NCBI GenBank assembly: GCA_026386845.1
Contig: JAPLMW010000060.1
Span: forward strand, 1-42,056
Origin: Phycisphaerae bacterium
Lineage (GTDB): Bacteria > Planctomycetota > Phycisphaerae > Sedimentisphaerales > UBA12454
Length of the DNA: 42,056 nucleotides
Reading direction: 5' to 3'
This document shows positions 1-42,056 of this stretch, piece after piece (positions within the stretch are counted from its first letter, which is position 1; every line of letters begins with the position of its first letter). Below the pieces are notes generated by a model. That model was not told the DNA's origin. It saw nothing but the letters and a program-made list of their open reading frames with translations, and did no database searches. Made by a program: the position numbers and the translations under genes.

Positions 1-1683
1 CAAATTGAGGCTGATGCCAAAAGGTCGATAGTGAAGGAACAGGCAAAAGCCCAGGAAACCATATCTGCTCTTAAAGCAGAAACTGATGCGAAGTCAAAGA
101 CTTACGAAGAAGAAATAGCGAAAATCAGGGCAGAGTCTGAAAAATCCATATCCAAAATTAAGACTGAGTCACAAGAGGCTGCTGCTAAGATCAGGACAGA
201 AGCAGATGAGAAACTTGCCGCCCAATTACAGCGGATAGCCAAAGCAGATGCTATAGCGGCATCAGAGGCACAGGCCAAAACTCAAGCCCAAGAGCATCTA
301 AGCAAAGAGAAGCTAAAGGCTGATGAATTGACCAGGAAGATAGCTGAAGTCAAATCAGAATCCGAGCGGTTGATATCCCAGGTCAGGACAGAAGCTCAGG
401 AGACTATCGATAGTGTCAGAGCTGAATCCGCCCAGAAAGAAAAGAGTTATGAGGAACGGATATCTCAAATTGAGGCAGAGGCCAAAAGGTCAATAGTGAA
501 GGAACAGGCAAAAGCCCAGGAAACCATATCTGCTCTTAAAGCAGAAACTGATGCGAAGTCAAAGATTTACGAAGAACAGATAGCAAAAATCAGGACCGAA
601 GCTGAAGAGAAGATGTCCAGTCTCAAATCTGAGTCTTCAGTTGAACTATCGCGTGTTAAATCAGAGGCACAGGATAGTATCAATAGACTTAAGACAGAAT
701 TTGCCGAGAAGGAAAAGGGTTATGAGGTACGTTTCTCTCAGGTTGAATTAGAATCAAAAAATTCGATAGCACGAGAGCAGTCAAAGGCAGAGGAAGCCAT
801 ATCTGCTCTTAAAGCAGAAACTGATGCGAAGTCAAAGATTTACGAAGAACAGATAGCAAAAATCAGGACAGAAGCTCAGGAGACTATCGAAAGGGTCAGA
901 GCTGAATCCGCCCAGAAAGAAAAGGGTTATGAGGAACGGATATCTCAAATTGAGGCAGAGGCCAAAAGGTCGATAGCACAGGAACAGGCAAAAGCCCAGG
1001 AAACCATATCTGCTCTTAAAGCAGAAACTGATGCGAAGTCAAAGACTTACGAAGAAGAGATAGCGAAAATCAGGGCAGAGTCTGAAAAATCCATATCCAA
1101 AATTAAGGCTGAGTCGGACCAGGCCGTTGCACAGATCAGGGCCGAAGCGGATGTGGCAGTTAGTAAAGCTAAAGAAGAAGCTGTAGAATCAACTGCGAAT
1201 GTCAGGGATGAGTTTAAAGAAAAAATATCAAATATGCAGGCAGAGGTTCGAGAAGCTATAATTGAAGTAATAATGGAAGAAAAGACCAAATCAAAGGAAA
1301 AGGAAAATGCCTATATTGAAATTATAGAGACTCTTAAGGCGGAATCTGCCCGCGTATCAAAAACCTATGAGGAAGAGATAGCAAAAATCAAGGCCGAGTT
1401 GGGAATGAAAATGGTAAGAATCAAGGTGGATGCCGACAATGCAATCGCCAAAGAACAAGTCAAAATAAAAGAGCAGGCCAGACAGATAGACGCCCTTAAA
1501 AACGAAATTCACGAAAACGCAACCAAAAATAATTTTAAATCCAGCCAGAAAGATTTTGTTAGCCGCAAACCTGTAAACCAGTCAAACCTCAGAAAATTCG
1601 CGGAAAAGCTTAGGAGCTATACTAAAACCAAAAAAATGGAGGGGGTGTTAAAAAATTCGCCTACGACTTCCAACAAACCGTAA
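1..1683 (+). CDS. Repetitive coiled-coil protein, 5' truncated by window edge
   Basis: The reading frame is open from base 1, so the gene begins outside the window; the GTG at 31 is only the first possible start codon inside it. About 560 codons are visible. The product is almost entirely charged helix rich in Glu, Lys, Ala and Gln with heptad character, expected to form a long coiled coil. Near-identical blocks recur: the segment encoding ISALKAETDAKSK begins at 61, 526, 799 and 1006, always in frame. The last 60 residues are more basic and less repetitive. No signal peptide, membrane segment or enzyme motif is visible in this part. It ends tail to tail with the minus-strand gene at 1661, overlapping by 23 bases. 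Function unknown; a structural or scaffold role is a guess, and such sequence resembles many unrelated coiled coils. Confidence 0.8.
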   Translation, partial: QIEADAKRSIVKEQAKAQETISALKAETDAKSKTYEEEIAKIRAESEKSISKIKTESQEAAAKIRTEADEKLAAQLQRIAKADAIAASEAQAKTQAQEHLSKEKLKADELTRKIAEVKSESERLISQVRTEAQETIDSVRAESAQKEKSYEERISQIEAEAKRSIVKEQAKAQETISALKAETDAKSKIYEEQIAKIRTEAEEKMSSLKSESSVELSRVKSEAQDSINRLKTEFAEKEKGYEVRFSQVELESKNSIAREQSKAEEAISALKAETDAKSKIYEEQIAKIRTEAQETIERVRAESAQKEKGYEERISQIEAEAKRSIAQEQAKAQETISALKAETDAKSKTYEEEIAKIRAESEKSISKIKAESDQAVAQIRAEADVAVSKAKEEAVESTANVRDEFKEKISNMQAEVREAIIEVIMEEKTKSKEKENAYIEIIETLKAESARVSKTYEEEIAKIKAELGMKMVRIKVDADNAIAKEQVKIKEQARQIDALKNEIHENATKNNFKSSQKDFVSRKPVNQSNLRKFAEKLRSYTKTKKMEGVLKNSPTTSNKP

Positions 1684-2191
1684 GAGTTTGGATGGCATTG
1701 TACTGGCCTGAATTCTCAGGGCATATTTTTTCTATTGAAGCTTTGACTGACAAAATAATCTCGACAGCCCCATCTGTAGGAATATGCACTATGTTTGCAC
1801 CTTCCTTAAGAAAGGTGTTAAACGAACACCATTCAGTTGGTTTGCCGCCTGTTTGTTCTATACCTGAGCCGTCAAATTTCAACTTATATTCAGTCAGGAG
1901 CGTGTACGGTCCAAATGACAATTCTGCACTATTACTGTTATCTGCTATGATGGTTACATCGCCATTAGTATAGAGCGTCAGTGCAGCATCGCTGGTGGCC
2001 TGCTTATTTCTGGCAGTAAGAACGCCCAAATCTATCTCCGGAAAGGATAGTTCTGACCATTCCACGATTTCCGCGACAGTACATGTTATTTTACATGTGG
2101 CGGTTGCGGGCGGCGGAACAGCCAAAGCCGGAACTGCTGCACCGCATAAAATGAACATTAACAATAAAATGGTGAATCTGCCGCTACTCAT
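1661..2191 (-). CDS. Small secreted beta-rich protein, paralogue A (pilin/coat-like)
   Basis: The 176-residue product has a clear signal peptide (residues 1-24, hydrophobic core ILLLMFILCGAAV, cut likely after ALA). The mature part alternates short beta-type strands. It shares a pattern with the genes at 2579 and 6222: an ATCxI...xxEW segment followed by FPxID near the start, then a TNxDV stretch, LLTEYKLKFDG in the middle, and an end of the form GxYxAxQTLTVxW. The three are therefore paralogues. I do not recognise a named family; subunits of surface fibres or coats have this size and shape. It lies alone on the minus strand, convergent with the coiled-coil gene, and has its own consensus promoter very close to the ATG. 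Confidence 0.75.
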   Translation of the reverse strand: MSSGRFTILLLMFILCGAAVPALAVPPPATATCKITCTVAEIVEWSELSFPEIDLGVLTARNKQATSDAALTLYTNGDVTIIADNSNSAELSFGPYTLLTEYKLKFDGSGIEQTGGKPTEWCSFNTFLKEGANIVHIPTDGAVEIILSVKASIEKICPENSGQYNAIQTLTVCWKS

Positions 2192-2200
2192 TATGCGGTT

Positions 2201-2230
2201 ATTATATCAAAATCAGGCCGTAAAAGTCAA
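2201..2230 (-). promoter_or_regulatory. Sigma-70 type promoter for the 1661-2191 gene
   Basis: Read on the minus strand there is TTGACT (2230-2225), an 18-base spacer, and a perfect TATAAT (2206-2201). Transcription should start near 2194, only about 3 bases before the ATG at 2191, and no Shine-Dalgarno sequence is present in between. Confidence 0.7.
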
Positions 2231-2340
2231 GAATATTAAATTTGGCAAGATAGGCAATTTGTTTATTATATATTAAAGAGAAAAACTATATGAAGTAAAT
2301 ATTTTATTCGGACTTAGGGAATTACTACGTCTTATAAATA

Positions 2341-2430
2341 TGGCTAACCTTGCCCATCTTTTTTAGTCGGTCTGAATAATACAGAAATCAGGTACTTTCC
2401 GAAATTACCTCACTGTTAAAAATAGACGAA
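2341..2430 (+). repeat. Dispersed repeat, copy 1 (decayed terminator arm)
   Basis: About 85 bases match the stretch at 9971-10055 with few differences, including TCTGAATAATACA, AATCAGGTACTT, CCGAAATTACC and CACTGT. The copy begins with the right arm and T-run of the terminator seen intact at 9961, but its left arm is missing, so no hairpin forms here. Confidence 0.7.
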
Positions 2431-2578
2431 CAAATCGAGAAGGCAACTTCTGCGGATTTAACGTGTTAAAGAAAATAAGTGGATTCAGCCATGCTAAACA
2501 CCTCATTCAACTTTGCTTTTTGTTCTTTAATAAAATGGTAAGAAATTTATTTGTGAGTTTCAAATAAGGAGACATATT

Positions 2579-3172
2579 ATGAATAAGTTTGCCAGATTTT
2601 TATTACTAACGGCGATTTGTGTTATAGCAATCAGCTATAGCCCCATGCCGGTGTTCGGTGCGGATCCAGGAGATTCTGTGGCTACGTGTGCCATAACTGT
2701 AAGCGTTCTCTCGATTATAGAATGGGAAGGTGCGGCTTTTCCCGCTATCGACATCGATGCAGAATCTGCTGATGCTCCAATTGCCGCGCACGCCGATGAC
2801 CCGTGCGGCCATTCAGATTTCACGTTATGGACTAACTGCGATGTGGAACTTTCCGCTAATATTGCTGACAATGCCGCTCGCTTGACAGACGGCACCGATA
2901 CACTTGTAACAAAGTATAGGATACTGACCGACGGCGACGGAGACCCCTGTACCGGTGCCGACTCTACTGCTGTATCCGCCAGTGATTCAGATATCTTTAC
3001 TCTTTATAGTTCTTTTCTATTTGCACCGCTGGCCATAACCCATGTACCTACCGACGGTAGCGTTGAGGTTACATTGTGGGTACAGGCAACAAATGAGGCC
3101 GACGAGGTTTCAGACTCCGGTTCTTATACCGCAACGCAAACAATTACCGCCGCATGGGTCGACGATGACTAA
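2579..3172 (+). CDS. Small secreted beta-rich protein, paralogue B (pilin/coat-like)
   Basis: The ATG follows a good Shine-Dalgarno (AAGGAG, 7 bases upstream). The 197-residue product has a signal peptide (about residues 1-28, ending FGA). The mature chain is acidic, Thr/Asp/Ala-rich and strand-forming. It shares the paralogue pattern: ATCAITVSVLSIIEW, FPAIDID, LWTNCDV, DTLVTKYRILTDGDGD, ITHVPTDGSVEVTLWV and the terminal SGSYTATQTITAAW. Four Cys in the mature chain could form disulphides. It is the first gene of the apparent operon containing the PapD-like protein and secretin, 93 bases ahead of the former. The likely role is a structural subunit exported through that secretin; this is inferred from context only, as I recognise no family name. 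Confidence 0.8.
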   Translation: MNKFARFLLLTAICVIAISYSPMPVFGADPGDSVATCAITVSVLSIIEWEGAAFPAIDIDAESADAPIAAHADDPCGHSDFTLWTNCDVELSANIADNAARLTDGTDTLVTKYRILTDGDGDPCTGADSTAVSASDSDIFTLYSSFLFAPLAITHVPTDGSVEVTLWVQATNEADEVSDSGSYTATQTITAAWVDDD

Positions 3173-3265
3173 TTAAGATGATACTTAACCTGATTAGGAG
3201 CTAAGAATTTATTAAGCAGTAATTTATCTATCCGTAAGATAAAGGAATGCTGAAGGGATAAGGTT

Positions 3266-4573
3266 ATGAAAGGGAAATCACACATTTGTCGCCTTGGAGG
3301 AGCAGGGTTGATTGCCCTGTTCTTTTTTATTTTACAGGGGGTTTGTTTTGCCGGAATGGCGGTAAGTCCTCTGCAGCAGACAGTTGATGTCAAGCCGGGC
3401 AAAAAAGCTGCTTTCTCCATCACCGTATCAAATAACATAAGAGGCTCTAAAGCCCGCCCCTGTCCAATCAAAGTAAATGTGCTGGATTTTCAGGTTTCCG
3501 ATACCGGCCAGCTTCTCTTTGGTCCGGAATATAAACACCCCCGCTCCGCTGCGGCCTGGATAAAAATGGAACCAAATGAAATTGTTCTTCAGCCCGGCGA
3601 ATCCAGAGAAATGAAGGCAACAGTAACGGCGCCTATGAATGCCGATGGCGATTACTGGGCTGCCGCTATGATAGAACTTGGCGAACCCCAAAAGGGTGAA
3701 AAAGGCGTACAGGTTAAGCTGCGAACGGCTTCCGGCATATTTATACACGTGGCTCGCAGGAACTATGCTGAACGCGGAAACATTACTGATGTAAATGTTG
3801 CTATGCCGGAATTTGACGCAAATGATAATTCTATTGAGAAAAATGCATCAGAGGGGGAGCTTTATAAACTCAAAGAAAAGCAATCATTAAAAATTGAGGC
3901 GAAACTGAAAAATAATGGTTTGATAGCCATTTTAGCCAGGGGGAAAGCTTATGTTTATTCTGAAGACTGGCGCAAAATAGCGACCATTCCACTGCACGCA
4001 AGCCGCAGACAGGTTTTACCCGGCGACAATCGCTGGTTTAAAGGCATTATGGCGGAACCATTGCCTGCGGGAAACTATAAACTCCGCATATTTCTTGCTT
4101 CAGATGAAAAATTTAAACGTAAAATGACCAAAGATGCGGAATTTACAGTAAGTAGGGATTTGGCTGAGGTATGGGCGAAGAATTTTACAAATGACGGTAC
4201 AACAAAGCTGAAGTTTCAGCCGCAGCAGTTCAAATTGAAATTAAATCCCGGACGCCTTACAGCAGAGACAATACAGGTAACAAATCAGGGTCTGAATACC
4301 GTTACCGCCAATTGCCGGATTGAAGGCAATGGGACAAGTGATGATTGGATTGAACTGAAGACAACCGACCTTACGCTTGCTCCAAACAGCCAGAATTCAA
4401 TTACCTACAAAGTCAAAGTGCCATCTGATGCCAAACCGGGAACATATAATTGGACTATTCTTGTTGAAACAGAACATTCGGGACTGGAAAGTCAGGGACA
4501 AAATGTCGAACAATACAAAATCCCTGTTTTTCTTGTGATTGATAAAAACGCTCGTGTTATAACAGATAAATAA
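3266..4573 (+). CDS. Periplasmic Ig-fold protein, PapD-like chaperone candidate
   Basis: The 435-residue product has a signal peptide (residues 1-29, ending CFA). Residues 30-150 read like an Ig-fold of the pilus-chaperone type: VSPLQQTVDVKPGKKAAFSI, an AAAWIKMEPNEIVLQPG strand pair, then a TAPMNADGDYWAAAMIE strand. Residues 200-300 form a second beta domain with LKNNG and VLPGDNRWFKG turns. Residues 315-430 resemble a NEW3/COG1470-like Ig domain (RLTAETIQVTNQGLNTV, LTLAPNSQNSITYKV). At 435 residues it is nearly twice the length of a classical two-domain fimbrial chaperone. It sits between a secreted subunit-like gene and the secretin gene, 8 bases before the latter. A role in holding or escorting the secreted beta-rich proteins is inferred; a structural surface protein is the alternative. 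Confidence 0.75.
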   Translation: MKGKSHICRLGGAGLIALFFFILQGVCFAGMAVSPLQQTVDVKPGKKAAFSITVSNNIRGSKARPCPIKVNVLDFQVSDTGQLLFGPEYKHPRSAAAWIKMEPNEIVLQPGESREMKATVTAPMNADGDYWAAAMIELGEPQKGEKGVQVKLRTASGIFIHVARRNYAERGNITDVNVAMPEFDANDNSIEKNASEGELYKLKEKQSLKIEAKLKNNGLIAILARGKAYVYSEDWRKIATIPLHASRRQVLPGDNRWFKGIMAEPLPAGNYKLRIFLASDEKFKRKMTKDAEFTVSRDLAEVWAKNFTNDGTTKLKFQPQQFKLKLNPGRLTAETIQVTNQGLNTVTANCRIEGNGTSDDWIELKTTDLTLAPNSQNSITYKVKVPSDAKPGTYNWTILVETEHSGLESQGQNVEQYKIPVFLVIDKNARVITDK

Positions 4574-4581
4574 GAACGGCT

Positions 4582-6225
4582 ATGACATTGTTAATGACCA
4601 GACAAAATAAACGCAAAACCGCAGCAATGGTACTTTCAGCATTGCTGCTCGGTATATTCAGCTATCCTGCTGTTGCCGATGATATTAACGCCGGCTCTGC
4701 AGGTGCTAATGAAACTATATTGGTCAAAAACGTGTGGGTTGATGTGCCGCTGAGTCAGGTTCTTCGAGACATATCAGTTGAAAATGGCATCATTCTGGCT
4801 ACCTGTCCACATATACCTGACCCCCTCGTTTCGCTTGATGCCGGCAAGGGTAAGTCATTAGAGGAATGTCTTAATGATTTGATAGCGGGCCAGGGACTTT
4901 TCATTCATAAAAAAGGTGAGAAGTTCTACCTTATAGTTTGCGGCGACCCGACATGCCCGAGTACAATTGAAACTGTAACACCCTCCCCGCTTTACCTGAA
5001 GTATATAACGGCAAAGCATCTTCGAGACTCTCTGCCAAAATCTCTGCAGCAGTATGTAACCAGCGGAACCAGGGATAGTGAAGCTTTAATTTACGCGGTT
5101 CCGGATATTGAAAAACATATCGCAGACATTGTCCAGAAGCTGGATATCCCGCAGGAGCAGGTTATGCTGGAAGTGCTTGTTGTTGACCTTTGGGAAGGCA
5201 CAAGCGATGAATTTGGGCTGGATTGGGAAATTTTAGGCCCTCACACATCATTTAGTATGTCCGAAGGCGCTGCCGGTTTTACAGGCCTGGCAAGTTATGC
5301 AAGCGTAGCGGCCAGCAAATTAACTGAATTGAGTCTAACCCTTCGTGCGCTGGTTGCCGAGAAGCGGGCAAGCATAAGGTCCCGGCCAAGAGTAGCCACC
5401 CTTAACGGCGAAAAAGCTAAAATAGATATATCATTGGATGAGTATTACACGATAGCCACCGATCTTTACGGCACTTCTTTGCGGACCGAACTTGAGGTAA
5501 TCAAATCCGGCGTGATTCTGGAAATAACTCCGCATATCGGCGACAACGGAAATATCACTGTCGATGTGCTTACCGAAGTGAGCGATGTAGCTTCAAGGCG
5601 GAACGCATCCGGCAGCAGTACGGCCTCCGCTGCAGACCTTCCTGTAATCCGTCGCCGCAAAGCCGACACACGCGTCAGGGTAAAAGAAGGCGATGCGATT
5701 GTCATAGGAGGGCTTATTGAGACCCAGGAAAACACTAACCACAAGCGCGTTCCATTGGCCGGCGATATCCCCATCATAGGCGGCCTTTTCAAAAGCAAAG
5801 CAGACACCACAACAAAAAAGGAAGTGATGATTTTTATTACTCCGCAGTTGATAAAGGATGGAGAAGTCGCTCTTTCCGACCGTCACTCATTGATTAATGA
5901 ACCCAACGAAATTGGGAAGTTACGCGCCCCTGCGTTTTATGCACGAAAGGAAAATGACAAAAAGCTGCGTAACACAAAGGATGAAATTAAATCTCTAAAC
6001 GAGATAGTTAATCTGCTTGATAGTTCAAAGCAGCCGGGAAACATCTCACAAAAAATAAATGATGTGAATTTGTCTTACCCCGGTAATCCGCTTGAATCAG
6101 ACCAGGAGCGTCAAGTGCTGCAAGAGGTAATCACCCTGCTCGATGTTAAAAATGAACAGATGCCTCCGATGACAGCAACACCGAAAAATAAGAATGACGC
6201 TTCATTGGGAGTTATTGGCAAATGA
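4582..6225 (+). CDS. Outer-membrane secretin (type II/III secretin family)
   Basis: The 547-residue product has a signal peptide (to about residue 32). Residues 45-120 look like an N0/STN domain and 130-190 like one N1-type secretin domain (SPLYLKYITAKHLRDSLP, YAVPDIEKHIADIVQKLDIP). The secretin beta-barrel domain spans about 195-424, with SRPRVATLNGEKAKI, VIKSGVILEITPHIG, VKEGDAIVIGGLI, the hallmark VPLAGDIPIIGGLF (390-403) and a KKEVMIFITPQLI end. A hydrophilic tail of about 120 residues follows. Having a single N1-type repeat makes it short for a GspD. No GspE/PilB ATPase or platform gene is near. It overlaps the next gene by 4 bases (ATGA), indicating translational coupling. An alternative ATG at 4594 would also keep the signal peptide. 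Confidence 0.92.
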   Translation: MTLLMTRQNKRKTAAMVLSALLLGIFSYPAVADDINAGSAGANETILVKNVWVDVPLSQVLRDISVENGIILATCPHIPDPLVSLDAGKGKSLEECLNDLIAGQGLFIHKKGEKFYLIVCGDPTCPSTIETVTPSPLYLKYITAKHLRDSLPKSLQQYVTSGTRDSEALIYAVPDIEKHIADIVQKLDIPQEQVMLEVLVVDLWEGTSDEFGLDWEILGPHTSFSMSEGAAGFTGLASYASVAASKLTELSLTLRALVAEKRASIRSRPRVATLNGEKAKIDISLDEYYTIATDLYGTSLRTELEVIKSGVILEITPHIGDNGNITVDVLTEVSDVASRRNASGSSTASAADLPVIRRRKADTRVRVKEGDAIVIGGLIETQENTNHKRVPLAGDIPIIGGLFKSKADTTTKKEVMIFITPQLIKDGEVALSDRHSLINEPNEIGKLRAPAFYARKENDKKLRNTKDEIKSLNEIVNLLDSSKQPGNISQKINDVNLSYPGNPLESDQERQVLQEVITLLDVKNEQMPPMTATPKNKNDASLGVIGK

Positions 6226-6767
6226 GATTGATAAACAGACATATTGTTAGCGTAGTATTGGCACTGACCTTTCTGTCAACGGTTATATGCGACGCTGAGA
6301 AAGCATACAAGTGGCAGTCCAATTTTCCCAATATTGACCTCGATGCACAGTCTGAAGATGCTCCAATTGTCGAGCACGCTGATGCCCCGGAAGGCAGTGC
6401 TACTATTACTTTGGATATAGTAGATATAAATGTTACTGAAGCTGTAATCACCGCTGACCATACCACAAATGAACCTCAGTTACATTGCGCAACCGATACC
6501 CTTGTTACTGAATATATGCTGTCATTCGACGGTGATGGTTCCAGCAAAAGCGGCCCCACTGTCGAGGCAGTAGCTGCCAGTGGTTCAAATACTTATAAAA
6601 CTTACGATACTTTCCTATCGATACCTTTAGTCATAACATACGCAAACAATGACAATGATATACAAGTAACTCTACACGTTAAAGCAAGCAACAATGAGGA
6701 TAAAGTAGCTGATTCTGGGAACTATGAAGCCACTCAAACTCTTACAGTCGCCTGGGGGGGATATTAA
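6222..6767 (+). CDS. Small secreted beta-rich protein, paralogue C, shortened N-terminus
   Basis: The 181-residue product has a signal peptide (about residues 1-24). The mature chain begins directly at KWQSNFPNIDLDAQSEDAPI and so lacks the first strand-forming segment (ATCxITVxVxxIIEW) of its two paralogues. From there on it aligns well with paralogue B: DTLVTEYMLSFDGDG, YKTYDTFLSIPLVITY, DIQVTLHVKASN and the terminal SGNYEATQTLTVAWGG. Nucleotide similarity to the 2579 gene is also evident around the IDLDA...EDAPI stretch, pointing to a fairly recent duplication. The start overlaps the secretin stop by 4 bases. It is probably a minor or capping subunit of the same structure, by inference. Confidence 0.78.
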   Translation: MRLINRHIVSVVLALTFLSTVICDAEKAYKWQSNFPNIDLDAQSEDAPIVEHADAPEGSATITLDIVDINVTEAVITADHTTNEPQLHCATDTLVTEYMLSFDGDGSSKSGPTVEAVAASGSNTYKTYDTFLSIPLVITYANNDNDIQVTLHVKASNNEDKVADSGNYEATQTLTVAWGGY

Positions 6768-6769
6768 CT

Positions 6770-7366
6770 ATGAAAAAAGATGCTAACAAAACCGTTTTGC
6801 AGGAACTACAGCAGGTTCTATCTCTTGAAGAATCGATTCTTGATTCGCTGACAACTCCTGACGTCGCCGCAGAAGTCGCAGAGCTTATAGAAGACCCTGA
6901 AAAATATGAGAAAAAACCGGAGGTGAACAGAATCGCCCGGAACAACAATCTCCTTTTGGGAATTATAACCGACCAGGCCAGGGTTAAATTTGTTTGGCAG
7001 TGTATTACCGCGTGCCTGGTGATATTTGTCATAACAGCGTCTTTTATTTGCTTTAGTCTCTATAAGAGCCGTGAGAATCTGGTTGAAAAACTCGGCGTAA
7101 TTAAAACCCTTGAAAAGAAACTGGAAGAAGCCAAAGCTGAAACTGACAGCGTCAAGGCCAATGTAATTAGTTCCAACACAGAACTCAAATACGCTCAAAG
7201 TGAATTGAACAACTCAAGAACTGAGATAAAAAAGCTGCAAGACCAGTTAGCCGATATTACGCAGCGATTTGAAGCTCTTCAGGAACGTAATGCCGAAGTA
7301 GTGAAATTGCTTAACGGACGACTTCAAAAACTCTCAAACCAATCCAGCCAGACTGCCCCCAAATAG
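6770..7366 (+). CDS. Single-pass inner-membrane protein with periplasmic coiled coil
   Basis: The 198-residue product has an acidic cytoplasmic N-terminus of about 78 residues, one hydrophobic helix (about 80-102, including ITACLVIFVITASFICFSL), and a C-terminal coiled coil to about residue 185 (LEKKLEEAKAETDSVKANV, ELNNSRTEIKKLQDQLADI). The start lies 2 bases after the stop of paralogue C, so it belongs to the secretin operon. By topology it could link the inner membrane to the secretin or the chaperone-like protein, as GspC- or PilP-like parts do elsewhere, but no sequence match to those is visible. Function otherwise unknown. No clear terminator follows. Confidence 0.75.
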   Translation: MKKDANKTVLQELQQVLSLEESILDSLTTPDVAAEVAELIEDPEKYEKKPEVNRIARNNNLLLGIITDQARVKFVWQCITACLVIFVITASFICFSLYKSRENLVEKLGVIKTLEKKLEEAKAETDSVKANVISSNTELKYAQSELNNSRTEIKKLQDQLADITQRFEALQERNAEVVKLLNGRLQKLSNQSSQTAPK

Positions 7367-7458
7367 CCAAACACCATCTGCGCCCGGCATTTCAGGCAAA
7401 TAATAATCTCTCTTAATCCACTACCTCCCTACTGCACACTGTCCCAGTGAAAAACAAG

Positions 7459-7488
7459 TTGACAAAGGTCGCTATAATTTAGTATAAT
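7459..7488 (+). promoter_or_regulatory. Consensus sigma-70 promoter
   Basis: TTGACA (7459-7464), an 18-base spacer and TATAAT (7483-7488) are a perfect pair of hexamers. Transcription would start near 7495, about 77 bases before the lipoprotein ATG at 7572. Confidence 0.8.
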
Positions 7489-7514
7489 CAGAGTCGTATC
7501 GTAGATTAAATTTA

Positions 7515-7551
7515 GCCAGGGATGGATAACTATCCGTTCACTGGCTTTTTT
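7515..7551 (+). terminator. Hairpin plus T-run inside the leader of the lipoprotein gene
   Basis: AGCCAG pairs with CTGGCT, and inside it GGATA pairs with TATCC around a 2-base loop; a run of seven T follows. This has the form of an intrinsic terminator but lies between the promoter at 7459 and the Shine-Dalgarno of the gene it precedes. It could attenuate that gene or end a short RNA. Confidence 0.6.
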
Positions 7552-7571
7552 TGTACAAAGGAGGATATAAG

Positions 7572-8012
7572 ATGTATAAACAGTTTTTTCTATTGACACT
7601 GCTTCTGGCGGAATTGTTTCTTGTCGGATGCGCAAAAATAAAACTTGGCGACCCGGCAGCCCTGCCCGGCTTTGGCGAAAAATTCTGCGATACGGCTACC
7701 CCGCCTGCTTGTGTCCAAAAATGCGGCGAGCCGGCAGAAATTATTCTCCCTCCAAAATTCAAGAACGGCGATATCGTAAGACACAAAATGCTAAAGGATG
7801 ATATGCTGGGTATTATTATGCAGTGCGATTATAAATATATACCTCGCTTAAAAACGTATTACTGCATAGTGGATTTCTACCCTTCCTCAGCCATACATAT
7901 TGACTTTTCTAATTTTGACGACTACGAGCGAAGATATGTCTATGAGTATGAGTTGATAAAAGAACCCTTAATTCCCGCAAGATGGGACTGGAGATGCGAT
8001 AATCAGGAATAA
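7572..8012 (+). CDS. Lipoprotein of unknown function
   Basis: The ATG at 7572 is chosen because AAAGGAGG lies just upstream; an in-frame TTG at 7551 would run through that Shine-Dalgarno. The 146-residue product starts with a lipoprotein signal ending LFLVGC, so Cys20 should be lipidated. The mature protein contains several Cys (CDTATPPACVQKCGEP) and a segment KFKNGDIVRHKMLKDDMLGI typical of small SH3-like folds that open with 'F..GD.V', followed by aromatic-rich strands. I recognise no named family. It is monocistronic, with its own promoter and leader hairpin, and faces the CheC/CBS gene tail to tail. Confidence 0.8.
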   Translation: MYKQFFLLTLLLAELFLVGCAKIKLGDPAALPGFGEKFCDTATPPACVQKCGEPAEIILPPKFKNGDIVRHKMLKDDMLGIIMQCDYKYIPRLKTYYCIVDFYPSSAIHIDFSNFDDYERRYVYEYELIKEPLIPARWDWRCDNQE

Positions 8013-8043
8013 AAAAAGAGGCGACTATTCACAATCAGCGGCA

Positions 8044-8130
8044 TTAAAGCGACTCTAATATATATTTGATGATATCTCTTCTGCTGATAATACCCACAAG
8101 TTTTCCATTTGCTGTTATCTGATATAATAA
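8044..8130 (-). pseudogene. CBS-domain C-terminal remnant directly after a stop codon
   Basis: In the same frame as the 8131-9321 gene, and immediately after its TAA, 28 more codons are open and end in TAA. They include TANGKLVGIISRRDI, the standard end of a CBS motif (nGklvGiisrrDi), then a short helix. This is not expected by chance. It looks like the scrap of a further CBS domain left after a deletion or a stop mutation. Confidence 0.65.
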
Positions 8131-9321
8131 TTATGCCAATGATGGTGCCTGAGATGTTTTGTCCGCGTTAGAAATGCCCGAATCAGTGTTCAGCAGTGCT
8201 TTGAAGATATCGAATACCGTTACCAAGCCAGCCACTTTGCCATTCTTCTCAACCACAGGCAAGCAATACAAGCCGGATTGACACATACTTTCCATTATCG
8301 CTGTAAGTGAAGTGTCTGGATTTACAGTGTGGACGGGTCTGGTCATTATCCATTTGATTCTGATTTGAAGTGTAGCATCATCTATCGGCCTGCGCCATTT
8401 GGCGAACATCGGCTTAAGATACACACTGAGAGTTGCAGTTATATCAAATATTGAGACAATACCATCGGGCAGTCCATCTTTACCCACAATTATATAGCCG
8501 ACGCCAGCTTGTTCCATTTTTGTCAGGGCCTGCTGAACACTGTCATCGGCATCGCCCCAGAGAACTTCTTTTTGCATAATATCTTTGGCGCATACTGCCA
8601 AAGATATCTGGTCGGCTCTGCCGGATAAACCGGCTGACGATTGTACCATTTTTTGTATAGTTTCGGAAACTGGTCCTGCGGCCGGCTCTACGCCGCCTGT
8701 TGGCTCAGTTGGTGTTTCAGCATTGGGTGCAGATGTTTTAACAAAGATTGCTTCCGGCAAAATAACGCCGCAATTGAAAGTTGGATAATCGCCAATTGTT
8801 ATTGCATAAGGGACGAACAAAAATTCTTCATCGTTGGACAGCCCCATCTTTTCCTTCGGGTTGTCCCAGGGATTTCCGATAAACGTATTTGTTTGTACGA
8901 AATGGCCGTGATCTTTCAATCCTTCGCGGAAGATTCTGTCCCAGGAGCCGACGAGCAGATTACCGGCTTCTTTAATGGCATCAGCCATACCCTCAGCCTC
9001 TTTGACTGAGCCGTGTTTACTATCATCAAGAATTTTTTGTTTGGGCAGCATCACGATGATACCGGCCAGTGTAAATAGGCCCTCCTGATCAAACACTACC
9101 TGGAAAGCCCCGTTTAAAACGCCTTGGGATTTGATGAAATTGACGGCTGCCAGTGTTTTAAATCTTTGGGTAAGTCCTTTGATGGTCTCGGTGCACGCTC
9201 CTTTTGAACTGCACTTCATATCCACCTCGAACATACCGGAGATGTCTTCACAAAAAGTCTCAAACGCCGCTGTTGCCAATTCTATTGTCTGCGACTTGAT
9301 ATCTGTTTGGGGTGTTGTCAT
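8131..9321 (-). CDS. CheC/CheX-like domain fused to two CBS domains
   Basis: The 396-residue product has two parts. Residues 1-195 resemble the CheC/CheX/FliY phosphatase fold: VLNGAFQVVFDQEGLFTLAG followed by a helix with D114-x3-E118-x2-N121, the D/S-x3-E-x2-N signature of enzymes that remove phosphate from CheY. After a Pro/Ala-rich linker (200-235), two CBS domains follow (about 244-305 with VGYIIVGKDGLPDGIVSIFD, and 322-376 with GLYCLPVVEKNGKVAGLVTV), which usually bind adenine nucleotides. A role linking energy or nucleotide state to CheY dephosphorylation or to a flagellar switch is inference. No cheY or cheA is nearby. The gene is divergent from the LuxR-type regulator. The call of the first domain rests on motif and length only. 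Confidence 0.75.
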   Translation of the reverse strand: MTTPQTDIKSQTIELATAAFETFCEDISGMFEVDMKCSSKGACTETIKGLTQRFKTLAAVNFIKSQGVLNGAFQVVFDQEGLFTLAGIIVMLPKQKILDDSKHGSVKEAEGMADAIKEAGNLLVGSWDRIFREGLKDHGHFVQTNTFIGNPWDNPKEKMGLSNDEEFLFVPYAITIGDYPTFNCGVILPEAIFVKTSAPNAETPTEPTGGVEPAAGPVSETIQKMVQSSAGLSGRADQISLAVCAKDIMQKEVLWGDADDSVQQALTKMEQAGVGYIIVGKDGLPDGIVSIFDITATLSVYLKPMFAKWRRPIDDATLQIRIKWIMTRPVHTVNPDTSLTAIMESMCQSGLYCLPVVEKNGKVAGLVTVFDIFKALLNTDSGISNADKTSQAPSLA

Positions 9322-9622
9322 TTACCAGGACCATTTTTAAAGTTATTTGTGATTTTCTCAGTATAACAGTGCGTCTTAGCCATATAGACTTTTTCCGTAT
9401 CTTTGAGTTACGTCTTGCCAAATGACAATACGTCCCTATCTCTCTTTTCGTTAGATTCTGCAAATACTTTAGGATTTCCTGACAAATTTGTGATTTTTTT
9501 ATAATTTGGCACAAAAAATCCTTATGTTCGGCATTTTACTCTCGAGAATGATGAAAGTAACTGTTAATCGCTGTACCCCGTTTTTTGCGCTGCGAAGAAA
9601 CAATTTAATTAGGTTTAGTATA
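9322..9622. other. Divergent intergenic region, about 300 bases
   Basis: This region separates the CheC/CBS gene from the LuxR-type regulator. A rightward -10 box TATAAT lies at 9500-9505 with a CTGACA at 9479-9484 (15-base spacer, short). No clear leftward promoter or operator repeat is evident. Confidence 0.4.
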
Positions 9623-9928
9623 ATGGCCAACCGCTCAGGACTGTTAGAGAAAGAAAGTGTCGCATTTGCTCCGATCGCTAAGCCGCCAGAGATGGATGAT
9701 CTTCTGGAAAACACTCTGCTCAACATTAAGATTGACAAATCCTTAACCAAACGTGAAGCCGAAATTCTGAATTTGATTGTTGCTGGTAAGACTAATAAGG
9801 AAATATCGCTAAAGATTTTCCGAACCGAGCGAACCGTTGAATACCACCGCCATCGACTTATGCGCAAACTTGGCACTAAAACGGCTGCCGATTTAGTTAA
9901 ACGTGCTATCGTTATGGGAATTACATAA
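9623..9928 (+). CDS. LuxR-type helix-turn-helix protein without receiver domain
   Basis: The C-terminal 60 residues form a GerE/LuxR DNA-binding domain: LTKREAEILNLIVAGKTNKE, then the recognition helix region RTERTVEYHRHRLMRKLG. The ATG at 9623 gives 101 residues. The frame stays open upstream to an ATG at 9524 and a TTG at 9506, but that part is basic, low in coding character and begins at or before the expected transcription start, so the shorter form is preferred. There is no sensory or phosphoacceptor domain. It is probably a small transcription regulator; the target is unknown. A strong intrinsic terminator follows. Confidence 0.78.
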   Translation: MANRSGLLEKESVAFAPIAKPPEMDDLLENTLLNIKIDKSLTKREAEILNLIVAGKTNKEISLKIFRTERTVEYHRHRLMRKLGTKTAADLVKRAIVMGIT

Positions 9929-9960
9929 GTATAATCTCTTCTGTTTAGTATACAAACTCA

Positions 9961-9995
9961 GGCGGGCAAGGCTTTAACCTTGCCCGCCTTTTTTT
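9961..9995 (+). terminator. Strong intrinsic terminator after the LuxR-type gene
   Basis: An 11-base perfect stem GGCGGGCAAGG / CCTTGCCCGCC encloses a 6-base loop and is followed by seven T. It ends 67 bases after the LuxR-type stop codon. Confidence 0.92.
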
Positions 9996-10060
9996 ACCGG
10001 TCTGAATAATACAAAAATCAGGTACTTCCCGAAATTACCCCACTGTCAAAATTTGGCGAA
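9971..10060 (+). repeat. Dispersed repeat, copy 2 (joined to the terminator)
   Basis: It matches 2341-2430 over about 85 bases. This copy begins inside the intact terminator and continues through CCGGTCTGAATAATACA, AATCAGGTACTTCCCGAAAT and CACTGTCAAAA. No terminal inverted repeats or ORF are seen, so it is not an insertion sequence. Confidence 0.7.
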
Positions 10061-10179
10061 CTAACTATGAGCAGCTTGAGTCTGTCTGCTCGGATTATCC
10101 GGCCAAAAAGGCACATAATCTATCTAAAATGGCCGGTAGCTAATGAAAAATGTCAAAAAACCAAAAAGGAGATAATCCA

Positions 10180-10590
10180 ATGAGTAAGAATAAAAATTTA
10201 TTGGTTGCTGGCATAGTTTTAATTATTTGTCTCATTGTGATTGTGTTTTCCGACTCGATTCACGGCAGCGAGAAAAAATACGAAATCGAACCGGAAATCA
10301 CCCTGCCGGAATACCGAAGTGATGCAGCCCGTGCTATCGACGCTTATGAACATGTTATGAACCGATTCATGAGCATGACCGACAGAAACTTCTCTGGCAT
10401 TAACACAGATGTCAAAGACGTCTCTAAAAAACTGGTTTTGATTGACTACAAACTAACGGAACTTTCCGCAAGAATGGCGAGAATTGAAAATGCTCTTGGC
10501 ATCAAACAACCCCAGGAGCCTGTCGAAAAAACGCCCGAAGTCAAAAGTGATGTGAACGATAACTCAAAGATTGGGCTGGAAAAACCTTAA
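10180..10590 (+). CDS. Membrane-anchored protein with short coiled coil
   Basis: The ATG at 10180 is preferred over the one at 10150 because AAAAAGGAGA lies 8 bases upstream of it. The 136-residue product has an N-terminal hydrophobic helix (about residues 6-25, LLVAGIVLIICLIVIVF) acting as an anchor or signal. A helical domain follows (DAARAIDAYEHVMNRFMSM) and a coiled-coil stretch (LIDYKLTELSARMARIENAL), then a Pro/Glu/Lys-rich tail. I recognise no family. It is followed 31 bases later by the YkgJ locus, probably in one transcript. Confidence 0.72.
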   Translation: MSKNKNLLVAGIVLIICLIVIVFSDSIHGSEKKYEIEPEITLPEYRSDAARAIDAYEHVMNRFMSMTDRNFSGINTDVKDVSKKLVLIDYKLTELSARMARIENALGIKQPQEPVEKTPEVKSDVNDNSKIGLEKP

Positions 10591-10621
10591 AGAATTATAA
10601 ACCCCAGGCTGAAGGTGATTA

Positions 10622-10774
10622 ATGATTGAGGGTTCAACTATAACGGTTTTGGATAAGCCTGAGCAGCCAGGCAGCAATAATCTCTGCGCCGCCGAGATTA
10701 TCAGCTTTGAGCTTGATATTGCCGGTAAAATGTGCCTTTTCATATCAACGTTGCAGTTGAAAAAGCAACGTTAG
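10622..10774 (+). CDS. 50-codon ORF, probable N-terminal piece of the YkgJ gene
   Basis: An ATG with a good Shine-Dalgarno (AAGGTG) opens 50 codons. Residues 25-36 (AEIISFELDIAGK) read like the N-terminal strand that normally precedes the 'vPfhi.v.v' strand encoded at 10732 in the other frame. Its last 14 codons look like noise. One extra A in the AAAA run at 10727-10730 would fuse it to the downstream frame. It could instead be a tiny leader ORF coupled to the GTG at 10732. Confidence 0.5.
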   Translation: MIEGSTITVLDKPEQPGSNNLCAAEIISFELDIAGKMCLFISTLQLKKQR

Positions 10775-11460
10775 CAGATATAGTTCCGCTGGCCCGAAAA
10801 CTTTCCACTAAACTGGCTATTGCATTTTTGGCCGGACTTAGGGGAAACGGACAATCCGTTCCATGTTGTAAAGGCTGCTGTGCCTGCTGCAGCTATCTGA
10901 TTCCCCTGTCGGTTCCAGAGGTTTTTCGTCTTAGAGAAGAGTTATTGGAAATGCCGGCAGAGAACAGCAGTCGGATTTTCCAATCTTGTCTTGACACAGC
11001 AAAAAGAATCCTTGATAAAAAGTTCCGAACATCTTACCTAAAAAGTTTTTCGAAAAGCGGTCAACCCCGGATAAACCAGGTAAGCAAATGGTATGGCGGG
11101 CTTGAACTGGCTTGTCCGTTCCTGTCGGATGGCTTATGCATGTTATATGAACAAAGGCCGTTTGCCTGCCGTGAGCACATAGTCACCGGTTCAGCTGTTT
11201 CATGTCAAACCGATCATAGAGATGAGCCGAACGTGGCACCAATGCCGGTGAGTATTCTTGAGGTCCTTGGTCAATTAACAGCCGAACTTGAGCAGTCAGA
11301 TATTGAAGCGGTAATGCTTCCCTTGGCATTTGCCTGGGCACAAGATAATCTTCAGCGTGCAGAACGTACTTGGCCTGCGGTAGCAATGGTCAAACGCTTT
11401 GTCGAAATCCTGAAACTAACGGCATCAAAAAATTCTGCGGCACCCGTTCTATCAACTTAA
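10732..11460 (+). CDS. YkgJ-family cysteine-cluster (zinc/iron chelating) protein
   Basis: The frame from GTG 10732 encodes 242 residues. Residues 43-53 hold the N-terminal Cys cluster (CCKGCCACCSY); the second cluster follows at about residue 124 (ACPFLSDGLCMLYEQRP, then FACREH and SC). This CxxCxxCC ... C.fL..g.C.iY..RP..CR pattern defines the YkgJ family, which is thought to bind Zn or Fe; its biochemical role is unsettled, although the FliB flagellin lysine methylase carries a related cluster. The start is doubtful: the GTG lies inside the 10622 ORF and has no separate Shine-Dalgarno, and the two frames look like one gene split by a 1-base shift. Confidence 0.85.
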   Translation: MPFHINVAVEKATLADIVPLARKLSTKLAIAFLAGLRGNGQSVPCCKGCCACCSYLIPLSVPEVFRLREELLEMPAENSSRIFQSCLDTAKRILDKKFRTSYLKSFSKSGQPRINQVSKWYGGLELACPFLSDGLCMLYEQRPFACREHIVTGSAVSCQTDHRDEPNVAPMPVSILEVLGQLTAELEQSDIEAVMLPLAFAWAQDNLQRAERTWPAVAMVKRFVEILKLTASKNSAAPVLST

Positions 11461-11487
11461 TATTCGAACAGAATCAGGCTGAGATTA

Positions 11488-11688
11488 TCAGCCGTAGGTT
11501 TTCCCACTCTGGTCCACGTAAATCGTGCCCTTTGCCTGTTTTATTATCTTAACTGCTTTTAACACCTCGTCCAATTTTGGTACTTTGAAGAGATTATGGC
11601 ACTTCTGACATTTTATTCTTCGGTCAGCGGCGCTGGCATCGAGCAGCCATTTGTTGCTGCAATTTGGGCATTGGGCGATAATCTGCAT
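11488..11688 (-). CDS. MJ0042-type zinc-ribbon small protein
   Basis: The 66-residue product starts MQIIAQCPNCSNKWLLDASA and continues RRIKCQKCHNLFKVP: two CxxC pairs in the layout of the MJ0042/zinc_ribbon_5 family, which begins at the first residue. The remaining 30 residues are short helix and strand with no membrane segment. The family is common in planctomycetes and deltaproteobacteria, often as an N-terminal module; here it stands nearly alone. It is convergent with the YkgJ gene. A perfect sigma-54 promoter lies directly upstream, which puts it in the same regulon as the flagellar genes. Function unknown. Confidence 0.8.
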   Translation of the reverse strand: MQIIAQCPNCSNKWLLDASAADRRIKCQKCHNLFKVPKLDEVLKAVKIIKQAKGTIYVDQSGKTYG

Positions 11689-11702
11689 CGGTTATTTTAA
11701 AA

Positions 11703-11718
11703 GCAAATCCCGTGCCAA
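11703..11718 (-). promoter_or_regulatory. Sigma-54 promoter in front of the zinc-ribbon gene
   Basis: On the minus strand the sequence reads TTGGCACGGGATTTGCTT, a textbook -24/-12 element (TGGCAC, 5 bases, TTGC). The expected start is near 11691, about 3 bases before the ATG at 11688. Confidence 0.8.
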
Positions 11719-11939
11719 AAAGCAAAAGTGGTGACAGTCCTTTTATCGCAAAAACATTCGAGAAAACCCGACACAATTTGGTAATATAGGCAAGCTAACA
11801 GCAATAAAAATGGCAAAAAGCGGATAAATGGGGTGGAATAAGTCTACAACACTTCTCCATTGAGTTTATAAAATTGATTGAAACGATTGATTTGACTGTC
11901 CGTATCCGGCCTTGCGATACAATACTTTCTTACCGGCTT

Positions 11940-12209
11940 TTATACGCCAAACTTTACTATAGCCTCTGCGGCCGCTTTAATGTTTTCGGGGGTATCAAGC
12001 TGGCCGGACAATAGAAGCTGGCGTGCCTGCTGGACCACACTGGCATCTTCTGTCGGGATTTGCTTTGCCTGTTCAATCAAAGAATCATGGCTAACCTGCA
12101 ACGAAGCATCTGCCTGGTTACTTGCAGAGCCTTTAGATGGCTCAGATTGTTTTAAAGACGCTTCTTTCAAAATGTCCTGGGCCTGATTATTTTTTATCTT
12201 TTCTATCAT
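11940..12209 (-). CDS. flgM: FlgM-like anti-sigma-28 factor
   Basis: The 89-residue product is polar and probably disordered at the start. Its C-terminal half matches the FlgM pattern: a helix DSLIEQAKQIP, then VQQARQLLLSGQLDTPENIK and AAAEAIVKFGV, where the FlgM family has 'R+..+..+..G.Y.......A..++'. FlgM binds sigma-28 and holds it inactive until it is exported through the finished hook. It lies 137 bases after the last gene of the operon that contains fliA, in the same direction. A Shine-Dalgarno (AAAGG) precedes the ATG. The call rests on the short C-terminal pattern and context. Confidence 0.7.
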   Translation of the reverse strand: MIEKIKNNQAQDILKEASLKQSEPSKGSASNQADASLQVSHDSLIEQAKQIPTEDASVVQQARQLLLSGQLDTPENIKAAAEAIVKFGV

Positions 12210-12346
12210 TGATTAGTACCTTTTTGCCTTAAACATTACTATTTTCGCAGATTTTTGCCAAAACTTTACAATTTTTTGCCGAATTTTTCATTTTTTCTAA
12301 AGTTAATACCCCTTTAGGCCGACAAAGAGGCGTTTTCCCTAAGATC

Positions 12347-12985
12347 CTACCTTTGGGGCTGTAAGGTTTCAGCTGTCTCGAAAGCTACGAATTTTAAGAA
12401 CTTTAACGAACTAACTGTCCCTAATTCTTCCTGCAAGGCTTCAGAACCCGGTAAAAAATGAGTACTATAATAGTTTTTTATTCGATCCTGGATGTTTTTA
12501 TCAGTGGCATCCCAAATTTGCTCAAGGGCCCATAATAACTGTCCGTCAGCCAGGTCTATAAGTTCTAATCGAAGGCCGATAATCATATGAGGAAAAGGTT
12601 TGAATGCCGTAACGGTGCCTCTTAATACCGCATCACACTTTAAGGTCCTGCGCATTGCGGATAATTGCTCAAATGTGTATGTCGTGCTTATATCCAACTG
12701 CAAGTTTCGCCGGACAGGATCATTTTGACGGACAACGGTTATCCCAAAAACCTGCTTTTTTTGCAAAGCCTGGTAAAGTACTTCAGTTACATCGGCGGAG
12801 ATTTGAGGGAAAGCCGAATCGTTGGCCAATTCAACCAGGGCGGTTCTGCCGATATCGCTCAAGCCCTTATTTGGATTTAGATAATAATAATCCGCAGCCG
12901 ATTTATAAGCTGTGTCTGACCCGCAGCCTGACAAAAGAAGCGGCAGCAGTAAAAATACTGTTTTCAATCTATTCATTTGGTTCAC
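12347..12985 (-). CDS. Lipoprotein, CsgG/LpoB-like fold suspected
   Basis: The 212-residue product has a lipoprotein signal ending LLLSGC (Cys21). The mature part has a pattern seen in CsgG/TolB-N/LpoB-type outer-membrane lipoproteins: a RTALVELANDSAFPQISADV strand-helix opening, a TFEQLSAMRRTLKCDAVLRG segment (helix then 'D.vl.G.v'), followed by IIGLRLELIDLADGQLLW, where a conserved 'l.d..tg..lw' strand is expected. It overlaps the upstream lipoprotein gene by 17 bases and belongs to the fliA operon. It may help anchor or assemble envelope parts of the flagellum, by inference. Confidence 0.68.
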   Translation of the reverse strand: MNQMNRLKTVFLLLPLLLSGCGSDTAYKSAADYYYLNPNKGLSDIGRTALVELANDSAFPQISADVTEVLYQALQKKQVFGITVVRQNDPVRRNLQLDISTTYTFEQLSAMRRTLKCDAVLRGTVTAFKPFPHMIIGLRLELIDLADGQLLWALEQIWDATDKNIQDRIKNYYSTHFLPGSEALQEELGTVSSLKFLKFVAFETAETLQPQR

Positions 12986-13592
12986 CCGAAATATTTGTTT
13001 TTTCAGATTGTGGTTTACTTTGTACGTTTGGTGATGATACAGTCAAATTCTGACTTTGCTGTGGAGATATTTTAGGCCTATTGGCGTCGCTCGGGGCAAG
13101 CTTAACTTCTCCACCAAGAATTTCAAGTATTTTGAGCAGCGTTTCCAGTTGGGTTTTGTCGGCATCGCGCATCTCATCGCGAAAGCCGAGTATATTGGTT
13201 TTCCAATTGTTCAGCTCGATGCGCATTTCGATTAAGAGATCATTTGCCCCGGCCAATTCCTTCTTGGCCTGCTTTAATTCGGGTTCAATAACTGCGATAC
13301 GGTCTTTAAGTCGAGAGTTCTCAGCGATAAGTTCCTGATTCTTCTGTTGCAGCACAATCATTTTCTCAGAGAGTTCCGCATGCTCCTGTGCCAGCTTTAT
13401 TGCCGAATCGACAGCAGTTTGGTCTCCTGAAGCGGCGCCCTGGAACCTCTTCGACATAGCGTTACTCTGCTGCCGGGTAGAATCAGGTTTGAGGTCGGCC
13501 TTGGCAGATTTCTGATGAGCCGGGCAGCCTGCCAACAGTAATATTAACGGGGATAAAATCAGAAAAAGGCTGATTTTTTTATTAGCTTTCAT
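12969..13592 (-). CDS. Coiled-coil lipoprotein in the flagellar operon
   Basis: The ATG at 13592 is chosen (207 residues) because GGAG lies upstream and the product then starts with a clean lipoprotein signal MKANKKISLF...LLAGC. A longer frame exists to 13640. Residues 60-150 form a coiled coil (LSEKMIVLQQKNQELIAENS, ELKQAKKELAGANDLLIEMR). The tail is Ser/Pro/Gln-rich. It overlaps the preceding gene by 11 bases and the next by 17 bases, so the three are translationally linked. Function unknown; periplasmic spacing or scaffolding fits the shape. Confidence 0.72.
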   Translation of the reverse strand: MKANKKISLFLILSPLILLLAGCPAHQKSAKADLKPDSTRQQSNAMSKRFQGAASGDQTAVDSAIKLAQEHAELSEKMIVLQQKNQELIAENSRLKDRIAVIEPELKQAKKELAGANDLLIEMRIELNNWKTNILGFRDEMRDADKTQLETLLKILEILGGEVKLAPSDANRPKISPQQSQNLTVSSPNVQSKPQSEKTNISGEPNE

Positions 13593-13860
13593 TTTTATTT
13601 TCTCCATTATTTTTTTGTCCCTGTTCCGCAGATTGAGCATTTATAAATTCACATCTTATATGTGTTTTTACGCCGCAGCCGCAGGTTACTTCAATCACAG
13701 CGAATTCAGGATGGTTTTCTATAATACGTGCCTGGGCGGGAACTGAGCCTGCGTTTCTTTGATTTGCCGAACCCGGAGCGCCTTGGCCTGCATCAAGGCG
13801 AAAACATCCTTCTAGTTTAACATCATTACCCTTTAGAATGCGTCCCGCTGCTTTTTCCAT
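13582..13860 (-). CDS. Small cysteine-containing protein of the flagellar operon
   Basis: The 92-residue product has no signal or membrane helix. Residues 45-72 hold its most family-like part: ARIIENHPEFAVIEVTCGCG followed by THIRCEF, where three Cys (CxC ... C) could bind a metal with a fourth Cys at position 19. The C-terminus is Gln/Asn/Lys-rich and probably disordered. I recognise no family. Its position among fliA-operon genes with overlapping ends suggests an accessory flagellar role. Confidence 0.6.
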   Translation of the reverse strand: MEKAAGRILKGNDVKLEGCFRLDAGQGAPGSANQRNAGSVPAQARIIENHPEFAVIEVTCGCGVKTHIRCEFINAQSAEQGQKNNGENKNES

Positions 13861-13901
13861 TTTTTAGCTTTTCCCATTTTTTATACAATAATGTATTCAA
13901 G

Positions 13902-14135
13902 TTACACACAATAATCAATAGAATGCTTATCCTGGTCATTTTCATCAATTTCGTTGCCGATGTCTTCTTTGCCTGATTCGTTTAGTTCGTCTTTAGCAGG
14001 TTCATGTTGCCGGTTTTCCTGCTTATTTAAGTTCTGCCGTTTCTTTTTTTCGTCGCGGGGTTCTGCAGGTGTTAAGCCTGTGATGTTTTGGTGACTTTCC
14101 ACTGGTTTTACTATATTGTAATTATCATCTGTCAT
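13902..14135 (-). CDS. Small hydrophilic protein downstream of fliA
   Basis: The 77-residue product is strongly charged (EPRDEKKKRQNLNKQ, ESGKEDIGNEIDENDQD) and probably disordered. Its start lies 11 bases inside the end of fliA, typical of a coupled gene. There are no Cys clusters, signal or membrane segment. Low-complexity composition means it could be a fortuitous frame, but the overlap and the lack of another candidate favour a gene. Function unknown. Confidence 0.5.
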   Translation of the reverse strand: MTDDNYNIVKPVESHQNITGLTPAEPRDEKKKRQNLNKQENRQHEPAKDELNESGKEDIGNEIDENDQDKHSIDYCV

Positions 14136-14928
14136 ATTTCCACTGCCTCAATTTTACAGACAAATTAAATAAAGCGCTTGCGTGCAGTTGACTAACACGC
14201 GGTTCCGTAATGTCGAAAACCTCAGCTATCTGCTTCATTGTCAACTCCTGCTGATAATAAAGTATAATAATCTGTCGCTGTCTCTCATTCAATTGCTGGA
14301 TAGCTTCGGTTAGTTTATCTACAAGCTCGTTTTGTTCGAGCTGCTGATCCGGGGCAAGCGTATTGGTTGCTGCCAGAGAGGCACCCAGTGAAGGCATGTC
14401 TTCCGGCGAGCTATCGATTGAAATAAAATGTTTGGTCCGGGCATTTTCGAGCGTTTGATAAAGTTTATCAACGGTTATCTGCAGTTTCTCAGCTAACTCT
14501 TCCTCATTAGGCACTTTGCCTGTTTGATTAGTGATTTCCAGACTCATTTGAGTAGCTTCGCGAATTTGCTTTTCCACATTAGCCGGCAGCAAAGAGAAGT
14601 TTCTCAGCTCATCGAGAATAGAACCTCTGATTCTTATATAAGCATAGGTTTTGAACTCGGCCTGAAGTGATGGGTTGTAATCTCGGGCAGCCTTAATCAG
14701 GCCGACAGCCCCTGCGGAGACTAAGTCATCATACGACAATGGAGGCTTTATATACGTTACTGCCCGCTGAACTATTTTATGCACCATAGGAAGAAACTGC
14801 GTTATCAGTTCGTTGTCGATGGACTCTTTTTTTTGGCCATCGTACGCATTCCTGGCACGGGTTTTCAAATGCTCCTTGTTATCTTCGGCAAGTTGCTTTG
14901 GGAAAGGTTTTTTAGTTTCTACTGTCAT
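14125..14928 (-). CDS. fliA: Flagellar sigma-28 factor FliA
   Basis: The 267-residue product has all regions of a sigma-28 factor: region 2 (FLPMVHKIVQRAV, SYDDLVSAGAVGLIKAARDY, EFKTYAYIRIRGSILDELR), region 3 (PANVEKQIREATQMSLEI) and region 4 with the helix-turn-helix (LTMKQIAEVFDITEPRVSQL). It directs RNA polymerase to late flagellar genes and is held by FlgM. It lies in the same long operon as the switch and export genes, so early sigma-54 transcription would make it. It overlaps the small membrane protein upstream by 17 bases and the gene downstream by 11. Confidence 0.95.
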   Translation of the reverse strand: MTVETKKPFPKQLAEDNKEHLKTRARNAYDGQKKESIDNELITQFLPMVHKIVQRAVTYIKPPLSYDDLVSAGAVGLIKAARDYNPSLQAEFKTYAYIRIRGSILDELRNFSLLPANVEKQIREATQMSLEITNQTGKVPNEEELAEKLQITVDKLYQTLENARTKHFISIDSSPEDMPSLGASLAATNTLAPDQQLEQNELVDKLTEAIQQLNERQRQIIILYYQQELTMKQIAEVFDITEPRVSQLHASALFNLSVKLRQWKYDR

Positions 14929-15157
14929 TGACTTTTCCCTTTTGCTGGCTCATCTGATCCTTTATTATCGCATTTATCAAAATGGCATTAATTGCTTTTA
15001 CAGCCAGAGATGTTGCTATATACACAATTATCGCTGCTGCCAGAGCCCTCTTACAACAGGTAAACGGTAAAAGGCCGCTAATCCAGCCAATGACAGCTAT
15101 ACCGAAGAAACATATAACAGCAACACTCACCGAAATTGATCTGACATGTAACGGCAT
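14912..15157 (-). CDS. Small two-helix membrane protein between flhA and fliA
   Basis: The 81-residue product has two hydrophobic helices (about 5-30 and 36-62) and a short charged C-terminal tail (KDQMSQQKGKVNDSRN). It sits where many bacteria have flhF and flhG. It starts 42 bases after flhA and overlaps fliA by 17 bases. No family is recognised. A role at the export gate is possible from position alone. Confidence 0.65.
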   Translation of the reverse strand: MPLHVRSISVSVAVICFFGIAVIGWISGLLPFTCCKRALAAAIIVYIATSLAVKAINAILINAIIKDQMSQQKGKVNDSRN

Positions 15158-15199
15158 AATCAGCTAATCCTTTTTGTTTTATTGCATCTATTTTTCACA

Positions 15200-17335
15200 T
15201 TACGCCAAAGCTCCGACAAGTTCCTGTTTCTGGGGCATCATTTTATTAGAAGTCTGCTGAAGGGATACGGTTTCTATCGGTTCTATTTCGGTCCCGAGTA
15301 CGATTTCATTATAAGCTATCACCGGCAGCGGCGGAACTGTTCGCGACAGCATCGTCGCCAGAGGCAGGCGCAACCTTGAATCACACAGCAAAACCGTTTT
15401 TTCAGCGCCTTTGTCCATCGCCGTTTTCCAGGCCTGTGCTACGTTGGTATTTATAGCCATTGTCGTTTCGGTCGGCAGAGCAAGATTAAGCGAATCCGCC
15501 TCCTGACGCAAATTTGAAGTCATCTGGTGTTCCAATGCCGGTTCCAGTGTTATAGCTGAAATTTTACCATTTCGATCTTTGTACTGTTCCGTAATAGTTC
15601 TGGCCAAGTGTTTCCGAACCACTTCGGTTAAAATATCGGTATTTTTCGTTTTTGAAGCGCATTCTCCCAGCGATTCAAGTATGATGGACAATTCACGGAT
15701 TGGTATTGCATTTTTCAAAAGGTTTTTAAGTACCCGTTGAAGTGTTCCAATAGGCACGAGTTCGCCAACGACCTCACCGACCAATGACGGCTGAGTTTTG
15801 CGAAGCCGGTCAACAAGAAGCTGCACGTCTTCACGAGTCAACAATTCATCGGCATGTTTTTTCAGCGTTTCCGATAGATGGGTAATAAAGACCGATTCAG
15901 GGTCAATCACGGTATATCCACTGAGTTCAGCTTTTTCCTTGTCAGATTCCGCTATCCACAAAGCCGGCAGACCATAAACAGGTTCGGTGGTTTCCATGCC
16001 CTTTACTTTGGTTTGAACAGCGCCGGAATCCATGGCGAGAAACATATTTGGCTCTAATTGTCCCCGGGCTACAGCATGGTCGAAAAGCCTGATTTCATAA
16101 GCGTTTGACTCGATGTTGATATTGTCTCTTAGGCGGACCAGCGGCATAATAATGCCGAGCTGCTGGGCAAATTTTCTCCTCAGAGCCCCAATACGATCGA
16201 AGATAGTACTGTTTTTACGAGGGTCGACCAGGCTGATCAATCTTACGCCTACCTGCACAGAAATTCTATCTACATCCAGCATATCCTCAACTGGTTGTTT
16301 CTGGGTTTTTGCTGTTTGTGATGGTATTTCACTTTTCTTCGCATCGCTTTTTTCAGATTTCGCTACTATTCGCCCTGTAACGGCGGCACCTGCAGCCAAC
16401 AATAAAAACGGTATTGAAGGCAGCCCCGGGACCAGAGCCATGGCAGCTATGATGAAAGCTGCTATCGTCAGCGGTTGTGAAGTTCTCAGAAATTGCCTGG
16501 ACAAATCCTGACCGACGCTGCGGCTTGAGGAGATTTTAGTTACCAAAAAACCGGAACTTATGGAGATTATCATTGACGGTATCTGGTTGACAAGTCCGTC
16601 ACCTATGGAAAGAATAGAATAAGTTTTTACGGCATTGCCAATTGCCATGCCGCGTGAATAACCGATGGCTATTCCGCCAATGATATTAATGGCAGTAATT
16701 ATGATTCCGGCTATGGCATCGCCACGAATAAATTTACTGGCACCATCCATTGCACCATAGAATTCGCTTTCCTTGACAATTTTCGTCCTGCGTTCATTGG
16801 CCTGGGCGTCTGTAATAGCTCCGGCATTGAGGTCTGCATCAATTGCCATTTGTTTGCCGGGCATCGCATCAAGTGTAAATCTCGCGGAAACTTCGCTTAT
16901 TCGCTCAGCGCCTTTGGTAACCACTACGAATTGTATAATGAAAAGGATTAGAAAAATTACCAGTCCGACAACGAAACTGCCGCCGGCGACGAATTCACCA
17001 AAGGTCTGGATGATTCTTCCGGCATCGCCCTGCAGTAATATCAATCTTGTGGAAGCCACGTTAAGCGAAAGTCGAAACAAAGTTACGAAAAGAAGCAGTG
17101 AAGGAAACGTAGATAATTCAAGGGCCTCTTTTGAGAATATGGTAATTATTAAAACGGATATAGCCAGCGACAGACTACAGGCCAGGAGCATATCCAGTAA
17201 TGGTGTAGGCATGCGGACTAACAGGGTGGCAAGAACTGTTACCATGCCTAAAGACAAAATAATATTGCTGCGTGAACTTACAGCCGTATTAAGCGGCTCA
17301 GGCCTTGATAAACTTGATTTGTCAGAAATTGCCAT
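15200..17335 (-). CDS. flhA: FlhA, flagellar export gate protein
   Basis: The 711-residue product is full length for FlhA. The first half has eight predicted membrane helices (from about residue 24 to 325). The FHIPEP signature ISEVSARFTLDAMPGKQM is present at 146-163 in the cytoplasmic loop. The C-terminal cytoplasmic half from about 350 carries the docking domain for export chaperones. FlhA uses the proton gradient to pass rod, hook and filament subunits through the export gate. The other gate genes (flhB, fliP, fliQ, fliR) are not in this window. It follows fliN by 34 bases. Confidence 0.97.
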   Translation of the reverse strand: MAISDKSSLSRPEPLNTAVSSRSNIILSLGMVTVLATLLVRMPTPLLDMLLACSLSLAISVLIITIFSKEALELSTFPSLLLFVTLFRLSLNVASTRLILLQGDAGRIIQTFGEFVAGGSFVVGLVIFLILFIIQFVVVTKGAERISEVSARFTLDAMPGKQMAIDADLNAGAITDAQANERRTKIVKESEFYGAMDGASKFIRGDAIAGIIITAINIIGGIAIGYSRGMAIGNAVKTYSILSIGDGLVNQIPSMIISISSGFLVTKISSSRSVGQDLSRQFLRTSQPLTIAAFIIAAMALVPGLPSIPFLLLAAGAAVTGRIVAKSEKSDAKKSEIPSQTAKTQKQPVEDMLDVDRISVQVGVRLISLVDPRKNSTIFDRIGALRRKFAQQLGIIMPLVRLRDNINIESNAYEIRLFDHAVARGQLEPNMFLAMDSGAVQTKVKGMETTEPVYGLPALWIAESDKEKAELSGYTVIDPESVFITHLSETLKKHADELLTREDVQLLVDRLRKTQPSLVGEVVGELVPIGTLQRVLKNLLKNAIPIRELSIILESLGECASKTKNTDILTEVVRKHLARTITEQYKDRNGKISAITLEPALEHQMTSNLRQEADSLNLALPTETTMAINTNVAQAWKTAMDKGAEKTVLLCDSRLRLPLATMLSRTVPPLPVIAYNEIVLGTEIEPIETVSLQQTSNKMMPQKQELVGALA

Positions 17336-17369
17336 TACGATTTATTCTCAAAAGCAGAGTTTGTTTTGA

Positions 17370-17777
17370 TTATTCCTTGTTCGCTGCCGCAGCCGCAGCG
17401 GTACCAGCGCTGAGAATTTCCTTTATTCTGACAGCGAACTTATCTTCCACTACAACAATATTTCCGGTAGCAAACCTGGTATCTTTAAGATACAAATCTG
17501 CCGGCGCCTCAATGGGTTTATCGAGCTTCAATACCGAACCCTGTCCAAGCTGCAGGAACTTCTGTATCGGTATCTCGATTTGCCCGATAACGACTGCAAC
17601 AGGAACCTCCATATCCAGCAAAATGTCAATACTTGTGCCTGGTGTGGTTTTGCCTTCCGGTGCCTGCGAATATTCCACAGATTGCGCTTGTGCTTTGGGG
17701 TTTTCCTGAGCAGATTGGTTTTGCTGAGCCTGCTGTTCTTCAATTTTCTCTTCTACAGCTTGTGTTGTTTCTGCCAT
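17370..17777 (-). CDS. fliN: FliN, C-ring switch protein
   Basis: The 135-residue product has a Gln/Ala-rich N-terminal extension (to about residue 46) and then a SpoA/FliN domain: SIDILLDMEVPVAVVIGQIE, IQKFLQLGQGSVLKLDKPIE, ATGNIVVVEDKFAVRIKEIL. FliN forms the base of the C-ring with FliM and binds FliH at the export apparatus. It follows fliM by 45 bases and precedes flhA. The length is usual for FliN. Confidence 0.95.
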   Translation of the reverse strand: MAETTQAVEEKIEEQQAQQNQSAQENPKAQAQSVEYSQAPEGKTTPGTSIDILLDMEVPVAVVIGQIEIPIQKFLQLGQGSVLKLDKPIEAPADLYLKDTRFATGNIVVVEDKFAVRIKEILSAGTAAAAAANKE

Positions 17778-17822
17778 ATTTTTTCCCTTCTAATTGTCAA
17801 ATTTTGTAAAACGATTTATGTT

Positions 17823-18782
17823 TTATTTTGCACTGCATAGCTCTGTAATTACCATAGCGCGCTTACCATCAGATTTTGCAAGCCGGCCGCGAAGTACGGT
17901 TTTGCTTCCGATAATCATCTCAACCGGTTCATTTACTTTTTTATCAAGCAGCAATATGTCATCAACCTGCAGGTTCATTATTTCCTGAAAATTAAACATT
18001 GCATGAGCCAATTTTACCGTAACAGAAATCGGCATACCCTGAAGATGGTTAAATAATGCTTTCGAGATATTTTGGGCAGAGACATTTTCACCTGTTTCCA
18101 CTTTTAGCCCTGCAATAGCCTGCAGTTTGTCGCATAATATTAAAAAATAAGCTTCAGATGCGTTTCCCGAATCGGATTTTTTGACACTGACAGTGATTTT
18201 GCAAATTTCTTCGGCGTCACCGATTTGAAAGGGTATTTTGCCTTTGACAATTTCCCCGGTCGGTTTCAAAACGTAATTATCATGGGAATCCGAAAGAACT
18301 CCGATAACACCGAAGGCAATATCAAACAGGATAGACTGCTCTAATTGCGATAACTCCCTGTCAGTATTTTCTGCAGATTTGCTGTCGCCGAGTAATTGCG
18401 TCACCCAGAGGATTGCGGTTTTGGCCGGTATTCCAATAAGGCCGAATGTCTGGTCTTTAGCGCCGAAACCAAGATAATAATCGTTTTGATTATTGCCAGA
18501 GGCAGTGATCTCGCCGGCAAAATGTTGTGTAGTGGAAGCAATAGTCACATTAAAATCGCTACGATAAAGCTGAGTAAATTTTTCAGCACATTTCTTCGCC
18601 ACTTCCCCTGTGAAATCACTAAGTTTTTTGAGTTGCTTCTGACCAAAATAATGGGATTGCCGCCAATTATATTCAGGCGCATCCGTATTTTGTCTGATAT
18701 CTTCTTTAGGCCTGGCCCCGACAGCGGCAAGAAGCTGCTGTATTTTTTCCCTGGTCAAACTGTGATTTGCCGTATTACTCAT
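17823..18782 (-). CDS. fliM: FliM, C-ring switch protein
   Basis: The 319-residue product has the FliM layout: a short N-terminal helix, a middle CheC-like domain (about 40-230, YLGFGAKDQTFGLIGIPAKT) and a C-terminal SpoA domain (about 245-315, LDKKVNEPVEMIIGSKTVLR). FliM receives phosphorylated CheY and passes the signal to FliG. The usual N-terminal CheY-P peptide (LSQxEIDALL) is altered here to LTREKIQQLL. It overlaps fliL by 4 bases. Confidence 0.92.
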   Translation of the reverse strand: MSNTANHSLTREKIQQLLAAVGARPKEDIRQNTDAPEYNWRQSHYFGQKQLKKLSDFTGEVAKKCAEKFTQLYRSDFNVTIASTTQHFAGEITASGNNQNDYYLGFGAKDQTFGLIGIPAKTAILWVTQLLGDSKSAENTDRELSQLEQSILFDIAFGVIGVLSDSHDNYVLKPTGEIVKGKIPFQIGDAEEICKITVSVKKSDSGNASEAYFLILCDKLQAIAGLKVETGENVSAQNISKALFNHLQGMPISVTVKLAHAMFNFQEIMNLQVDDILLLDKKVNEPVEMIIGSKTVLRGRLAKSDGKRAMVITELCSAK

Positions 18783-19456
18783 TGTATATTAAATTCCCTG
18801 ATAAGGATTTTCTTGATTTTCGGTTTATCGCCAGGAAAAAGATTCTCATTAAAAGCGTCACATATTTGTAACAGAATACGTTTCATGTCTCTGTCATTTT
18901 GCATTTCACCAAGAGTCAGACTCTTAAAGTAAAGATTAAGCCAATTTACCAAAAGAGGTTTCTTGGTATCAATAAGCTCTTTGGCCTTCTCTTGACTTAA
19001 TTCAGAGCTTATCTCTAATGTCAGGCCTACCCGTACAAAGCGTGTTGCGCCTGGTTCATCAGGATTTACCACAACGGATTCCAACTCGTTGTAATACCAA
19101 GTGTCAGCAAGGCCGGCTTGCGAATTCTCTGATTTCACTTCTTCTGTTTTTTTGCCTTCTTTCTTGCTTCCGTGCGCACTTTCTTTTTTATCTTCTTTCT
19201 TACTTTCCTTCTTGTGCTCTTGTGTGTTTTCCTGAGAAGATTCGGCTGTCTCTGGCGAGGGCGAGAAAGAGCCGGCCAATAACCGACCAAGTGCAAAACC
19301 GGAACCTGCGAAAAGAACTACAACAACTGCCATTATCAGCCACATCAGGATGCCGGTTTTTGCCCCGGTTTGCTGGGGTTTTTCGCTTTTTTCTGGTTTT
19401 GCCGCTTCGGCTTCTGGTTTTTTCACTTCTTTATTTTTTTCATCTTTATCTGCCAT
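18779..19456 (-). CDS. fliL: FliL, stator-associated membrane protein
   Basis: The 225-residue product has a charged cytoplasmic N-terminus, one membrane helix (about 33-57, ILMWLIMAVVVVLFAGSGFA), a long Ser/Glu/Lys-rich linker (70-115) and a C-terminal FliL domain (WYYNELESVVVNPDEPGATR, FVRVGLTLEISSEL, IKKILIREFNIQ). FliL rings surround the stator units and affect torque. The linker is longer than usual. No motA or motB is in the window. It follows the sigma-54 activator by 32 bases and overlaps fliM by 4. Confidence 0.93.
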   Translation of the reverse strand: MADKDEKNKEVKKPEAEAAKPEKSEKPQQTGAKTGILMWLIMAVVVVLFAGSGFALGRLLAGSFSPSPETAESSQENTQEHKKESKKEDKKESAHGSKKEGKKTEEVKSENSQAGLADTWYYNELESVVVNPDEPGATRFVRVGLTLEISSELSQEKAKELIDTKKPLLVNWLNLYFKSLTLGEMQNDRDMKRILLQICDAFNENLFPGDKPKIKKILIREFNIQ

Positions 19457-19488
19457 TTTTTTACCTCAGCTATTTTAAACAGCGGTTA

Positions 19489-21018
19489 TCAAGCTAACTG
19501 CAATTCACCTTTCTGGTGATAACGACGGATTTTGCTTCGTAAGGTTCTGTCACTGATACCCAGTATCTTTGCAGCCTTTGTCTGATTACCACCGGTATTG
19601 CCCAGCGTATCCAAAATCACTTGTCTCTCTACCTGGTCAAGGGGCAGGCCGGCCAGTTCTGAAACTGGTGTTTGGCCGTTACTAATTGACAAGGTATTTT
19701 CCTGCGGGAGCGGCTGCAGTTCATCGAAAAGCCATGAGACATCAGCTAAAGACAGCTTTGGTCCAGTTCCCAGAATTAATGATGTCAGCACAACATTTCG
19801 TAATTGCCGAATATTTCCGGGCCAATGATATTTTGCAAAAATATTCATCATCGCCGGATCAAGTCCGGTGATGTAACGCTGTGCCTGCCGCGCATAAAAG
19901 TTTACGAAATGCCAAACGAGGTCGGACAAATCCTCACTGCGTTGTCTCAGAGGTGGGATAATTAGTCTAACCCCACACAATCGATAGTAAAGATCCTGAC
20001 GAAATCTGCCTTCGGCAACCTCTGATAACAAGTCCTTATTGGTAGTACTTATTATTCGCACATCGACCCTAATGCTGTCATTTCCTCCGACACGTTCAAA
20101 ATCCTGCTGTTCAAGCACCCGCAATAGTTTTGCCTGGAACTTTATAGGTGTTTCTGCGATTTCGTCCAGGAGCAAAGTTCCACCGTGCGCCATCTCGAAT
20201 CGCCCCTTACGCTGAGCATAAGCGCCGGTGAAGGCACCTTTTTCATGGCCAAAGAGTTCACTTTCAAGCAGTGAATCGGTTAATGCAGCACAATTAACTC
20301 TCACATACGGTCCCCGTGTCCTTTTACTGTGCAGATGAATAAGGAAAGAAATCAGTTCTTTGCCTGTTCCGCTCTCGCCACATATCAAAACCGGTGCTGA
20401 AGTAGGAGCTATTTTTTTAGCCAAATTAATAGTTTGGATTAATTTTGCACTTTTTCCCACTATTGTGAAGAGAGGCTGGATACCCTGCTGGACACAGTCG
20501 GCTGTTGCAATATGGTGATTTGGCAGGAAGCTATCCAGCAGATTTTCAATTTTTTCACGGTCGAGCGGCTTTATCAGGAAATTACAGCAGCCTGCATTGA
20601 CGGCTTTGACGGCTATGTCAAGCAATTGCTGCTGGTTTTGAGATTTTTGGTTTTGAGTATCGCATATCATAATTACCGGCATCTCCGGTGAATTTACCTT
20701 AATTTCACGAACCAACTTGAAATCATCTTCGGACTGATTTATTTTGGTGACACTGAATACAAGGTCATAATTATTCTTGTCGAGAAAATCGACAACGGTT
20801 TTTTCACTGCCGGCAACAGTCCCGCGAATGCCTTTGCGAGCTAAAATCTCAAGTATAAATCGAGTCGATTCCTTGTCATTGTCAACTACCAGTACGTTTG
20901 CAACAAAGCTCCTGTTTTGCGGCTCATTGCAAAAAGGAATACATATCCGATCTTTTTTATTAATTGGCTCTATGTTATTTATTTCGCTTTTATTCACTTC
21001 TTGGATACCTCTTTCCAT
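19489..21018 (-). CDS. Sigma-54 activator with degenerate receiver, FleQ/FlrA-like
   Basis: The 509-residue product has a receiver-like domain (40-165), an AAA+ domain (about 185-415) and a Fis-type helix-turn-helix at the end (NQTKAAKILGISDRTLRSKI). The AAA+ part is complete: Walker A GESGTGKE (214-221), GAFTGA (261-266) for contact with sigma-54, Walker B GGTLLLDE (279-286). In the receiver the phospho-acceptor Asp is replaced (YDLVFSV; Val90 where Asp is expected), so phosphorylation there is unlikely. It lies inside the operon driven by the sigma-54 promoter at 24683, which suggests positive autoregulation. As a FleQ-like activator it would turn on the flagellar sigma-54 promoters. Confidence 0.92.
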   Translation of the reverse strand: MERGIQEVNKSEINNIEPINKKDRICIPFCNEPQNRSFVANVLVVDNDKESTRFILEILARKGIRGTVAGSEKTVVDFLDKNNYDLVFSVTKINQSEDDFKLVREIKVNSPEMPVIMICDTQNQKSQNQQQLLDIAVKAVNAGCCNFLIKPLDREKIENLLDSFLPNHHIATADCVQQGIQPLFTIVGKSAKLIQTINLAKKIAPTSAPVLICGESGTGKELISFLIHLHSKRTRGPYVRVNCAALTDSLLESELFGHEKGAFTGAYAQRKGRFEMAHGGTLLLDEIAETPIKFQAKLLRVLEQQDFERVGGNDSIRVDVRIISTTNKDLLSEVAEGRFRQDLYYRLCGVRLIIPPLRQRSEDLSDLVWHFVNFYARQAQRYITGLDPAMMNIFAKYHWPGNIRQLRNVVLTSLILGTGPKLSLADVSWLFDELQPLPQENTLSISNGQTPVSELAGLPLDQVERQVILDTLGNTGGNQTKAAKILGISDRTLRSKIRRYHQKGELQLA

Positions 21019-21029
21019 AGTTAAAAGGC

Positions 21030-22028
21030 TTACAATTTGCGTTCGTTTATCAGCGTATTAGGTTTTTCTTTCAGATACCAATCGATTAATCTGCTTTTGG
21101 CTTCGGCCAAATCTACCCATGGTGAATCGGGGCATTCCACAATTAGCTGTTTATACATTTGCGTTGCGGTTGGCGGGTCATCCTTTTGCAGGCAGTTGCC
21201 TATTTGAAATAAAATCCAGGCCTTATCTTCATGCCGGCCATTCTCATTTGCAGTCATGAGTTTTAGAGCTTCCTGATAACATTTTGCCGCTTCTTTCAGT
21301 TGGTTGCTGCGGAACAGAATCTCAGCCAACTCAAGGGGATTTTTTATCTGTTGGGGCTGCTGCGAGAGCTGTTCGAATATTTGCAGGGTCTGTTTTGTTA
21401 TCTGTCCGCGTAGCAGTTGTTTTTCATCTTGTTGCCCACTGCCGAGCGATTTCTGCGGCATAGTCTCGGGTTTTCCAGGTTTAGTCTTTTTCGGCATATC
21501 TGTGTTAGACAAAGCTTCATTGGATTCGGCTGTCTTGGCAGGCTCGACAACAATAAGAGGTTCTAAGGTTCGATCCTGTGGTTTAAATTCTACGGAACTG
21601 ATTTGTTTAATTATCTGTTGAAGTTCATTTTTGCTTTGGCTGGATTTATCGTCTTCGGAGACACTAATTCTGGCCTGCCACAGTTGGCGGCCCAGGTCGG
21701 TTACAGGACTTTTTGCGATTAGTAAATCCGATGGTTTTTTGTCAACCCTGGCGGCTAAGTTTGCGGCTATATTACTGTTGATGCCGGAAGAAGCTTTTGG
21801 GTGCTCCGAAATATTCAATGTGTTTATATCCTGGATGCCCGGCGATAAAGAAGATTCCAGAAGACTAATCGGGTCAATATCTTCCGATAAGGTTTCTGCA
21901 TACACAAAAGGAGTCAATATACAAACAACTAAAAACGAAAGGCAAAGTCTGAAACGTAAAGTTAGAGAACTTTTACACTCCGGGTTATCAAATTGCTCTG
22001 AAATTTTGTTTTTGACCGTCACTTCCAT
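21030..22028 (-). CDS. Secreted protein with C-terminal TPR-like repeats
   Basis: The 332-residue product has a signal peptide or anchor (about residues 25-44, FRLCLSFLVVCILTPFVYA), a long low-complexity middle (45-215, rich in Ser, Gln, Pro, Lys) and C-terminal TPR-like repeats (PLELAEILFRSNQLKEAAKC, AWILFQIGNCLQK, ATQMYKQLIVECPDSPWV). It overlaps the large TPR gene by 10 bases. It likely works in the periplasm with that protein. Function unknown; placement at the head of the flagellar operon suggests an assembly role. Confidence 0.72.
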   Translation of the reverse strand: MEVTVKNKISEQFDNPECKSSLTLRFRLCLSFLVVCILTPFVYAETLSEDIDPISLLESSLSPGIQDINTLNISEHPKASSGINSNIAANLAARVDKKPSDLLIAKSPVTDLGRQLWQARISVSEDDKSSQSKNELQQIIKQISSVEFKPQDRTLEPLIVVEPAKTAESNEALSNTDMPKKTKPGKPETMPQKSLGSGQQDEKQLLRGQITKQTLQIFEQLSQQPQQIKNPLELAEILFRSNQLKEAAKCYQEALKLMTANENGRHEDKAWILFQIGNCLQKDDPPTATQMYKQLIVECPDSPWVDLAEAKSRLIDWYLKEKPNTLINERKL

Positions 22029-24604
22029 TGTCCTAAAAGAGCTAATGCCGCTTTGTCATAATTTTCCTTTTGATTGTAAGCCGTAGCCAGGAGTTTTAAC
22101 GCTTTTTGTTTTATTTGTTCTGATGGCCCTAAATCTAAAAGCTGTAAGCAAACAGATATAGCTTGAGAACTCTGCCCAAGCCTCAAACAAACATCACCCA
22201 ACCTAAGGGAGGTTTCGTACATCAAAGGTCCGGATTTTGTCAGTACAAGAATTTCGATAAGTTTTCTATAGGCAAGATTTAAATCACCTTTTTCAATGTA
22301 GCCTTCACATAGTTGAAAATATATTTCTGCTTTCAACTGAGAGTCAGAGATATATTCGGCTCTATCACCAAGTATCGCAATAGCTTTATCTGCCAAACCC
22401 ATTGCCCGGAGCACCTTGCTCTTGAGCAGTAATATATCGACAGATTCTTTCTGTGATAATGTTAAGGAATAAATACCGTCTAATAAATCAAGAGCATGGA
22501 CGAAGTGTCCCTGCTGCATATACGCTTCGACCAGGACCGGGATAATCTCTATGTATTCTTCTTTGGTTAAGCGTAATGGCACGCCTTGGATCGCATATCG
22601 GAAAGCGTTACAGGCTGCCTCGGAATTTCCTAAAGCTAAATAGGTTTTTCCCAAAAGACAGTAAGCCGGATATAAGTCTTTGTTCTGGCTGTCCTTGACA
22701 AGTTCGACGTATTGAGACAGCCATTTTGCTGCTGATTTATAGTCTCCTAAACCATAGGAACATTTCCCTGCGCCAAGAGCGGCAGCGCTTTGTGATTCTG
22801 AAGAGAGGCTAAGATTATAAACTTTTTTGTAGAGCCGTACGGCTTCGGCCGTCAGATTCACTTCGGCGGTAGTGTCGGCAAAATACAGATAAGCTTTACT
22901 GGTGACTTCTGTATCCGGGAATTGTTCAACAAGCTGCTTCAAATCCTCGTGTCCGCCAGTATGGTCGTGAAGACTGTTTTTTAGTTTACTTGAATTTAGC
23001 AGGGCATACGGCGCCAAAGATGACTGTAAAAAGTGATTAGCCACCAATTTGTATTCTGCTATTGACTCAGAGACCTGACCTTTGGGGGCATATAAAAGTC
23101 CCAAGGCAAAATGAACGTTCACAAGACGTGTATCTGCTGGAAACCTAAGCAAAAATTCTCGCCAGAGGGAAACGGCTTCTTCGCCAAGAAAGGATATATG
23201 GTCTGAAATACAGGAGTATCTGGCAGGGTTGAAAATATTTAACACGCCTTTTTCATCCATTTGGGCCAACAAACCCGTACAACCAGCCGTTACTGTTGCG
23301 ATTTGCGGTGTTGCTGCCGCCAGAAGATGCAAATAAACAAGTTGCTTGCGAAGCCCGCTTTCGTCAGAACCTAAATCCCAGTGGAGACCAATGGCAGAAT
23401 CGGCAGCAAATCTGGCCAGCAGTTCCTCAACCGATGCGCTATTGCAAGTGATGTCATAGCGAGCCTGCCCGCTCTGATTATCGAACCGTTGAATTTGAGG
23501 GCTAAGAACAGCGAGATTTAATCGCTGCGAGCCGGAATTCAGAAAGGCTCGCAGTTGTGTTTCATCAAGACGAGTGAAAAGTTCGTCTGCTGCACCGAGA
23601 TTATTCCACAAATCTTCGGGAAGGTCTTTATCGGCATTGCAAAGTGATAAAACTTCTCTTGTTATTGCCTCTGCAGCCAGAAAGTAACAATCTTGTTTTA
23701 ACGACAGAGACCAGTCTTTGTCAAAGTCTATTGTATCAATCAAGGCGATTGCCTGGTAAGCTTTGGTTCGCGCATTCAGATATTGTTTCTTTTGCATTTC
23801 AAGTAAACTGCAATGGTAATAAGCAACTACTCTTACAGCAGGAGAATTACTATTCAAAATTTTCCTGAACAGGTTATCGGCCTGGTTGTAATCGGCCGTT
23901 CTTTCTATACACAAAGCCATCTGCAATTGAAGAAAATCCCTCATTAAGTCTTCTTTGGGATTTGTCGGAAGGTTTTTGTGCAGTTTTTCATAAACGCCCA
24001 AAGCCTGTTTGTAATCCCCATTGAGATAAAAGGTTTGAGCGACTTTCAAAGACAATGGCTGTGTCGAATCGAGTATGGGTTCCGGCTTCTGGATTTGTTG
24101 CGGTGTTACATTGGCAGCTTTGGCAACTGGTGGTTCAGAAGAAGGGGTTTTGCGGACAGCAGATTTAGGCGGCAGGCCGGCAGTAGGTACCGGAGGATAT
24201 TTTATCAATACATACAGCAGCATAGCCGCTATCAGAAAAATAGCGGCGGCAAGAACTTTCTGGATAGATGAAAAATGTTTATATCCGGCTGGAGCTGTTA
24301 ATATTCGGCTCACATTAATAAGAGGTTGCGGACCGCCGGCAATCTTGGTGTCTTCCAGGGATTTGTAAAAATTTTCATCTCCGGCAAAAATTTGCTGTGC
24401 CGAGATTTTCTCGTGGACAGGGACCGTGAATAGTTCATTGTCAGAGGGTATTTCTACAGTATTGGCCGACTTTGGTGTTTCATTAGAATGCTCTGTTTTG
24501 GATTCTTGATGTTTTTTTGCCATAGCAATGCGGATATTTTTGACCCTTTCGTGCCAGGTACGACTCAAATCCTCTAAATCGTTTTTTTGATTTTCTTCTG
24601 TCAT
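22019..24604 (-). CDS. Large membrane-anchored TPR protein
   Basis: The 861-residue product has a cytoplasmic N-terminus of about 115 residues, one membrane helix (about 117-138, LAAAIFLIAAMLLYVLIKYP) and a long periplasmic part made of tetratricopeptide-like repeats (QTFYLNGDYKQALGVYEKLH near 190; ALGAGKCSYGLGDYKSAAKW near 620; AEIYFQLCEGYIEKGDLNLA near 780). It is the first gene after the sigma-54 promoter at 24683-24697. TPR arrays bind partners; this could be a periplasmic assembly platform for the flagellum. No name recognised. Confidence 0.8.
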   Translation of the reverse strand: MTEENQKNDLEDLSRTWHERVKNIRIAMAKKHQESKTEHSNETPKSANTVEIPSDNELFTVPVHEKISAQQIFAGDENFYKSLEDTKIAGGPQPLINVSRILTAPAGYKHFSSIQKVLAAAIFLIAAMLLYVLIKYPPVPTAGLPPKSAVRKTPSSEPPVAKAANVTPQQIQKPEPILDSTQPLSLKVAQTFYLNGDYKQALGVYEKLHKNLPTNPKEDLMRDFLQLQMALCIERTADYNQADNLFRKILNSNSPAVRVVAYYHCSLLEMQKKQYLNARTKAYQAIALIDTIDFDKDWSLSLKQDCYFLAAEAITREVLSLCNADKDLPEDLWNNLGAADELFTRLDETQLRAFLNSGSQRLNLAVLSPQIQRFDNQSGQARYDITCNSASVEELLARFAADSAIGLHWDLGSDESGLRKQLVYLHLLAAATPQIATVTAGCTGLLAQMDEKGVLNIFNPARYSCISDHISFLGEEAVSLWREFLLRFPADTRLVNVHFALGLLYAPKGQVSESIAEYKLVANHFLQSSLAPYALLNSSKLKNSLHDHTGGHEDLKQLVEQFPDTEVTSKAYLYFADTTAEVNLTAEAVRLYKKVYNLSLSSESQSAAALGAGKCSYGLGDYKSAAKWLSQYVELVKDSQNKDLYPAYCLLGKTYLALGNSEAACNAFRYAIQGVPLRLTKEEYIEIIPVLVEAYMQQGHFVHALDLLDGIYSLTLSQKESVDILLLKSKVLRAMGLADKAIAILGDRAEYISDSQLKAEIYFQLCEGYIEKGDLNLAYRKLIEILVLTKSGPLMYETSLRLGDVCLRLGQSSQAISVCLQLLDLGPSEQIKQKALKLLATAYNQKENYDKAALALLGQWK

Positions 24605-24682
24605 AGCATCTAACTTTTAGTCCAAATGTAATGTCTGCCAGCCTGAATTCAGAGCGCATTGCAGGACCTTTCTTACATTACA

Positions 24683-24698
24683 GCAATACTTGTGCCAG
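24683..24698 (-). promoter_or_regulatory. Sigma-54 promoter of the minus-strand flagellar operon
   Basis: On the minus strand the sequence reads CTGGCACAAGTATTGCTG: TGGCAC (24697-24692), 5 bases, TTGC (24686-24683). Transcription would start near 24671, 67 bases before the ATG of the large TPR gene. Confidence 0.82.
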
Positions 24699-24883
24699 AT
24701 TCGGCTAAAGCGGCTTTGACGGGAAATTTGCGGGTTTTTTCACTGTAAAATCGCCCTTTTAGTCCTGGAGGCAGTATTTTAAGCTTTGAAGAAGTGTTAG
24801 GATTTTATACGAAATGATAGGTTTTCTGACAGGAATTAGTTTATATTTGATGTGAAATATCTCACGTGCCAGTCCGCAGTTAG

Positions 24884-26305
24884 TTATGCAACCGCTACAT
24901 ACTCAGGTGCCGATGGTACTGAGGTTTCGCCTTGGTCTTGGTCGACAAAAGAGGAACCATTTTCGATACTATGTTGTTTTACCTTGGCATAAAGGGTAGC
25001 TCTGCTTATACCAAGAATATCGGCGGCCTTTGTCTTTTGCCAGTGTGTCTCCTGCAGAGCCCGGGCAATCAACTCACGTTCAGCCTTTGCCAGAGAAAAA
25101 TCCTTTATTTTATCGGTCCTTGCGCTATCAGAGAACTGGTTGGCTTTCCCGGAATCAATAACGATACTGCTTAGGCCGATTTTCTCTGTGCTTTCCAGCA
25201 ATACCGCCCTTTCAATAACATTGTTGAGTTCACGAACATTGCCGGGCCAATCATGCTCCTGCAAGGTTTCAATAGCTAATTTAGTTATCGAAATTATGTT
25301 TTTCGCCTTTTCTGGACATATAGTTGATGTTTTGAGAAAGAATTCGGCCAAAAGCGGGATGTCTTCTCTTCGCTCGAGTGTTCTAAGAGGGGCAATGGTA
25401 ACTGGGCAGATATCCAGGCGGTAGTAAAGGTCGGCTCGAAAACGTTTAGCCTGGACTTCGCCGGCAAGATTACGGTTGGTGGAGGCAATTATTGTGGCTT
25501 TACAGCGGATTTCTTCTGTGCCGCCAACCTTCCGGAATGTTTTTTCCTGAAGGACTCGCAGCAGCTTTGCCTGCAGATCCATTGGCATCTCACTTATTTC
25601 ATCAAGAAAGATTGTGCCGGCCCCAGCTAATTCTATAAGTCCTGTTTTTTCACGGTCGGCACTGGTGAAAGAGCCCTTTACATGGCCAAAAAGCTCACTT
25701 TCCAGCAAATTTGCGGTCAAAGCGGCACAATTAACAGCTATAAACGGCTCGTTCGGGTGCCGCAAATTATGAACTGCCTTGGCCGCCAATTCTTTGCCTG
25801 TGCCGGTTTCTCCGACTATCAAAACCGGATTGCATTGGCTGGCAGCGACAAGCTTAATCATTTTAAGCGCATGAAGAGCTGCTTTACTTCGGCCAACCAT
25901 AGAAACAGAAGCAGCAAGGTCATCGGCGAAGAAGTCTTTTGTGTTTTCCCCAAGTTCACTTTTTATTTTATTTGCAATTTCCGACAGCTTATGATGGTCT
26001 TGTTTGCCCCGCAAATAATAATGAGCTCCGGCTTCTATAAACTGTTCGGGAGAATATGTGTTGTTTCCATCGCTGCCAACTACTATGATGTGAATATCTG
26101 AATTTTTATCGGTCGTGTTGAGGAATTCCCGGATACAGTTCGGGGTGAACCGATGGTCAAAGAGGATTAAATCAGGATTAACTCTCCTGCTGATTTCCAA
26201 TGCTTCAGTAAGGTCATCAGCCGAAAATACCTCTCGGCCAACCTGCCGAGCTAACTGATGAACCTCTGTTCCTTTGCCTACCGTAACAATGTTACGTAAT
26301 ATCAT
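24884..26305 (-). CDS. Sigma-54-dependent type activator with receiver-like domain
   Basis: The 473-residue product has a receiver-like N-terminus (1-115, DLILFDHRF with Asp50 at the acceptor place, but without the usual acidic pair near the first strand), an AAA+ domain (about 135-375) and a Fis-type helix-turn-helix (QKTKAADILGISRATLYAKV). Walker A is GETGTGKE (165-172) and Walker B GTIFLDE (230-236). The sigma-54 contact loop reads GSFTSA (211-216) instead of GAFTGA; the central Phe-Thr is kept. It ends 280 bases upstream of the first gene of the operon with the other activator, and is divergent from the hook operon. It could be the top regulator of the flagellar set or the partner of the first activator. 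Confidence 0.9.
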   Translation of the reverse strand: MILRNIVTVGKGTEVHQLARQVGREVFSADDLTEALEISRRVNPDLILFDHRFTPNCIREFLNTTDKNSDIHIIVVGSDGNNTYSPEQFIEAGAHYYLRGKQDHHKLSEIANKIKSELGENTKDFFADDLAASVSMVGRSKAALHALKMIKLVAASQCNPVLIVGETGTGKELAAKAVHNLRHPNEPFIAVNCAALTANLLESELFGHVKGSFTSADREKTGLIELAGAGTIFLDEISEMPMDLQAKLLRVLQEKTFRKVGGTEEIRCKATIIASTNRNLAGEVQAKRFRADLYYRLDICPVTIAPLRTLERREDIPLLAEFFLKTSTICPEKAKNIISITKLAIETLQEHDWPGNVRELNNVIERAVLLESTEKIGLSSIVIDSGKANQFSDSARTDKIKDFSLAKAERELIARALQETHWQKTKAADILGISRATLYAKVKQHSIENGSSFVDQDQGETSVPSAPEYVAVA

Positions 26306-26373
26306 TCGCTGTATCCCGGAGTCTTCTTGTTGTTTGGGGGTATCTCATATTTTATCAAAGGGATGTTTTCATC

Positions 26374-26426
26374 AAAGGTTACTAAAGGTTACTCTAAAGG
26401 TTACTAAAGTTACTCTAAAGGTTACT
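26374..26426. repeat. AAAGGTTACT short direct-repeat array, five copies
   Basis: Copies of AAAGGTTACT lie at 26374, 26384, 26396, 26406 (one G missing) and 26417. They alternate 10- and 12-base steps, giving a higher-order period of about 22 bases, two helical turns. The array lies 69 bases upstream of the activator start codon at 26305. Confidence 0.85.
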
Positions 26427-26462
26427 CTGTTAATCGACAAGTACATCGAACAACTTTAATTA

Positions 26463-26605
26463 TTTATGGGACGGACTAATAATATCGAGGGTTTATTTAT
26501 CCTGGAATGTTTTTATTTTAGTTTCAAGTTTATAGGACGCTGTAGAGAAAACAAAGAGCACGTTTTAGGTTTAACTTTTATAGGACGTTTGCTTTTTATG
26601 GGACG
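26463..26605. repeat. Four dispersed TTTATRGGACG boxes
   Basis: The 11-base word TTTAT(A/G)GGACG occurs at 26463-26473, 26529-26539, 26577-26587 and 26595-26605, all in the same orientation with different flanks. It lies about 290-430 bases upstream of the expected flgD transcription start, a range possible for activator sites of a sigma-54 promoter. Confidence 0.75.
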
Positions 26606-26864
26606 TTTTGCAGCGTTGCCATCTGCGTGAAAAGCAGAGTGAATTTTTTTGGCCAAAATGGTAAACCATAGTCTGAATATGGATTAGGTGACGAAGCAGC
26701 AGTCTTTAACGCCGGCTCGGCAAGATTTTCCGCCAGCGCAGGAAGATTTATCCATTTATCCAGTTTTTATACAAGCCAAAAGGAACACCCTTTAAAATTA
26801 TGACTTTCCTTAACCCCTGCTCTTATAACAAATTATCCTTTACGCGGATGATGAAGATTTCAAT

Positions 26865-26881
26865 ATGGCACGGCAATTGCT
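26865..26881 (+). promoter_or_regulatory. Sigma-54 promoter of the flgD hook operon
   Basis: ATGGCACGGCAATTGCTC contains TGGCAC (26866-26871), 5 bases and TTGC (26877-26880), a near-perfect -24/-12 element. The expected start is near 26892, leaving a 56-base leader to flgD. Confidence 0.85.
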
Positions 26882-26947
26882 CATTTGGGGACTGTCTGTT
26901 CAGGGTAGTATTATGTTATGTGAGATTTTTTGAAAAGGTAAAAAGTT

Positions 26948-27358
26948 ATGAGTACATCAGAAATAACATCAGCAAGCAAGATTCAACTGGATTATATGAA
27001 ACTTCTTGTTACACAGTTGCAAAACCAAAATCCGCTCGAGCCAATGGATAATAACCAGATGGCTACTCAATTAACACAGTTCTCGCAGTTACAGCAATTA
27101 GAATCGATGAGCTCGAGTTTTGCAGACATACTTGCTACCACTAACCGCAACTATGCCAATTCGTTGTTGGACAAAAATGTCACTTTCTATACGACAGATG
27201 TGACAACAGGCGCATTAGAAAAGAAAGTCGGAAAAGTTAGTTCAGTGTTCAATGACCCCAAGACAGGCGAAACCCTTTTAGGAGTAACGGTCGGCCAGGG
27301 ACAGGAAGCACAAGAATATACTCTCGGCTTAAATGCCGTCGTATTGGTAGAAAACTAA
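26948..27358 (+). CDS. flgD: FlgD, hook cap / hook assembly protein
   Basis: The 136-residue product has the conserved FlgD N-terminus (DYMKLLVTQLQNQNPLEPMD, MATQLTQFSQLQQLESM) and a short Tudor-like C-terminal part (LLDKNVTFYTTDVTTGALEK to the LNAVVLVEN end). FlgD caps the growing hook and guides FlgE assembly. At 136 residues it is much shorter than the roughly 230 of enterobacteria and lacks the extra Ig-like domain, as in several other phyla. It is the first gene after the sigma-54 promoter at 26866; flgE follows 47 bases later. Confidence 0.93.
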   Translation: MSTSEITSASKIQLDYMKLLVTQLQNQNPLEPMDNNQMATQLTQFSQLQQLESMSSSFADILATTNRNYANSLLDKNVTFYTTDVTTGALEKKVGKVSSVFNDPKTGETLLGVTVGQGQEAQEYTLGLNAVVLVEN

Positions 27359-27405
27359 AAATAATCGGTTATTAAGAATACATTCTTACTTAAGGAGAAA
27401 TAGAA

Positions 27406-29436
27406 ATGAGTTTTGCATTATCAGCGGGCGTTACGGGTTTACAGGCTCACCAGAAAATGCTTGACATCGCAGGCAACAACCTGGCAAATGTTAATACCAC
27501 GGCGTTTAAGGCCAGCCGTATAACTTTTTCAGAATTGTTGAGTGAAACGATAAAAAAGGCGTCTCAGCCGACCAGTTCAGTCGGCGGTACAAACCCTCAA
27601 CAAATGGGCAGCGGTGTAGGAATTTCCGGCATAACACCAAATATGGCACAAGGTAACATTGTAAATACAGGAAATCCTCTGGATATGGCTTTAGAAGGAG
27701 AGGGATATTTCGTATTGAGTGACGGCGAAAAGAACATTTACACACGAGCAGGCACTTTTGCAGTGGACGCCAATTCAAACCTTATTGATCCGGCCTTAGG
27801 CTATATTGTTCAGCGTATCGGTTCCGTTGGTGAATCTGATGGTTTTCAGACAGCCGGTAACAGCAATATTACCGTGCCTTACGATGTAGCAATGACAGCA
27901 CAATCCACCTCTTTAGTAACGTTGGCCGGTAATCTAAGTGCTAATGCAGCACTTACGACACCACAGACAAACGTGCTCAGATCCAATATAGCTTATACAA
28001 TTGGCGGCACTGCGGCGACCGCTGACACATTAATAGCCGACCTTGACCAGTACACCGGAACACTGACGGCGGGCGTAATTACTTTTTCCGGTTATAAGCC
28101 GGACGGGACTGTATTAGGCAGCAGTCCGACAACCGACCTGACAATGCCTGTTACTGCAACAACGACCTTAGGCGATGTATTGGACTGGCTTAACACTTCT
28201 GAGGGCACCCCCACGGCTAGTGAAGTGCAGACTGTAACACTTGATGGCGCCGCTGACCCGGACGGCGGTCATTTTCACTTAACTTACGGCGGCGAAACAA
28301 CGGCTGCTATTAACTGGGATGCTACGGCTGCGCAAATCAAAACAGCTCTTGAACTATTGTCAACCGTTGATGCAGATGATATAACCGTCTCAGCATCTAT
28401 GGATAATGCGACAACTTTTACATTTGCCAATACATTAGGGGATGTGGACTTAATTACAATGGATTCTACCGCTTTGACTGACGGCGGTGTAACAATAACT
28501 AATTCAATCGCGGAAACAACAAAGGGCTTTTTGGCACAAGGCCTCCTCGGCGATGGCGCGGTAGCAAGTTTATCTGCCGGCAAACTCGTAATAACCGATG
28601 CCGAAAGCGGCTACAGCCAATCAGATTTGGCTATGGCATGGAGCGGAGACGGCACATTGGATATCCCAGCGTATTTTGAGATGCCTACTGTCGGCGGCGA
28701 GGAAGTCAAGAATGTCAATATTGCCATTTATGATTCTCTTGGCGGCGAACACGTTTTCTCTGGTGCGTTTGTGAGAACGGATACCAACAATACATGGGAC
28801 TTCATACTTACCGCAATTTCAGGCGACATCGGTAATATCGACATATCTGCCAAGAACAATCGTCGTATCAGCGGGGTAAAATTTGATGAGACCGATGGTT
28901 CTTATTCCGGCTTGGATGCCATAATTGACGATACAGCCCAGTTTAAAGTAACATTTGCTCATTCCGAGGAGCCGCAAACCATCGCAATGGACCTTGGAAC
29001 AGCAGGCCAGTTTAACGGCCTGACGCAGTTTTCAGGCAACTCCACAGCGGTAGCAAGAGAGCAGGACGGCTATCAGGCAGGCAACCTTTCTACCGTCTCG
29101 GTAAATAACGAAGGAACACTTATCGGTGCCTTTTCAAATGGTATTAAGAAGAATCTTGCTACCTTACAGATAGCGTTATTCCAGAATACGTTAGGTTTGG
29201 AAAGTGTTGGAGGTGGTTATTTTGTTCCATCGGCTAACTCCGGCGGAGCGGTAGCTACCCAGGCGATGATAGGTGGTGCCGGCTCCCTTCACGGCAGTTC
29301 ACTGGAAAAATCCAATGCAGATGTTGCAACTGAGTTTGTCAATATGATTCAAGCCCAAAACGGGTTCCAGGCCAATGCAAGGACCATCAGAGTTGCCAAT
29401 GAAATACTCAGAGAATTAACCTCTCTTATCAGTTAG
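27406..29436 (+). CDS. flgE: FlgE, flagellar hook protein with extra inserted module
   Basis: The 676-residue product has the N-terminal rod/hook helix and motif (ALSAGVTGLQAHQKMLDIAG, NNLANVNTTAFKASRITF) and the C-terminal helix (EFVNMIQAQNGFQANARTIR). It forms the universal joint between rod and filament. It is far longer than the roughly 400 residues of enterobacterial FlgE. Residues 273-373 form a distinct beta module (VQTVTLDGAADPDGGHFHLT, TTAAINWDATAAQIKTALEL, then a TFANTLGDVDL strand) of a type seen as tandem repeats in large secreted and phage-tail proteins. Shine-Dalgarno AAGGAGA precedes the ATG. Confidence 0.95.
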   Translation: MSFALSAGVTGLQAHQKMLDIAGNNLANVNTTAFKASRITFSELLSETIKKASQPTSSVGGTNPQQMGSGVGISGITPNMAQGNIVNTGNPLDMALEGEGYFVLSDGEKNIYTRAGTFAVDANSNLIDPALGYIVQRIGSVGESDGFQTAGNSNITVPYDVAMTAQSTSLVTLAGNLSANAALTTPQTNVLRSNIAYTIGGTAATADTLIADLDQYTGTLTAGVITFSGYKPDGTVLGSSPTTDLTMPVTATTTLGDVLDWLNTSEGTPTASEVQTVTLDGAADPDGGHFHLTYGGETTAAINWDATAAQIKTALELLSTVDADDITVSASMDNATTFTFANTLGDVDLITMDSTALTDGGVTITNSIAETTKGFLAQGLLGDGAVASLSAGKLVITDAESGYSQSDLAMAWSGDGTLDIPAYFEMPTVGGEEVKNVNIAIYDSLGGEHVFSGAFVRTDTNNTWDFILTAISGDIGNIDISAKNNRRISGVKFDETDGSYSGLDAIIDDTAQFKVTFAHSEEPQTIAMDLGTAGQFNGLTQFSGNSTAVAREQDGYQAGNLSTVSVNNEGTLIGAFSNGIKKNLATLQIALFQNTLGLESVGGGYFVPSANSGGAVATQAMIGGAGSLHGSSLEKSNADVATEFVNMIQAQNGFQANARTIRVANEILRELTSLIS

Positions 29437-29453
29437 TAAGTTTGGAACTTTAA

Positions 29454-30776
29454 ATGATAATGCCTGCGGTTGAAACAACCTTAAGCACCATCATCCTGGC
29501 TTTGACGCCGCTTCAGCGGTTTGATGCTTTAAGGAATATTAAAGGCAGTAATTTTATGGCCGAACGCGGGCTTATTCTGGCCGGCGTAATTGCCATAATT
29601 ATATTAACAGCGCTGTTTTTTGCGGTCACCTTCAAGCGAATCAGGCAGGAGCGAAAAAACGACGAGAATTTGTTTATCGAATATGCCGAGAAAAGAGGTT
29701 TGACCGTCCCTGAGTATCAAACTCTCCTTGAGATTGCACGTAAAGCAGGGCTAAAGCAAAGCGAATCAATATTCACAATGGCTGCCGCTTTTAACACAGG
29801 AACTGCCAAAATGAAAAAAAAACTTGTGGGGCAGCAGACTGTTGAAGAGAACCAGCAGTTGGAGATAGTTCTATTATCTCTGCGTGAAAAGCTCGGATTC
29901 AAAAAAGAAGTTTCGTTCTCGAGAGGTTCGCCGGCCAAATCGGAAAAATTGAGCAGCAGGCAGATTCCTGTGGGCAAAGAAGTTCATATGGTACGTCAAA
30001 AGGCACAAAATTCAGAAGAGATTAAGGCAACTGTTGTAAAAAACAGTGATACTGAACTGGCGATTCGATTGACAATGCCGGTAACAATTACTTTTGGCGA
30101 ATTTTGGAATGTTCGCTACTATTTTGGCTCATCTATTTGGGAGTTTGACGCTTATGTCATCAGTTACGACGGCAATATAATGGTTTTGAGCCATAGTGAC
30201 AACATCCGGTTCATTAATCGTCGGCGTTTCCTTCGTGCTTCTGTACAAAAGCCGGCTTTTATTGCTTCCTTTCCATTCGAAAGAAAGGTTAGATGGAGCA
30301 CTGAGAATGAAATAGAAACCGGCGAAATGGCTCAGGATTTTCCGGACACTCTTTTAAAGCCGCTGCAATTTGTACCTGCGGTAGTTACGGAATTGGGCGG
30401 ACCTGGTTTACGCATCGAGGCTCCTATAGAAGTTAAGATAGGCGACAGGGTGCTGATAATGTTTGAATTAGACAGAGAAAAAGAGCGAAATTTAATCAAA
30501 AACCCTGAAAACGATGAAGTCACTGCAGTTACTACTATAGTGTCGAGAATAATAGAAGATGTTGGAATAATAGAAGAAATAGGCGAGGTCAGGCGAACGG
30601 AAAATACGTCGGAAAGATTGTCAATGGCGGTTGAACTGACAGGCCTGTGTGATTCAGATATTGATTGCTTAATTCAAGCTACTAATGCCGCTTCGCTAAA
30701 CGTTAGTAATCGAAATAAAAATGTACCGACTTCAGAAAATGCCGGGGGGCATCCTCCGGTACGTATGAATATTTAA
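29454..30776 (+). CDS. Membrane-anchored PilZ-like (YcgR-type) protein
   Basis: The 440-residue product has one membrane helix (about 38-60), a cytoplasmic helical part (65-150), then a YcgR-like beta domain (about 175-250, KATVVKNSDTELAIRLTMPV) and a PilZ-like domain starting at the R257-RFL-R261 motif (RxxxR). The second PilZ signature, normally D/NxSxxG, reads E313-LGGP-G318. PilZ proteins bind cyclic di-GMP and, as YcgR, slow the flagellar motor or alter assembly. Here the gene is embedded between flgE and flgF. The weak second motif makes c-di-GMP binding uncertain. Confidence 0.78.
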   Translation: MIMPAVETTLSTIILALTPLQRFDALRNIKGSNFMAERGLILAGVIAIIILTALFFAVTFKRIRQERKNDENLFIEYAEKRGLTVPEYQTLLEIARKAGLKQSESIFTMAAAFNTGTAKMKKKLVGQQTVEENQQLEIVLLSLREKLGFKKEVSFSRGSPAKSEKLSSRQIPVGKEVHMVRQKAQNSEEIKATVVKNSDTELAIRLTMPVTITFGEFWNVRYYFGSSIWEFDAYVISYDGNIMVLSHSDNIRFINRRRFLRASVQKPAFIASFPFERKVRWSTENEIETGEMAQDFPDTLLKPLQFVPAVVTELGGPGLRIEAPIEVKIGDRVLIMFELDREKERNLIKNPENDEVTAVTTIVSRIIEDVGIIEEIGEVRRTENTSERLSMAVELTGLCDSDIDCLIQATNAASLNVSNRNKNVPTSENAGGHPPVRMNI

Positions 30777-30786
30777 GGATTCTAAA

Positions 30787-31518
30787 ATGCCGGAGATTAC
30801 TGCCCAGATTAGTTCGACAATTGACGGACTAACTCGTGAATTTGATATCATTGCTCACAATCTGGCCAATGTAAGCACAGTCGGATATAAACGCAGATGC
30901 AACTCATTTTCAAAACTCCTTGCGGCTCAGGAAACAGGAACCATATCGGAAACCGCCAGCGAAGCTGATTTGCATACAGCTTTTGATTTTTCACAGGGCA
31001 GTTTTGTAGAAACCGGCCGAACACTGGATTTTGCTTTATGCGGCAAGGGTTTCTTTGTAGTAGAAACACAAAACGGGCCGCTTTACACCCGTAATGGAAT
31101 GTTCCACCTGAACCAAAATGGACAAATAGTCGATTCTGAGGGCAGGACTATAGCAGGTGAAGCCGGGCCAATTTCCATACCACCCGATGTCGGACTTTCG
31201 CAAGTAAGCGTTTCAAGTAACGGCGCCGTCAGTGCGGCAGGGACAGCGATAGGAAAATTCAAACTCGTGGATTTTAAAGATAATGAAAGCAATCTTATTG
31301 CGGCCGGTCTCAATTGTTTCCAGGCACCGGATGACATAGAACCCCAGCCGACTACGAATTTAATTGTGAAACAGGGTTATCAGGAAGGCTCCAATGTTCA
31401 AATGGTCGAAGAGCTGGTAGATATGATAATGGTGAGCAGGCTTTATGAGGCAAATATGAAATCTATGATGATTGGCAGCGATACTTCAAAGAGTCTTATG
31501 AACGTAGCTATGGGCTGA
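30787..31518 (+). CDS. flgF: FlgF-like proximal rod protein
   Basis: The 243-residue product has the rod/hook family N-terminus (GLTREFDIIAHNLANVSTVG, YKRRCNSFSKLL) and C-terminus (GSNVQMVEELVDMIMVSRLY, then EANMKSM), with the FlgF/G/E core in between (LDFALCGKGFFVVETQNGPL, YTRNGMFHLNQNGQIVDSEG). It lies directly before flgG in the usual order and spacing, so FlgF is preferred to FlgG. It forms part of the rod spanning the periplasm. The gap to the PilZ gene is 10 bases. Confidence 0.9.
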   Translation: MPEITAQISSTIDGLTREFDIIAHNLANVSTVGYKRRCNSFSKLLAAQETGTISETASEADLHTAFDFSQGSFVETGRTLDFALCGKGFFVVETQNGPLYTRNGMFHLNQNGQIVDSEGRTIAGEAGPISIPPDVGLSQVSVSSNGAVSAAGTAIGKFKLVDFKDNESNLIAAGLNCFQAPDDIEPQPTTNLIVKQGYQEGSNVQMVEELVDMIMVSRLYEANMKSMMIGSDTSKSLMNVAMG

Positions 31519-31569
31519 AAATTAATTACTAACATAGAACTTATAAAATGAAAATAAAGGAGTAAAATC

Positions 31570-32355
31570 ATGTTAAAAGCTTTCGCTACTGCGGCAACGG
31601 GCATGAGCGCCCAGCAGATGATGGTGGACGTGACAGCTAATAATCTTGCCAACATCAATACTACGGGCTTCAAACGAAGTCAGATTGATTTCCAGGATTT
31701 ACTTTATGTAAAAATGAGGGAAGCCGGTACAGAAATAGCTTCAGGAATGAAATCTCCCAGCGGCCTGGAAATAGGAAGCGGTGTCCGCCCGGCATCTACA
31801 GAAAAAGTTTTTACCAATGGTGAGTTTGTCAATACCGGCAAGTCATTGGATATAGCTATCGCAGGGGATGGTTTTCTGCAGGTAACTATGCCGGACGGCG
31901 CTACAAAATATACGCGCGATGGTACGCTCCAAAAAGGACCTGACGGACAATTAGTTACAACAACCGGATATCCAATATCACCTGCTATCAGTATTCCGGC
32001 AGAAGCGACAAGTGTCGATATCGCTCCTGACGGCGGTGTCAATGTTACTACCCCTGCCGGAACGTCCACTGTAGGAACTATTCAGTTAGCCAGATTTCCC
32101 AATCCGGCAGGTCTTTCGAGCGAAGGAAACAATCTTCTGGCTGAGACCGCAGCGAGCGGCGCCGCCACGACCGGCACAGCAGGAGCAAATGGATTCGGCG
32201 CCATTCAGTCCGGATTCCTGGAAAAATCCAATGTGCAAATGGTAACCGAACTTGTCAATCTTATCACTGCCCAGCGGGCTTATGAGGTAAACTCCCGCAC
32301 AATAAAGGCCGGGGATGAGATGCTCCGAAATGCAATACAAATAGCAAGCGTTTAA
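31570..32355 (+). CDS. flgG: FlgG, distal rod protein
   Basis: The 261-residue product matches FlgG in length and pattern: ALFxA-type start (LKAFATAATGMSAQQMMVDV), ANNLANINTTGFKRSQIDFQ, the core DIAIAGDGFLQVTMPDGATK, and the C-terminal KSNVQMVTELVNLITAQRAY followed by EVNSRTIKAGDEM. It forms the distal rod inside the P and L rings. Shine-Dalgarno AAAGGAG lies upstream. A short Ala/Thr-rich insert (AETAASGAATTGTAGANG) precedes the final segment. Confidence 0.96.
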   Translation: MLKAFATAATGMSAQQMMVDVTANNLANINTTGFKRSQIDFQDLLYVKMREAGTEIASGMKSPSGLEIGSGVRPASTEKVFTNGEFVNTGKSLDIAIAGDGFLQVTMPDGATKYTRDGTLQKGPDGQLVTTTGYPISPAISIPAEATSVDIAPDGGVNVTTPAGTSTVGTIQLARFPNPAGLSSEGNNLLAETAASGAATTGTAGANGFGAIQSGFLEKSNVQMVTELVNLITAQRAYEVNSRTIKAGDEMLRNAIQIASV

Positions 32356-32368
32356 ACAAGGGTTGACT

Positions 32369-33349
32369 ATGAAAAATATGACAATTAGCATTATCTTAAC
32401 GGTTTTTTTGCTGATACCGGCCGGCAGCAACGCCAATACTGAACAAAGTAGTTCTGCTTTACAGATTTATCTGCCAAGGGAGGTTACCATCGAAAGCAAT
32501 GCACCGAATCTTGGGCAGGTGGCCATAATACGTGGCGATGAATTGCTTACGGCCAAGGCAGAGAAGGTCGCCTTGGGGTGTATTTCAGCGCCGGGTCAAA
32601 AAATTACTGTTGACAGAGCAATAATACTCAGCAGATTGGCTTGCAGTGGAATCCCTGCATCCCAAGTGACATTAACTGGTGCGGAACAAATAACGGTATT
32701 CCAGCAATATCAAATTATCAAAGGCGACGAATTCGTAGAAAAGGCACTGGTCTTTTTGAAAAACAACCCGCCGGCGGTTTCGATTTGTCAATACAATCCG
32801 ATACGAACACCTCAAGATTTAATTCTGTCCGAAACAAGCGAAGACATAAGATTATCCCCCTGCCTTGCAAATAGTAACATAAAAAACCAGGCGAAGGTTC
32901 TTGTTTCTGTATTTTCCGGTGACAAAGAGATAGGAGCTCGCGAAGTAATGTTTTTCCTGAAATATAACTGCCGCAGAGCGGTAGCACTGATTGACATTCC
33001 GCAAGGGGCAGTTATCAGCCCGGAAAATGCAAAGGTAGAAAATACCGCGTCAAACAATCCCGAGCCTGCCAATTGGATTGCACCATATGGATTTATAGCC
33101 AACCGTCAATTGTCGGCAAACACTGTGATTTCTGCGGATATGGTAAGTCCTGTCAAACCACAGATTTTGCTGAAACGCAACCAAACCGTAATTATTAAAT
33201 TTGACAGGCTTGGGCTTCTTGTTACAGCCATCGGAAGAGCTTTGCAGGACGGACAAGTCGGTGAATACATAAAAGTGCAGAATGTGGATTCACAGCGAGT
33301 AATCATGGCTAAGGTTAATGAAGATGGAAGCGTGGAACCCGTTTTTTAA
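32369..33349 (+). CDS. flgA: FlgA, P-ring assembly chaperone
   Basis: The ATG at 32369 is preferred to the in-frame TTG at 32363. The 326-residue product has a signal peptide (ending SNA, about residue 22), an N-terminal beta region and a C-terminal SAF domain (about 205-265, RRAVALIDIPQGAVISPENA, RQLSANTVISADMV) followed by the FlgA end domain (LLKRNQTVIIKF, GEYIKVQNVDSQRVIMAKV). FlgA helps FlgI form the P ring in the periplasm. It is somewhat longer than E. coli FlgA (about 220 residues). The gap to flgG is 13 bases. Confidence 0.92.
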   Translation: MKNMTISIILTVFLLIPAGSNANTEQSSSALQIYLPREVTIESNAPNLGQVAIIRGDELLTAKAEKVALGCISAPGQKITVDRAIILSRLACSGIPASQVTLTGAEQITVFQQYQIIKGDEFVEKALVFLKNNPPAVSICQYNPIRTPQDLILSETSEDIRLSPCLANSNIKNQAKVLVSVFSGDKEIGAREVMFFLKYNCRRAVALIDIPQGAVISPENAKVENTASNNPEPANWIAPYGFIANRQLSANTVISADMVSPVKPQILLKRNQTVIIKFDRLGLLVTAIGRALQDGQVGEYIKVQNVDSQRVIMAKVNEDGSVEPVF

Positions 33350-33360
33350 AAGGTGAAACA

Positions 33361-34008
33361 ATGAATAATAGAATAATCTTTTCGTTTATTTTAATCTTTT
33401 TTGTTTTTTGCGCTGTAGACCGTTCGCAGGCAAATTCCATCTGGTCCAAAAGAGACCAGAACAAGAAAGATTTGTATGCTGACGACAAAGCACGCCATAT
33501 AGGCGACGTTTTGACTATTACTATAAGTGAAGCAAGTAAGGTTGATAACAAGCAAAATAGAAATTTAAGTAAAGAAACCGCAAGAAGCGCTAATTTCGAT
33601 GGACAACTGGGAATCGTATCTTCCACTGCGGCTGGTGCGACAACTAAAAACTATCTGCCGCGAATGCCGGGTATCAATCTGACTGCTGAATCCAGTAATA
33701 CCATGGATAGCAAGGCAGATTATAAAGATGAGCGCAAATTTATCGACTCAATCACTGTAGTGGTCGTGGATATCATGCCAAACAATAACCTTGTAGTCAT
33801 GGGAACCCGCAGCCGGGAAATTGCAGGTGATAAACAGGTCATTCAGGTAAGCGGGATAGTGAGACCAAGCGATATTGCGTATAACAATACTATCAAGAGC
33901 GAACAAATTGCGAATTTTTCCATCATAACGCGAAATACAGGCATTGCTGCAGATTTTAGCAAACCAGGCTGGCTTGGGAGAATATTCGATGTTTTTTGGC
34001 CGTTCTAA
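33361..34008 (+). CDS. flgH: FlgH, L-ring protein
   Basis: The 215-residue product has the FlgH pattern: ANSIWSKRDQNKKDLYADDK, ARHIGDVLTITISEAS, ERKFIDSITVVVVDIMPNNN followed by LVVMGTRSREI, and VIQVSGIVRPSDIAYNNTIK. It forms the outer-membrane L ring. FlgH is usually a lipoprotein, but here the signal ends IFFVFCAVDRSQANS, where the residue before Cys is Phe, so there is no lipobox; cleavage after SQA by signal peptidase I is more likely. It lies between flgA and flgI, as is common. Confidence 0.95.
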   Translation: MNNRIIFSFILIFFVFCAVDRSQANSIWSKRDQNKKDLYADDKARHIGDVLTITISEASKVDNKQNRNLSKETARSANFDGQLGIVSSTAAGATTKNYLPRMPGINLTAESSNTMDSKADYKDERKFIDSITVVVVDIMPNNNLVVMGTRSREIAGDKQVIQVSGIVRPSDIAYNNTIKSEQIANFSIITRNTGIAADFSKPGWLGRIFDVFWPF

Positions 34009-34047
34009 CTATGAAATACTATACGACTATTTTGAAAGTGTAAGCTT

Positions 34048-35166
34048 ATGAAATCTCGATTAATTCTTTTACTCATAATTCTGCTAAGTGTGGTCAAAAT
34101 TGCCCCATGTCAGCGAATAAAGGATGTCGTTGATATCCAGGGAATTCGCGGCAACCCGCTTACCGGTATTGGACTTGTCGTAGGACTGGCTGGTACCGGC
34201 GACAGCTCACTGCCGTCACAACAGATGCTTGCGAATATACTTAAAGATGCGGGACAGGTTCTTACTCCTACCGATTTTACCGGCAAAAATGTTGCGTTAG
34301 TGGCGGTTACAGCAGAACTGGGGCCATTCGCCCGTGTTGGGTCACAAATTTCTGTTACTGTTTCTTCTATGGGTGATGCCAAAAGTCTTCAAGGCGGAAG
34401 ACTTTTGCCTACACTTTTGAAAGGTCTTGATGGTAAAAGTTTGCTTGACGGCCAGGTGTATGCCGTTGCCCAGGGCGCGGTTTCGATTGCAGGCTGGACA
34501 GCATCCGGAGATAAAGCTTCAATTACAAAAAATCACCAGGCGGCTGGAGAGGCGGTCGCAATAGTTGAACAAGAAGAAATAGCCACTTTTGTCGAATATA
34601 TTGCAGATCAGAGGTTTGTCACACTTAATCTTAGAAATGTGGATTTTTCAACCGCTGAGCAAATCGGCAAAACCATTAATCAAATTTATCCCGATAGTGC
34701 CGCAGCAATTGATGCCGGTACTATCAGGGTCAAAGTCCCGAATGAAATCAGCCAGGAAGGTATAGCAGGGTTTATTGATAATATTACAAAGCCCGAAGTC
34801 AAGGTGGATGTTCCTGCAATAGTGGTTGTTAACGAGCGCACCGGCACTATTGTGGTGGGCGAAAACGTTGGTATATCGTCTGTGGCGATTTCCCAGGGCA
34901 GCCTGACCGTGAAAATAAGAGAAAGGGATGATGTTTCTCAGCCGACAACGCCATTTACTGAGAATGCGACGACAGAAGTTACTCAGGTCACAGACATAGC
35001 CGTTAAAGAAAAAACAGGCGTTCTGATTCCTATGCCCCGGACAGTTACCGTTGCGGAACTTGCCAATACTCTTAACGCGATAGGAGCGACACCGACAGAC
35101 CTTATAGCAATATTTCACGCTTTGAAAAAAGCCGGCGCCCTTCAGGCCAAGCTGGAAATAATGTAG
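34048..35166 (+). CDS. flgI: FlgI, P-ring protein
   Basis: The 372-residue product is full length for FlgI. After a signal peptide (about residues 1-21) it starts with the strongly conserved RIKDVVDIQGIRGNPLTGIG LVVGLAGTGDS region, and continues with NVALVAVTAELGPFARVGSQ and VVNERTGTIVVGENVGIS. It assembles, with FlgA, as the P ring around the rod in the peptidoglycan layer. The flgJ-like gene follows 10 bases later. Confidence 0.97.
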   Translation: MKSRLILLLIILLSVVKIAPCQRIKDVVDIQGIRGNPLTGIGLVVGLAGTGDSSLPSQQMLANILKDAGQVLTPTDFTGKNVALVAVTAELGPFARVGSQISVTVSSMGDAKSLQGGRLLPTLLKGLDGKSLLDGQVYAVAQGAVSIAGWTASGDKASITKNHQAAGEAVAIVEQEEIATFVEYIADQRFVTLNLRNVDFSTAEQIGKTINQIYPDSAAAIDAGTIRVKVPNEISQEGIAGFIDNITKPEVKVDVPAIVVVNERTGTIVVGENVGISSVAISQGSLTVKIRERDDVSQPTTPFTENATTEVTQVTDIAVKEKTGVLIPMPRTVTVAELANTLNAIGATPTDLIAIFHALKKAGALQAKLEIM

Positions 35167-35176
35167 GAACGATTTA

Positions 35177-35521
35177 ATGGATATCGCCAATTTAATATCG
35201 ACCGGAGCAGTTCAACAGTCAATACCGCTGGAACAGACGAAAATAGCAGATGACGCGTCAGAAGCGAAAAAACAACAGTACGCCAAGGATTTTGAATCTG
35301 TTTTGATTAACAAATTACTTGATGAAATGAAAAATACCATCGGAGACTGGAGTGATGAAAAAGACGGGGCTGGCCAGCAGATTGACGGCATATTCTGGCT
35401 GTACCTGGCTCGTGATATCGCAGACAAAGGCGGCTTTGGAATGTGGAAGGATATATACAAGATTATGACCGATTCAGAACATCAAAATACAACACCAGAA
35501 TTGATAGATAACAAATTATGA
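35177..35521 (+). CDS. flgJ: FlgJ-like rod-binding protein without muramidase domain
   Basis: The 114-residue product corresponds only to the N-terminal rod-binding domain of FlgJ (KKQQYAKDFESVLINKLLDE, MKNTIGDWSDEKDGAGQQID, LARDIADKGGFGMWKDIYKI). The C-terminal peptidoglycan hydrolase domain of enterobacterial FlgJ is absent, as in many other phyla, so a separate enzyme must open the wall for the rod. It overlaps flgN by 4 bases (ATGA). Confidence 0.88.
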   Translation: MDIANLISTGAVQQSIPLEQTKIADDASEAKKQQYAKDFESVLINKLLDEMKNTIGDWSDEKDGAGQQIDGIFWLYLARDIADKGGFGMWKDIYKIMTDSEHQNTTPELIDNKL

Positions 35522-36039
35522 GAAAAGCGACGATTGAAATAGAAGATAAAGTTGACCAGCTGCTGGTTGTTCTTGATAAGGATATCCAGCATATCCAGGA
35601 TAGCCTGTCAAGGTTGAATGATTTGCGTGGTTCGGTTGTCAAGCGAGATGAGGTTTCTTTGCGTAAACTGCTTGAAAGTATTCAATCTGAATCAAACAGT
35701 TACGAAGAAAATGAACTGAAACGGCGATTGCTGCGAAAAGAACTGGCAACTGCTTTGGACTGCGGTTTGGCGCAAATGACATTATCCAGACTTGAAACTG
35801 AGTTATCCGGAGAGAAAAAAACCGAAATAACCCGGAGAAAGACAAATCTACAAACATTAACCAGGAAACTTAAGAAAGAACATTCAAGTACGGCAATGCT
35901 TTTGTCGGATTGTGCCAGGTTCAACAGCGTGCTTTTAAAAAGTGTTCTCGAATTTGGACAGGCAGGAACAATTACATACAGTCCCAGAGGTCTTGCCGAG
36001 CGCCAAACCAACTCGGCTTTTATGAATTTACAATTTTAA
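35518..36039 (+). CDS. flgN: FlgN-like export chaperone for FlgK/FlgL
   Basis: The 173-residue product is nearly all helix, with the FlgN pattern of long N-terminal helices (VDQLLVVLDKDIQHIQDSLS, LRKLLESIQSESNSYEENEL) and the typical end TITYSPRGLAERQTNSAF, where the family has 'tYs..G'. FlgN escorts the hook-filament junction proteins FlgK and FlgL to the export gate. The genes for both clients follow directly downstream, and the start overlaps the flgJ stop by 4 bases. Confidence 0.85.
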   Translation: MRKATIEIEDKVDQLLVVLDKDIQHIQDSLSRLNDLRGSVVKRDEVSLRKLLESIQSESNSYEENELKRRLLRKELATALDCGLAQMTLSRLETELSGEKKTEITRRKTNLQTLTRKLKKEHSSTAMLLSDCARFNSVLLKSVLEFGQAGTITYSPRGLAERQTNSAFMNLQF

Positions 36040-36067
36040 TAAATTACTGTTTAAGCGGATTTAAGAG

Positions 36068-38053
36068 ATGTCAGATTTCAGTATAGGTCTTAGCGGTCTT
36101 AACGCTGCCCAGAAGGCACTTGATACAATCGGCAATAATATTGCAAATGCAGCTACCGAGGGTTACCACCGCCAGAGAATAGAGTTCACGCCGGCCTATT
36201 CATCTCAACAGGGCTCTACTCTGATTGGCGGAGGCGTAGATGTCAGTAACATAAGAAGGATGATCGATAATCTCCTGGAACAGGAAATACTTCGGCAGCA
36301 GTCAGCGTCAGGGCAGGTTTCGCAGGAATCCAACACGCTGCGTATGATTGAAAACGCGTTCGGAGAGCTTTCCTCAGAGGACAGCGGTTTGAACGCAGCA
36401 ATAGATAAGTTTTTCAATTCATTGCAGGACATTAGCGCCAATCCGACAGATATTATCCGGCAAAATCAGATTGTCAGTGATGCAAACGCAATGGCTGGTC
36501 AATTTAGAACACTGGGAGAACTTTTGACGACGGTGGAAACGCAAATCAGATCAGAAACTGAAAACACCGTTGATTCCATCAATGCGCTTACAACCCAGAT
36601 TGCCGAATTCAACCAGAAGATCGAATCCGTTAAGATGGTCGGTGGGAATGCCAATACCATGAGCGACAAGAGGGATCAGTGCATATCAGACCTGTCCGAG
36701 TTAATAGGCATTCAGACGGTGAGCAGAGAAAATGGCATAATTGATATCACTACCGGCGGAATCCCGCTGGTAATAGGTTCTTCTTCCAGTGAACTGGAGT
36801 CCGGGGTTGACGCGAATGCCGATTTGGGTATTTCTATTGCAGGTGCATCCAATTACATCACAGACATTCAAGGCGGAAAACTTGGCGGATTACTGTCGCT
36901 AAAAAATGATGTTGTCTCTGATATTCACGATAACCTGGATTCTATAGCCGTCGCAATAATACAACAAATAAATCAATACCATGTTCAGGGGGTTGGTTCG
37001 GAAGGTTCTTTTACCAGTTTAACCAGCCAGACTAACACAAGCGAGGATTTGGCGGATTTTACCAATGTGACGACCGGCTATACATATATCCGAGTTACGA
37101 AAATCAGCGATGGCACAGTAGTCAGAACCGCCATCCCTGTCCTGCAGGATGCTTCATCTGATACTCTAACCGAGATAGCCGGCTTTATTACTGCCAGTGT
37201 CGCCAATGTGACAGCTTCTGTGAATTCTTCAAATCAACTGACTATTTCGGCCGACAGCGGCTATGAATTCGATTTTCTCCCTGCGGTACTGCCGAGCCCT
37301 GAAACTGCGGATATTAATTTCAATGGGACATCAGACCCGACTGTAAGCGTATCAGGTATTTATACAGGCAGCTCAAACGATACTTTGACATTTACGGTTT
37401 CCGGCACAGGAAATGTCGGAGTTGAGGATTCCCTCACAATTACAGTAAAAGACAGCGACTTAAATACAATCGATATAATTAGTATTGGTTCCGGTTATGC
37501 CGCAGGCGATAAAATTGATATTGGCAATACCGGAATCCAAATAGCTCTCAGTATCGGTGACCTGGTTAATGGAGATTCGTTCAGCCTCGATGTTTTGGGG
37601 AACTCAGATACTTCGGGGTTATTGTCAGCCGTTGGGATTAACACCTTTTTTTCCGGCATTAGCGCGACAGATATGGCTGTTTGTTCGGATATAGCGGATA
37701 ATCCCAGACGAGTGGCAACGGCTCTCGGGGCAGAGATGACTGACAATACTAATGCTGTGCGAATGGCAGATATTAAGAATAATGCTCTCAGCGATTTAGA
37801 CAACCTGACGTGCGGAGAATTCTATCGCAAGCTGATTACTGATATTGGTCAGCAGCTATCGGTTAAACAGATGCGACAGGACAATATCGAGAATATAGTG
37901 CTAAATCTTACAAACCAGCAAAGCGAAACAAGCGGCGTTGACATTAACGATGAAGCAGCACAGTTGCTGATTTTTCAACAGATGTTTCAGGCAATGGCAA
38001 AATATATGACTACAATTAACGCAACAATATCAAGTATTATGGAAATAATATAA
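36068..38053 (+). CDS. flgK: FlgK, hook-filament junction protein 1
   Basis: The 661-residue product has the FlgK ends: FSIGLSGLNAAQKALDTIGN, NIANAATEGYHRQRIEFTPA at the start and ETSGVDINDEAAQLLIFQQM followed by FQAMAKYMTTINATI at the end. A middle region (about 415-535) adds a beta module with a SVSGIYTGSSNDTLTFTVSG start and the repeat-like IGSGYAAGDKIDIGNTGI. FlgK is the first junction layer between hook and filament. It is longer than the 550 residues usual in enterobacteria. A 28-base gap precedes flgL. Confidence 0.95.
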   Translation: MSDFSIGLSGLNAAQKALDTIGNNIANAATEGYHRQRIEFTPAYSSQQGSTLIGGGVDVSNIRRMIDNLLEQEILRQQSASGQVSQESNTLRMIENAFGELSSEDSGLNAAIDKFFNSLQDISANPTDIIRQNQIVSDANAMAGQFRTLGELLTTVETQIRSETENTVDSINALTTQIAEFNQKIESVKMVGGNANTMSDKRDQCISDLSELIGIQTVSRENGIIDITTGGIPLVIGSSSSELESGVDANADLGISIAGASNYITDIQGGKLGGLLSLKNDVVSDIHDNLDSIAVAIIQQINQYHVQGVGSEGSFTSLTSQTNTSEDLADFTNVTTGYTYIRVTKISDGTVVRTAIPVLQDASSDTLTEIAGFITASVANVTASVNSSNQLTISADSGYEFDFLPAVLPSPETADINFNGTSDPTVSVSGIYTGSSNDTLTFTVSGTGNVGVEDSLTITVKDSDLNTIDIISIGSGYAAGDKIDIGNTGIQIALSIGDLVNGDSFSLDVLGNSDTSGLLSAVGINTFFSGISATDMAVCSDIADNPRRVATALGAEMTDNTNAVRMADIKNNALSDLDNLTCGEFYRKLITDIGQQLSVKQMRQDNIENIVLNLTNQQSETSGVDINDEAAQLLIFQQMFQAMAKYMTTINATISSIMEII

Positions 38054-38081
38054 ACGGTGTCTGTTTATTTCAAGGAAATCT

Positions 38082-39269
38082 ATGAGCGGAATACTGAACA
38101 GCATTTACAATAATACCAGCTTCGCTTTGCATCTGCACGCCGATGCGATTGGAGCATTACAAGAACAGGTATCCACCGGCTCGCGTATAAATCGAGCCTC
38201 AGATGACCCGTCCGCCGCTTATCAGGTTTTAGGACTGAACTCTCAAAAAAGGTCTCTGCAAAATTATATGGATAATATTTCCGAGATAAGCAGCATACTG
38301 GAGACTTCCACCGCTATCATCCAGACTATGGCATCAGCAATTTCACAGACAAGGGTAAGCATGAATCAGATTCTCAGCGGCACATACGATGAAACAGGAC
38401 GCCAGAGGCTTGCAGAACAAATCAACGATACATTGGAACAGATGGTTTCTTTGGCTAATACTCAAAATCTGGGCCAATATATTTTTGGCGGAGGTAATAC
38501 AAGTTCAGCGCCGTATGCGGTACAGCGCACCAGCGGAGAAATCACAAGCGTAACCTATCAAGGCAGTTCTCAACAGCGAAATATAGAAGTAGCTCCCGGG
38601 GTTCAATCCAGCGCTTACTATGCAGGCGAAGACGTTTTTTGTTCCGACAACCGGGATACGCCGGAGTTTCTGGGCGATACCGGTGCCGCTGCCGGCTCGG
38701 GAACATCGAGCGTTAAAGGCAATATCTGGCTGACGGTAACCTATGATGGCAGCCATTATAACCTTTCTATTGACGATGGAGCTACTACAGTGGATGTTGG
38801 GGATGCTTCAGACCCGAGCAATGTTGCTGTTACAAATTCAAGCGGACAAGTATTGTATGTAGATGCTACAAATATAAACAGCACCGGTGTAAATATGGTT
38901 AGTGTTCCAGGGACCTGCGATATATTTAACACTCTTATTACCGTCAGGGATTTATTGAAAAATGAAAGAGGACTTTCGGATGCCCAATTATCGCAGTTCA
39001 GGAGCGGTTTATCGGATTCATTGGACGAGACATATAACCTTCTGGTGGAAAAAGAAACTTCCATAGGATCTAAAATCGGATTTATCGATAACCTTAAAAA
39101 CTCTCTTGAGAATATAAAGAACAATACCGAGGATGAGGCCACTATATTACAGGAGGCTGATATTGCCCAGCTCGCTATAGATATTACACGGCGCGAGACT
39201 CTATACCAAATGTCGCTGGCGGTAGCCGGAAGACTCATGTCTATGTCCCTTTTGGATTTCATTCAATAG
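38082..39269 (+). CDS. flgL: FlgL, hook-filament junction protein 3
   Basis: The 395-residue product has flagellin-like D0/D1 ends: QEQVSTGSRINRASDDPSAA YQVLGL near the start and ILQEADIAQLAIDITRRETL YQMSLAV near the end. The order after flgK and the length (flagellins and FlgL are both near 300-400) favour FlgL over flagellin, as does NLGQYIFGGGNTSSAPYAV, a motif of FlgL ('l..g.ylFsG....t.Pf'). It forms the second junction layer and is probably the last gene transcribed from the hook operon. Confidence 0.92.
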   Translation: MSGILNSIYNNTSFALHLHADAIGALQEQVSTGSRINRASDDPSAAYQVLGLNSQKRSLQNYMDNISEISSILETSTAIIQTMASAISQTRVSMNQILSGTYDETGRQRLAEQINDTLEQMVSLANTQNLGQYIFGGGNTSSAPYAVQRTSGEITSVTYQGSSQQRNIEVAPGVQSSAYYAGEDVFCSDNRDTPEFLGDTGAAAGSGTSSVKGNIWLTVTYDGSHYNLSIDDGATTVDVGDASDPSNVAVTNSSGQVLYVDATNINSTGVNMVSVPGTCDIFNTLITVRDLLKNERGLSDAQLSQFRSGLSDSLDETYNLLVEKETSIGSKIGFIDNLKNSLENIKNNTEDEATILQEADIAQLAIDITRRETLYQMSLAVAGRLMSMSLLDFIQ

Positions 39270-39375
39270 TTAAAGAGAAATGCTTATGGTTTATTCGTGC
39301 GATAATCTGTTCAATATCTTTACAAATTTCGCGGGCAGAGCCGTGGAATCGCACAAAAAACGTCTTTGTAATCTA

Positions 39376-39392
39376 TTGGCACAAAATTTGCG
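39376..39392 (+). promoter_or_regulatory. Sigma-54 promoter of the TPR / FliT-like genes
   Basis: TTGGCACAAAATTTGCG contains TGGCAC, 5 bases and TTGC (39388-39391), a perfect -24/-12 element in the 160-base gap after flgL. The expected start is near 39403, 27 bases before the GTG at 39430. Confidence 0.85.
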
Positions 39393-39429
39393 TATAGTAA
39401 GCTTATAAGAAATATAGGGAGTATTACAA

Positions 39430-39927
39430 GTGGCAATAAAGACAAATTCGAAGAAAAGCCAGAATAATCACCAGAAAGCCCTGGAATCAGCCGAGGCCGG
39501 CAAACACGAGGAAGCCCTTGGGTATATGCAAGAATATCTTAGTTCATCGCCAAACGATGCGGAAGCCCTGAACGATGCCGGAGCGATTCTTCATTGCCTG
39601 AACCGCTCAGACGAAGCCATCAAGCACCTTGTAAAAGCAAGAAGTTTACAGCCTGACTCGGCAGAAATTATCTGGAATTTGTCTGAAACATATCTTGCCG
39701 CCGATAAACCGAAGGAAGCAATGGAACTCTTTGACGATATGGAACGGATGGGCATATTGAACGCAGATGTACTTAACAGGACCGCTGATATATTGCTAAA
39801 TACCGGCAATCTATCCGATGCCCTCAAGATGCTGCATCGGTCATTGGAGCTTTCACCAAATCAGGAAATTCTTCAGCCAATGATTGAAGTAATTCGCCAC
39901 AGAATGGTTAAGAACAGCCGCGAATGA
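39430..39927 (+). CDS. Soluble TPR protein 1
   Basis: The 165-residue product starts with GTG after AGGGAG. It has no signal peptide and consists of tetratricopeptide repeats (KALESAEAGKHEEALGYMQE, YLSSSPNDAEALNDAGAILH, LNRSDEAIKHLVKARSLQPD, PKEAMELFDDMERMG, NLSDALKMLHRSLELSPN). It is first in a short sigma-54-driven group with a second TPR gene and a FliT-like gene. A cytoplasmic role as adaptor or chaperone helper for flagellar export is inferred from the neighbours; no name is recognised. Confidence 0.85.
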   Translation: MAIKTNSKKSQNNHQKALESAEAGKHEEALGYMQEYLSSSPNDAEALNDAGAILHCLNRSDEAIKHLVKARSLQPDSAEIIWNLSETYLAADKPKEAMELFDDMERMGILNADVLNRTADILLNTGNLSDALKMLHRSLELSPNQEILQPMIEVIRHRMVKNSRE

Positions 39928-39957
39928 AGATACAAACTCAAAGGAAGCAAATCAGCT

Positions 39958-40593
39958 ATGGATAGAAAAAAAAATGATGTTGCCGAGCAGGAGAATACAA
40001 TCCAAAGTTATGAAGAATTACAGAAATTAGGAGACTATTATACTTCTATCGGCGATTATACTCAGGCACAAAAGTGCTATGGAAAAGCAACATCGTTGAG
40101 CCCTGATGAGCCTGGTCCTTACGTGGGGCTTGGGGCAGTTGACTTCCAAAAGAATCTTTTAGATGATGCCGAGATAGCTTTCAGAGTAGCTTGTCGGCTT
40201 GCCCCTGATTGCTCCCGTGCATATGCGGGTCTGGCTATGGTCGCACAGAGAAGAGCTGATTACGAAAAAGCTTTAGAGATGTATCTTAAATGTCTGGAGT
40301 TGGATACAGACAACCTTACAGCTCTTCTGGGTCTATTTCAAACCTCCTGCCAGATGGGCTCTTTTGCAAAAGTCATTCACTACCTTGAGCTATATCTCAG
40401 TGTGCATCCACATGATAATTCTGTTATGTTCGCTTTGGCAGCGATTTATGTTAAAGAAGGCCGTTTTGAACAATCCAGAAAAGTGCTTTTAGATATTTTG
40501 ACACTGGATTGCGGTAATAAAGATGCTGCCAATCTCCTGGAGGAGGTCGAGCGTAATTTAGCACAAAAACAGGCAGGAGTTCAGATTCCGTGA
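39958..40593 (+). CDS. Soluble TPR protein 2
   Basis: The 211-residue product has no signal peptide and about five tetratricopeptide repeats (LGDYYTSIGDYTQAQKCYGK, ATSLSPDEPGPYVGLGAVDF, AYAGLAMVAQRRADYEKALE, MYLKCLELDTDNLTALLGLF). It follows TPR protein 1 by 30 bases and overlaps the FliT-like gene by 4 bases. It probably works with TPR protein 1 in the cytoplasm. The role is unknown. Confidence 0.85.
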   Translation: MDRKKNDVAEQENTIQSYEELQKLGDYYTSIGDYTQAQKCYGKATSLSPDEPGPYVGLGAVDFQKNLLDDAEIAFRVACRLAPDCSRAYAGLAMVAQRRADYEKALEMYLKCLELDTDNLTALLGLFQTSCQMGSFAKVIHYLELYLSVHPHDNSVMFALAAIYVKEGRFEQSRKVLLDILTLDCGNKDAANLLEEVERNLAQKQAGVQIP

Positions 40594-40901
40594 ACACAGA
40601 TGAACAGAAACATCTATTGGATGAATTACAGAGTTTAGTAGAAAAGCAAATAGAAATGGCTCGCAAAGGCGATTACCGCCATGTCGAAATATTAGCCGAA
40701 CAAGCCGCCCCTGCCGTTGAGAAAATGGCCAAAATTAAGCCAACCGGCCAACCCAAGTTTGATAACCGGCACAAGCATCTGGTCAAATTATACCAAAAAC
40801 TGGAATTGATGCTTGAGGCTGAAAAAGCTTCTGTTGAAAGGCAGCAGGGGCAAGTTGACAACGTCCGAAAAATACTCAAAGCATATCGTAACAGCGGTTA
40901 A
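40590..40901 (+). CDS. Small helical protein, FliT/FlgN-like chaperone candidate
   Basis: The 103-residue product starts at GTG, overlapping the stop of TPR protein 2 (GTGA). It is wholly helical (LLDELQSLVEKQIEMARKGD, HKHLVKLYQKLELMLEAEKA) with a length and layout like FliT, the export chaperone for FliD. It lies directly before fliD, which supports that reading. Sequence conservation in FliT is low, so the call rests on size, shape and position. Confidence 0.7.
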   Translation: MNTDEQKHLLDELQSLVEKQIEMARKGDYRHVEILAEQAAPAVEKMAKIKPTGQPKFDNRHKHLVKLYQKLELMLEAEKASVERQQGQVDNVRKILKAYRNSG

Positions 40902-40915
40902 TTCACTCTTAATAC

Positions 40916-40943
40916 TTAAGTTAGAGGCGCTCTTGCTCGATAA
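40916..40943 (+). promoter_or_regulatory. Candidate sigma-28 (FliA) promoter of fliD
   Basis: TTAAGTTA (40916-40923), 12 bases, CTCGATAA (40936-40943) resembles the FliA consensus TAAAGTTT-N11-GCCGATAA with 6 of 8 matches in each box. It lies 86 bases before the fliD ATG. Confidence 0.5.
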
Positions 40944-41028
40944 TATAAATAGAAAGAATAAAAGACCATAGATAAACAAGACTATTTGGCTGCGATATAG
41001 AAACAAGACAAGAATCAGGGACTGAAAC

Positions 41029-42056
41029 ATGGGAACAATAACATTTCCAGGATTGTCAACAGGTATTGATACTTCTGCGATTATTACGCAGCTGATGACT
41101 ATCGAGAGCCGAAGACTTGCCACATATCAAGTAAAGCAGAAAAGTTACGAGAGCCAAGACACCGCCCTGACTGAATTGCGGAGCAAAGTCACCCCTTTGC
41201 GATCAGCAGTAAGCGCTCTCGCCGATGCTGATAACCTGAATATTTTCAACACAAGCTCCAGCGACACGGACATACTTACAATCACCGCATCGTCAGAAGC
41301 AAATGCCGGTTCTCATACAATCGAAGTAAATCAATTGGCGACAACTGAAACCTGGATACAGGACACTTCAACATTTGATTATACGACCGATTATGTAGGC
41401 GAGGGAACTTTTATATACTCATATAACCATCAGGAAAGGGCCATAACAACCGTTGCTGATGAAACTACACTTCAAGACCTGGTCAATCTGATAAATGATG
41501 ATTCAAACAATCCCGGCGTTACCGCCAGTCTGCTGTATCATGGAGGCAAATATCACTTGATGTTAAGCGGTCAGAAAGCCGGCGAAGATTACCAAATATC
41601 CGTCAATTCGCAATATACAGAGGTGTGGAAACCTGATACAAACGAACTCTACCATACTTTTACCAATGACGGACTGAATGCCGGCCTGACCACAAAGATT
41701 ACAGAACTTGACCAGTTTACCGCCAATGCAGGGCTCGTAGGCGATGAAAAAATTATAATCAGCGGCACGAATCATTTTGGAACTGACCTGGCTGACAAAG
41801 AACTCAATATTACAGCAAATACAACCGTAGGTCATCTTATCGATGCGATTAATGAACAATTTGACGGCGTGGCAACGGCAAGATTTGTAAATGGACAGAT
41901 ATGGCTGACAGACAATATGTCAGACACAAGCGAACTGAGTATCAGTTTAGCTTACGATGATGGCACCGGCGATACGGATTTAGGTCTGCCAACTATGGCT
42001 TTTTCAACAGAAGGAGGCGGAGACCCGGACATTCTTTCTCTTGGTACTTTTAGCCA
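41029..42056 (+). CDS. fliD: FliD, filament cap protein (3' truncated by window edge)
   Basis: The frame opens at ATG 41029 and stays open to the window end (342 codons). It starts MGTITFPGLSTGIDTSAIIT, QLMTIESRRLATYQVKQKSY, the FliD N-terminal pattern ('sGlaSGiDt..ivdqLm..e..pl..l..k'). SEANAGSHTIEVNQLATTET follows, the conserved FliD D1 'A.pGty.i.V.qLA' strand. FliD caps the filament and folds flagellin as it leaves the channel. The missing C-terminus should hold the second D0 helix. It lies after the FliT-like gene. Confidence 0.95.
   Translation, partial: MGTITFPGLSTGIDTSAIITQLMTIESRRLATYQVKQKSYESQDTALTELRSKVTPLRSAVSALADADNLNIFNTSSSDTDILTITASSEANAGSHTIEVNQLATTETWIQDTSTFDYTTDYVGEGTFIYSYNHQERAITTVADETTLQDLVNLINDDSNNPGVTASLLYHGGKYHLMLSGQKAGEDYQISVNSQYTEVWKPDTNELYHTFTNDGLNAGLTTKITELDQFTANAGLVGDEKIIISGTNHFGTDLADKELNITANTTVGHLIDAINEQFDGVATARFVNGQIWLTDNMSDTSELSISLAYDDGTGDTDLGLPTMAFSTEGGGDPDILSLGTFS

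Follow-up and report, generated by a model that had tools for sequence, protein, structure and literature searches.

A planctomycete gene cassette pairing a chaperone-like protein with a secretin suggests an undescribed way of putting protein polymers on the cell surface

Introduction

Ushers and secretins represent separate export logics, the former based on strand exchange without an energy source and the latter on ATPase-driven platforms. The window analysed here, a stretch of 42,056 nucleotides from a Phycisphaerae bacterium, carries a cassette in which a chaperone-like protein is encoded together with a secretin and small secreted proteins, and an earlier note, made from the sequence alone, proposed that their products form one export machine. 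The question raised by this locus is whether subunits of the chaperone-usher kind may leave the cell through a secretin. Our main reading, to which we assign a probability of about 55%, is that the cassette encodes an usher-less, chaperone-dependent export or assembly pathway for donor-strand subunits via a secretin. If a conserved unit of strand-lending chaperone and secretin does exist, the outer-membrane gate would be exchangeable and a secretin may work without a platform. In planctomycetes, outer-membrane pits with attached 12-nm fibres have been termed enigmatic, and their genes are unnamed (PMC5394234). Given that the species with pits and fibres belong to another class, a link to these fibres is a lead only; the cassette supplies concrete candidate genes. 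A literature search restricted to open-access papers, and hence no proof of absence, found no description of a chaperone-plus-secretin system.

Results and discussion

Layout of the cassette

The window spans an entire contig from a 2.4-Mb assembly (96% complete), and its nearest named relatives are Planctomycetes MAGs, one of them of Sedimentisphaerales, an order of Phycisphaerae. The five open reading frames lie where the earlier note placed them, all on the forward strand, and both the ATGA overlap (6222-6225) and the 2-base gap (6768-6769) are as it described. These two junctions bear out the tight packing it reported, but the first gene (2579) is packed less tightly, since 93 bases separate it from 3266. 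The gene set has a further member outside these five, a subunit paralogue on the reverse strand, and the locus reads as follows.

31-1683, forward strand: 3' portion of the gene for a giant coiled-coil protein, truncated by the contig start and convergent to bA; homologues in relatives.
1661-2191, reverse strand: bA, third subunit paralogue, divergent from the cassette, with a signal peptide and the N-terminal alternating strand ATATCKITCTVAEIVEW; alignment and own-genome profile search.
2579-3172, forward strand: b1 subunit, with a signal peptide, the N-terminal strand SVATCAITVSVLSIIEW and a predicted pilin-like fold; AlphaFold model, Foldseek and alternation table.
2681-2725, forward strand: codons for residues A35-W49 of b1, its putative donor strand; hydrophobic residues at -6, -8, -10, -12 and -14 from W49.
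3266-4573, forward strand: periplasmic chaperone-like protein, with WxLIP/chaperone-usher-chaperone-like domains 1-2 and a NEW3-type domain 3; Pfam, model and Foldseek.
4582-6225, forward strand: secretin with a short periplasmic part and a C-terminal extension; Pfam Secretin 3.3e-42, chaperone-linked clade (99/96).
6222-6767, forward strand: b2 subunit, a paralogue that lacks the N-terminal strand and is a candidate for the end (tip) position; alignment and hhalign.
6770-7366, forward strand: accessory inner-membrane protein with one TM segment and a coiled coil; orthologues in the corresponding position in relatives.
7572-8012, forward strand: lipoprotein (lipobox LVGC), possible pilotin; conserved in loci L016 and L021.

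The cassette contains neither an usher nor an ATPase, in line with the earlier note, and the product of 6770 has one TM segment and a coiled coil, as expected for the inner-membrane coiled-coil protein it described. Orthologues of 6770 occupy the same place in L016-L019, L021, L022, L031 and L032, with a longer version in L043, and are absent from the other lineages among the compared loci. Homologues of the giant coiled-coil protein, of 1452-1664 aa, are found at the same place in L016 and L021, and split or partial in L022, L017 and L031. A structured attenuator between 2579 and 3266 was ruled out, the fold of this stretch not being unusual (z -0.38).

A promoter scan detected a perfect sigma-70 consensus (TTGACA, 18, TATAAT) at 7459-7488, upstream of the 7572 lipoprotein gene. 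The contig also carries flagellar genes at 14125-29436 (FlhA, FliN-type, FliL and FlgE-type), together with two sigma-54 activators and one sigma-70 family factor.

Conservation across Planctomycetota

The earlier note proposed looking for the same gene order in other genomes, and it recurs in many. The order subunit-chaperone-secretin-b2 is present in seven relatives, most of them also with 6770, while in an eighth the contig stops after the chaperone. Of 15 named contigs from GTDB genomes, several from the same genomes, most show it too. Chaperone homologues were detected in 39 of 397 genomes in a class-wide search, and beyond the class a phylum-wide search added seven genomes from five families, nearly all genomes compared being MAGs. 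Counting each locus once and taking an E-value below 4e-70 as strong, the chaperone gene is directly followed by a same-strand secretin gene in all 45 strong Planctomycetota homologues whose downstream sequence is long enough, that of the window among them (for four more the contig ends too early), and these homologues range down to 16% identity with the window's chaperone. Because the gene order recurs in seven relatives and the chaperone-secretin pair in 45 of 45 loci, the cassette is more than a chance arrangement, and its conservation across and beyond one planctomycete class suggests an undescribed way of putting protein polymers on the surface. The weaker chaperone homologues, which are mixed, some lying next to a secretin and others often not, count against the main reading.

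The gene 3' of the secretin varies by lineage, being b2, mostly with 6770, in the window's group, a TPR-type lipoprotein of ~340 aa in families f16, f13, f11 and f36, and a lipoprotein of ~155 aa in f7. TadD, a lipoprotein, is the pilotin of the Tad secretin RcpA (PMC10499894), and by this analogy a pilotin role is likely for the lipoproteins encoded after the secretin. Just 3' of the cassette in one Phycisphaerae MAG (L036:5605-9009), we also observed a gene whose 1134-aa product combines a hydrazine synthase alpha middle domain with a Laminin_G domain.

The chaperone-like protein

The product of 3266 had been described as a three-domain PapD-like Ig protein. Its model (pLDDT 81.6) is beta-rich and consistent with three domains, and a PapD likeness is indicated at the fold level by compact Foldseek matches to CfaA (6k73/4ncd, TM by target 0.58-0.60) and CsuC (0.51-0.52), but it does not extend to the sequence, for which Pfam gives no PapD family match, the PDB no sequence match, and WxLIP is the closest family. 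The WxLIP_PGBD match (3.8e-8, residues 41-128) scores 33.8 bits against a cut-off of 27.3, the WxLIP_HBD match stays just under its own (26.8 vs 28.9 bits), and an NPCBM_assoc/NEW3 domain follows at residues 328-398 (1.6e-8). Among 19 homologues, WxLIP_PGBD was found in 13 and NPCBM_assoc in 17. Ig-repeat proteins lead the Foldseek matches by E-value and superpose poorly (rmsd about 20-35), a point against the main reading; the WxLIP of Enterococcus faecium (9i25) is a compact match, with an rmsd of 6.5-7.9 and a TM by target of 0.51-0.57. Mean column identity in the wide chaperone alignment is 29%, and thus no single-residue claims are made across the family.

Of the three outcomes that the earlier note named as damaging to its proposal, none was observed; one of them was a match of 3266 to a known surface protein. 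The protein is WxLIP-like, and strand donation has been proposed for WxLIP too, which according to prediction completes WxL by inserting a strand (PMC10599100). This likeness opens an alternative in which the locus encodes a WxL-like surface complex and no fibre, with 3266 remaining bound to each subunit to complete its sandwich and the secretin doing no more than release the complex or its parts. Apart from the sequence family and the match of the model to the WxLIP-WxL structure 9i25, such a scheme would fit the make-up of WxL loci, in which two WxL proteins, one small and one large, are likewise encoded with a WxLIP (PMC10599100). However, no C-terminal membrane anchor was seen in 3266, the identification of the subunits as WxL proteins was rejected, with a family match in 0 of 37, and the donor-like strands of two subunits (see below) would be needless if the partner were permanent. 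We therefore consider a complex of this kind quite improbable.

Subunit family, fold and donor-strand pattern

A profile search of the window's own genome finds exactly three subunits (2579, 6222 and 1661, the last with an E-value of 3.4e-70), and hhalign relates both bA and b2 to b1 with a probability of 100, which supports the earlier view of 6222 as a second secreted paralogue of 2579. The bA gene is at the same place in five of the first eight relatives. Searches against Pfam, where nothing was convincing, NCBIfam and PDB sequences gave no identification of the subunits, and no cassette protein has a Pfam Fimbrial or PapD match above the cut-off.

The best PDB matches of the b1 AlphaFold model (pLDDT 90.1, pTM 0.74) in Foldseek are chaperone-usher pilins, namely FimF, CfaB, PapE, the PapG pilin domain, CsuA/B and FimA, at ~10% identity and E-values of 1e-3 to 1e-2 (best 1.3e-3, TM by query 0.45). 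These values are modest and Ig-like folds are common, which weighs against the main reading. The TasA fibre is also among the matches (8aur, rank 10), and the subunits might instead be exported singly through the secretin, serving as a door, and polymerise outside like TasA with TapA, the chaperone keeping them apart until then. Strand complementation between TasA and TapA needs no usher (PMC10151520). Chaperone-usher pilins nevertheless score better in Foldseek, and although sequence alone cannot separate polymerisation outside the cell from the main reading, we give it only a very small chance.

In b1, residues ~20-46 form no strand in the predicted model. Counting back from a conserved W, each of the 15 b1 and 8 bA sequences has hydrophobic residues at positions -6, -8, -10, -12 and -14, whereas such residues never occur at -7 and are rare at -9 and -13. 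A strictly alternating hydrophobic strand is the pattern of the N-terminal extension of chaperone-usher pilins, and the N-terminal strand of b1 and bA resembles such a donor strand, making it a putative participant in strand exchange. The b2 sequences, in contrast, miss ~17-20 residues ahead of the conserved W, and with them the alternating strand. Two subunit types are also encoded in distant loci (L078, L082, L088, L089, L091 and L119-L121), w1 with the strand (strong at -6, -8, -10 and -12, weak at -14) and w2 without it, and profile comparison joins w1 to b1 (99.4) and w2 to b2 (97.4). The subunits of family f7, tried as relatives of b1 and b2, were dropped since profile comparison detected no relation; the donor-strand rule is shown for b1, bA and w1, and the case of f7 counts against the main reading. 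Given that the tip subunit of chaperone-usher pili is the one without a donor strand, b2 is a candidate end subunit, most likely the distal tip.

The secretin and its clade

The product of 4582 is unequivocally a secretin, as claimed (Pfam 3.3e-42, residues 256-425). The single N1-type repeat ascribed to it is plausible, with a Secretin_N match in the L043 orthologue (4.2e-6 at 131-188), but Pfam makes no such call in the window protein. In a tree of 66 secretin domains, the 46 chaperone-linked ones lie on one side of a single branch (99/96), and none of 500 label shuffles gave a split as low. Of the 45 strong loci, 41 are represented among the 46, the remaining four having been excluded as truncated or near-identical to another row, and five weaker loci (L101, L102, L121, L125 and L126) make up the rest; the 20 secretins outside this group come from G000, G001, G004 and G022 (19 secretins) and G217 (one), nearly all of these being the same or sister genomes. 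By its domain sequence, the cassette secretin is a dedicated clade apart from the other secretins; as some end branches are long, the inner order of the tree is not relied on.

Chaperone-linked secretins come in two forms, a short one (about 430-650 aa) and, in family f7, a long one (1140-1290 aa). Several CarboxypepD_reg-like repeats precede the secretin domain in the long f7 form (L026:2808-6518, L074:7724-11152, L075, L083 and others). At L078:10617-13940, within 14 kb of sequence that also includes a cassette, another long secretin (1107 aa) is encoded, which falls outside the cassette clade. One cassette (L039) was found in a bin named Candidatus Freyarchaeota archaeon; its contig is probably misbinned, because its secretin falls inside the planctomycete clade.

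Usher, ATPase and platform genes elsewhere in the genomes

A search for an usher encoded elsewhere, with the Pfam usher profile (PF00577), found none in 37 genomes with chaperone homologues (nine cassette genomes and 28 more), an E. coli control being positive. Most of these genomes have a secretin beside the chaperone; G527 has only a weak homologue and no secretin next to it, and in G735 the two genes stand in the opposite order, secretin first. The only weak usher match, below the cut-off, was in G004, a genome without the cassette.

This match (25.8 bits, cut-off 27.1) is to a 1151-aa protein with CarboxypepD_reg near its C-terminus, encoded with a remote 296-aa chaperone homologue and two small secreted proteins (L024:7252-13717, contig G004:C12). 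This locus of a sister genome may be a chaperone-usher one that has diverged. In G527 (L124:3587-9582), genes for four small secreted proteins and for a remote chaperone homologue of 279 aa are followed by two overlapping ORFs (436 and 560 aa), which may be one protein with a frameshift; as in the L024 protein, CarboxypepD_reg is present in the second of them.

GspE ATPase and GspF platform genes had no match on the 42-kb contig among the matches listed and were found elsewhere in the genome only. The secretin might work with a T2SS or type IV pilus platform encoded elsewhere; the subunits would then be substrates of the T2SS type, exported in the folded state, and 3266 would assist either them or the secretin, with no donor-strand polymer. 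Such genes are at hand, T2SSE being plentiful in all 25 genomes searched and T2SSF present in all 15, with and without the cassette; a T2SSE/T2SSF set lies ~7 kb from the cassette in G001 and G012, and the periplasmic domains of the cassette secretin are of an ordinary kind. However, the set in G001 has its own secretin, and the cassette secretins form a separate clade. In G323 and G373, whose assemblies are single contigs, every T2SSE among the matches listed is more than 190 kb away from the cassette, and dependence on a nearby T2SS was rejected, such a set being close only in G001 and G012. Among the same matches, T2SSF is as common in relatives without the cassette, and therefore the platform does not co-occur only with the cassette secretin, an association that the earlier note had singled out as damaging to its proposal. 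A borrowed platform would also leave the donor-strand pattern unexplained, and we regard it as unlikely.

Proposed mechanism

Under the main reading of an usher-less pathway, bA, b1 and b2 would enter the periplasm by Sec, where the 3266 chaperone would bind their incomplete beta-sandwiches, probably lending a strand to each. They would then exit through the dedicated secretin 4582, placed where the usher stands in chaperone-usher systems, and polymerise through donor-strand exchange, in which b1 or bA would insert its N-terminal strand into the groove of its neighbour. Lacking this strand, b2 could take only an end position. The 6770 protein may tether the periplasmic entrance of the secretin to the inner membrane. 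Donor-strand exchange in chaperone-usher pili requires no energy source, which would explain the missing ATPase. The conserved gene set, the predicted folds, the alternating strand and its loss in b2, the secretin clade and the lack of Pfam ushers are observations, whereas the joint machine, strand lending and exchange, the route through the secretin and the fibre are inferred. The broader proposal, a new 'chaperone-secretin' class of surface-polymer pathway in which donor-strand subunits are exported or assembled via a dedicated secretin, without usher or ATPase, and which is possibly related to the planctomycete fibres, is tentative, with chances somewhat short of even.

Comparison with known systems

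The cassette resembles the chaperone-usher pathway (FimC/FimD, CfaA, Csu) in the predicted fold of its putative periplasmic chaperone, in small secreted subunits with a predicted pilin fold and in an N-terminal alternating strand in all but one subunit type. It differs in having a secretin in the place of the usher and a chaperone with a third domain, a WxLIP-like sequence and no PapD or Fimbrial Pfam match above the cut-off; as the usher was looked for and not found, the cassette is not a member of this family. An outer-membrane secretin is common to the T2SS, type IV pilus and Tad systems (GspD, PilQ, RcpA), and the TPR lipoprotein 3' of the secretin in some cassette lineages recalls the pilotin TadD. 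Unlike these systems, the cassette lacks an ATPase, a platform and type IV pilins, and its secretin clade is separate; since ATPase and platform are unlinked to the cassette, it does not belong to the T2SS/type IV pilus family either.

The Gram-positive WxL/WxLIP (DUF916-DUF3324) clusters likewise encode a WxLIP-like protein with small beta-sandwich proteins, for which strand completion has been proposed, but the cassette consists of signal-peptide proteins of a two-membrane cell with a secretin, its subunits have no WxL match and 3266 has no visible C-terminal TM anchor. The donor-strand fibres of Bacillus TasA/TapA would share with the cassette a strand-complementation polymer made without an usher, whereas they have no chaperone of the 3266 fold, no outer membrane and no secretin.
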